Shown piece after piece: positions 1 through 42,258 of a stretch of DNA of 42,258 nucleotides (positions within the stretch are counted from its first letter, which is position 1; every line of letters begins with the position of its first letter). This DNA is from Desulfamplus magnetovallimortis (GTDB lineage: Bacteria > Desulfobacterota > Desulfobacteria > Desulfobacterales > Desulfobacteraceae). Both the position numbers and the translations under genes were made by a program. Location of the stretch: the NCBI RefSeq assembly GCF_900170035.1, contig NZ_LT828547.1, positions 1 through 42,258 on the forward strand, written 5' to 3'. Under the pieces are notes generated by a model that worked only from the letters and a program-made list of their open reading frames with translations, was not told the origin of the DNA and searched no databases.

Positions 1-1
1 C

Positions 2-1624
2 GGTATTAATGGTGATTCTGCTGAAGGTGACTATGTAAAATATGGTAAAAAAGATATGTCAGATAATTTTGTTGATGAGACGATTGTAGGATTAACATAT
101 CATAGGTATCCAACCATATCAGTGGACTCCACAAATACTGCTTATGTTTTTTGTCAGACAGCACCAGCCTCATATTTGACTTATTTGACTGGTTCTTATA
201 ACAATTGGGGAGATCCCATTACTACAAACTTATACGCCAAGTTTATTACAAGTGCCATAGACTCCACAGGTGGCTTACATATTGCTTATTTCGACGCCCA
301 TTATCAGTACAAAGATCTTAGATATATATATTTACCTGGGGCTAACCAGAGTGTTGGCTCTCTTACTGTTAATATTTCACCAGCAAGTGCAGTTACAGCA
401 GGTGCTCAATGGCGTGTTGACAGCGGTACATGGAATTAGAGTGGAAATAGTGTTTCAGATCTTGATGTTGGTGAGCATATTATTGAATTTAAGGATATTG
501 CAGGGTGGGACACTCCGTCAGATAAAACTGTCACTATCCAAGATGGGCAGAATCAATCAACAACAGGCATTTATACTCAATCAGGATCAAAACCATCTAT
601 AACTGATCAGTCAGCTACTAATATAACTTCTGATTCGGCTAGATTAAATGTTACCGTCAATCCCAACGGACTTTCAACCACAATTTATCTAGAGTTCGGG
701 TTGACAGCAAGTTATGGTATAAAATCCGATATATTTGATATCGGAAATGAAACCATTTCAGAAAGTTATTACATAGATTTTCCAGGCATGGCTTCTAACA
801 CAACCTATTTTTTTCGCTTTGTTGCTGTCAATAGTGCAGGGACTACCTATGGTAGTGATCAAACTTTCACGACAACAGCATTGGCTACTGATGACTATGG
901 AGATAATTGTACATCTGCTCAGGTTATAAATATTAATAGCACGATTGCCGGAGAAATTGAAATTGGCGATGATTCAGATCACTTCAAAATCACCTTGCCT
1001 TCACAAGGTACATTACAGGTATATACCAGTGGCGATTTAGATACGTTGGGTGACTTGAAGAACGCTGCATGCACGGATATTGCTGACGATGATGATGATG
1101 GAGATTCTCTTAATTTTTTAATATCTGAGGATTTGTCCGCCGGGACATATTACATCGCAGTTAGAAGTTATATGTCATCCATAGGGACTTATACACTTAA
1201 CACTGAGTTTACGAGTGTCGCCGGGAATACAGAGTCTTATCATATTTTAACAGATCAGTCTGAGCCAATCACTATCAATGATGGTGAGTTTGTTAAGCTG
1301 TACGGATCAGCAGGTGTTAATAGAATCGATTTAAAATCTGGCGGTCAAGTAGAATGTATAAATTTTCCTGGTTTGAACCTTATAGGTATTGAAGGAAATT
1401 CTTATGAGTTTGATGTTTATCGATCTGGTGCTACAATCTTCTTAGAAAATGCCACAGAAGGAACAAAAATTAAGATCCCTGCAACAAACAGTGCTCAAAG
1501 TCTCATTTTTTCTGACGAAAGTGTTAACATGATTATCAGCAATGGCAAGGTTATGCTCGGCTCTCAGGAAATTACAATAACAAAAATGCCAGTTACTGTA
1601 GAAAGCAGTGACATGCTTTTTTAG
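2..1624 (+). pseudogene. 3' part of a large secreted repeat protein, interrupted by an in-frame TAG
   Basis: The reading frame is open from the first bases of the window, so the gene starts upstream. It runs to a TAG at 437-439 and then continues in the same frame to a second TAG at 1622-1624. The parts are: a beta-propeller-like stretch with a DSTGGLHIAYFD motif; a 'GAQWRVDSGTW' repeat domain, which the stop cuts just after the Trp; a fibronectin-III-like domain (about 600-880); a pre-peptidase C-terminal (PPC) type domain rich in Asp (about 885-1215); and a C-terminal beta-rich tail. Such architectures are usually exported or surface proteins. In related repeats the Trp is followed by a residue and then Ser-Gly, so the TAG probably replaced a sense codon. 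I read it as a recent nonsense mutation; readthrough or a sequencing error are alternatives. The function is unknown. Confidence 0.6.
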
Positions 1625-1639
1625 TTCAGTATTGAAACT

Positions 1640-1697
1640 GTAGAATAAGTACTTTTGTTCAAATTCAAGTATAATTAAATATTGGGACTTATTCTAC
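1640..1697. terminator. Hairpin after the secreted-protein gene
   Basis: Perfect 11-bp inverted arms (1640-1650 and 1687-1697) enclose an AT-rich loop of about 36 bases, 15 bases after the TAG at 1622-1624. The position fits transcript-end processing or termination, but there is no clean T-run after the second arm and the loop is long. Confidence 0.35.
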
Positions 1698-1753
1698 GGA
1701 CTCGTTAATATCCGATGTAATTTTATGACCGAATCGGGGTCGTGTGGCGGAGT

Positions 1754-2380
1754 GGGGTCGGGCCATCATAACAGATTATAATCATAGAGAAATCTTTGAA
1801 TTTTCTTCAATATAAAGGGCTTATATTGAACTTTTTGACACCGAAAACGAGAAAATGGCACGCGCAAAAAGACATTATATTCCTGGCCAAGTGTGGCACA
1901 TAACACATCGCTGTCACCAACGAGAATTTCTTTTGAAATTTGCCAAAGACAAGAAGCGCTGGATTCAATGGTTGTTTGAATCCAAACGACGTTATGGGTT
2001 GACCATCTTGAATTACGTGGTGACCTCCAACCATATTCATTTTTTGGTGGTCGATGAGGGAGTCCGTGAGACCATACCGAAATCCATACAGTTGACAGCA
2101 GGACGTTGTGCCCAGGAATACAATCTTCGAAAAAAACGTAAAGGTGCATATTGGGAAGATCGCTACCATGCAGTCGCCATTTAAAGGGGATTAAGGCGAA
2201 ATTGGGCGGCAGAGCATCGGGGCGTCGAGTCCGGGAGACGCCTGAGGAATACGTGTTGAGCGAAGAATCATGCCCCTATGACTTCAATTTGGGGTCTAAA
2301 AAAGAAGATATGTGCCTTGAAAACATGTAATTTTGGAGTGAATTATAAATGATTTCAATTTGTTATTGTGGCCCGACCCC
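1754..2380. mobile_element. Decayed REP-transposase unit with 20-bp inverted ends
   Basis: The left end 1754-1773 (GGGGTCGGGCCATCATAACA) and the reverse complement of the right end 2361-2380 agree at 18 of 20 positions. They flank the broken REP-associated transposase gene at 1855-2330. This is the expected layout for a REPtron (RAYT gene bordered by inverted REP-like sequences). The transposase is disrupted, so the unit is probably immobile by itself. Confidence 0.55.
1855..2330 (+). pseudogene. REP-associated tyrosine transposase (Y1, IS200-like), disrupted
   Basis: The first 109 residues read as a Y1/HUH transposase: the metal-binding HUH motif appears as NHIHFLV, and the catalytic-Tyr region appears as AQEYNLRKKRKG followed by WEDRYH. 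The frame stops at 2182-2184, where family members would continue for a further stretch. A second frame from about 2193 to the TAA at 2328-2330 encodes a plausible family C-terminus (LGGRASGRRVRETPEEYVL). The middle is therefore missing and the two parts are out of frame, which points to an internal deletion. Known family role: single-strand cleavage at REP hairpins. The copy should be inactive. Confidence 0.7.
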
Positions 2381-2504
2381 GCAGACGCAGCCGCAGACGC
2401 AGACGACCGGATGGTTGTGGTCATTGAGAAGTATTGATTGATACTGGACGGCATATTTTGAGCAATATCATATAATCTATTTTTTTCTTGATGGCTATAT
2501 CACA

Positions 2505-2891
2505 ATGAGTTATATTATGCCTATGAAAACATTATCAACAAAATGGTTTAGAAAATGGCTCAAGAAGACAAAAATAAAGAACCAGGAAGTATTGAAAGCT
2601 GTTGATAATTTGGAAAATAATTTATCAACAGCAGACTTGGGTAGTGGACTTTATAAAATTCGAGTTAGCTCTACAAATAGAGGTAAAAGTTCTGCTTTCA
2701 GAACGATCGTAGTCTACAAAAAAGAAGATAGGGCAATTTTTATCTACGGATTTGCAAAAAACGAAAAATCGAATATCGACAAATCTGAGCTACAATATTT
2801 TAAAAAGTTAGGTAAAGACCTTCTTTCCTTGGGCCCCAATCAGCTTCAACATGCTATTGAACAACAAATATTGTTTGATCTGGAGGTATAA
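2505..2891 (+). CDS. RelE/HigB-like mRNA interferase toxin of a toxin-first TA pair
   Basis: The protein has up to 128 residues. It shows the pattern of the RelE-type family (PF06296 group): a basic N-terminus (TKWFRKWLKKTK), then a DLGSGLYKIRV segment, a RTIVVYKK strand, and the characteristic YGFAKNEKSNIDKSEL. Family members cleave mRNA on the ribosome. The next gene, two bases downstream, is a helix-turn-helix antitoxin, giving the toxin-then-antitoxin order. The start is uncertain: ATGs occur at 2505, 2517 and 2523, and none has a clear Shine-Dalgarno sequence. No obvious truncation. I am confident of the family but not of the exact subfamily. Confidence 0.8.
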   Translation: MSYIMPMKTLSTKWFRKWLKKTKIKNQEVLKAVDNLENNLSTADLGSGLYKIRVSSTNRGKSSAFRTIVVYKKEDRAIFIYGFAKNEKSNIDKSELQYFKKLGKDLLSLGPNQLQHAIEQQILFDLEV

Positions 2892-2893
2892 GA

Positions 2894-3238
2894 ATGAGAG
2901 AATCAATAAAAAGTGCAATTGGAGAGACGGTACAGGATTTAATCAATTCCGGGTTAAAGACATCTTTTACAAAAAAAGAACTTGATTCTCTTGGTGTAGA
3001 AATCCCTGAAGTTCATCTGACAAATTTTCAAATCAAAGAAATCAGGGAAAAAATGAATCTTAGCCAGAGTGTTTTTGCCAAATTGTTGAACGTTAGTCCT
3101 TCATCAATAAGGCAATGGGAACAAGGCAAAAGAAAGCCAAGCGGATCTACAAAAGTTCTTTTAGATCTTCTTAAAAGGTCACCAGGAATACTGGATTATC
3201 GTTTGAATATTGTTGATTGCCTGCCAACAAAACAATAA
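2894..3238 (+). CDS. XRE-type helix-turn-helix antitoxin
   Basis: A 114-residue protein with a C-terminal Cro/XRE helix-turn-helix (IKEIREKMNLSQSVFAKLLN, then SPSSIRQWEQGKRKPSG). This is the typical layout for antitoxins paired with RelE/HigB-like toxins: the N-terminal part neutralises the toxin and the HTH autoregulates the operon. It starts two bases after the toxin stop, preceded by GGAGGT at the toxin's 3' end. Its last codons overlap the proposed left arm of the attC-like structure at 3222-3313, as expected for the last gene of an integron cassette. Confidence 0.8.
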   Translation: MRESIKSAIGETVQDLINSGLKTSFTKKELDSLGVEIPEVHLTNFQIKEIREKMNLSQSVFAKLLNVSPSSIRQWEQGKRKPSGSTKVLLDLLKRSPGILDYRLNIVDCLPTKQ

Positions 3239-3313
3239 ACCAGACCGCGAGAACGGGAGGCGCTTTCCCGTAAGCCCTAAGCCCTTGGCGCGGCTGGTTA
3301 TTTCACCGTTAGC
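3222..3313 (+). other. attC-like integron recombination structure after the TA pair
   Basis: The segment folds as an imperfect palindrome typical of attC. The left outer arm is GCCAAC at 3223-3228 and the right outer arm is CGTTAGC at 3307-3313, a relaxed match to the GTTRRRY core. The inner arms are CCAG-A-CCGCG (3240-3249) and CGCGG-CTGG (3289-3298), with one extrahelical A on the left strand. A smaller CGGG/CCCG stem lies inside. The right half resembles the ends of known attC sites. No integrase gene lies in the window, and the R box is not a perfect consensus match, so it could be an orphan or decayed site. Confidence 0.45.
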
Positions 3314-3494
3314 ATTTTCAATTAATTTTGAGTCAAAAATATTGATCTGTATGTAGGGTGTCCTTTCTGCTTGAAGTTGTTTTTTTGAGGGGACTAAAAT
3401 TGAAAGAGCCTTATTTTTTTGCTTTTTCGATTTGAACGTTTTATGATTAAAGGGAATTTTTTTTTGAATCATAAAAACTATGGAGAGAAAATCA

Positions 3495-3791
3495 ATGGAC
3501 ACCCAAGCGTTTCAAATTGAAAGAAAAGAAAATTTTATTAGTAGGCTTCACCGATTGCCTCAACATTTACGTATCCGTGTGGTGCAGTCAATTCATCAAG
3601 AAATTTTGGCGGCAGAAAATGAGGCGGGTTTAGCAACCACACGAGAAGGTTTGCCTTTTGTTTTTGCCGAAGAACGTATCCAAATCTTGAACTCTTTACC
3701 AACTTTGGATGAGTGGGAGGATTCAGACAAATGGATTGAGCGTATTCAAACTGCCCGTTTGGATAAAACAAATATTCCTCATTTTGAATAA
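3495..3791 (+). CDS. Putative antitoxin partner of the PIN toxin
   Basis: A 98-residue, charged protein with no DNA-binding domain I can name. I call it an antitoxin only because it sits six bases upstream of a PIN-domain toxin gene in the same direction, the usual antitoxin position. An ATG also occurs at 3480, but GGAGAG at 3482-3487 lies seven bases before the ATG at 3495, so I prefer the latter. The middle (IRVVQSIHQEILAAENEAG) is predicted to be helical, and the C-terminus is acidic then Trp-rich (LDEWEDSDKWIERI), plausible for wrapping a PIN toxin. Confidence 0.55.
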   Translation: MDTQAFQIERKENFISRLHRLPQHLRIRVVQSIHQEILAAENEAGLATTREGLPFVFAEERIQILNSLPTLDEWEDSDKWIERIQTARLDKTNIPHFE

Positions 3792-3797
3792 ATTGCT

Positions 3798-4232
3798 ATG
3801 TCATATCTTTTGGATACCAATCACTGTATTTGCTTATTGAATGGCTGGGATAAACCTGAACCGAAACAAACCAAAAAAGAAGCCCGCATAATTGAGATTT
3901 TCCAGTCAGTAAGGGATGAAGGTGTGTATTTAAGCGAAGTTAGCCTTGGTGAACTATATTTTGGTGCAATGCTATCACATCAAAAAGAGAAAAGCCTTGC
4001 ACGAGTGAATGGGTTTAAACGAGCTATCCCCGCTCTTACTCTGACTGATCAAATCTGGCTTTTGTTTGGTGAAATCAAGGCTGAATTGCAGAAACAAGGT
4101 ACAAAAATCCCTGACTTCGATCTGTTGATTGCAGTCACGGCAAAGCATCATAGTCTAAAAATCGCCACTGCCGACAAACACCTTTTAAAGCTGCTGCCAG
4201 ATTCATTCGAGCGGGAAAACTGGTTGCTATGA
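3798..4232 (+). CDS. VapC-like PIN-domain ribonuclease toxin
   Basis: A 144-residue PIN-domain protein. The acidic metal-binding residues are in family positions: Asp6 in SYLLDTN, Glu52 in SLGELYFGA, Asp106 or Asp108 in IPDFDLLIAV, and Asp126 in IATADKHL. PIN toxins are Mg/Mn-dependent endoribonucleases, often acting on initiator tRNA or rRNA. The length is normal and all catalytic positions are kept, so the toxin may be active. It is encoded just after a small likely antitoxin gene. No attC-like structure was found after it, unlike the preceding TA pair. Confidence 0.8.
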   Translation: MSYLLDTNHCICLLNGWDKPEPKQTKKEARIIEIFQSVRDEGVYLSEVSLGELYFGAMLSHQKEKSLARVNGFKRAIPALTLTDQIWLLFGEIKAELQKQGTKIPDFDLLIAVTAKHHSLKIATADKHLLKLLPDSFERENWLL

Positions 4233-4235
4233 TAA

Positions 4236-4382
4236 TTATTTAGTAAATCAAAGCAGAAACTTGTTGGAGATTTAGCCGGTGCCTACTCAAGAAGGTTAAA
4301 TATTCAACATAGAGTTGTTTACCAAATTATGATTGATGAAAAAATTGTTAAAATTATCCGCATGTGGACTCACTACGAATAG
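4236..4382 (+). pseudogene. 3' remnant of a YoeB/Txe-family toxin
   Basis: There is no start codon, but the frame from 4236 to the TAG at 4380-4382 encodes the C-terminal end of a YoeB-type toxin: LVGDLAGAYSRRLNIQHRVV and then IIRMWTHYE, which contains the family's C-terminal catalytic His-Tyr. The N-terminal half of such an ~85-residue toxin, and any YefM-like antitoxin, are absent. The remnant follows the PIN toxin directly and its last ten bases overlap the 3' end of the opposite-strand glycosyltransferase gene. It is a scar of a third TA module and cannot be functional. Confidence 0.65.
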
Positions 4383-5557
4383 ATAGAAGGCAGAACAATA
4401 AGTCTTGCACTGTTAACAGCACCGGAAAGATTGATTTTTACTCTTCCTTTATTACTTGTATCAAGAATCTCCTGAATAATGACTGAAAACTTCTCCGGCG
4501 CAAGATCATCATCCGACAGTACTTTAATAGGATGTCTGTAGGAGAGAAGTGTTGCCCTGAGGCGCTGCTCCCTGTTCTGATCAAACGGCCATACAATTGC
4601 CGGTACACCAGATGCCAGAATATTCATACAGGTATTGTATCCGGCCATGCTTATTGAAAGGTCAGATAGAGACATGAGGTTCAGAAAATCAGATGTAAAC
4701 CTTGATACTTGGACAAACTCTGACTCAAACTGTTTCAAAAATGAAAAGGTCTCATCATCCATAAAATGACCTGAAAAGAGTTTAACAAAGATTTTTTTCC
4801 TATTCCTAAAGCCCTCACTTCTGTTTATCAAAGCGATAGTATTAACAACTGCAATAAGAAGTTCCCTGCCCACATTGCCCCCCCCGACGCTGACAATTAT
4901 CCTTTGACAAGAGGCATCACTGCCAGCAGGCAGAGGCCAAAGTTCACTTAATGTTTTTCCTCTATCCGGCATTGAAGCCACAAATCCTGTATAATGAACA
5001 GGAACAGTAATTTCATCCATCCTTGAAAAGGTAGTGTCAAGGCGTAAAAAATCAGGATCAGAATGGACAAGAAGAGCATCAAAATATTGATTAAGGGTTT
5101 TAATCACACGCTTTTCATAGGATTCAACATCATCTTTTTCCACCAGAATATCCCTTAAACTGCAAACAACCCTGCATGGCGGCAGAGTTCCGTTACAGAT
5201 ACCCTTCAAAACAGGATCAAGCTCAAAACGGAAGGCCTTTCTGCCAAAAGGATAAAGCTCAACAATCAGTATATCTGGTCTTTCTTCAATGAAACATCTA
5301 TAAAAAAAATCCCTTCTCTCGCTTTTTGCCTGCTCCACACTCTTATCCCTGTCATGGGAGTAGATACCGGAAAAATTCCTGTCCATCATAAGGGGAGGCA
5401 GGCGAATTTCTCTTACATTTTCAGGCAAAATGCTTTCCACAGGAGCACCACCTGTGATCAGAACCACATCGTGCCCCTTCATTGCTCTGCAAATTTCAAG
5501 TGCCCTGAAAAAATGCCCCACACCAAGGACATGCTGGCAATACATGAATATCTTCAC
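4373..5557 (-). CDS. MurG-like (GT-B) glycosyltransferase
   Basis: The protein is about 394 residues, with a GT-B fold pattern like family 28/MurG. A Gly-rich acceptor loop lies near the N-terminus (HVLGVGHFFRALEI). The C-terminal half has IIVSVGGGNVGRELL and the nucleotide-sugar loop SMAGYNTCMNILASGVPAIV. The likely start is GTG at 5555-5557: it gives VKIFMYCQH, has AAGG upstream, and overlaps the TGA of the preceding phosphatase gene by four bases (GTGA), a translational-coupling arrangement. A TTG at 5578 could extend it. Sugar and acceptor are unknown. The neighbouring glycosyltransferases suggest surface polysaccharide or glycolipid synthesis. Confidence 0.75.
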   Translation of the reverse strand: MKIFMYCQHVLGVGHFFRALEICRAMKGHDVVLITGGAPVESILPENVREIRLPPLMMDRNFSGIYSHDRDKSVEQAKSERRDFFYRCFIEERPDILIVELYPFGRKAFRFELDPVLKGICNGTLPPCRVVCSLRDILVEKDDVESYEKRVIKTLNQYFDALLVHSDPDFLRLDTTFSRMDEITVPVHYTGFVASMPDRGKTLSELWPLPAGSDASCQRIIVSVGGGNVGRELLIAVVNTIALINRSEGFRNRKKIFVKLFSGHFMDDETFSFLKQFESEFVQVSRFTSDFLNLMSLSDLSISMAGYNTCMNILASGVPAIVWPFDQNREQRLRATLLSYRHPIKVLSDDDLAPEKFSVIIQEILDTSNKGRVKINLSGAVNSARLIVLPSIYS

Positions 5558-6231
5558 TTTACACCTTTCTTTGCACAATATTGATCGCCCGCTGGAGGAA
5601 GAGAGAGTTTCAGCATATTAACCTGTTTTAACTTAAATGCAGTTTCCTCATGATCATAAAAAAAACTGTGCAGATTCCAAGGTTCCATTATATCAGGCTC
5701 ATTCCACATGAAAGATCTGTTAAAAAAATAGTTAATAAGAGTGCGAATAACACCCTCATGGGTAACCACAAGAATCCTCTCTTTTTCCGCAAACGAGAAT
5801 TTTTCAGAAGCAGATTCCAGGGCATCAAGGCTCCTCTGGAGAAGATCAATTCGGCTCTCCCCTCCGGGTGGTCTGAATTGCCAGCATAGATGCACCTGCT
5901 TTTTAACAGCTTCCGGTGATGCCTTTCTTATCTCTTTATATACTTTACCTGTCCACTCACCCCAATCCATCTCCCTCAATCCTATATCCATCATAAGGGG
6001 AATATCAAGGCAACTGTTGACAAGTCGCGCAGTTTTTACAGCTCGCCCAAGGTCACTTGAAAGGATGCTTGAAAATCTCCCTGCTTGATTCTCCTTTTTT
6101 TTAAGCTCCTTTCCCCAGCCAATAGCCATCTCTTCTCCAAATGGTGTAAGAGGAGAATCCTTAGTGCCCTGGATTTTTTTCTGCCTGTTCCATATTGTTT
6201 CTGCATGACGCATCAAGACAAACTCTGTCAT
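5554..6231 (-). CDS. Histidine phosphatase (phosphoglycerate-mutase-like)
   Basis: A 225-residue member of the histidine phosphatase superfamily. Catalytic His9 lies in the RHAET motif, the acidic proton donor in LREMDWGEWTG, and the second His in VVTHEGVIRT. The enzyme forms a phosphohistidine intermediate. The substrate is unclear: family members act on small sugar phosphates, alpha-ribazole phosphate or phosphoglycerate. Being embedded between glycosyltransferase genes and four-base coupled to the downstream one, it may dephosphorylate a sugar-phosphate intermediate (inference). 33 bases separate it from the preceding glycosyltransferase. Confidence 0.8.
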   Translation of the reverse strand: MTEFVLMRHAETIWNRQKKIQGTKDSPLTPFGEEMAIGWGKELKKKENQAGRFSSILSSDLGRAVKTARLVNSCLDIPLMMDIGLREMDWGEWTGKVYKEIRKASPEAVKKQVHLCWQFRPPGGESRIDLLQRSLDALESASEKFSFAEKERILVVTHEGVIRTLINYFFNRSFMWNEPDIMEPWNLHSFFYDHEETAFKLKQVNMLKLSLPPAGDQYCAKKGVK

Positions 6232-6264
6232 TAAAAGCCTCGTTACTCATAAGTTTTTTCTGTG

Positions 6265-7779
6265 TCAGGTTTGCTCATCCGGAAATTTGGAGCCACATAA
6301 GCTATGTGACAGAAGAGGCTGCTCCTCAAGATAAATTCCGGCAAGTTTTTCTATAAGCCTCTTGTTGTCAAAAAGCTCTTTTACGCGCTTTTTCCCACCC
6401 TTTATAACGGTATCTCTTAAGGCTCCATCTGTCATGATACGCTGAACTGCATCTGCAAACTCATCTGGCTTGGCTGGTGCAACCATCAGGCCGGTTTTTT
6501 CGTTTATAATGATTTCAGGAATGGCGGATACAGTTGTGGAGACAACAGGTACACCCATAGCCATGCTCTCCACAAAAACATTGGGAATTCCGTCCCTGTC
6601 CCCATTTGGTGCAACTTCACATCCCAAAATAAATGCATGGGATTTTCTGTAGTGCTCTATCACCTCTTCATGGGTCAGGGTTCCAAGCCAGCGGCATTGT
6701 GGAGCAAGATTCAAATCCTTTATAAGAGCTAGAATTTTTTCCCTGTCATCACCGTCTCCCACAAGAGTATGGCGAAAATTAAAACCACGATCCTTAAGAA
6801 TGGCAAGGGTTTTATAGACTGTGGGAAGACCCTTTTTCCTCACCATTCTTGCAACTGTAAAAAGCTGCCATGGAGTTTCAGGGAGAGCAGGCACAACAGT
6901 TTCCATACCCTGCTCAACATTTTCATGATTTTTATCAACATCTTCCAGTCCCTTATCAACATCTTCAAAGCTTTTCTCAACAACTTCAAAGCTTTTCTCA
7001 ACACCTTCAAGGCTTTTCTCAACACCTTCAAGGCTTTTCTCAACATCTTCAAGGCTTTTCTCAACATCTTCAAGGCTTTTCTCAACATCTTCCAGACTCT
7101 TTCCGGAGTCATGAAGTTGAAAAAGATTAAGATCAATGCCATGATATACAGCATGAATGCTCTTTTTGCCCCTTGCAACTGATTCAAGATAGTTCTGGTT
7201 GTATCCAGTACAGGTAACAACAAACTTTGCCATCTCAATCTTCTCCTGCAACTGCTTAGGATCACTTGTATAGATATCCTTAGCATGACCGGTAAAGCTG
7301 AAGTCAATGCCGGCAAGAAGGCTTGTGAACATGGCAACAGATGTTGGAGAGTGGGCAAAATGGGCATGGAGATGGACAATATTTTTACCAGGCATCAATT
7401 TGTGGGCAATAAGGCCTGCCTGAAGCAAATGCTTGATGGTGGCAGATTTACGGGTTCTTGTAAAACGCCTGAAAGCCAATCTTAAAGCCTTTGCATATAA
7501 AGCCGGATTTTTAAATGCAAACAGAATATTGTGGTACAGAAACAGCGGCAGAAATCTTATAATTTCATGGGGAAGATAATCAACTTCAGCCTTGATGCTT
7601 TCAACACTTTTATGGGTAAATGATTCACGAGGATGGCGCATTGAAAAAAGGTGAATCTTAAATCCAAGCTGCTCCAGCAGAAGTATTTCATTGGATATAA
7701 ATGTCTCTGAAATTCTTGGATATCCCTTCAGAATCATACCGAGAACAGGTCTCTTTTCTTCTATCTTATATTCACTCAT
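6265..7779 (-). CDS. GT4-family glycosyltransferase with a heptad-repeat insert
   Basis: A 504-residue GT-B enzyme of the GT4 (glycosyl transferase group 1) type. N-terminal domain 1-220: VHLHAHFAHSPTSVAMFTSL and FTGHAKDIYTSD. C-terminal domain 300-490: ARMVRKKGLPT, GDGDDREKIL and the donor-binding GIPNVFVESMAMGVPVVST. Between the two domains residues 227-289 are nine copies of a 7-residue unit (KSLEDVE and variants), which is not part of the family fold and would form a charged helix or coiled coil. Likely role: transfer of a sugar to a surface polysaccharide or glycolipid. It appears to be the first gene of the 7779-4373 minus-strand group. Confidence 0.8.
   Translation of the reverse strand: MSEYKIEEKRPVLGMILKGYPRISETFISNEILLLEQLGFKIHLFSMRHPRESFTHKSVESIKAEVDYLPHEIIRFLPLFLYHNILFAFKNPALYAKALRLAFRRFTRTRKSATIKHLLQAGLIAHKLMPGKNIVHLHAHFAHSPTSVAMFTSLLAGIDFSFTGHAKDIYTSDPKQLQEKIEMAKFVVTCTGYNQNYLESVARGKKSIHAVYHGIDLNLFQLHDSGKSLEDVEKSLEDVEKSLEDVEKSLEGVEKSLEGVEKSFEVVEKSFEDVDKGLEDVDKNHENVEQGMETVVPALPETPWQLFTVARMVRKKGLPTVYKTLAILKDRGFNFRHTLVGDGDDREKILALIKDLNLAPQCRWLGTLTHEEVIEHYRKSHAFILGCEVAPNGDRDGIPNVFVESMAMGVPVVSTTVSAIPEIIINEKTGLMVAPAKPDEFADAVQRIMTDGALRDTVIKGGKKRVKELFDNKRLIEKLAGIYLEEQPLLSHSLCGSKFPDEQT
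6910..7101 (-). repeat. 21-bp coding minisatellite, about nine copies
   Basis: Nine tandem 21-bp units within the glycosyltransferase gene encode a Lys-Ser-Leu-Glu-Asp-Val-Glu heptad. The first copies (at the high-coordinate end) are nearly identical and the later ones diverge (KGLEDVD, KNHENVE). That gradient fits expansion by slippage from one end. The unit is a multiple of three, so copy-number change keeps the frame. Confidence 0.9.
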
Positions 7780-8200
7780 ATTTATAAATTCTCTTTACCG
7801 TGAAAATGACTATCATTTTTATACTTGGGGGTAATTGATACGCAATCATGTCAGTTTGATGAAGTCGTAAAAAGTCCGATTTCAGCATTTTTCAGGCTGT
7901 AACATGTTGAAATCATTAATAGTGATTTTGGAGACTCTGGCTTTTTACAGGGGCATCCAGTTTAATACTCAAAGTCAACACCTATGATCTTGTAAGCCTT
8001 GTCAACACTGTCTGAATCAGGATTCCCAAGATTAACAAAGGTAAGGCAGGAGGATTCTCTATCCTGAGCATCCTATCCATCCTAATTATCCTGGTTCAGA
8101 CAACTGCAATAATTTATGAAAAAGCAATAAGATGTCGATTTTGAGTTAATATCTAACGATTCTAAAAAATTATAATTGACAGGCAATAGTGAAATATCAA
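7780..8200. other. Gene-free stretch with nested hairpin and repeat A
   Basis: No credible gene. Positions 7859-7950 contain nested inverted repeats: GTAAAAAG at 7867-7874 against CTTTTTAC at 7941-7948, with GATTTCAGCA pairing 9 of 10 with TGTTGAAATC inside. This could act as a terminator or be a dispersed palindrome. The rest is mostly repeat family A copy 1 (7966-8148). Confidence 0.6.
7966..8148. repeat. Dispersed repeat family A, copy 1
   Basis: An element of about 180 bp. One end is ACTCAAAGTCAACACCTATG, the middle has the hairpin arms CTGAATCAGGAT and ATCCTGGTTCAG, and the other end is AATAAGATGTCGATTTTGAG. It is highly similar to 9486-9666 in the same orientation. Confidence 0.85.
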
Positions 8201-9403
8201 TCATCCCCTGAAGCTTTCAATACGCTTTTTCATCACTTCAATGCCTGTTAAAGGGAAGTTGAGCATGGCCTCCTTTCCTGCGAGTGGATTTTCAAGCAGT
8301 GCAAAGATCTTTATAGCAAGACTTTCAGGGGTAAGCTCATTCCATCTAATATAATCAATATAGCCGAAACTGTGAAATCTCTGTGCCCTGATAAGCTGTT
8401 CAAGCCTTGGTGTCTCCCTTGGAATAACAAGACCCGGAATTTTTAGGGTCATAAGCTCACAAAGGGTATTGTACCCGCCCATTGTCACAACCACATCTGC
8501 TCCGGCCATTAGTTTTTCCATCTGACGATAGAAATGAAACGCCTTGATTCCAAGTTCCCGTGCCTGTCTGAAAAAAAGTTTTCTCTTTGAAGAGGACATA
8601 AAAGGGCCTGTTATGACAATACTTTGAAATGGAATCTCACCATTCAAATCATGCTTTAGCTTTCTTATCATCCCAAGGTAAGCCTCAATTACAGCAGAAC
8701 CATCTCCACCTCCTCCTGTGGTAACTACCACAAGTTTATCATCCACTTTTATGCCATTGCTTTTCCGCTCCTTGATGATCTCCCTTTGTTCAGGCTCTCT
8801 TCTGGGGATATAACCGGTAAAATGCATTTTTTCACGAATTGAATCCTGCATCTCATACTCCTTTGCAGGATCATATATTTCTTGTACCCCGTAAACCCAT
8901 ATCTCGCTGTAAAGTTTCTCAAAGACATCATATGTTCCCCGACGATGCCAGTTCTCCTTAATGGTCTCTGCATCATCCATTATATCTCTTAACCCCATAA
9001 CCGTTTTTGTGCGTGGAAGATGCTTTTTTATCCACCTCAATGTAGGAAGAATCTCTTTTTTCAAACCCAGAGGCTCTTTGTCCACAATGAAAAGATCAGG
9101 GCGGAACGCTTTGGCTGTGGCAGCAATGATACTCTGGCGTATATCCATGGCATGGCCGGGATTTATCTTGATGGAAAGTGGAAAATACTCTTCATTGGTC
9201 TTTTTGATCATACCGGGGATTCTGATAAAATCAATCTGGGGCGGAAAATCAAAACGGCCTGCCAGAGGGGAACCTGTCAGAATAAGAATATTTATTCCCC
9301 TCTCCCTTAGGCTTGAAGCAATGGCCATGGTACGGCGGATGTGCCCAAGCCCATAGGTATCATGGGAGTACATGAGAATATTATATGTTTTGCTTTTAAT
9401 CAT
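8201..9403 (-). CDS. MurG-like (GT-B) glycosyltransferase
   Basis: A 400-residue GT-B protein similar in plan to the gene at 4373-5557. The N-terminal acceptor loop is HDTYGLGHIRRTMAIASSL; a central LVVVTTGGGGDGSAVIEAYL is the start of the second Rossmann domain; the donor loop is VVVTMGGYNTLCELMTLKIP. I chose the ATG at 9403 because AGGAA precedes it with good spacing; an earlier ATG at 9433 lacks this and adds ten poorly supported residues. It probably acts at the cytoplasmic membrane face on a nucleotide sugar. The two MurG-like enzymes and the GT4 enzyme suggest one glycan pathway, but repeat A separates this gene from the others. Confidence 0.75.
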   Translation of the reverse strand: MIKSKTYNILMYSHDTYGLGHIRRTMAIASSLRERGINILILTGSPLAGRFDFPPQIDFIRIPGMIKKTNEEYFPLSIKINPGHAMDIRQSIIAATAKAFRPDLFIVDKEPLGLKKEILPTLRWIKKHLPRTKTVMGLRDIMDDAETIKENWHRRGTYDVFEKLYSEIWVYGVQEIYDPAKEYEMQDSIREKMHFTGYIPRREPEQREIIKERKSNGIKVDDKLVVVTTGGGGDGSAVIEAYLGMIRKLKHDLNGEIPFQSIVITGPFMSSSKRKLFFRQARELGIKAFHFYRQMEKLMAGADVVVTMGGYNTLCELMTLKIPGLVIPRETPRLEQLIRAQRFHSFGYIDYIRWNELTPESLAIKIFALLENPLAGKEAMLNFPLTGIEVMKKRIESFRG

Positions 9404-9485
9404 GAATATTCCTGAAAAATGGCTGACGATCATACTTTTGGGACAGATTTGGAATCTCTCCCCGTTCTTGAAAAGGGTAAGTGAT

Positions 9486-9666
9486 TACTCAAAGTCAACA
9501 CCTATGATCTTGTAAGCCTTGTCAAAACTGTCTGAATCAGGATTCCCAAGATTAACAAGATAAGGCAGGATTATCTATCCTGAGTATCCTATCCATCCTG
9601 GTTATCTTGATTCAGACAACTGCAATAACTTCTGAACAAGCAATAAGATGTCGATTTTGGGTTATT
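9486..9666. repeat. Dispersed repeat family A, copy 2
   Basis: Nearly the same sequence and orientation as 7966-8148. It fills most of the gap between the sigma-54 activator 3' end (9700) and the glycosyltransferase start (9403). Confidence 0.85.
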
Positions 9667-9699
9667 ACGTGAGCATGCCAGCATTCCCTACAAACAATG

Positions 9700-11310
9700 C
9701 TATAAAAGCCCCACATTAATCCCTGGTTTCTGAAGAGGGATATCCCATTTTTTCATGTATTTCCAGACAGAAGTTCGACTTTTCCCGATTCTGCGTCCCA
9801 CTTCTGCTTTATTCCAGTCACTTTCGTGGAGAAGTTGCATGAGATATTCACGGGTGAGTCTTTTTGAAGGAATTCCTGCCGGAGCATATCCTGGTGATAT
9901 TGATGCATAGCCTGCACCAGGGTGATGCCCCATCTTGTTTACGTTTGCTCTTCCGGATGGGTTTCTGTTGTTATTCTGAGCATCCACGACATTGTAGTTA
10001 CGGCCATATGATGAATGGAGATTAGCAGAAGAGTTTATATTACCTGATAGATGGGCACTATAGGGATCAAGTTCATTCTCAGGGGATGACAAAAAGTTAA
10101 ATCCATCCATACAGGTTGATGAAGAGCGGATCTCAACCGGCAGGTCTGCAATGTCAATCTGCCGTGATCGGCAAAGCACAAAAGCATGCTCCATTGCATT
10201 TTCAAGCTCTCTTACATTTCCTGGCCAGTGGTACTCCATAAGCCGCTCCATGGCATCCCTTGAAAGATCCTGGACATTTTTTCCATCCCTTTCATTACCT
10301 TTGTCAATGAAATGACGAATGAGAAGAGGAATATCCTCACGCCTCTCCCTAAGTGGCGGAACATTGATGGGAAAAACCTTGAGTCGATAAAAAAGATCTT
10401 CTCTAAAACGCCCTTCCATGACAAGGTTATATAGATTCTGGTGTGTGGCTGCAACCACCCTTATATCAATGTTTATCTTTCTGGAGTCCCCCACCCTTTC
10501 AATTTCTCGCTCCTGGAGAACCCTCAGAAGCTTAACCTGCATGTAAGGGGTCAACTCCCCTATTTCATCCAAAAAAATGGTACCGCCATCTGCCTTTTCA
10601 AAACGACCTGTACGCTCCTTATATGCTCCTGTAAATGCCCCCTTTACATGACCGAAAAGCTCACTCTCCAGAAGGGTTTCAGAAAGGGCACTGCAATTGA
10701 CTGTCACAAAAGGACCTTCTGCATTGGGGCTGTTATAGTGAATGGCTCCTGCCACAAGCTCCTTGCCGGTACCGCTCTCCCCCTGAACAAGAACTGTAGC
10801 CCTGCTTTCAGCAGCAGCGGTTATTGCATCAAAAACCCTCTGCATTGAAGGGCCTTTTCCTATGATATTACCAAGGCGATGCACTTCGCCAAGGCGCCGT
10901 TCCGCCTCTTCTGCCTTTTTGCGCATCCGGCTCAACTCTGTAAGATCAGTAAGGGTCTCCACAATCCCGAGCAACTCACCACTCTCTCCTCTCACTGCCC
11001 TTGCACTTTTAATCACAGGAACATCATACCCCTCCCTGTGCCGAACCCTACACTCCTTGGCTTCAGATTTACCCTTTTGCAGAACTTCACAATCTGCATT
11101 TTCAACACAATTTTTGCCAAAACAGCGACTGCACTGAAGTAGCTGGCAACTCCTTCCCATGGCCTCCTGGGCAGGATAGCCTGTAATGCGCTCCATGGAA
11201 AGGTTCCATGAAGTAATTATACCTGTGCTGTCAAGCGTAAAGAGCCCGTCTGCCATGGTGTCAAGAATCTGATTGAAAAATCGTACATCCCAGAACTCAT
11301 GATTCTTCAT
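9700..11310 (-). CDS. PAS - AAA+ - Fis sigma-54-dependent activator
   Basis: A 536-residue bacterial enhancer-binding protein. Residues 10-130 form a PAS domain with a Cys cluster (Cys55, 60, 63, 68 and 74). The AAA+ domain spans 145-395, with Walker A GESGTGKE at 177-184, the sigma-54-contacting GAFTGA loop at 224-229 and Walker [11 protein letters not shown]. An Asn/Ser/Gly-rich linker covers about 400-485, and a Fis-type HTH about 484-522. The frame is open to 11613, but I place the start at ATG 11308-11310: GGGAG lies upstream at good spacing, and the 101 extra residues cross dispersed repeats. It is divergent from the tusA-hdr set, which has a good -24/-12 promoter, so it is the natural activator. 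The PAS cysteines suggest a redox or metal signal (inference). Confidence 0.9.
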
Positions 11311-11407
11311 GACTGCATCTCCCTTCTCTTCCTTCCTGTATATATGGACTTCCAGAACAACATTTTGGCATCCCAATTTGGGCAAATTTCGATATTCTCT
11401 GAGTAAT

Positions 11408-11490
11408 ATCCTAACCTGTACCTGCCAGAACCAAAGAGGTTTTCCGATTCTCTTGCCAAGATAAAACAAAAATCTGCAATAATAAGTTAC
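11408..11490. repeat. Dispersed repeat family D, copy 1
   Basis: About 80 bp with the core CCAAAGAGGTTTTCCGATTC. It matches 21777-21860 in the same orientation with scattered substitutions. It lies in the 5' leader of the sigma-54 activator. Confidence 0.7.
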
Positions 11491-11534
11491 CGTGAAAATA
11501 TCTCTCATCATCTTCATAATCGGAGGTGGCGAAG

Positions 11535-11560
11535 TAGAGACAAGGCATGCCTTGTCTCTA
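11535..11560. repeat. 26-bp perfect palindrome, copy 1
   Basis: TAGAGACAAGGCA is followed directly by its reverse complement. The same palindrome with similar flanks (AATCGGAGGTGG before, CTGCCATGA after) recurs at 18986-19011. Confidence 0.9.
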
Positions 11561-11911
11561 CTGCCATGATGGTTTAATAACATTAAAGCATAATTGATGC
11601 CGTATTGCACCATTCTTCGTTTTCCAGTTTATATTTAACTTAATAAGTAAAATTTGCTTCGAAATATACCCATTTTTTTATCGTATCTCATGGCGTTCAC
11701 ATCTCATTAGGGAACGCTAATAATAAAACACCTCATCTAATAACGCAATGTTGCGCTACTATAGGTTACTGGTAACGGCAGTTAATATTCCAATAGCCTT
11801 CTTCAAACAGTTTAAAGCTTCACATGCACACAATTCCACATCCCCAAATAATATTAAAATCAAATAGTTATACATAGAGAATGGATATTGTATGAACATT
11901 TATCAAGCTGT

Positions 11912-11927
11912 TGGCACTCTCTTTGCT
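11912..11927 (+). promoter_or_regulatory. Sigma-54 (-24/-12) promoter of the tusA-hdr set
   Basis: TGGCAC at 11912-11917, five bases, then TTGCT at 11922-11926. This is a near-perfect match to TGGCAC-N5-TTGCW. Transcription would begin near 11937, about 75 bases before tusA. The divergent neighbour encodes a sigma-54 activator, which strengthens the call. Confidence 0.85.
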
Positions 11928-12011
11928 GATAGACTTATGCCAGGTAAGCATCACCAGAAACAAAACATAAAGTAACGGAATCCACAACAAAATCAATATG
12001 GAGGTAACACC

Positions 12012-12260
12012 ATGACAGATCTCAATAGTATCGAAGCATCCGGTTCAGTTGACGCCAGAGGAAGTGCATGCCCGGGTCCTCTTCTTGAGGCAAAAAAAGG
12101 CATCGGCAAAGTGCAGGTTGGACAGGTTCTGGAAATTCTCTCCAATGACTCAGGCACAAGGGTTGATATCCCTGCATGGGCAGGCAAAGTTGGCCACGAA
12201 TACATGGGCTTTGTTGAAGCTGACGGATATGACAAACATTTTATAACCCGCAAAAAATAG
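12012..12260 (+). CDS. tusA: TusA/SirA-family sulfur carrier
   Basis: An 82-residue protein with the TusA fold signature: the CPGP motif in ARGSACPGPLLEAKKGI carries the Cys that holds sulfane sulfur as a persulfide, and LEILSNDSGTRVDIPAWA matches the second half of the family. GGAGGT at 12000-12005 sets the ATG at 12012. It is the first gene after the sigma-54 promoter and is followed ten bases later by an mvhD-like gene and then hdr genes. TusA proteins deliver sulfur to tRNA modification or, next to hdr/dsrE genes in sulfur oxidisers, to dissimilatory sulfur metabolism. The context favours the energy-metabolism role here. Confidence 0.85.
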   Translation: MTDLNSIEASGSVDARGSACPGPLLEAKKGIGKVQVGQVLEILSNDSGTRVDIPAWAGKVGHEYMGFVEADGYDKHFITRKK

Positions 12261-12270
12261 GCAGGTGAAC

Positions 12271-12693
12271 ATGGCTTCCCAGGGAAACAGTAAAGGCGAA
12301 GGAAAAATCTTGATTCTGGCAACAGAGAGCTGCGCATACCCCGGCGCTGATTCCGTTGGGCAGGCCCACTCTTCCTATCCGGCAAACACATATATTCTAA
12401 GGGTCAGGGCGCCGGTTCTCTTTCCTGAATCATTCTATTTCGACTGCTTCAGGAAAGGGATCAGCGGCATCATCATAATGTCCTGCGGTGAAGAGTGTCC
12501 CTATGAAGGTGCATACCACGCACTGGCAAAACGGTTAGACAATGTTTACAAAAAGATGAAGGCCATGCAACTGGATCTCAGACGCCTTCGGCTTACAGCC
12601 ATCTGCACAGTGTGCAACAGGGCATTTCTCAATGAAGTAAAACAGATGAACGCCCTTATCCAGGAACTTGGGCCTCCACAGTTGAGTGCCTGA
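12271..12693 (+). CDS. MvhD/FlpD-like protein with an altered cysteine set
   Basis: A 140-residue protein of the MvhD/FlpD (PF02662) type, which passes electrons between an electron donor and HdrA through a [2Fe-2S] cluster. The fold pattern is clear: ILILATESCAYPGADSVG, a central RVRAPVLFPESFYFDCFRKG, and IIIMSCGEECPYEGAYHAL. Compared with the canonical copy in this window (36801-37223), the first CxxC has become SC, the middle CTG has become RAP, and only the CxxxC of the third site remains. The cluster is therefore lost or ligated differently. The start is ATG 12271; a GTG at 12265 is possible. Confidence 0.75.
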   Translation: MASQGNSKGEGKILILATESCAYPGADSVGQAHSSYPANTYILRVRAPVLFPESFYFDCFRKGISGIIIMSCGEECPYEGAYHALAKRLDNVYKKMKAMQLDLRRLRLTAICTVCNRAFLNEVKQMNALIQELGPPQLSA

Positions 12694-12731
12694 CAGCAGA
12701 TCATAAACATACAGTAACGGTGGATCAAGAT

Positions 12732-12910
12732 ATACTCAAAATCGATATCTTATTGCTTTTGCAGAAGTTATTGCAGTTGTCTGAACCAGGATAACCAGGA
12801 TGGATAGGATGCTCAAGATAGATAATCCTGCCTTATCCTGTTAATCTTGGGAATCCTGATTCAGACAGTGTTGACAAGGTTTACAAGATCATAGGTGTCG
12901 ACTTTGAGGA
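12732..12910. repeat. Dispersed repeat family A, copy 3 (inverted)
   Basis: Same element as 7966-8148 but in the opposite orientation, from CAAAATCGATATCTTATTGC to ATAGGTGTCGACTTTGAG. It lies inside the putative tusA-hdr operon, between the mvhD-like gene and hdrA, and may uncouple the two parts. Confidence 0.85.
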
Positions 12911-12934
12911 TATAACAGTGGTTCAGGTTGTACC

Positions 12935-12984
12935 ATGTATCGCCTGTGATGCATCGCTCATGATGTATCGCCTGTCATGCATCG
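12935..12984 (+). repeat. Four ATGYATCG iterons at 14-bp period upstream of hdrA
   Basis: ATGTATCG, ATGCATCG, ATGTATCG and ATGCATCG start at 12935, 12949, 12963 and 12977, each followed by about six bases (CCTGTG, CTCATG, CCTGTC). This also reads as a 22-bp direct repeat at 28-bp spacing. It lies about 55 bases before the hdrA start and could be an operator, or simply a small tandem duplication. Confidence 0.6.
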
Positions 12985-13039
12985 TCAATCCTTCACCACT
13001 GTCAATACACCGTTTCAACAACAAGTCCGGGAGGAATAT

Positions 13040-14464
13040 ATGAACTCCACGCAACAAAACAGTTTCGACACCCTTGTGGTGGGTGGGGGCATTGCCGGTC
13101 TCCAGTCTGCCCTGGATCTTGCTGATCAGGGATATAAAGTGGCAGTGATAGAAAAAGACGCATCCATTGGCGGCAAGATGATACGCCTTTCCAAGGTTTT
13201 TCCAACCCTTGACTGCGCAAGCTGCATAACCACTCCCAAAATGGCATCGGCTGCACACCATGACAATATAACTCTTTTTACACGCTGCAATCTTAACTCA
13301 CTTAATTCCATTGAGATCAAAGGCAGCAGTTCCAATAACAGCCAGGGCAAAATCAGCACATCTTCTGGCAGCCAGGACAAAACCGCCCCCTCCTCTGGTT
13401 GCCATGGCAAAGGCAGCAGCGGTGTAACAGCCTCAATCACCCAGATGCCAAGGTATGTTGATGCAGATAAATGCATTGGCTGCCGAAAATGCGAATATGT
13501 GTGCCCTGTTTACAGACCTGACCCTGAACAAGGCGGTTTTTCAGCAACCAAGGCCATCTCAATACCATTCTCCAATGCAATTCCACAGCTTGCAGTACTT
13601 GAACCTGAATATTGCATGCTTTGCGGCCAGTGCGAAAAGGTGTGTCCCACCCAGGCAATAGATTACTTTCAGAAACCTGAAACTTTTACCCTGTCAGCAA
13701 AAACAGCTATAATTGCAACAGGTTTTGAGATGACTCCCCTTAAAAACAAGGTTCAATACGGCTGCGGCGAAATTCCCAACGTCATTGATGCACTTCAGAT
13801 GGAACGTCTTCTTGCACCTCACGGTCCATTTAATCGTGTACTTCGCCCCTGGGACGGCATGGAACCAGATTCCATTGCATACATCCAGTGCGCTGGTTCA
13901 AGGGACAAGAGCATGGGTGTATCGTACTGCTCCAGGGTGTGCTGCATGTACGCCATAAAGCAGGCAATGCTTCTGGCAGGAGCTTTGCCCCTTGCAGATG
14001 TGACCATATATTATATGGATATCAGGGCATTTGGAAAGGGCTACGAGCAGTTTTATCAGAATGCAAAGGCCATGGGCATAGAGTTTATCAAGGGCAAAGT
14101 TGCACGCATTGACGGCGGCGATAACGGCAGCGCCATTGTAAGATTTGAAAATCAGCAGGATGGAACCATTACAGAAAACACCCACGATCTTGTGGTTCTC
14201 TCCCTTGGCATGACCCCGGGATGGAATCCCAACGGAATATGTCCGGTATCAACTGCCGAGGATCGCTTCATCACCTCGATCCAGCCAAAAATGTCGCCTG
14301 TGCTCACCACCATGGAAGGAGTTTTTGTAACCGGAGCTGCCGCAGGCCCCAAGGATATTGTGGATACAATAACAGAATCCGGATCAGCGGCCATGGAAGC
14401 AGCACGCTACATGACTGCAAAGGGTCAGATGGCCAATGCAACATCAAACGGTGCAGCCGCATAG
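13040..14464 (+). CDS. hdrA: HdrA-like iron-sulfur flavoprotein, N-terminal-domain-lacking type
   Basis: A 474-residue HdrA-like protein. FAD-binding Rossmann motif VVGGGIAGLQSALDLA at 13-28; the HdrA cysteine motif FPTLDCASCITTPKM at 54-68; two [4Fe-4S] motifs, CIGCRKCEYVCP at 145-156 and CMLCGQCEKVCP at 192-203; then the conserved CSRVCCMYAIK and a C-terminal flavin-domain end (GVFVTGAAAGPKDI). It lacks the usual N-terminal domain and C-terminal ferredoxin domain, both of which are present in the next gene, so the two probably form one functional HdrA. Residues 95-130 are a Ser/Gly-rich insert. GGGAGG at 13029-13034 sets the start at 13040. Confidence 0.85.
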   Translation: MNSTQQNSFDTLVVGGGIAGLQSALDLADQGYKVAVIEKDASIGGKMIRLSKVFPTLDCASCITTPKMASAAHHDNITLFTRCNLNSLNSIEIKGSSSNNSQGKISTSSGSQDKTAPSSGCHGKGSSGVTASITQMPRYVDADKCIGCRKCEYVCPVYRPDPEQGGFSATKAISIPFSNAIPQLAVLEPEYCMLCGQCEKVCPTQAIDYFQKPETFTLSAKTAIIATGFEMTPLKNKVQYGCGEIPNVIDALQMERLLAPHGPFNRVLRPWDGMEPDSIAYIQCAGSRDKSMGVSYCSRVCCMYAIKQAMLLAGALPLADVTIYYMDIRAFGKGYEQFYQNAKAMGIEFIKGKVARIDGGDNGSAIVRFENQQDGTITENTHDLVVLSLGMTPGWNPNGICPVSTAEDRFITSIQPKMSPVLTTMEGVFVTGAAAGPKDIVDTITESGSAAMEAARYMTAKGQMANATSNGAAA

Positions 14465-14482
14465 GCAGGGAGGATAATCAGG

Positions 14483-16627
14483 ATGAACGATCAGACAGAA
14501 ATCCGTCAGCCAGAAACCGAGCAGAATGAAACCGTACCTGCAACCGGACAGGCGGAAAAGGAAAAGAGTGCAACTTCTCAAACCGGAAACGGGAAAAATG
14601 AGTCAGGAGAGAGTGAAGCAAAGGATAAAAAACAGAAAGTTGGTGTCTATATCTGCTACTGCGGCGGGAACATATCAGATCATGTGGATGTGGAAGCTGT
14701 GCGTGAGCGCATGGAAAAACTTCCGGATGTGGCAATCTCCAGAACCAATATGTTCATGTGCTCTGACCCTGGTCAGGAGCTTATAATTGAAGACCTTAAA
14801 AACGGCCTTGTGGATCGCGTGGTTGTGGCCTCATGTGCCCCGAGCCTCCATGAAACCACATTCAGAAGCGCCATTGAAAGGGCCGGTGCCAACCCATTTA
14901 TTTATGAACATGCAAACATACGTGAACAGGTAAGCTGGGTTCACCACGGAGATCCGGCAACTGACAAGGCAACAACACTTGTGGCAGCAGCAGCAGCCAA
15001 GGCAGGGCTTCTAAAACCCCTGGAACCTGTCAGAGTGGATGCAAAAAAACATACAACAGTCATTGGCGGCGGCATATCAGGCATGACAACTGCCCTCGGC
15101 ATTGCAGACAAAGGCATTGATGTTGCCCTTATTGAAAAGACATCAGCTCCGGGAGGAATGCTCAACCGCCTTGATCGCCTGGCTCCAACAGGTGAGTATG
15201 CGGCCGACATAATTGAGAAGCTGACCCGCAAAATAAATGCCCACAAAAGAATCACACTCCATACTGACTGCGATATTGTGGATGTAACAGGATATGTGGG
15301 CAATTTTGTCATCACCATTAAAAACAACAGGAATACACAAAAAGGTGCAGGCAGCAAAACCTCAGAACTGAAAAACGGAGCGATTAAAACCGGAAGCATT
15401 GCAAAAGGAACCTCTGAAACCGAACTCCATGAAGCCGGAACCACTGGAGCTGGAGTCATTGAAACAGGAGCCATTGTAATGGCAACTGGTTCCCACACAT
15501 ATATCCCCGTGCCCGGGGAGTTCGGATATGGCAGGAACAAACAGGTAATAACTCTTGAGGAGCTTATCTCCCAGCTTAAAAAAGTTAATATTCCGGAGAG
15601 TTCCTCAAAATTCAGCAGGGAGCTTTTCACATGGAACGGCAGAAAAATCAGAAGTATTGCCATGATCCATTGTGTGGGAAGCCGCCAGATTCCAGGTATC
15701 CATGAACCAGGCAGCAGCGGATATCTTAACGAATACTGCTCAAGAACATGCTGCTCTGCAATGCTCAATGCATCAGTTACCATCAGAAAGGCATTCCCCG
15801 GGACAACCGTCTATGAAATGTACCGTGATATCAGGACATATGGAAGAGGCCAGGAGGAGCTTTACAACCGTGCAGCAGAAAACAAGGTCATCTTCATGAG
15901 ATTTGAGGCAGGTGCTGAACCTGAAGTAAAAACAAGGGAAGAGCTTGAATCTGACACATCAGACAACCTGAGATCCCCAGCCAGCCAGGCTTTTAACGGC
16001 AGGCGATCAGGAGAGCCTCAATTTCCTCTTAATGTAACGGTTCAGGATACTCTTACATTTGGAGAAACTTTTGATATACCGGTGGATCTTGTGGTACTTG
16101 CCACAGGTGTTGAGCCAAACGATGTATCCTCCCTTGTAAAAGCCATGAAAATACCTGTGGGTACAGACAGATTCCTGCTTGAAGTCCATCCAAAACTCAG
16201 ACCTGTTGAATTTCCGGTGGCAGGGATCTTCCTTGCAGGAACATGCCAGGCCCCCATGGATGCAGGAGAAGCATCCAATGCAGCAGGTGCGGCAGCAGCC
16301 AAGGCAGCAGCTCTTCTAAACAAGGGCTACATAGAACTTCCCCCATTTGTTGCTGAAGTGAACGAAGAGAGATGTACAGGGTGCGGTTCGTGTGTGGAAG
16401 CGTGCATCAAAGAAGGTGCCCTTAACATGGTTGAGATAGAAACAAGCAGAAATTCAGGTGCATCTGACGAAAAAGTCAAGGTTGCCAGGGTTACTCCGGC
16501 CATATGCCTTGGATGCGGTGCCTGTGTTGCTGTTTGCCAGGATAGTGCCATAGATCTCAATGGATGGGCGCTTAAACAGTACGAAAAGATGGTGGATGCC
16601 ATAGTTGCTGACGGCATGGCCGCATAA
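14483..16627 (+). CDS. HdrA/QmoB-like flavoprotein with C-terminal ferredoxin domain
   Basis: A 714-residue protein. A hydrophilic Glu/Thr-rich leader covers 1-50. The HdrA N-terminal domain follows (VGVYICYCGGNISDHVDV, then SDPGQELI), then an FAD Rossmann domain at about 191-225 (TVIGGGISGMTTALGIADKG), CSRTCCSAML at about 419-428, and two [4Fe-4S] motifs at the C-terminus (CTGCGSCVEAC at 631-641 and CLGCGACVAVC at 675-685). It lacks both the FPTLDCxxC motif and the internal ferredoxin insert that the upstream gene has. It resembles QmoB in plan but has no fused MvhD domain; a separate mvhD-like gene lies upstream. It starts 18 bases after the preceding stop, behind GGGAGG. Confidence 0.8.
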   Translation: MNDQTEIRQPETEQNETVPATGQAEKEKSATSQTGNGKNESGESEAKDKKQKVGVYICYCGGNISDHVDVEAVRERMEKLPDVAISRTNMFMCSDPGQELIIEDLKNGLVDRVVVASCAPSLHETTFRSAIERAGANPFIYEHANIREQVSWVHHGDPATDKATTLVAAAAAKAGLLKPLEPVRVDAKKHTTVIGGGISGMTTALGIADKGIDVALIEKTSAPGGMLNRLDRLAPTGEYAADIIEKLTRKINAHKRITLHTDCDIVDVTGYVGNFVITIKNNRNTQKGAGSKTSELKNGAIKTGSIAKGTSETELHEAGTTGAGVIETGAIVMATGSHTYIPVPGEFGYGRNKQVITLEELISQLKKVNIPESSSKFSRELFTWNGRKIRSIAMIHCVGSRQIPGIHEPGSSGYLNEYCSRTCCSAMLNASVTIRKAFPGTTVYEMYRDIRTYGRGQEELYNRAAENKVIFMRFEAGAEPEVKTREELESDTSDNLRSPASQAFNGRRSGEPQFPLNVTVQDTLTFGETFDIPVDLVVLATGVEPNDVSSLVKAMKIPVGTDRFLLEVHPKLRPVEFPVAGIFLAGTCQAPMDAGEASNAAGAAAAKAAALLNKGYIELPPFVAEVNEERCTGCGSCVEACIKEGALNMVEIETSRNSGASDEKVKVARVTPAICLGCGACVAVCQDSAIDLNGWALKQYEKMVDAIVADGMAA

Positions 16628-16659
16628 TCGTTGTGTCACCCTTCGGGAGGAACCAGAAA

Positions 16660-17067
16660 ATGAATTCAAAATCCCTTGACAAAGAGCAGAAAAAAGAGGC
16701 CATTAAACAGCTTCGCACCCAGCGAAAAGATAGCATCGCCAATGCCTCGGCCCTTATGAAAAACCAGAAAAAAGAGATGAAAGTCATAAGAGATTTTCTC
16801 AAAAACGGCGATGCCACAGTACCTGCAATTGCAGATGGTGTCTCAATGCCTGTCAACCAGACTCTATGGTATGTCATGGCCATGAAAAAATACGGAGAGG
16901 TGCTGGAATCAACAAAAGAGGGGGCATGGTTTAAATATTCCCTGATCCCAACTGAGAAGACCGGGCAGACTGATAAGGACGAAAAAACGAAAACAGCCCG
17001 GGATAAATCAACTGAAAAAGCCCGGGACAACTCAACGGAAAAATCCCTGGATAAGGCAGGTGCATAA
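16660..17067 (+). CDS. Small winged-helix-like protein in the hdr set
   Basis: A 135-residue basic protein. The centre (VIRDFLKNGDATVPAIADGV, then PVNQTLWYVMAMKKYG) has the pattern of a winged helix, and the tail is a degenerate Lys/Asp/Ser/Thr repeat (KSTEKARDNSTEKSLDK). I do not recognise a named family. The start is ATG 16660 because GGGAGG at 16645-16650 precedes it; a GTG at 16633 is possible. Its TAA shares one base with the ATG of hdrC (TAATG), so it is part of the operon. It could be a local regulator or a subunit of the complex (inference). Confidence 0.6.
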   Translation: MNSKSLDKEQKKEAIKQLRTQRKDSIANASALMKNQKKEMKVIRDFLKNGDATVPAIADGVSMPVNQTLWYVMAMKKYGEVLESTKEGAWFKYSLIPTEKTGQTDKDEKTKTARDKSTEKARDNSTEKSLDKAGA

Positions 17068-17465
17068 TGACAACCACAATCCAGTCAAAAATAAAATCAT
17101 GGATAACCTCCGGTGTCAAAACCGGTATGGAATCCAATGGAGACACCCTTAAGGATACACCATCAGGTTCAATCTCCATTGCCTTTGCCGAGGAGCTTAG
17201 TAAATGCGGTGATGATACAGTACTTGAGTGCTTTAACTGCGGCACCTGCTCGGCAATATGCCCCCTTGTGGGGGAGAGTTTTCCCAGAAAAATGATCCGC
17301 TATGTGCAGATCGGAGCAAAGGATCGCATTCTTGATAATGCCGAAGAGCTGTGGCGCTGTCTTCACTGTGGTCTCTGCACCCGCACATGCCCAAGGGAAG
17401 CAGATCCTGGAGAGGTTATCCTTGCTCTGAAACGGTTCGTTCTTTCCGGATGGAGGAGGTCATAA
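17067..17465 (+). CDS. hdrC: HdrC-like iron-sulfur protein
   Basis: A 132-residue protein with two [4Fe-4S] binding motifs, CFNCGTCSAICP and CLHCGLCTRTCP, separated by the helical linker typical of HdrC (FPRKMIRYVQIGAKDRIL). HdrC passes electrons from HdrA to HdrB. It overlaps the preceding stop by one base and ends two bases before the hdrB-like start, with that gene's GGAGGAGG ribosome site lying inside its last codons. The leader of about 45 residues is Ser/Thr-rich and longer than usual. Confidence 0.9.
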   Translation: MTTTIQSKIKSWITSGVKTGMESNGDTLKDTPSGSISIAFAEELSKCGDDTVLECFNCGTCSAICPLVGESFPRKMIRYVQIGAKDRILDNAEELWRCLHCGLCTRTCPREADPGEVILALKRFVLSGWRRS

Positions 17466-17467
17466 TC

Positions 17468-18394
17468 ATGTTCAATCCAAGAGATATCATTGAAGTCCTT
17501 GCCAATAACGTTAAACAGACCCGAAGCCCATTTGGTATTCCAAAATTTCTGGTCAACAAGTGGTGGCAGAAGGCAGATCTTCAAACATCCGGTGAGTACA
17601 TGCTCTTTACAGGGCTTATGTACCAGTTCACACCTTTCATAGATCGCTCCACCCACTATCTTGAGATGTTTGAAGATACTCCATGGGCAGATTATCTTAA
17701 ATACGCAAGGTATGTACCAGGTTATCTGTCCGGCCTTGGACTTGCTGTCATAACACCCTTCAGCGAAAAGAGAAAAGCAGGCCAGGCACTTGTTGACATT
17801 GCAACACTTCTTAAAAAATCAAAGGTCGATTTTGGATATGATCCTTCCATTGACAACTACTCAGGAATTCTGCTTTACGACATGGGTGATCAGGAAGGGT
17901 TTGTACGACATGCAAAGTTTGTTGCAAAAAAACTAAAACAAAAAGGGATAAAAAAGATCATAACAGTTGATCCCCATACCACATATGCTCTTAAGGTGTT
18001 GTTTCCAAAATATGCTGGCGCACATTTTGAGGTCAAACCCTGGTTTGAGATGATGAGACTTTCATCAGGAAAGTGCAACATGACGGTGACCATCCACGAT
18101 CCATGCTTTTATGGCAGATACCTTAATGTATCAGATGCTCCCAGAAAAGTGCTTTCAGGCCTTGGAATCCAGTCATCAAAAATCAGAAACTCCGGAGAAT
18201 TTACAAGCTGCTGCGGCGGACCTGCTGAATCAATTTCTCCGGCCCTTTCAAAAACCATAATGGAAAAGAGAGTTGAAGAGCTTAAAGAACCTGGTAACCC
18301 CATTGTGGCTCTCTGCCCCATATGTCTTGGCAACCTTAAAAAATCAGGTGCCAATGTTGAGGATTTTTCTGCACTTGTTGCAAGGCATGCATAA
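17468..18394 (+). CDS. HdrB/HdrD-like protein with one CCG domain
   Basis: A 308-residue protein. The C-terminal half has one complete cysteine-rich CCG module: HDPCFYGRYL, FTSCCGGPAES and LCPICLGNL. These modules bind a non-cubane [4Fe-4S] cluster that handles a disulfide in HdrB. The N-terminal half lacks the first module seen in classical HdrB and instead starts with a GlpC/HdrD-like region (PFGIPKFLVNKWW, then GEYMLFTGLMYQFTPF). The substrate could be a protein-bound or low-molecular disulfide or persulfide. Start at ATG 17468, set by GGAGGAGG. It follows hdrC by two bases. Confidence 0.8.
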   Translation: MFNPRDIIEVLANNVKQTRSPFGIPKFLVNKWWQKADLQTSGEYMLFTGLMYQFTPFIDRSTHYLEMFEDTPWADYLKYARYVPGYLSGLGLAVITPFSEKRKAGQALVDIATLLKKSKVDFGYDPSIDNYSGILLYDMGDQEGFVRHAKFVAKKLKQKGIKKIITVDPHTTYALKVLFPKYAGAHFEVKPWFEMMRLSSGKCNMTVTIHDPCFYGRYLNVSDAPRKVLSGLGIQSSKIRNSGEFTSCCGGPAESISPALSKTIMEKRVEELKEPGNPIVALCPICLGNLKKSGANVEDFSALVARHA

Positions 18395-18514
18395 CCCCTT
18401 AAAATGAATATTTTTTTTGAAACCAGCAAACTGTTTTTTTTACAAAAATATTTTTTAAACCCCAAAGTCGGTTGATTTTACACCAAGACAATAACATCAC
18501 AAGGAGAATTTATC

Positions 18515-18889
18515 ATGGAAGAAAAACAGGAAAAAATTGTATATTTCTGCACATCTGGCGCTGACAATGCTGAAAAAGCATCCATCTGCTTTGCAATGGC
18601 CAATGCAGGCATGGCCCTTGACATGGATGTAAAGGTTGCTCTCCAGGGCAAGGCTGTGCAGCTTGCCCAAAAAGGCTTTACTGATCATGTACCAGCCACA
18701 GGCGGATTTCCTGCACTGAAAAAACTCATCTCTGATTACATTGCCCAGGGCGGTGAAATCCATGTTTGCAAACCATGCATGGAGGAGCGAAATATTGCAG
18801 ACTCAGATCTCATTGAAGGGGCACAGGTAACAGCCGGCGGTACCCTAAATATCATGGCTGCTGCCTCTGATGCCCAGATGGTTTATTAA
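18515..18889 (+). CDS. DsrE-family sulfurtransferase-like protein
   Basis: A 124-residue DsrE/DsrF-like protein. The N-terminus is IVYFCTSGADNAEKASICFA, with strand DVKVALQGKAVQL, and the likely active Cys lies in VCKPCMEERN near residue 85. The C-terminus is GTLNIMAAASDAQMVY. Family members carry sulfur as Cys persulfide and exchange it with TusA. AAGGAG precedes the ATG. It is last in the tusA-to-hdrB series, 120 bases after hdrB, with an AT-rich gap that may hold its own promoter. It is neither fused nor truncated. Which DsrE subgroup it belongs to I cannot tell. Confidence 0.8.
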   Translation: MEEKQEKIVYFCTSGADNAEKASICFAMANAGMALDMDVKVALQGKAVQLAQKGFTDHVPATGGFPALKKLISDYIAQGGEIHVCKPCMEERNIADSDLIEGAQVTAGGTLNIMAAASDAQMVY

Positions 18890-18985
18890 ACCTTCATGGG
18901 CAATTTAATGCTACCCATGTCCATGAGAAGCTACCCCCGTCCATGAGAAAATACCCATCATCATTTTCATAATCGGAGGTGGTAA

Positions 18986-19011
18986 TAGAGACAAGGCATG
19001 CCTTGTCTCTA
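18986..19011. repeat. 26-bp perfect palindrome, copy 2
   Basis: Identical to 11535-11560 over 26 bases, with flanks partly shared. It lies about 95 bases after the dsrE-like stop, so it may help end the operon transcript. Confidence 0.9.
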
Positions 19012-19071
19012 CTGCCATGACAGCATACATCCACTGCCATAACGGTTTAAATAATCTGCCTATTTAGCTTA

Positions 19072-19117
19072 CCCCGTTACTCTAAATCTCCATCTTATGG
19101 ATAAGAGAGTAACGGGG
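19072..19117. terminator. Strong hairpin downstream of the dsrE-like gene
   Basis: CCCCGTTACTCT (19072-19083) pairs perfectly with AGAGTAACGGGG (19106-19117) around a 22-base loop. There is no following T-run, so it could be a Rho-dependent or processing hairpin rather than a classic terminator. Confidence 0.4.
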
Positions 19118-19154
19118 AAGTTATCCAACTAAAGGGGGCATCTTTCATTTGTCG

Positions 19155-19260
19155 GTTTACACTTTTTTTGAACCATGATTTTCATGATTAAGGGATTACC
19201 TTGATTTTTAATCGTGTTAATCCTTAAATCATGGTTCAGAATTTTTCGAAAAGTGTAAAC
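19155..19260. repeat. 106-bp inverted-repeat (MITE-like) element
   Basis: The outer ends GTTTACACTTTT and AAAAGTGTAAAC match. Next inward, GAACCATGATTT pairs with AAATCATGGTTC, and the core also has GATTAAGG/CCTTAAATC-type symmetry. It lies just upstream of the Cys/His protein gene at 19323. No coding capacity. Confidence 0.65.
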
Positions 19261-19322
19261 TAATTTTGAGTTGCTATGAAGGATGTCTTAAAGGGTACAA
19301 AATTTTAAGAGAGGTAACCAAA

Positions 19323-20033
19323 ATGGAATTATCTGTTGCAAAAAATCCCCCCAAAAGAGTCACAGACCTGATCCATCTGAAACAACAGGGTATGGATCTA
19401 TCCATATCCCTCTCTTTTGAAGTGGTACCTGTGGATTTTGCCCATGAAAATGCCGCTTTCCAGGCATATATTTTCCTTTGCAGGTACAGCGGTACAGTTA
19501 ACGGCAATGAATTCATGTTCAGAAAATGCTATGCAAAGGGGTGTCAGCATAATCTCTGCCCACATGTAGCCCAGGCCGTAATGATTGCCAACCGCTATCT
19601 TCAACGTGACTACAAAAAGATGAAAGATGCAGGTATTGCAATTGAAGAGAAATTTTTCAGCCTTGAAGAGATGATTGTAAAATTTAAGGATGATTCTGAA
19701 GAGGCGTCTCACACAAAAGATGGTGTTCTCACAATCCATGATTATATCAATATCGCAAAAGAGGGTAATAAGGTTGAAGTTAAGGTCAATCTTGATGCAA
19801 TTCCGGCTGTTGAACATTTTGCAAACAAAAAAAATAAACAGACATTTCTGATGGGCAACTTTGCAATTTCAACGCTTGGAAGCAATGGTGAATTTCAGAG
19901 ATGCCTTGCCTGCTATCAGACAGATCAGGAAGAACTAAAGCCTGATGCTGTTTCCACGGCAAATGAAAGGCTTAAAAATCTGTATAGTGAATTTGGAGAG
20001 GCTGGGATTGCCTGCCAGCCTCAATTTTTTTAA
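19323..20033 (+). CDS. Unrecognised protein with a SWIM-like Cys/His cluster
   Basis: A 236-residue protein that I do not recognise. AGAGGT precedes the ATG at 19323; an earlier in-frame ATG at 19266 lacks support and adds a poorly matching leader. The striking part is CYAKGCQHNLCPHVAQAVMI: the C-x4-C-x4-C-x-H spacing, with CPHVAQAV resembling the second half of a SWIM zinc finger. A later pair, CLACYQ, lies near residue 197. There are no membrane segments or signal peptide. It lies downstream of the hdr set but is separated by 430 bases of palindromes, so a functional link is unproven. Confidence 0.6.
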   Translation: MELSVAKNPPKRVTDLIHLKQQGMDLSISLSFEVVPVDFAHENAAFQAYIFLCRYSGTVNGNEFMFRKCYAKGCQHNLCPHVAQAVMIANRYLQRDYKKMKDAGIAIEEKFFSLEEMIVKFKDDSEEASHTKDGVLTIHDYINIAKEGNKVEVKVNLDAIPAVEHFANKKNKQTFLMGNFAISTLGSNGEFQRCLACYQTDQEELKPDAVSTANERLKNLYSEFGEAGIACQPQFF

Positions 20034-20450
20034 TAATCTGCTTTTGTTAATTTTTAAAAATCGTCATCTAATTTTTTTTGGGTATACTTAGTTTCTTGTT
20101 TTGCACTTTTAAAAGAGATATCCCCATGTTCCGATACTTTTGCCCCCAAAATATAAACTGCTTTGGAGCAAATTTAAAAGAGAGCGATTTTTGTGAAGTT
20201 ATTGCATTTGTCTGAATCAGGATAACCAGGATGGATAGGATGCTCAGGATAGATAATCCTGCCTTATCTTGTTAATCTTGGGAATCCTGATTCAGACAAT
20301 GTTGACAATGCTTACAAGATCATAGGTTTCGACTTTGAGGACATATAAAGACTTTAATTCTCCATTGTTAAAAATAAGTCTGACATGGCCTTTGCAAAAA
20401 ATCAATAAAAAACAAATCCAACAAACTATACATGATAAACTAATCAAGGA
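20034..20450. other. Convergent intergenic stretch with repeat A
   Basis: No gene. It lies between the convergent stops of the Cys/His protein and the AAA ATPase. Its main content is repeat A copy 4 at 20204-20341; the remainder is AT-rich and featureless. Confidence 0.6.
20204..20341. repeat. Dispersed repeat family A, copy 4 (inverted)
   Basis: About 140 bp in the same orientation as copy 3 (12732-12910), from GAAGTTATTGCATTTGTCTG to ATAGGTTTCGACTTTGAGG. It lacks the outermost part seen in copy 3. Confidence 0.85.
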
Positions 20451-21572
20451 TTATATCTTGAGTGACTTGAGATAATCTATCCCCCTTCTTATCTCAATGC
20501 CCTGTTTTTTATGTTCTCTTTTAAGATACATGACAAGTTGAACAGCAGGAATGGCGTATCTTTGATGAAAGTAGATAATGTTTTTTGATGGATTGCTGTC
20601 CGAAAGTTTCACTTCAATCATTGTTTCCGGAATATTCTCCCTGACCAGGCAGAAATCTACCTCTTTTCCATCTTTTGTCCTCAAATAATTCAAAGAAGAG
20701 GGTATGCCATACCAGTCTTCCATAATATACTGATGTTTAAGCAGACATAGGGCAACCATGTTCTCAAACTTTGCCCCCTCATCTCCCCTTACCATACCGG
20801 TATCAAAAAAATAAATTTTAGGTTCTTTCAAAATTGACCGTGCAATATTTCTGGAAAACGGGGATACCCTAAACACTATGAAGAGAGATTCAAGGATGCC
20901 TATATATTTCTTTACAGTATTGGGAGAAATCTGAACATCCTCGGAAATAGATCTGTATGACACAGGAGAACCTGTTCTGGTTCTCAATAGCTCCAGAACA
21001 AGATTCAGGGCCCTAAAGTCATGGATTTTGTCAAAATCAAGTACATCGGTACGAATCAGACCGTCTATATACTGAAGGCGCCAGCGATCCGCATCAACTG
21101 CCTGTTCTGTCAGAAATGGTTCAGGGAAACCACCACGAATCAGTAACTTTGTCAAGTCTGGTTGTTCCCCTGTATGAAACAGTTCAGCAGGAGAAAATGG
21201 GAGAAGACGATGCCTGAAAAATCGTCCGGCCAGCGAATCACCCTGATACCTGAAGGCCTCAAGTCTTGCACTGCCTGTCACCAGAATCTTCATGTGATCA
21301 GGTTTCGTGTCATAAACGCCTTTGAGATAATTTTTCCAGCCGCTCATTTTATGAAGTTCATCCAGAATCAGCAGTCTTGTTTTGTCAAGCCATCCCTCTT
21401 CCTGTATAATCTGCCTGTCACCTGAATGGTCATAGTTAAGATAAAGCGTTTCTGCAAATGACTTTCCCACCTCTTTTGCAAGCCAGGTTTTACCGACCTG
21501 CCTTGGACCGGTAATGAATACCATCTTTTTTTCAAGATCCTGCATGATCCTGTTTTTTTGGTGTCTATCCAT
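20451..21572 (-). CDS. AAA_14/DUF4143 ATPase
   Basis: A 373-residue protein of the widespread AAA_14 plus DUF4143 family. Walker A GPRQVGKTWLA near residue 22; Walker B RLLILDELHKM near 68; sensor region KILVTGSARLEAF; a winged-helix part (SISEDVQISPNTVKKYIGIL); and a C-terminal nuclease-like end (KDGKEVDFCLV, then MIEVKLSDS) with D/E-x-K spacing. The cellular role of the family is poorly known and members are often mobile or defence-associated. GGAGG precedes the ATG. It is a single gene flanked by repeats on both sides. Confidence 0.8.
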   Translation of the reverse strand: MDRHQKNRIMQDLEKKMVFITGPRQVGKTWLAKEVGKSFAETLYLNYDHSGDRQIIQEEGWLDKTRLLILDELHKMSGWKNYLKGVYDTKPDHMKILVTGSARLEAFRYQGDSLAGRFFRHRLLPFSPAELFHTGEQPDLTKLLIRGGFPEPFLTEQAVDADRWRLQYIDGLIRTDVLDFDKIHDFRALNLVLELLRTRTGSPVSYRSISEDVQISPNTVKKYIGILESLFIVFRVSPFSRNIARSILKEPKIYFFDTGMVRGDEGAKFENMVALCLLKHQYIMEDWYGIPSSLNYLRTKDGKEVDFCLVRENIPETMIEVKLSDSNPSKNIIYFHQRYAIPAVQLVMYLKREHKKQGIEIRRGIDYLKSLKI

Positions 21573-21600
21573 AAAGGAAATCCTCCAAATTCCGAATAAC

Positions 21601-21760
21601 GTACATGGCGGATGTCCGCCACAATCGAAGAAATGAAAGTCGTTTTAAAAACAGCTATTTATTGAGACTTTCATATAAACGTAGATGGCGGATTACCGCC
21701 ACAATCGAAGGGATGAAAGTCTTTATATGTCAGCGCGTTACGTAAACTTTTTAATAAAAA
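21601..21760. repeat. Repeat family B variant, two tandem units of about 80 bp
   Basis: The units begin at 21601 and 21681. Each has a GGCGGAT-N-CCGCC hairpin, CACAATCGAAG, then ATGAAAGTC. The second unit continues TTTATATGTCAGCGCGTTACG, which links it to the units at 26242 and 42054. Confidence 0.7.
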
Positions 21761-21776
21761 AATCTCAACGGAGATT

Positions 21777-21860
21777 ATCCTAACTTGGACAAGCCAGAGC
21801 CAAAGAGGTTTTCTGATTCTCTTGCCCAAATAATACGAAAACCAGAAATAAGAATTTAAC
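21777..21860. repeat. Dispersed repeat family D, copy 2
   Basis: Matches 11408-11490 in the same orientation; the shared core is CCAAAGAGGTTTTC followed by GATTCTCTTGCC. Confidence 0.7.
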
Positions 21861-22134
21861 TATTGTGCATTGGTTTGCATAAAAGTCAAGACTATTGTGC
21901 AAATCAATGCGCAATGGTCAAAAAAATCAGTGGTAAGATTGCTTTAGAATGCACATAACCATACACTTTTCACTTGAAGAGAACCATTTTTAACTGTACA
22001 CTTTATCCTGAAATTTGTCAGGAGAGTCGTTCCCTTATCAGATCAAGTTAATCAGATCAAAGTATCACCTCGCCCCCAGCCACATTTTACAGACTTGAGA
22101 GGGGGAGTTTGAAACAGCATGAGACTTTTATTTT

Positions 22135-25100
22135 ATGGATATTATTCCCCAAAATACTAATAGAGAATACCTTTCTGAGCTATACACAAACCTTATAACT
22201 CTTGCTGCCATCCTCTTTGCTCTTTATATGGTCAGCAGATTTAACTTCCTGCTTTTTCATGGCATTGCAGAAATATTTTCCATCACCGTTGCCTGGGGTG
22301 TTTTTCTGCTTGTATGGAATGCACGAAAATTCGCAATGGATAACAGCTTTACCTTTCTTGGTGTCGCCTATCTATTTGTGGGTTTCATTGATCTTCTTCA
22401 CACCCTATCATACAAGGGTATGGGAGTTTTTGCCTTAGAAAGTTCTGCCAATATTGCCACTCAACTATGGATTTCAGCGCGATATATGGAAGCCATCTCA
22501 CTTTTAATATTTCCCATGCTGATCAAAAAAAAGGTTACATCCATAAATTTTATTCTCTTCATATACAGCGCAGTCACAAGTATTGTCATCATTTCCATTT
22601 TCATGCTTCCGCTTTTTCCCGTATGCTACATTGAGGGCACAGGCCTTACCTTTTTTAAAAAAGGCAGTGAATATTCCATCTGCGTTATTCTTGCATTTGC
22701 AGCACTCCTTATGTTTTTTAAACGCAACCTCATGGAGGCCAGGGTATATAAACTGATAATAATATCCATTGGAATCACAATATGTGCCGAGCTATGCTTC
22801 ACTTTTTATGTGAGTGTCTATGGGTTATCGAATCTTATGGGGCATTTTTTCAAAATTATTTCTTTTTATATAATTTTTATTGCAATTATTAAATCAGGTT
22901 TTAAAGAGCCATATTCGCTTATATTCCATGGATTGCTGGAAGAAAAAAAATCCCTTGAACAAAATATAATTGTACCCCAGAAACGTTCACTTTTGATCAT
23001 GGAATCAAGGCTGCGTATAAACCAGTTCTCTTTTAACTGCACTGTGGAAGAACTTCTTCAGAAAGTACTGGATGAGGTGGAGATGCTGACTGAATCCAGA
23101 ATCGGCTTTATCCATTTTGTGGATTGGGATAAAAATAGTATATCTCTTCAGATGTGGTCTTCTGCCACACTAAGCAATGCATGCAATATTCCAGATTCTC
23201 TATCCCACTATCCAATTGACAGGGCAGGTATCTGGGCTGACTCACTTCGCACCGGAAAACCCGTAATTCACAATGATTACGAAAAGGCAGAAGGGAAAAA
23301 AGGATTACCCCCCGGCCATATAAGCATTCTAAGGGAACTGACTGTGCCTGTATTCAGAGGAGACTGCATTGTGGCGATCCTTGGAGTTGGCAACAAACCA
23401 AGCCCTTACACCCAAGAGGATATTGAGACTGTCACCAGCATTGCTTCCATGGGATGGGATATAATTGAACGCAAAAAAGCAGAAGATGCACTGGAAAAAT
23501 CCCAAAAAATGCTTGAGAGCATTATTGAAAATTCACCTGCACTGATTTCCATCTATGACAACAACGGGAGATATCAGCTTGCCAACCAAAGCCTCGCTGA
23601 TGTAATTGGAATACCTCCTGAAAAGATAATTGATCACTCATTTAATGACCTTCTGCCACAAGAAATATCTGAGCAATTCATGCTAAGAATCAATGAGATC
23701 TTCAAAACCGGCAAATCAAGTCAATTCAAGGATAACATCTTTTTAAATGCAAACTCCAAAGATTACATCACAACCCTTTTCCCTGTTCAGGAAGAAAATG
23801 GAAATATAAAATCTGCCGGTGCAATATCCATTGACGTCACAGAAAACATACTCATACAGGAAGAGATACTCCGCCTTAAATCAGCCATTGACCAAGTTCA
23901 GGAAGGTATAATTATAACAGATTCAAATGGTATAATTACCTTTGTAAATCCAGGTTTTGAGAAGATCACCGGATACTCACAAAAAGAGTCCATGGGCAAA
24001 AATCCCCGTTTTCTCAAAAGCGGTAAGCAGGATTCAGGATTTTACAGAAAAATGTGGGAGACCCTTAAAGCTGGCAGAACATGGTCAGGCAGAATAGTGA
24101 ATCGCCACAAAAATGGTGCCCTATTTACTGAGGATACAACCATCTCACCGGTACTTGATGAAAATGGTAAGATACTCAATTTCATTGCCATCAAAAAAGA
24201 TATAACCGAAGAGCTTGATGTGCAAAGACGCCTTGAACAAGCCCAAAAAATGGAAGCAATTGGAACCCTTGCAGGTGGGATTGCCCATGATTTCAATAAC
24301 ATGCTCTTTCCCATCATGGGGCATACAGAAATGCTCAAGGATGACCTTCCAAAGAACAGCCCCCTCCATCACTATGTAGATTCCATTATGGAGGCAGCCG
24401 GACGATCCAGTGAACTTGTAAAGCAGATTCTTGCCTTCAGCCGCCAGAGTGACGGAGAAGCAGAACCAACAATGCTGCAACCTGTAATAAAAGAGGTGCT
24501 GAAACTTCTCCGATCAACTTTCCCCAGCACCATCAGGATAAATCACAATATCAATGCAAATTGCTCCATGTGCCTTATAAATCCTGTAAAATTCCACCAG
24601 GTTCTTATGAACATTGCTACAAACTCCCTTCATGCAATGGAGTCCAAGGGAAAAGGAGAGCTTTTTGTCTCGTTGAATGAAGATTACATTGACAGGATAC
24701 AGTCTCAAAAAATGGACATGCCAGAGGGCACATATGCATGCTTGGAGATAACAGACACAGGCTGCGGAATTGACTCTTCCATTGCTTCAAAAATCTTTGA
24801 TCCCTACTTTACCACAAAGGCAGAAGGCAAGGGAACCGGAATGGGACTTGCCGTGATCCACGGCATTGTAAACAATGCAGGAGGACACGTCTGTTTCCAA
24901 AGCAATCCTGAAACCGGAACAACATTCAAGGTTTACCTTCCTTGCATAACGGAAGAGAAAAAGCCTATGACAGAAACAGGTAACAAGTATAATGAAAGCA
25001 TTAAAGGAGGTGATGAACATCTCCTTCTTGTGGATGATGAAGCGCCGGTTATTGAAATGATAAAACTTCTGCTAATGCGCCTGGGATACAGCATAAGCAG

Positions 25101-25398
25101 TTACTCATCAAGCATTGCTGCACTTGAAGCCTTCAGACAATCCCCTGAAAAGTTTGATCTGTTGATAACAGATCTTATAATGCCCGACATGACAGGTGAC
25201 AGACTGACATCTGCCATAAAGAAGATCAGAGCAGATATCCCTGTTATACTATGCACAGGTTTCAGTGATGAGCTGAACATGAATGAACTCAAATCAACGG
25301 GTGTGGACGAGATTATTCTTAAACCGGTTCTCAACAGGGATATTGCTGCTGCAATACGAAAATTATTAGACACTTCCCCAACTACCAAAGAGATTTGA
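22135..25398 (+). CDS. MASE3-GAF-PAS-PAS hybrid histidine kinase
   Basis: A 1087-residue membrane hybrid sensor kinase. The N-terminal ~260 residues have repeated hydrophobic helices and the MASE3-like text FLGVAYLFVGFIDLLHTLSY. A GAF domain follows (ESRIGFIHFVDWDKNSISLQ), then two PAS domains (ENSPALISIYDNNGRYQLAN and QEGIIITDSNGIITFVNPGF). HisKA has His718 in GGIAHDFNN, and the ATPase domain contains DTGCGID and GKGTGMGLAVIHGIV. A C-terminal receiver has Asp1013 in ITDLIMPD. All catalytic residues are present. The signal is unknown. The start lacks a strong ribosome site. A receiver gene 124 bases downstream is a likely partner. Confidence 0.85.
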   Translation: MDIIPQNTNREYLSELYTNLITLAAILFALYMVSRFNFLLFHGIAEIFSITVAWGVFLLVWNARKFAMDNSFTFLGVAYLFVGFIDLLHTLSYKGMGVFALESSANIATQLWISARYMEAISLLIFPMLIKKKVTSINFILFIYSAVTSIVIISIFMLPLFPVCYIEGTGLTFFKKGSEYSICVILAFAALLMFFKRNLMEARVYKLIIISIGITICAELCFTFYVSVYGLSNLMGHFFKIISFYIIFIAIIKSGFKEPYSLIFHGLLEEKKSLEQNIIVPQKRSLLIMESRLRINQFSFNCTVEELLQKVLDEVEMLTESRIGFIHFVDWDKNSISLQMWSSATLSNACNIPDSLSHYPIDRAGIWADSLRTGKPVIHNDYEKAEGKKGLPPGHISILRELTVPVFRGDCIVAILGVGNKPSPYTQEDIETVTSIASMGWDIIERKKAEDALEKSQKMLESIIENSPALISIYDNNGRYQLANQSLADVIGIPPEKIIDHSFNDLLPQEISEQFMLRINEIFKTGKSSQFKDNIFLNANSKDYITTLFPVQEENGNIKSAGAISIDVTENILIQEEILRLKSAIDQVQEGIIITDSNGIITFVNPGFEKITGYSQKESMGKNPRFLKSGKQDSGFYRKMWETLKAGRTWSGRIVNRHKNGALFTEDTTISPVLDENGKILNFIAIKKDITEELDVQRRLEQAQKMEAIGTLAGGIAHDFNNMLFPIMGHTEMLKDDLPKNSPLHHYVDSIMEAAGRSSELVKQILAFSRQSDGEAEPTMLQPVIKEVLKLLRSTFPSTIRINHNINANCSMCLINPVKFHQVLMNIATNSLHAMESKGKGELFVSLNEDYIDRIQSQKMDMPEGTYACLEITDTGCGIDSSIASKIFDPYFTTKAEGKGTGMGLAVIHGIVNNAGGHVCFQSNPETGTTFKVYLPCITEEKKPMTETGNKYNESIKGGDEHLLLVDDEAPVIEMIKLLLMRLGYSISSYSSSIAALEAFRQSPEKFDLLITDLIMPDMTGDRLTSAIKKIRADIPVILCTGFSDELNMNELKSTGVDEIILKPVLNRDIAAAIRKLLDTSPTTKEI

Positions 25399-25522
25399 AA
25401 GCAAATGCTAAATAGTTATTTGCAAAAAACAGTGAGTATGTTATGACCATATTATGCATAACACAGGATGTAGCCAGTTGTTAATAACCACCATAACTTG
25501 ATGGGCATAAAGTGAGGGAGAC

Positions 25523-25876
25523 ATGACAAAAAAAATTCTTGTTGTTGATGATGATCCTGCCATTGTAAAGTATCTTGTGAGCATTTTCAGTGATAATGGA
25601 TATGCAACATGCACCGCCAATGATGGTGCAGAAGCATTTGAAGTCCTGAAAAAAGAGACTCCGGATCTGATTACCCTGGATCTTGAAATGCCAAAAGAGT
25701 GGGGACCTAAATTTTTCAGGCGAATATCCAAGCAGGAAGAGTTCAAAGATATCCCTGTTATTGTTATAAGCGGCCTTGCAAGCCGCCATCTTTCCATAGG
25801 CAAGGCTGTCACATGGCTTGCCAAACCTTTTGATCCAGAAAAATTAATTGAAATTGTAAAAAATACAATAGGCTAA
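25523..25876 (+). CDS. Single-domain response regulator (CheY-like)
   Basis: A 117-residue receiver with no output domain. Acid pocket DDD in ILVVDDDPAIV, phosphoacceptor Asp in LITLDLEMPKEWG, conserved Ser in VIVISGLASRH and Lys in WLAKPFDPEKL. GAGGGAG precedes the ATG. It follows the hybrid kinase in the same direction and is likely a phosphorelay intermediate or protein-interaction output. The ~11-residue GLASRHLSIGKAVTW segment between the Ser and Lys is somewhat atypical. Confidence 0.85.
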   Translation: MTKKILVVDDDPAIVKYLVSIFSDNGYATCTANDGAEAFEVLKKETPDLITLDLEMPKEWGPKFFRRISKQEEFKDIPVIVISGLASRHLSIGKAVTWLAKPFDPEKLIEIVKNTIG

Positions 25877-25895
25877 CCCTCACGCTCCTGAGGGT
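25876..25895 (+). terminator. Short hairpin after the response regulator gene
   Basis: ACCCTCA and TGAGGGT form a 7-bp stem with a 6-base loop, starting at the stop codon. There is no T-run, so termination is uncertain. Confidence 0.35.
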
Positions 25896-26063
25896 GCAAT
25901 GAAAAATGAAATGTATGGGCATATCCTGAGAGGCTCTATGCCACTCAAAGACGACACCTATTATAGACTTTCAGGAAAAGATTTTGGCATCTCAACTTTG
26001 GAGAGGGAAGCCACACAGGGCAGCCCTACAGTGGTATTGCCAATTTAATTACCTGGAAAACTA

Positions 26064-26220
26064 TATCTTTTGAGCCTTGTGAATACTGTCTGAATCAGGA
26101 TATCCAGGATTAACAGGATAAGGCAGGATTATTTATCCTGAACATCCTTTTCATCCTGGTTATCTTGATTCAGACAAATGCAATAACTACTAAAAAGACA
26201 ACAACGTGCCGCTTTTGAGA
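26064..26220. repeat. Dispersed repeat family A, copy 5
   Basis: Same orientation as copies 1 and 2 but more diverged. The shared core is ACTGTCTGAATCAGGATAT, then ATCCTGGTTATCTTGATTCA, then CAATAAC. Confidence 0.8.
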
Positions 26221-26241
26221 TGCCATCATATATCCATATCC

Positions 26242-26400
26242 TCATGATAGCGAGGGGCATCACACTGATAGATGAAAATCTTTATATATCAGTCTGTTAT
26301 ATTAACGTTTCAACAAACCCTCATGATTACGAGGGTATCACAACGATACATGAAAGTCTTTACATATCAGTATGTTATGGAGACTTTCTAATAAACAGGC
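26242..26400. repeat. Repeat family B, two tandem units of about 79 bp
   Basis: The units start at 26242 and 26321. Each has TCATGAT followed by GAGGG, ATCACA, GATAGATGAAA or GATACATGAAA, TCTTTAYATATCAGT and GTTAT. The second unit has the hairpin CCCTCATGATTACGAGGG. Confidence 0.8.
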
Positions 26401-26439
26401 AATCCATGCCTTCATCTCCCGTGGGGAGGGTAAAATCCC

Positions 26440-28839
26440 ATGACCCGCATCCTCAACCGTATCCAGCACAGTCTTGTGTTCAAACTTATCATGATAACCG
26501 GCGTTGTATGTCTTGTCGCAATTTCAATCTGGGCATACTTCAGCATTGAGTATCAGCGAAAAAAGTTCATAAACGACACCACAGACATTGCCGATCGTAT
26601 CAGCAAAACCATACGTCTTGGAACGCACTACTCCATGATGCTCAACTCAAGGGATGACATCAATCAGATAATAAGAAACACTGCCAATCAAAAAGGTATT
26701 TTGAATGTCCGGATAACAAACAAGGCAGGATATATCAAATTTTCCAACATACCTTCAGAAGTTGACCAGAAGCAGGATCTTGAATCAGAGGCATGTGTTC
26801 TCTGCCACAGGCAGTCACCTCCCCTTGTTGATCTGACACTTGATCAGAGAAAACGCCTTTTTACAACAGAACAAAATGAGAAACTTCTCGGTATAATCAC
26901 ACCCATTTATAACGAGCCAAACTGCTCTTCCCAATGCCATTTCCATGATCCTGAAAACAAAGTTCTGGGCGCTCTTGATGTTGTTATTTCCCTTAAAGAG
27001 ACAGAAGCTGAAATTATTAAATATGAGCAGAGCATTTTTCTGCTTGCAGTGGTCATTATTATCATACCATCTCTTTTCATATTTATATTTGTTTATCAGT
27101 TTGTTATCAAGCCAGTTAAAGAGTTGACGGAAGAGACAAAACATATTGCTTCAGACAATGGTTTTAACCCAATTAAAACTGATCCTCACAGTGAAATAGG
27201 CAGATTAAACACGGCATTCAGCAACATGGCCCAAAAAATAAGGGATAACCAGATAGAGCTGACCAAGCAAAAAAATGAATATCAGACACTTTTTGAAAAT
27301 GTCCCATGCCTTATAACGGTACAGAACAGAGATTTCCAGCTTATCAACTTCAACAGGGAGTTTTACGATAAATACAGTCCAGGCTCTGGTGATTACTGCT
27401 TCCAGGCATACAAAGGAAGAACCAAAAAATGTGATAATTGCCCGGTGGAGAGAACATTTTTAGATGAAAAATCCCACTATTCGGAAGAGAGCGGAGAAGG
27501 CAAGAACGGCACAATGGAATACTGGCTTGCAAGGACATCGCCCATAAGAAACGCAGCAGGTGAAGTTGTTGCTGCAATGGAGATAAGCCTTGATATTACT
27601 GAACGAAAAAAACTTGAGCAGCGGGCTGAACAGTCAGAAAAGAAATATCAGGTTATTTTCAACAACATACCTAATCCAATATTTGTACTTGATTATGATA
27701 CCCTTAAAATAATAAACTGTAACAGCAGTGTATTTCAGGTCTATGGATATCAGGAGTCAGAGCTTCAGGGGAAAAAATTCACCACCCTTTTTGCTGATGC
27801 AGATGAAAACCCATCCATTGTTAGCCTACCAGTTTCAGCAATACCATCCGGAAGACCATCTGATATCGACGAAAACCCTGAAAAAAAGGAAAATGAGAAA
27901 GCATACAGCAATGAAAACAGAAACAAAAAATATAAATATAACGACGAGCAGATCAGAGAATCAACCATTCTGAACACAGTACGTCATGTAAAATCAAACG
28001 GGCAGATATTTTATGTGGATATCTGGATATCTCCCAGCGAATATCCAGGGCAGAAGGTGCTGCTTGTGACAACTTCTGATATTACAGAACGTCTTGAAAC
28101 AGAGACACAGTTCAACCAGGCAGCCAAACTTGCCACACTTGGGGAGATGGCAACCGGTGTTGCCCACGAACTTAACCAGCCACTTTCGGTAATAAAAACA
28201 TCCAGCAGCTTCTGTATCTCAAAGATCAGCAAAAAACAGGATATCAAACAGGATATACTTAACCGTCTGCTCCAGAAAATTGACAGTAATGTGGACAGAG
28301 CCTCAAGGATTATTGTCCACATGAGGGATTTTGCCAGAAAATCAGAGATCAATGTTGAAAGAACCTCAGTAAAGCGAATCGTCATCAGTGCTCTGGAGAT
28401 CTTCAGCCAGCAGTTAAAGGTCAGAGGAATTGATGTTGTATGCCAGATACCCGATGATCTTCCTGATGCCATGGCCGACCCGGGAAGGCTTGAACAGGTC
28501 TTCATCAATCTGCTTTTAAATGCCCGTGATGCCATTGAGGAAAAATCCAGCCGGAATAACAATGACTCGGAAAAGAGCATTTTCATCAGAGGCTTTGAGG
28601 AAAACGGCAAAATTTATCTGGAAATTGAAGATACAGGTACTGGAATTCCTGATGATGTTGCAGAAAAAATATTCCAGCCATTTTTTACAACAAAAGAGGT
28701 GGGAAAGGGTACCGGCCTTGGCCTTTCAATAAGCTATGGTATAATAAAAGACTGCAAGGGGATTATCAAATTGAAGCAAAGCTCAGGAAGCGGAACCATT
28801 TTCCAGATTATCCTTCCCTCTGCCCAGGAAGTGATATAA
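26440..28839 (+). CDS. Periplasmic sensor histidine kinase with c-heme-like motifs
   Basis: A 799-residue kinase with membrane segments at about 13-35 and 198-222. The intervening periplasmic domain has CVLCH at 119-123 (canonical CxxCH c-heme site) and CSSQCH at 162-167 (CxxxCH), followed by [14 protein letters not shown] as in other heme-bearing sensor domains. Then come HAMP (~220-270), a PAS domain with CDNCP (331-335), and a second PAS domain interrupted by a charged insert (475-505). HisKA has His576 in [10 protein letters not shown], and the HATPase region has [22 protein letters not shown] lies upstream. It probably senses redox state, a gas or electron-carrier status. The next gene, a receiver-kinase, is 15 bases downstream. 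Confidence 0.85.
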
Positions 28840-28854
28840 AGGAGTTTAATTGCC

Positions 28855-30546
28855 ATGACATCAGATGGTCTAAAAAAAATTCTTCTTGTGGATGACGAAC
28901 AGGACATAAGGGAAGTTCTGGGAATCACCCTTGAAGATATGGGATTTGAGGTATTTACAGCCGAAAATGGACAAAAGGCCATGGAGCTTTTTGATAAGCA
29001 GGACTTTTCCATAATTCTGACTGACATCAAAATGCCGGTGATGGATGGAATAGAGCTTTTGAAAAAAATCAAATTCAAATCTCCACTTACCGAAGTTATC
29101 ATGATAACCGGACATGGAGACATGGATCTTGCCATTGAAAGCTTCCGGCATGAAGCTGTGGAATTTATCACAAAACCTGTTGATGTTACCAAACTTGAGG
29201 TGGCAATAAGAAGGGCTGAGGAAAAAATAGAGATTCGCAAAGGCATTCAGGAATATACCCATAACCTTGAAAACCTTCTATGGTCAAAGACAGAAGCCCT
29301 TAAAAAAGCTGAACAAAAGAAAAAACAGCCTGCCTCAACCCTTAATCGTGATAAAAAAGATATCACTGCGATAATGGAGACCCTGCCCCTGATTATTTTC
29401 TTTGTGGATGAAAATTTGAAGATATCCCTTGCCAACAACCTGTTTAAAGAAAAATTCGGCGACTATGACGACAGATACTGCCATGAACTATGCATGGATA
29501 AAAAAGCTCCTTGCGATGATTGTCCTGCCATTCTGACATTTAAAAACGGAACATCCCATCAAATTGAAAAAAAATTTTTAACTGCCATAAGAGACAAAAC
29601 TGACCGGAATGTGGCTCATCAGGATATCTCTTGCGAGGAATCTCAAATGAGTTATCTTGTCTGGACATCTCCAATTTTAAATGAGTCATCAAGCCAAGGT
29701 AAAAAAACCGGCACAATTTCAACCATTGACGAAAAAAGTAGTAAAGCCCCCCAAAAAAAAGCTGTTTCAGAAGTTTTGATCATGGCAACGGATATCTCAA
29801 AGGTGCTGGATATCCAGGATCATCTTGCATCCTTAGGATTAATGATAGGATCTGTTTCACATGGCATCAAGGGGCTTTTAACCGGCCTTGATGGCGGCGT
29901 ATATCTTCTCAATGCCGCTTTAAACAAAGATGACCAGGCCCTGGCCCAGGAAGGGCTTGATATGGTCAAGCAGATGACGTCCAAAATACGCAAGATGATC
30001 CTTGATATTCTCTTTTATGCCAAGGAGAGAGAGCTTTACATTGAAGATATTCCGGCAACTGCATTTGCTCTTGACCTTGCTTCAGTCATAAAGCCCAAGG
30101 CGGAAAAAAACGGAATATCCTTTACCTTGAACCTGCCGGAGCAGGATTTTACCTTCAGAGCTGACTCTGCCATTCTCCATGCAGCCCTTGTAAATATCCT
30201 TGACAATGCAGTTGATGCCTGTGCTGAAGATAAGGATTCCAGTAAAAAAACAGAAAAAGGGATGGCCAACGACAAAGAAGCAAAAGATCCAACCATCTCT
30301 TTTGAACTTCAAAAGATTGGAAACAGTATCCAGTTTGTCATTTCCGACAACGGTGTAGGCATGGAACAGGATGAAATTAAAAAAGCCTTTACCCTGTTTC
30401 ATTCGGGTAAAGGCAAAAAAGGCACAGGTCTTGGCCTGTTTATTTCCAACAAAGCGGTTCAGCAGCACAAAGGAACCATCAGGGCAACTTCGGCAAAGGG
30501 TGTGGGGACATCTTTTTTTGTGACTATTCCAATGATGGATAAGTAA
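28855..30546 (+). CDS. Receiver - PAS - histidine kinase
   Basis: A 563-residue cytoplasmic protein. Receiver at 1-125: DDE pocket in LLVDDEQDIR, Asp57 in ILTDIKMPVMDG, Thr in MITGHGD and Lys in FITKPVDV. A coiled linker precedes a PAS domain with Cys residues (YCHELCMDKKAPCDDCP). The kinase core has His336 in SVSHGIKGLL and an ATPase part with NILDNAVDAC and GKGKKGTGLGLFIS. It follows the heme-motif kinase by 15 bases, so the two likely form a phosphorelay. Its stop is only three bases from the convergent hdrB stop, leaving no room for separate terminators. Confidence 0.85.
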   Translation: MTSDGLKKILLVDDEQDIREVLGITLEDMGFEVFTAENGQKAMELFDKQDFSIILTDIKMPVMDGIELLKKIKFKSPLTEVIMITGHGDMDLAIESFRHEAVEFITKPVDVTKLEVAIRRAEEKIEIRKGIQEYTHNLENLLWSKTEALKKAEQKKKQPASTLNRDKKDITAIMETLPLIIFFVDENLKISLANNLFKEKFGDYDDRYCHELCMDKKAPCDDCPAILTFKNGTSHQIEKKFLTAIRDKTDRNVAHQDISCEESQMSYLVWTSPILNESSSQGKKTGTISTIDEKSSKAPQKKAVSEVLIMATDISKVLDIQDHLASLGLMIGSVSHGIKGLLTGLDGGVYLLNAALNKDDQALAQEGLDMVKQMTSKIRKMILDILFYAKERELYIEDIPATAFALDLASVIKPKAEKNGISFTLNLPEQDFTFRADSAILHAALVNILDNAVDACAEDKDSSKKTEKGMANDKEAKDPTISFELQKIGNSIQFVISDNGVGMEQDEIKKAFTLFHSGKGKKGTGLGLFISNKAVQQHKGTIRATSAKGVGTSFFVTIPMMDK

Positions 30547-30549
30547 CCA

Positions 30550-31410
30550 TCAATAAGATAAAACCAGTTCCTTAACCGCAAGATTCTTGTGCAGCATAAG
30601 CTCTTCCCGTGAAATCCCCATGGCCATACCCAACAACTGGGGCAGATAGATGACAGAGACAGAAAGATCCTCACCGGCTTTTCTTGACAACTCCTCCTGA
30701 AAGCCCTCAAGGTTCAACTGGCACATGGGACATACGGTTACAATGGCATCTGCCCCCTTGGCAGATTTTAATATCTTCTGCACAAGTTTTCCGGCAGCGC
30801 TTTTTTTGGTATTCATGTTGGATGCTCCGCAGCACTGTGCCCCCATATCCCAGGGAAAAACTTCTGCTCCGCAAGCTTCAATCAATGGTTCCATTGAACG
30901 TGGTTCTTCTGGATCATCAAAAACCGGATAAGGTCTTAAACACTGACACCCGTAATATGGCACAATTTTAAGGCCAGACAATTTTTTTGTGACCTTGTTT
31001 TTAATCTGATCTGCTCCTATATCATTTGCCAGAATATCAAGAAGATGGCGAACCTTAAGTTTTCCTTCAAGTTTCAAAGCTTCTTCTGCAAGACATTCGT
31101 CTATGGAAGCTGACATAGATGGATTTTGCTTCTTCTCCATTTCCACTTTTTTAAGATTCAGGTAACATGCACTGCATGGAACCATCACAGAAAAATTTTG
31201 CTTCATCTTTTCTGCCAGGGCAAGATTTCTTGCAGGCAGCACAAATGACAAAAGAGAGCTTACAGGTTCAGCAGCAGTGGCTCCGCAGCAGCTCCAGCCT
31301 TCAATTTCAGCAAGCTCTATATCAAGGGCATGCATAACAGCACGGGTGGAGGCATCATATTCAATTGCCGATGCTTCCAGGGAACAGCCGGGATAATAAA
31401 TATAGCTCAT
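30550..31410 (-). CDS. hdrB: HdrB, two-CCG heterodisulfide reductase subunit
   Basis: A 286-residue classical HdrB. The first CCG module is YYPGCSLEASA, WSCCGATAAE and PCSACYLNLKK; the second is YYGCQCLRPYP, AQCCGASNMN and CPMCQLNL. Each binds a non-cubane [4Fe-4S] cluster that reduces a disulfide; in methanogens this is CoM-S-S-CoB, and the bacterial substrate is unknown. The start overlaps the hdrC stop by four bases (ATGA), so the two are coupled. It is the last gene of the 41408-30550 operon. Confidence 0.9.
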   Translation of the reverse strand: MSYIYYPGCSLEASAIEYDASTRAVMHALDIELAEIEGWSCCGATAAEPVSSLLSFVLPARNLALAEKMKQNFSVMVPCSACYLNLKKVEMEKKQNPSMSASIDECLAEEALKLEGKLKVRHLLDILANDIGADQIKNKVTKKLSGLKIVPYYGCQCLRPYPVFDDPEEPRSMEPLIEACGAEVFPWDMGAQCCGASNMNTKKSAAGKLVQKILKSAKGADAIVTVCPMCQLNLEGFQEELSRKAGEDLSVSVIYLPQLLGMAMGISREELMLHKNLAVKELVLSY

Positions 31411-31958
31411 GGCATCTGCTCCTCTCTGTTTTCAATTTCAGAAACCTTCTTAAATATTCTGTCAAGGTTACCCTGCCCCCTTCCATCTGCACCAGAAGGA
31501 AGAGAGAAAGATACCTTGTTTTTGCTCATCAGCTTCAATCCAAGGGAAGCAAAGTCAAATGGCAGAAGAGGATTTTTCATTTCCAGGAAATAGAGTGTCA
31601 TAAACTCGCTCTCTCTTACTCGTCCATGACGCCTTACGCTCTCCATGAAACTGCCGTAAAATGCACCTGATTTTCTGAAAGTCTTCACATCATTCTTATA
31701 GGCCACCTCCTTCAGCATTGACATTGCCCTTGTAAGAGGCAATCCCCTGGGGCATTTCAAGGTGCAGAAATAACAGGTTGAACAATATGCAAAAGTCTGG
31801 CTTTCAAAAATTTCATCCGCCCTGTCCATTAAAACCATCCGCCACAGATGCCTTGGAGTCAGATCCATGGCATCTGCATTGGGACAGGTTCCGGTGCATG
31901 TGCCACACTGCATGCAAGTTGCAAGTAACGCTTTTATAGAGCCTGTATCTTTCATCAC
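31407..31958 (-). CDS. hdrC: HdrC iron-sulfur subunit
   Basis: A 183-residue HdrC with two [4Fe-4S] motifs, CMQCGTCTGTCP near the N-terminus and CSTCYFCTLKCP further on, separated by the usual PRHLWRMVLMDRADEI helix. The C-terminal extension (about 110 residues) is typical of HdrC. It carries electrons from HdrA to HdrB. It overlaps hdrB by four bases and starts six bases after the receiver-HdrA stop. The start at 31958 has GGAG upstream. Confidence 0.9.
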   Translation of the reverse strand: MMKDTGSIKALLATCMQCGTCTGTCPNADAMDLTPRHLWRMVLMDRADEIFESQTFAYCSTCYFCTLKCPRGLPLTRAMSMLKEVAYKNDVKTFRKSGAFYGSFMESVRRHGRVRESEFMTLYFLEMKNPLLPFDFASLGLKLMSKNKVSFSLPSGADGRGQGNLDRIFKKVSEIENREEQMP

Positions 31959-31964
31959 TCCTCC

Positions 31965-34900
31965 TTAATACCCAATTGCAGCATCAATGGTTTCAAACAT
32001 CTGCTGATCTGTAAATCCGCTTACAAACGACGCACTGTTGGGACAAATCGCTGCACAGGCACCGCATCCCTGGCACATGGCTGCATTGACATCAATTTTC
32101 ATTGTCTCTTCATTCAGATGGCGGGCATCATAGGGACATGTATCAACACAGCGAAGACAGAGAGAACATAGACTTGTTTTAACTCCTGCTGTCACAGAGG
32201 ATGGCTGGATTTTATCATGGGTGATAATACACATGGCTCTCATGGCAGCGGCTCTGGCACTTATTATGCTCTCTTCCACATCTCTTGGCCCAATGGCTGT
32301 TCCACATATAAAAATTCCTTCACGGGTACTGTCAACCGGTCGCCATTTGGAGTCAGCCTGTCTGAAAAAATGATACTCATCGTTTTTGATACCCATTATC
32401 TCTGCAAGCCCTGAATATTGTAAAGATAAATGTGAATTTGCAGAATCCTGAGATAAACTGAATCCAACAGCTTCAGAAGGGACAACACCTGTTGCAAGAA
32501 CCAGAAGATCACCACTGATTTCAATTGTCCTGCCAATTACTGGTTCATCCAACCTTATTTTAATAAGGTCACAATTCTGCTTTTCCTGCTGTAAATCATC
32601 TCCATCTACATTGTCTGAATTTCCTTTCTCTACATATACCTGGGGCTTTTTATCAGAAGTGTATTGAATAAAAATAATACCGCTCTCTCTTGCCTGATTA
32701 TAGTATTTTTCCGTAAATCCCGGTGACATCATATCCCTGTAGAGTATGTAAATATCAATATCAGGATTTATCTTTTTCAATGACAGTGCATGTTTAAGTG
32801 CAGATGTACAGCAGACACGACTGCAATATGGTTTGATTTCATCCCTTGAATCCACACATTGAATCATGACAACGGTTTCAAGTTTTGCAAAATCAATAAC
32901 AGGGATAGTAGCATCAGCCTCAACATCTGCGCTGTTGCCTGATATGATATTCTGAACCTTACTATTAAGGTTTTGCTGGATCTGATTAGTTTTAGTGTTA
33001 TTCAGGGCTTCCTGCATCTGTTTCAAGGTTATTATGGCATCGCTTTTTCCCCTCGAATATGAAGCAGTATCAGCCTCGGATGCACCTGTGGCAATAATCA
33101 CTGCACCGTGCTTAATAACCTCCCTTATGCCACCATAATTTGTGGCAGCCTCTCCTTTTTCTTTTTTCTCTTCTGTTTTCTCTATGGTTGAAGAAAAATT
33201 ACCAACTTCCCCTCTGCATTCAACAACTTCCCAGCCACTGTAAAGAAAAATCAGGGGATGTTTATCAATTTTCTCCTTCATTTCAGCCAGAAGAGCCGGA
33301 AAATTATTGCCATTTAGATTGGAGGCAAGCCAGTTGAGATTTCCTCCTACCACATGCTTTTTTTCAACCAAAATAACCTTATACCCGCTATCTGCAATGA
33401 GAAGTGCTGCTGTCATTCCGGAAATTCCTGCGCCAATTATCAACACTTTCTGTTCAACGGAAACAGGCTTTATCATCTGCGTTACAGTGCTACCTGAACT
33501 TTTTTGCCCTACAGCACTGCCAGAAGATTTTGATTTGACATCTCCAGGGGCATTACCTTTAGAAGAATCACCTTCATCATATCCAGGGTTCCTGAATGCA
33601 GCAAGTTTTGAGGTGATCTTTACTTCCGAAGATAATATTGGTGAAGATGCACCTGAATATCCATTCCTGAACTCAGGTTGCAGGGGAGCTCTGTTTCCCC
33701 TCAACTGATTCAGGATTTTCATGGCTTCGGCAGCAGCAGCAGATGCATGAATCACAGACTCTGAAATGTCTTTTAAGCCTCCAAAAGCACCGCCAACAAA
33801 AATTGCATTTTTATTTGATGTTCCTCCAGCGCTTCTATTTGATGCACCTGCACCGGAAGATGTGCCACCTGAAGTGCCTGAATCAGAAAGCATAGGCAGG
33901 GCACTCTCCGGAAAGACTCCTGTTTCAGGGAATCCAAATTCATTCAAAGGCACTCCTGTAAGTTCAGATAGGGCCATAGCCTCGGACGATGGCCTCTGTC
34001 CCACAGATAAAACCACCATGTCAAAAACTTCATCTTTTTTGGAATCAGAAAAAGAGGGCATCTTAGACATGGTATCAGGTGTGGAATCAGATATGACTTC
34101 AGATGTAGAATCAGACATGACTTCAGATGTGGAATCCGATATGACTTCAGATGTGGAAACCCCAGAATCTGCAATAAAAATTCTGAGCTTTCCGCTCTCA
34201 TTGTCCATACGTACAGAGTGGGGTCTTATACGCTTCAAAATAACCTGGTATTTTTCTTCAGCCTCTTTTCTGTATGCTTCAAACTCCTTTCCGAAACAGC
34301 GCATATCCATATAATAGATCACTGTTTCAATGGTACCACCTGAACGCTTTCGAGTTAATACGGCCTCCTTTAATGCAAACATGCAGCAGACAGATGAACA
34401 GTATGAAGCCCCGCTGTGGACATCCCTTGATCCAACGCACTGAATCCAGGCAATCCTTTTGGGAACCTCTCCGTTGGATGGCCTGATAATTTCTCCCCCT
34501 GTTGCTCCTGAACCGCTTACCATCCTCTCAAACTCAAGACTTGTGATAACATCCGGATAAACCTTGTATCCAAATGTATTTTTGCCACTATCCGGATTAT
34601 AATAATCAGTTCCACAGGCCATGATCAAGGCACCTGCATCAACTTCCATCACAACATCGTCACTCTGACGCCCTGACTGGTATATGCTGTTCACCTTTTC
34701 AATAAGGGTATCAGGGTCAAAAGGTTTAATGATGTACTCAAGGGCCCCCCTCTTCATGGTCTCCACTGCTGTTTCCACAGTGGCATAGGCTGTCATCATA
34801 ACCACCTGAAGCTCAGGTGCGATCTCCTTTGCCCTTTTAAGAACTTCCGTACCCTCCATCTCCGCCATTCTGATATCAAGAAGCATAAGGGAATATTCGT

Positions 34901-35618
34901 TCTTCTCTATCATTTCAAGGGCAATCTGGCCTGATTCCGCCATATCCACAGGATAACCTTCAAAATCAAACCACTCTTTTATGGAATCCCTTACAATCAG
35001 CTCATCATCCACCACCAGAATTCTGAAATTCTTTTTCTGGTCTTCGGGCAAAGTAATGGCATTTTCGGGACAGGCATCAACACAGGCACCACAAAGAGTG
35101 CAGGAATTAATGTCAATTGTATAGCGTTTGGGAATGGCATGGGGCAAAGGAAGATAGATGGCCTTATGGGTAGTGCTGCCCTCATTAAATCTATCCGGAA
35201 TATCACCAACCGGACAGACTTCTGTACACTCTCCGCATCCTGTACAAAGCTCAGGATTGACATACTGTTTTTTTTGGCGCAACTGCACTGTGTAATTGCC
35301 TGATTCACCCTCGATTTTCTCAATGGTTGTGGAGAGCATAAGATCAATATTGTCATGAAAAAGACCACGCCGGAGACAGTACTGTGATGCAGAATCCCGA
35401 TGCATCATGGGAAGCATCCGGCACATGCCGCAACGATCCGTGGGAAACTGATAATCCAGCTTGGAGAGAATTCCCCCCATGTGTGGAGCTTTTTCAATTA
35501 ACGTCACATGATGACCGGCATCTGCCAGATCCAGGGCAGAACGAATACCGCCAATACCGGCTCCCACCACAATGGCACCCTTACCCTTTTCAGGGAGTTT
35601 TTCCTGTTGTTCGTTCAT
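31965..35618 (-). CDS. Double HdrA fusion with an inserted CheY-like receiver domain
   Basis: A 1217-residue protein. First HdrA half: FAD motif VVGAGIGGIRSALDLADAG (17-35), Cys motif FPTDRCGMCRM (58-68), [4Fe-4S] motifs CTGCGECTEVCP (125-136) and CTLCGACVDACP (173-184). Directly after the second motif, residues 198-313 form a complete receiver: Asp204/205 and Glu206, phosphoacceptor Asp248 in LLDIRMAEMEG, Thr276, and Lys298 in IIKPFDPDT. The HdrA fold then resumes (CSSVCCMFALK, 407-417). A low-complexity section (485-720) leads to a second HdrA half: FAD motif IGAGISGMTAALLIADSG, CSRVCC and two C-terminal [4Fe-4S] motifs (CSLCLRCVDTCP and CQGCGACAAICP). AAGGTGGG precedes the ATG. The receiver suggests phosphorylation-controlled electron transfer (inference). 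Confidence 0.9.
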   Translation of the reverse strand: MNEQQEKLPEKGKGAIVVGAGIGGIRSALDLADAGHHVTLIEKAPHMGGILSKLDYQFPTDRCGMCRMLPMMHRDSASQYCLRRGLFHDNIDLMLSTTIEKIEGESGNYTVQLRQKKQYVNPELCTGCGECTEVCPVGDIPDRFNEGSTTHKAIYLPLPHAIPKRYTIDINSCTLCGACVDACPENAITLPEDQKKNFRILVVDDELIVRDSIKEWFDFEGYPVDMAESGQIALEMIEKNEYSLMLLDIRMAEMEGTEVLKRAKEIAPELQVVMMTAYATVETAVETMKRGALEYIIKPFDPDTLIEKVNSIYQSGRQSDDVVMEVDAGALIMACGTDYYNPDSGKNTFGYKVYPDVITSLEFERMVSGSGATGGEIIRPSNGEVPKRIAWIQCVGSRDVHSGASYCSSVCCMFALKEAVLTRKRSGGTIETVIYYMDMRCFGKEFEAYRKEAEEKYQVILKRIRPHSVRMDNESGKLRIFIADSGVSTSEVISDSTSEVMSDSTSEVISDSTPDTMSKMPSFSDSKKDEVFDMVVLSVGQRPSSEAMALSELTGVPLNEFGFPETGVFPESALPMLSDSGTSGGTSSGAGASNRSAGGTSNKNAIFVGGAFGGLKDISESVIHASAAAAEAMKILNQLRGNRAPLQPEFRNGYSGASSPILSSEVKITSKLAAFRNPGYDEGDSSKGNAPGDVKSKSSGSAVGQKSSGSTVTQMIKPVSVEQKVLIIGAGISGMTAALLIADSGYKVILVEKKHVVGGNLNWLASNLNGNNFPALLAEMKEKIDKHPLIFLYSGWEVVECRGEVGNFSSTIEKTEEKKEKGEAATNYGGIREVIKHGAVIIATGASEADTASYSRGKSDAIITLKQMQEALNNTKTNQIQQNLNSKVQNIISGNSADVEADATIPVIDFAKLETVVMIQCVDSRDEIKPYCSRVCCTSALKHALSLKKINPDIDIYILYRDMMSPGFTEKYYNQARESGIIFIQYTSDKKPQVYVEKGNSDNVDGDDLQQEKQNCDLIKIRLDEPVIGRTIEISGDLLVLATGVVPSEAVGFSLSQDSANSHLSLQYSGLAEIMGIKNDEYHFFRQADSKWRPVDSTREGIFICGTAIGPRDVEESIISARAAAMRAMCIITHDKIQPSSVTAGVKTSLCSLCLRCVDTCPYDARHLNEETMKIDVNAAMCQGCGACAAICPNSASFVSGFTDQQMFETIDAAIGY
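34081..34160 (-). repeat. 24-bp coding tandem repeat, 3.3 copies
   Basis: Units at 34081-34104, 34105-34128 and 34129-34152, with a partial unit to 34160, inside the receiver-HdrA gene. They encode a Ser/Asp/Thr/Glu-rich 8-residue unit (TSEVISDS) around residues 487-512, between FAD-domain parts. Length change keeps the frame. Confidence 0.85.
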
Positions 35619-35631
35619 AATCCCACCTTAT

Positions 35632-36783
35632 TTAATGTAATCCTGTGACATCCTTAAATTCGTTTTCATAAAATACTGACAATGGCGGTGCATCTGCCAC
35701 GTCTTTCCCAGGTACATAATCAAAAGCTTTCTGTGCCTGCAATCCCGCCATTTTAAAAAGCTCTGCAATGGGAATATCATTGGGGCATGCATTGGAGCAC
35801 TGACCGCAACCAACACAGGACAACCCCATATGAATCATGCGGGTCATGTGAAAGAAAACTGTATCAACAGGCATTTTGAGTACACCTCTGGCCTTTGACC
35901 AGGCTGAATACTGAAAAGGATCATAATCCACAACATCAGTATTAAAAACGCACTCCTTGCAAAAACATACAGGACATGCCACACGACAGTTGTAGCAGTT
36001 GACACATGAAGAAAAATAGTTAGAAAGCTCTGCAATGCTTGATGTTTGTGCTGCAAGCTGTTCAAAAATCGCCTTCTGTTTTTCTTTTCGTTTACTGATA
36101 CAAATATTTTTATCGTCCATCGTTTTTTGTAGGATATCGCTGCTGCTGCCTGCATCCTTAAAAGTATCGCCGGCAATTTTACCAAGTATCCCGGCACCTT
36201 TTTCACTTTGAGAGACAATAACAAGTTCCTGATTCTCTGCCCCGAAGTAATGGAGTGTAATGTCAGAGAGTTCCGGAAAGGGCTTATCGCATATTTGACA
36301 GGCTGTGGATATATTTGGACTCTCCATATCAAAATTATCTGCAATCTTCTTCTTGATAAACTCAAGGGTGAACCCCTCCCCCTTATCCTTTGCCAGTTGA
36401 TTGAAATCTCTGTTGGAAAAGGCTCCTGCGCAATCATGGGATATAATAACAATGTTATCCCATCTGGCCTGATGAATCTTTACAAGTTCCACAAAAGCTC
36501 TTACTTCACATGGTCTCAAAACTGCTGCGATTTTCTCTTCTCCCTCACGTCGGGTCAATCTTGATACAAGTTTTGCCCCGTTAAGCTGAAATGATGGAGA
36601 GAGAGGATCTGCCTGGTCAAGAAGAGAGAGATCAGAGACAAGAGCTGGCATGATGGCCTGGTTATTGACAGAACGCAGTGGAACAAGAACACCACTGACC
36701 TCACCGCTTCCAAGAAGGCTTTTCAAAAAAGCCCTGAAGGAATCAAGCAGGTTTTCCTTCCGGAGTGTATATGCTTTATCCAT
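35632..36783 (-). CDS. FrhB/FdhB-like iron-sulfur flavoprotein
   Basis: A 383-residue protein of the F420-hydrogenase/formate-dehydrogenase beta-subunit type. The N-terminal part has VLVPLRSVNNQAIMPALVSD, AAVLRPCEVRAFVELVKIHQ and NIVIISHDCAGAF. The C-terminal part has Cys-rich motifs: CVNCYNCRVACPVCFCKEC and CVGCGQCSNACP. Proteins of this type pass electrons between a hydride donor (F420, formate dehydrogenase or NAD(P)H) and iron-sulfur centres. It sits between mvhD (17 bases upstream) and the receiver-HdrA gene (13 bases downstream), so it is probably a module feeding electrons to or from the Hdr complex. The exact partner cannot be told from sequence alone. Confidence 0.8.
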   Translation of the reverse strand: MDKAYTLRKENLLDSFRAFLKSLLGSGEVSGVLVPLRSVNNQAIMPALVSDLSLLDQADPLSPSFQLNGAKLVSRLTRREGEEKIAAVLRPCEVRAFVELVKIHQARWDNIVIISHDCAGAFSNRDFNQLAKDKGEGFTLEFIKKKIADNFDMESPNISTACQICDKPFPELSDITLHYFGAENQELVIVSQSEKGAGILGKIAGDTFKDAGSSSDILQKTMDDKNICISKRKEKQKAIFEQLAAQTSSIAELSNYFSSCVNCYNCRVACPVCFCKECVFNTDVVDYDPFQYSAWSKARGVLKMPVDTVFFHMTRMIHMGLSCVGCGQCSNACPNDIPIAELFKMAGLQAQKAFDYVPGKDVADAPPLSVFYENEFKDVTGLH

Positions 36784-36800
36784 AATAAATACCTTTCTCC

Positions 36801-37223
36801 TTATATGACCATTTTCAAATCAGACTGTAACGGGCCGGCCTCTCTTATCTCCTCAACCATCTTCCGGATTGTTGCGGCAAATTCAATGCCGTCACTTGCA
36901 CCGATCCATGTGAGTCGAAGGCGTTTTTTATCAATGCCGAAACGCGATAGAATTTCGTGCAAAAGCTTTGTCCTGCGCCTGGCCTTGTAATTGCCGTTGA
37001 TATAGTGGCAGTCTCCCGGGTGACATCCACTTATCAACACGGCATCAGCTCCCTGGAGAAATGCCTTCAACACATATTTTGGATCAACCATACCGGTGCA
37101 CATCACCTTGATAAGCCTTACATTTTTCGGATATTTCTGTCGGGATGTTCCGGCCAGATCCGCGGCAGTGTAGGTGCACCAGTTACATACAAATGCAATG
37201 ATTGTGGGTTCAAATGTTTCCAT
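36801..37223 (-). CDS. mvhD: MvhD, [2Fe-2S] electron-transfer subunit
   Basis: A 140-residue canonical MvhD. The cysteines are all present: CNWCTYTAADLAG, VMCTGMVDP and SGCHPGDCHY. In methanogens it bridges hydrogenase and HdrA; other donors use it in bacteria. AGGAGAAG precedes the ATG at 37223. No hydrogenase gene is near, so the electron source should be the GltD-like domain of the upstream HdrA or the downstream FrhB/FdhB-like protein (inference). Confidence 0.9.
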   Translation of the reverse strand: METFEPTIIAFVCNWCTYTAADLAGTSRQKYPKNVRLIKVMCTGMVDPKYVLKAFLQGADAVLISGCHPGDCHYINGNYKARRRTKLLHEILSRFGIDKKRLRLTWIGASDGIEFAATIRKMVEEIREAGPLQSDLKMVI

Positions 37224-37311
37224 GCCTCTTCTCCTTTTCCTGGGCTTCAGAAAATATTATTTTTTATAAAAAATTCCCCGTATTTTGATGTTTTTGAAGA
37301 CTTTATATGAA

Positions 37312-37332
37312 AGACGTTGCAATGCAACGTCT
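37312..37332. repeat. 21-bp palindrome between hdrA-gltD and mvhD
   Basis: Two 10-base arms (AGACGTTGCA and TGCAACGTCT) around a single A. It lies in the 172-base gap between the HdrA-GltD stop (37396) and the mvhD start (37223), the only long gap inside this operon apart from that after the first gene. It could attenuate or process the transcript, or be a dispersed palindrome. Confidence 0.7.
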
Positions 37333-37395
37333 CTACGTTCTGTATTTATAACGACTTTAACCTCTTGAATTGTGGCGATAAGGCAACCATAGCCT

Positions 37396-40300
37396 TTATA
37401 TTCCAATACTGTTTACAGCATCCATTACCCCTGCAAGTTCTCCGAAAATCTGTCTCTCACTGAAATGACGCACCTGTGCAGCACCACTTGGACAGAATCC
37501 AGAACAAGAGCCGCACCCTTTGCAGAGAGCTTCATTCACAACTGAAACGCCTCTGATTCCATCAAAATAGATGGCAGTATATGGGCAAAGACCAATGCAG
37601 GTTTGACAGCCGGCACAGATATCAGGATCAATAAATGAAATAGTTGACGGAATATCCACCTCTCCCCTTGAAGCAAGCAAAAGAGCCTTGGCAGCAGCGC
37701 CTGATGCCTGGGATACTGTATCAGGAATATCCTTTGGCCCTTGACATGCACCTGCTATGAAAACACCGTCTGTCGCTGTATTTAAAGGCCCAAGCTTTGG
37801 ATGCTCCTCCAGGAAAAATCCGTCAGCTCCCTGGTTTATGCCAAGTACCCTGCCTATATCCCTTGCGTCCTTTCTTGCCTCCATGGCAGTGCAAAGCACA
37901 ACCATATCCACAGGAACCCTGATTTTTTCCCCAAGCAATGTATCTTCGGAGATGACCACAAGTTTACCCTTTTCCCTTTCAGATTCTGCATGATCGGTGA
38001 TCTGCGCTGCTTTTCCACGAATAAATACAGTGCCCTCCTCCTGACATTTTGTATAAAACTCTTCATATCCTTTACCAAAACAGCGCATATCTATGTAAAA
38101 ATTATATACAAGTGCGTCATGTCCAACCTTTTCATGGATGAGATGGCCATATTTCAGGGCATACATGCAGCATACCCTGGAGCAATATTCATGGTGATTG
38201 ATATCACGGCTGCCGATACAGTGAAGAATTGCAACACTTTTTGGGGAACGGGTCAGATTACCATCATCATCCCTTATCAAAATCTGTCCGCCTGTGGGGC
38301 CTGTTGCATTACTAAGTCGCTCAAACTCAAGATTGGTAAATACATTGGGGTATTTTTTATATCCATAGGCTTTCATCTCCGATGGATCCTGGGGATCAAA
38401 TCCTGTGGCTGTAATGATACTTCCCACCTTGACATGTATCAGCTCATCCTGATCAGCATGATTTACAGCACCCGGCTGGCAGGCAGTTACACACTGCATG
38501 CACTCACAGCAACCACCGCAGTTGATGCATTTTCCAGCCTCCTTTACAGCCTCTTCCTCATCAAAACCCCTATCAACTTCATCAAAGGATTTAACCCTTA
38601 CGCTGCTCTCAAGCATTTGAGGTTCTGCCCGCTTTGTGATTAGAGCATCTTCCGGAAGCGGTGCCCATCTATCCTGATCCATCTTACTCTTTCCATTACT
38701 CTTTCTACCTTGATGAAAGATAAGCTCCTCTTCTGCGGCCTTGTTTTTTATATCCTGCCACTCTTCATGATTTTCTGCACCAAGATAAAGATCAATGCCC
38801 CTTACCACCCTGTGAGCTGCTGCAATGGCCTCAACAACGGTTGCAGGGCCTGTTACAGCATCACCTGCTGCAAACACGCCGTTTACAGAGGTCTCCATTG
38901 AACTTTCGTCAATTTTGATGGTTCCCCAGGATGAAAAATCAATACCCTCGTCCTTAAGTTTGCCGGTCAAAGCCACTTTTTGTCCTATGGCAGGAATAAC
39001 CATATCGCATTCAATGATGAATTCCGAATTTTTTACAGGAACCGGCCTTCGCCTGCCTCCTTTATCAGGTTCTCCCAACTCATTTCTAATACATTTAATC
39101 GCAACAACCTTATGAGCGCCGGCACCGCCGTTATCATCTCCTGCAACCACAGCAAGAGGAGTTGCAAGATGTATAAACTCAACCCCTTCCTCCTTTGCGC
39201 CTTCAATCTCCTCAGCTTCTGCCGGCATCTCGTTTTCCGTTCGGCGATAGACAACAATTACCCTTTTTGCTCCGGAACGAATGGCAACCCGGGCAGCATC
39301 CATAGCCACATTACCGCCGCCTATTACAACAACCCTTGGGCTTTTTCTTAACATGCCAACATTTTGATTAAGGTTAATAGTTTCAAGAAAAACAAGAGCA
39401 TCAACAACATCCGGCATATCTTCATTTTCAATGTTCATTTTCACCGGCAAATGGGTGCCAATGCCCACAAAAACTGCATTAAACCCGTCATCTTTCAGGG
39501 ATTTCAGTGAAAAATCCTTTCCAAGCGCCATACCGGTTTTAAGCTCAACACCTGTGGAGAGGATATGATTTATCTCTTTTTCAAGGATTGCAGGGGGGAG
39601 ACGATAGTCAGGAATGCCGGTTTTAAGCATACCACCGGGAGAATCCTTGGCCTCAAATATGGTAACAAGATAGCCCTTTCGCCGCAGATAATAGGCAACC
39701 GTCAAGCCGGCAGGCCCTGACCCCACAACTGCAACCCTTTTATCTTTTTCCGTGACATCGGGCATGGGCACCTTCTCAAGGCTTGCCTTGTCAGCAGCAA
39801 AACGTTTAAGATTTCTGATGGAAACAGCTTCGTCGATAAGTGCTCTGCGGCAGTCAATTTCGCATGGATGGGGGCAAACCCTGCCAAGAACTCCAGGCAG
39901 AGGAAGACGTTCCATAATGATATTGAGCGCCTCCTGATATTTGCCAACCTTGATCATCTGTACATATCCCTGGACATTGGTACCGGCAGGACATGAGAGT
40001 TTGCATGGTGGAGTATCTCTCTTGTCAATGGCAAAGGTAATGGGAACAGCCTGGGGAAATGCCCTGTAGATGGCTGTTCGCTTCTGAAGCCCCACATCCC
40101 ACTCACTCGGCATCTTTACAGGGCATACTGTGGTACACTCCCCGCATCCGGTGCAGGTGGAAGCGACATAACGTGCCTTTTTTCTTATAGTGACATCGTA
40201 ATTGCCGATATAGCCCTGAATCTCCTCCACCTCGCTGTTGGACAAGAGATTCACATAGGGATTCTGGGCTGTCTCCACCATCTTGGGAGTACCTATGCAG

Positions 40301-40881
40301 GCTGCACAGTCAAGTGTTGGAAAAGTCTTATCAAACTGCAACATATGGCCGCCAATTGTTGTATCCTTTTCCACAAGCCAGGCTGTTAACCCGGCGTTGC
40401 CAATGTCAATTGCTGCCTGCATACCTGCAATGCCTCCACCCACAATCATGACATCGGGATTAATAAAGACCTTTCTCTGCTCCAGTGATTCGTGATAGTT
40501 CACACGGCTCAATGCAGCGGCTGCAAGTGTTTTGGCCTTGGCAGTGGCACTGTCCCTGTCATCTGTCACCCATGATACCTGCTCCCTTACCGATGCCATC
40601 TGAAAATAGTAGGGATTCAAACCAGCCCTGAGACAGGCGCTCTGAAAAGTTTTCTCGTGAAGCCTTGGAGAACAGGATGCCACAACCACACGATTCAAGT
40701 TGTAATCCCTGATATCCTTTTCAATGATCTCCTGTCCGGGATCCGAGCACATGAACTTGTAATCCCTTGCCACAACCACATTCCTGATGGTAGAGGCATA
40801 TTCTGCCACCTCTTCCACCCTGACCATTCCGGCAATGTTGATGCCACAGTGGCAGACATAAAATCCTATTCTGATGGACAT
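37396..40881 (-). CDS. hdrA: HdrA with an inserted GltD/NfnB-like NAD(P)H domain
   Basis: A 1161-residue protein. HdrA N-terminal domain 1-130 (GFYVCHCGINIAGMVRV, then SDPGQEII). FAD motif 147-160. FPTLDCAACIGTPKM at 187-201. First ferredoxin motif CTGCGECTTVCP at 243-254. From about 293 to 700 lies a GltD-like module: CKLSCPAGTNVQGYVQMI, VCPHPCEIDC, the FAD motif VVGSGPAGLTVAYYLRRKG at 385-403 and the NAD(P)H motif VIGGGNVAMDAARVAI at 519-534. The second internal Cys motif is at 785-801. CSRVCCMYALK at 900-910. Two C-terminal [4Fe-4S] motifs: CAGCQTCIGLCP and CKGCGSCSGFCP. The start is ATG 40881, with GAGGTG upstream. The GltD-like module should exchange electrons with NAD(P)H. Confidence 0.9.
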   Translation of the reverse strand: MSIRIGFYVCHCGINIAGMVRVEEVAEYASTIRNVVVARDYKFMCSDPGQEIIEKDIRDYNLNRVVVASCSPRLHEKTFQSACLRAGLNPYYFQMASVREQVSWVTDDRDSATAKAKTLAAAALSRVNYHESLEQRKVFINPDVMIVGGGIAGMQAAIDIGNAGLTAWLVEKDTTIGGHMLQFDKTFPTLDCAACIGTPKMVETAQNPYVNLLSNSEVEEIQGYIGNYDVTIRKKARYVASTCTGCGECTTVCPVKMPSEWDVGLQKRTAIYRAFPQAVPITFAIDKRDTPPCKLSCPAGTNVQGYVQMIKVGKYQEALNIIMERLPLPGVLGRVCPHPCEIDCRRALIDEAVSIRNLKRFAADKASLEKVPMPDVTEKDKRVAVVGSGPAGLTVAYYLRRKGYLVTIFEAKDSPGGMLKTGIPDYRLPPAILEKEINHILSTGVELKTGMALGKDFSLKSLKDDGFNAVFVGIGTHLPVKMNIENEDMPDVVDALVFLETINLNQNVGMLRKSPRVVVIGGGNVAMDAARVAIRSGAKRVIVVYRRTENEMPAEAEEIEGAKEEGVEFIHLATPLAVVAGDDNGGAGAHKVVAIKCIRNELGEPDKGGRRRPVPVKNSEFIIECDMVIPAIGQKVALTGKLKDEGIDFSSWGTIKIDESSMETSVNGVFAAGDAVTGPATVVEAIAAAHRVVRGIDLYLGAENHEEWQDIKNKAAEEELIFHQGRKSNGKSKMDQDRWAPLPEDALITKRAEPQMLESSVRVKSFDEVDRGFDEEEAVKEAGKCINCGGCCECMQCVTACQPGAVNHADQDELIHVKVGSIITATGFDPQDPSEMKAYGYKKYPNVFTNLEFERLSNATGPTGGQILIRDDDGNLTRSPKSVAILHCIGSRDINHHEYCSRVCCMYALKYGHLIHEKVGHDALVYNFYIDMRCFGKGYEEFYTKCQEEGTVFIRGKAAQITDHAESEREKGKLVVISEDTLLGEKIRVPVDMVVLCTAMEARKDARDIGRVLGINQGADGFFLEEHPKLGPLNTATDGVFIAGACQGPKDIPDTVSQASGAAAKALLLASRGEVDIPSTISFIDPDICAGCQTCIGLCPYTAIYFDGIRGVSVVNEALCKGCGSCSGFCPSGAAQVRHFSERQIFGELAGVMDAVNSIGI

Positions 40882-40973
40882 ATGAATCACCTCGTTTTAT
40901 TGATTTTAAGTTTCAAGATTTTTTACAGGTTCATCATTTTTTTCAAAACGATCAACACATATTAAGATTTTGC

Positions 40974-41408
40974 TTAAGGGTAGTGATTGGTCAAAATACA
41001 GATGGAGTTAAGAAGCTCATCTTCCTGCAATGGTTTCTCAAGGAACAATATCTTCTCTCTTTTTCCACTGCACAGTTCCCGATAAAATTTTTTTCGACGA
41101 AAGGTAAGGGTTTTCAATGGAATGGTTGAAATAAAAATAACGGGAATATCCTTCACCCTTTTCTGGGCAAACAGCCTCTTGAGGCTGCTTTCGGTGGTGG
41201 TCATTTTTTCGCCGGCTGTTTTTTCTCCGGATGAAAGCGCATCTACGATCAAAAGCTCAGGTTTAAAATGTTCAAGCTGCTCTATGCCCTGGCAAACAGA
41301 CAGAGATGCAAACACCTCAAAGCCCCTGTTTTCAAGAAAAGTCTGCAAAAAAGCATTCTCTTCAGGCTCACTGTTGATGACGATGATGCGATGTACCTTT
41401 CCGGTCAT
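40974..41408 (-). CDS. Degenerate receiver-domain protein heading the second hdr operon
   Basis: A 144-residue receiver-like protein. The usual DD pocket is replaced by NSEPEE (IIVINSEPEENAF), the phosphoacceptor Asp is kept (LLIVDALSS), a Ser is in VIFISTIP and the Lys is in FLEKPLQEDELL. There is no output domain. The loop after the phosphoacceptor is unusually long (GEKTAGEKMTTTESS). GGAGAAA precedes the ATG. It is followed 92 bases later by HdrA-GltD in the same direction, so it may be a regulator or adaptor of the complex. With an altered pocket, phosphorylation is doubtful. Confidence 0.75.
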   Translation of the reverse strand: MTGKVHRIIVINSEPEENAFLQTFLENRGFEVFASLSVCQGIEQLEHFKPELLIVDALSSGEKTAGEKMTTTESSLKRLFAQKRVKDIPVIFISTIPLKTLTFRRKKFYRELCSGKREKILFLEKPLQEDELLNSICILTNHYP

Positions 41409-41444
41409 TATGCTTTCTCCATCAAATTAATTATTGCTCATAAA

Positions 41445-41460
41445 AGCAAGTTTGATGCCG
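41445..41460 (-). promoter_or_regulatory. Probable sigma-54 promoter of the second hdr operon
   Basis: Read on the minus strand, CGGCATCAAACTTGCT has GG and GC separated by ten bases, with GGCAT for GGCAC and TTGCT at -12. Transcription would start near 41434, about 26 bases upstream of the ATG at 41408. It is a weaker match than 11912-11927 but correctly placed. Confidence 0.55.
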
Positions 41461-42053
41461 CATCATAAAATAAACGATATTCAACAAATATAGCTACGGG
41501 ATCATCTACTTCTACATAACTCATTAATTTTATTAGAGTTAAAAAAAACACAACATCGAAAAAACAGACAAAATCAATCTTAAATTACAGCATGTTATGC
41601 ACATAAGGAAAAAGATGGAGATCTCTTTTAAAAAAGTACTATGCAAGATAAAATGAATAGACTGCGGTCAAGGCAAAAAATTGACCAAAAAAATTATATT
41701 TACAGATAGTTATGGCAATTCAATTTTAAAAAAAGAATAAATATTCAACTAAAAGAACAGGCATAGTAAAGATCAGATATTTAATAAATAACAGGTAGGA
41801 TGAAATATAAAAACAAAAGCGCATATGCATCATTAATGCAATATAAACGCAACAATAACATCATAACATATTGCTATTTTAACAAAAAATAGTTGTGCAA
41901 TATCTTTGAAGCATCCAGTGCAATATCTGCAAGTATCTTGAGGATGAGGTGTTTGCTTCTTGATAATCAACGTTAAATGTAATATTTTATTATTATGAAC
42001 TGAATCTGGTTATGAACTAAAAAAAGTCCAAAACAGCTTTTTCAAATAAACCT

Positions 42054-42215
42054 ACATGTTTGCTGACGCATCACAACGAAACATGAAAATCGTTGTATAT
42101 CAGCATGTTACGGAGACTTTTTTTTAATAAACCTTCATGATTGCAAGGGCATTACAACGATACATTAATATCTTTATATGTCATTATGTTATGGAGATTT
42201 TCTAATAAATCAAAA
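42054..42215. repeat. Repeat family B, two tandem units of about 81 bp
   Basis: The units start at 42054 and 42135 and share ACGAAACATGAAAATC or ACGATACATTAATATC, then TATATCAGCATGTTACGGAG or its variant TATGTCATTATGTTATGGAG, then TTTAATAAA. They match the pairs at 26242 and 21601. Confidence 0.8.
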
Positions 42216-42258
42216 AGACAAAAAGAGGTAAAATCAACAGAATCCAATGGAGATAAAA

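Follow-up and report, generated by a model that had tools for sequence, protein, structure and literature searches.

The window, the whole stretch of DNA analysed here, is 42,258 nucleotides of Desulfamplus magnetovallimortis (contig NZ_LT828547.1, positions 1 to 42,258). It contains an operon of Hdr genes on the minus strand and, as the sequence-only reading had reported, 3 histidine kinase genes downstream on the opposite strand. The central gene encodes a double HdrA-like protein with a signaling receiver inside its fold, hereafter HdrA-RR. The features are as follows.

22135..25398, plus strand: MASE3-GAF-PAS hybrid kinase, not conserved next to HdrA-RR
26440..28839, plus strand: membrane histidine kinase (periplasmic sensor, HAMP, PAS, HisKA, HATPase), probable partner (Pfam, linkage, co-occurrence)
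26794..26808, plus strand: CxxCH motif (CVLCH, residue 119) in the periplasmic sensor of kinase 26440, a sequence motif with putative haem binding
28855..30546, plus strand: receiver-PAS-like-kinase hybrid, second conserved kinase of the pair (Pfam, linkage)
30550..31410, minus strand: HdrB-like subunit with CCG domains (Pfam; below NCBIfam cut-off)
31407..31958, minus strand: HdrC-like subunit (profile match below NCBIfam cut-off)
31965..35618, minus strand: HdrA-RR, double HdrA-like protein with inserted receiver (ATG start, 1217 residues)
31968..33452, minus strand: second HdrA half and C-terminal 2[4Fe-4S] ferredoxin (Pfam, HdrA profiles)
33453..33701, minus strand: low-complexity linker, site of an HdrA N-terminal-type domain (CxC...C...C) in relatives (alignment)
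33699..34655, minus strand: FAD/thioredoxin-reductase part of the first HdrA half, resuming at residue 322 (Pfam, HdrA profiles, phmmer)
34689..35027, minus strand: receiver domain, residues 198-310 (Pfam; Asp204, Asp205, Asp248, Thr276, Tyr295, Lys298)
35070..35246, minus strand: inserted 2[4Fe-4S] ferredoxin, Cys125 to Cys183, immediately preceding the receiver (Fer4 matches)
35632..36783, minus strand: FrhB/FdhB-like iron-sulfur flavoprotein subunit (Pfam)
36801..37223, minus strand: FlpD/MvhD subunit (Pfam)
37396..40890, minus strand: HdrL, an HdrA with an inserted NfnB/GltD-like NAD(P)H domain (Pfam, profiles)
40974..41408, minus strand: stand-alone DVU0259-like receiver with a degenerate acidic pair (weak profile match, below cut-off)

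Judged by gene content, HdrL, FlpD, the FrhB-like subunit, HdrA-RR, HdrC, and HdrB would together form an electron-bifurcating Hdr complex.

HdrA-RR is read in a single frame without interruption across 31965-35618. Pfam places Fer4 clusters ahead of the receiver and flavoprotein folds in both halves, and the HdrA profiles match piecewise, in the part preceding the receiver and in the second half. The FAD-binding thioredoxin-reductase-like domain of HdrA is recovered by Pfam, profiles, and phmmer alike; the Cys motifs of the internal and C-terminal 2[4Fe-4S] ferredoxins are intact. In a phmmer comparison with HdrA of structure 5ODC, query residues 14-192 correspond to HdrA 145-312 and residues 322-485 to HdrA 315-476, so that about 129 residues are interposed between HdrA residues 312 and 315. 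We class the protein as HdrA-like, since its NCBIfam scores stay below the curated equivalog cut-offs (544 bits against 1100 for HdrA2; 441 against 1400 for HdrA). The N-terminal Fe-S domain of HdrA is absent from the window copy.

The window copy also lacks the HdrA N-terminal-type domain between its halves, a feature overlooked by the earlier reading. This domain occupies that place in the other 40 of the 41 aligned proteins and keeps at least 3 of its 4 Cys columns in 38 of those 40; the exceptions are L059, truncated by a contig end, and L075, where Cys are lost. All 4 columns are kept in 23 of the 25 other rows with an intact receiver and in 12 of 12 without a receiver, and 3 of the 4 in all 3 degenerate rows.

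The inserted segment is an intact receiver of the CheY/NtrC type, placed at the exit of the internal 2[4Fe-4S] ferredoxin. Pfam Response_reg (PF00072) matches residues 200-309 with 97 bits against a cut-off of 30.2, covering profile positions 1-110 of 111. The earlier claim of a complete receiver inserted in a double HdrA after the second [4Fe-4S] motif thus holds, by this score and by the phmmer gap, and the phospho-residues sit where it had placed them, as read from the sequence. Besides HdrA models, the best matches of the receiver are ZraR and AtoC. Two structure models give a complete (beta-alpha)5 receiver fold; with pTM of 0.43 and 0.64 and no cofactors, they do not fix its orientation.

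Conservation was followed in an alignment of 41 proteins: 26 with an intact receiver (the window among them), 3 with a degenerate one (the f63 clade), and 12 without a receiver (contig ends lie close to the gene at 2 of these 12 loci, L080 and L085). All 26 intact receivers have Asp204, Asp205, Asp248, Thr276, and Lys298, and Tyr295, which we take to be the equivalent of CheY Tyr106, is invariant. Among 19 further scored loci, 18 have the full acidic pair, Asp, Thr, and Lys set, and the remaining one has DE as its acidic pair. All 8 ferredoxin Cys are kept in the intact-receiver rows with sequence there (first motif 25/25, second 26/26). Over the 4 segments compared, the receiver has the highest mean pairwise identity: 66%, against 62, 54, and 51%. 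The degenerate receivers do not retain the set of phospho-residues and share 28% identity with intact ones, while their flanks still share 58 and 52%; the f63 clade and L079 lack a working phospho-switch.

The receiver is held at nearly constant distances from its host. The spacing from Cys183 to Asp204 is 20 residues in 29 of 29 rows, intact and degenerate, and that from Lys298 to the FAD strand is 31 residues in 26 and 33 in 3; at the 19 additional loci, spacings of 20 and 31 residues are found throughout. Linkers of near-invariant length on both sides point to a mechanical coupling with the host. In the receiver fold, the N- and C-terminal ends both lie at the pole opposite the phosphorylated Asp. 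Any effect on electron flow should therefore be allosteric, rather than that of a phosphate placed beside a cluster.

Of 291 genomes sampled from the order, 108 encode single-stretch homologs of HdrA-RR, as do 15 of 395 from the phylum, the source genome being counted in each; the search for HdrA proteins with a receiver at the same position, proposed in the sequence-only reading, was thus fruitful. That reading had also named a frameshift or an assembly artefact joining 2 genes as grounds for refutation. This was not borne out, and such a join is ruled out for practical purposes: the architecture recurs across those genomes, with single-contig assemblies among the 108. At least 10 further HdrA-RR loci from a receiver-pattern genome scan (L110-L119) were left out of the counts, several being apparently duplicate contigs (L110 and L069 both have 3827 bases). 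In a tree built without the receiver columns, 3 changes suffice for the receiver history, which is compatible with a single origin. Two candidate special cases were set aside: selenocysteine at an in-frame TGA of the G464 copy was rejected, as the TGA is not at a conserved Cys, and a stand-alone CheY of G016 (L091) is unsupported as an excised receiver, as it matches HdrA-RR with only 56 bits.

Kinases 26440 and 28855 are genetically linked to HdrA-RR in many genomes. Orthologs of kinase 26440, whose own best match is AtoS, lie near the HdrA gene at 21 of the 26 loci with an intact receiver, at none of the 3 with a degenerate one, and at none of the 12 without a receiver. Genome-wide, at E <= 1e-80, they are found in 24 of 26, 1 of 3, and 2 of 12, respectively; the genomes with this kinase type despite having no intact receiver are G016 and G018 (no receiver) and G078 (degenerate). 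Across the order, the family is present in 99 of the 108 genomes with HdrA-RR (9 lack it at the cut-off used) against 78 of the 183 others; p-values for this association ignore phylogeny. The kinase lies within 15 kb of HdrA-RR in at least 56 of the 108. In 23 it is only on another contig among the matches listed, in part due to contig breaks, and in 3 it is on the same contig at a greater distance: 43 kb, 2.7 Mb, and 7.9 Mb. The last distance would be about 93 kb if the 8.03-Mb contig is circular. No kinase of this type is labelled near HdrA-RR at L194-L197, 4 loci chosen for its being absent or far. The family also serves other loci: in L091, L093, and L102 its members border Tmc genes that are accompanied by stand-alone CheY-like receivers, the pair lies between a Tmc and an Hdr operon in L203, and the kinase tree mixes genomic contexts. 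The family is therefore not dedicated to HdrA, which weakens the idea of a kinase specific to HdrA-RR.

The periplasmic sensor of kinase 26440 carries, besides CVLCH, a second motif, CSSQCH, at residue 162, and haem-c-like motifs are present in 17 of the 21 HdrA-linked orthologs. These motifs suggest that the sensor may bind c-type haem. PF21563 reaches 25.2 bits on the window sensor, against a cut-off of 27, and exceeds the cut-off in L074; PF11845 is not among the matches listed for the sensor.

We consider it likely that a phosphorelay sets the activity of a bifurcating or confurcating Hdr complex post-translationally through the HdrA-RR receiver. The computation backs this with the insertion, the phospho-residues, the near-fixed linkers, a history compatible with one origin, and the co-occurrence and linkage of the kinases. 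The two-component control proposed from the sequence is partly supported, by the invariant residues including Tyr295, the tight tether at the ferredoxin exit, and linked kinases 26440 and 28855; kinase 22135, not a conserved neighbor, was dropped as a partner. HdrA-RR would serve as flavin subunit in a cytoplasmic complex linked to NAD(P)H. Kinase 26440 would probably use c-type haem to sense either the redox state of the periplasm or a haem ligand and, together with soluble receiver-kinase 28855, lead to phosphorylation of Asp248. This would move Thr276, Tyr295, and the alpha4-beta5-alpha5 face. Since alpha5 runs near-directly into the strand of the FAD domain and the other end of the receiver is anchored on the internal ferredoxin, we propose that the ferredoxin shifts relative to the flavin. 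That shift may tune the low-potential branch to ferredoxin; the branch gated, the direction of the effect, and the substrates are as we infer them. Conformational gating of HdrA has already been proposed (PMC12350162). A wider scheme is possible but doubtful: one periplasmic-redox phosphorelay may partition electrons between Hdr, via the HdrA receiver, and membrane Tmc, via stand-alone CheY-like receivers, amounting to phosphorylation-gated bifurcation.

Other roles for the receiver can be set against this. Receivers often work by dimerizing through the alpha4-beta5-alpha5 face, so phosphorylation might instead govern assembly or docking, by altering dimerization or how HdrL, FlpD/FrhB, or ferredoxin attaches to the complex. 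Published HdrA structures form a working dimer (PMC9012536), and in a solved complex the inserted ferredoxin serves for docking, with MvhB density attached (PMC12350162). We nonetheless regard this as unlikely, as the near-fixed linkers that flank the receiver in all 29 rows suggest mechanical coupling and more than a free docking arm.

Information might also flow in reverse. HdrA would then inform the phosphorelay of its own redox state or turnover, its receiver serving as a phosphate sink or as a redox-sensitive phosphatase target and tuning how the same kinases act on sigma-54 regulators and on the CheY-like receivers linked to Tmc. The placement of the kinase pair beside other receivers in some genomes, as at the Tmc loci and L203, is in keeping with this, but a sink would need neither near-fixed linkers nor insertion at the flavin/ferredoxin hinge, and we find it improbable. 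Least credible among these roles is a structural spacer with no signaling. The f63 clade does retain linker lengths and receiver-like sequence after losing the phospho-residues, yet in intact receivers those residues are invariant, and no compared segment is better conserved than the receiver, whose sequence drifts where they are lost.

Two-component outputs are mostly gene expression, motility, or second messengers, and in CheB, PleD, and RpfG a receiver controls a catalytic module within one chain. In HdrA-RR, by contrast, the module is a core flavin/Fe-S enzyme of energy metabolism, and the receiver is internal and tethered at both ends. With a phospho-switch within an electron-sorting enzyme, and usually the same kinase type in the genome, the cell may switch energy metabolism directly. 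If true, kinases in a broad set of relatives of sulfate reducers would have a quick way of setting energy coupling without new protein. The versions found in nature that have no receiver, or a dead one, would offer a handle on how bifurcating enzymes gate the low-potential branch and avoid short circuits.

In the literature searched, we found no earlier description of a receiver within HdrA. HdrA of methanogen HdrABC (PDB 5ODC, 7BKB, 8RVU) shares the FAD domain and the internal 2[4Fe-4S] and C-terminal ferredoxins, and HdrB-, HdrC-, and MvhD/FlpD-like genes are also in the HdrA-RR operon. HdrA-RR differs in having 2 HdrA halves per chain and, interposed between the ferredoxin and the FAD domain, a receiver; no hydrogenase gene was found among the operon genes scanned. 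The 2-unit fusion is shared with ANME HdrA 3 and 4 (PMC9012536) and the double, type II HdrA of methane archaea (PMC12054007); a word search of the available text of both papers for receiver, response regulator, or CheY found none. By our reading of the alignment, relatives of HdrA-RR seem to carry the Cys ligands and the N-terminal-type domain in the opposite order. At hdr locus VIII of Desulfobacterium autotrophicum HRM2, hdrL lies beside hdrA4, hdrB, and hdrC, a gene set that, compared by description only, resembles the HdrA-RR operon; that description mentions no receiver in HdrA4 (PMC2702500). HdrL, or type III HdrA, likewise has a foreign domain (NfnB/GltD) spliced into the internal ferredoxin region (PMC9012536, PMC12054007), and the neighboring gene at 37396-40890 is of this kind; the insert of HdrA-RR, however, is a signaling domain rather than a redox one.

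The minus-strand open reading frame 31965-35618 encodes, in a single frame, the 1217 residues of HdrA-RR, a double HdrA-like protein with an inserted CheY/NtrC-type receiver. The sequence-only reading had described a complete receiver interrupting the HdrA fold, and the protein bears this out. Pfam places Response_reg at residues 200-309 (97 bits), with Fer4 clusters both ahead of the receiver and C-terminally, and assigns flavoprotein folds to each half; HdrA profile pieces lie N-terminal to the receiver and again in half two. Aligned to the solved HdrA 5ODC, residues 14-192 match 145-312, and the alignment resumes at residue 322 (322-485 matching 315-476). Because the break falls at 312/315, the receiver lies where the chain leaves the inserted ferredoxin domain on its C-terminal side. 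A 24-base tandem repeat at 34075-34158 (3.5 copies, 90% match), inside the coding sequence, encodes a TSEVISDS-like repeat in half 1.

The residues needed for phosphorylation, which the sequence-only reading had also listed, are kept in the intact receivers. Asp204, Asp205, Asp248, Thr276, and Lys298 are each kept in 26/26 intact rows (the window and L051-L075), and Tyr295 is likewise invariant. Among further loci (19 scored of L190-L209; L199 was left out), 18 read DDDTK and one DEDTK. In family f63 (L076-L078), Pro replaces Asp205 and Ala replaces Thr276 in 3/3; Asp248 is kept in 3/3, the first Asp in 2/3, and the Lys in 1/3. With receiver-like segment and linker lengths kept and Asp205 and Thr276 lost, these proteins are natural receiver-dead HdrAs. 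Mean pairwise identity among intact rows is 66% for the receiver, 62% for the preceding part, 54% for the following FAD part, and 51% for the second half; between degenerate and intact rows it is 28% for the receiver and 58 and 52% for the flanks. The receiver is thus constrained at least as much as the surrounding enzyme, except where the phospho-residues are lost. Judged by these residues, the HdrA-RR receiver appears built for phosphorylation.

The tethers are short and nearly fixed. Cys183 and Asp204 are spaced by 20 residues in 29/29 rows and in 19/19 further loci; Lys298 and the FAD-domain strand are separated by 31 residues in 19/19 further loci and in all of the 29 rows but three, the window protein, L051, and L052, where the figure is 33. 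In receiver-less proteins, Cys183 lies 21-22 residues from the same strand (29 in L079). Two AlphaFold2 models, built from thin alignments (11 and 13 rows) and lacking cofactors and an error matrix, covered window residues 8-1207 (pLDDT 62.7, pTM 0.43) and half 1 of an ortholog, L112 (pLDDT 73.5, pTM 0.64). In both, the receiver is complete, its five strands all present at about 70-91 pLDDT, and the HdrA strand starts 2-3 residues after its last helix; the ferredoxin stretch is partly below 50 pLDDT, and HdrA structures rank top in Foldseek for both. The tethers place the receiver at the ferredoxin/FAD junction; its contacts and orientation are not fixed by the models.

Such a position suggests a mechanism. 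According to PMC12350162, moving domains of HdrA are proposed to carry the low-potential electron to HA5, and domain motion seems to gate electron transfer; our reading of that text locates HA5 and HA6 in the inserted ferredoxin. A receiver clamped between the inserted ferredoxin and the flavin domain would be well placed for biasing this motion. Direct post-translational control through a kinase-driven receiver is probable; that phosphorylation tunes the low-potential branch, as the exact step, is a tentative suggestion.

The minus-strand operon runs stand-alone receiver, HdrL, FlpD, FrhB-like, HdrA-RR, HdrC, and HdrB, with intergenic gaps, in gene order, of 83, 172, 17, 13, 6, and -4 bases. 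HdrA, HdrB, and HdrC matches fall below NCBIfam curated cut-offs, so these names mean HdrA-like, HdrB-like, and HdrC-like. Two features of the operon are as follows.

40974-41408, minus strand: stand-alone receiver, operon gene 1; DVU0259-like, acidic pair degenerate (Asn-Ser), Asp and Lys kept
33453-33701: low-complexity linker between the HdrA-RR halves, replacing the HdrA N-terminal-type domain of relatives

Some relatives encode weak homologs of the 40974-41408 receiver upstream of HdrL. The domain replaced by the linker is missing solely in the window protein among 41 aligned rows. All four of its Cys columns occur in 23/25 other intact rows and 12/12 receiver-less rows, and three of four in 3/3 degenerate rows; the two exceptions among the intact rows are L059, ended by a contig end, and L075, where the domain lacks the Cys. 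A second HdrA-like/CCG cluster occupies 12977-18394 on the plus strand, with HdrA-like proteins at 12977 and 14483 and a CCG protein at 17351.

Homologs were counted as single-stretch matches spanning the receiver, in partly overlapping samples that each include the source genome: 15/39 relatives, 15/395 phylum genomes, and 108/291 order genomes (E <= 1e-90). Contig ends cut into a few of these matches (G025; among others G616, G522, G628, and G556), and a copy truncated by a contig start (G026) was left out. The relatives and phylum samples supplied 28 other genomes (loci L051-L078); the 12 genomes that supplied related receiver-less double HdrA proteins (L079-L090) came from the top of the match lists of the same two samples and are non-random. 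At L197 (G464:C1:2013000-2032500), the HdrA-RR copy has an in-frame TGA past the receiver, away from conserved Cys; either the gene is broken or the sequence is in error.

On a midpoint-rooted tree of 41 proteins, with receiver columns left out, the three receiver states need 3 changes (minimum possible 2). The receiver-less L079 (G016) nests beside the window, and f63 has 100/100 support. A single gain with one loss (L079) and one decay (f63) is a possible history, in a direction that we infer because the root is a midpoint. Double HdrA and NfnB/GltD-inserted HdrA are already published (PMC9012536 and PMC12054007). A receiver inserted in HdrA is undescribed in the titles and abstract openings found by a literature search that covered few subscription papers, and in passages of PMC2702500, PMC5109826, PMC10553843, PMC9012536, PMC12054007, and PMC5861303. 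HRM2 locus VIII, as described in PMC2702500, looks like the same gene set, HdrA4 being compared by description only.

Three histidine kinase genes (26440, 28855, and 22135, named by start coordinate) lie downstream on the opposite strand, as first noticed, convergent with the operon (facing ends 30546 and 30550). As putative partners, 26440 and 28855 are conserved, whereas 22135 is no conserved neighbor of HdrA-RR. The 28855 kinase, which partners 26440, joins a receiver to its kinase core; its PAS-like middle is missing in many relatives. Within about 10 kb of HdrA, 26440 orthologs (45-68% identity; 16/21 nearly full length) occur at 21/26 intact-receiver, 0/3 degenerate, and 0/12 receiver-less loci, leaving out a 29% relative at L081 (21/26 vs 0/15, Fisher p = 2e-7, phylogeny ignored). 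Four of the five intact-locus misses (L052, L057, L059, and L069) have contig ends close by, as do receiver-less L080 and L085; at L065 the kinase is truly missing from the 6.8 kb of downstream sequence covered. The 26440 family occurs genome-wide (E <= 1e-80) in 24/26 intact genomes (missing in G014 and G080), 1/3 degenerate (G078), and 2/12 receiver-less (G016 and G018). In the order sample, searched with the C-terminal 300 residues at E <= 1e-75, it occurs in 99/108 HdrA-RR genomes vs 78/183 others (p = 3e-18, phylogeny ignored). Among the matches listed, for 82 HdrA-RR genomes, the kinase lies within 15 kb in at least 56, farther on the same contig in 3, and on another contig in 23. A different kinase lies near HdrA-RR at L191 and L192 (family f126) and at L193, chosen for lacking the 26440 kinase family.

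The 26440 sensor matches Mcp40H-20 weakly in Pfam. CxxCH plus Cx3-4CH occur in the periplasmic part of 17/21 HdrA-linked orthologs; this part is missing from the other four (L066, L067, L072, and L073). Haem is likely in such sensors, since a family of haem-c Cache sensors is proposed, in PMC12889525, for NO or redox sensing.

The same kinase pair adjoins TmcB, TmcC, TmcD, and a stand-alone CheY-like receiver at L091, L093, and L102. All 5/5 Tmc proteins (TmcB, C, and D of L091; TmcA and D of L093) exceed NCBIfam cut-offs, and the two CheYs scanned (L091 and L093) carry PF00072 alone, with no DNA-binding domain found. Genome G016, whose HdrA lacks the receiver, has its close kinase ortholog at Tmc locus L091 (G016:C12). 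The pair also stands beside HdrL or HdrL-HdrB-HdrC (L105 and L107) and, with a CheY, between HdrA-RR-HdrC-HdrB and TmcB at L203 (G636:C3:453000-472500). Hdr-linked and Tmc-linked members intermix on the kinase tree, indicating kinases swapped or shared between the two contexts. Receivers without DNA-binding outputs beside electron-transfer complexes would fit control of the complexes themselves.

In genome G022, a protein encoded beside HdrC-HdrB (L109:2843-4033 and L120:2831-4033) is Usp-receiver-Usp by eye, the receiver alone coming from the scan, and reads as a second host protein for an HdrA-RR-like receiver. A nearby protein of about 440 residues with such a receiver at L192 and L193 is taken, by likeness, to have the same putative architecture.
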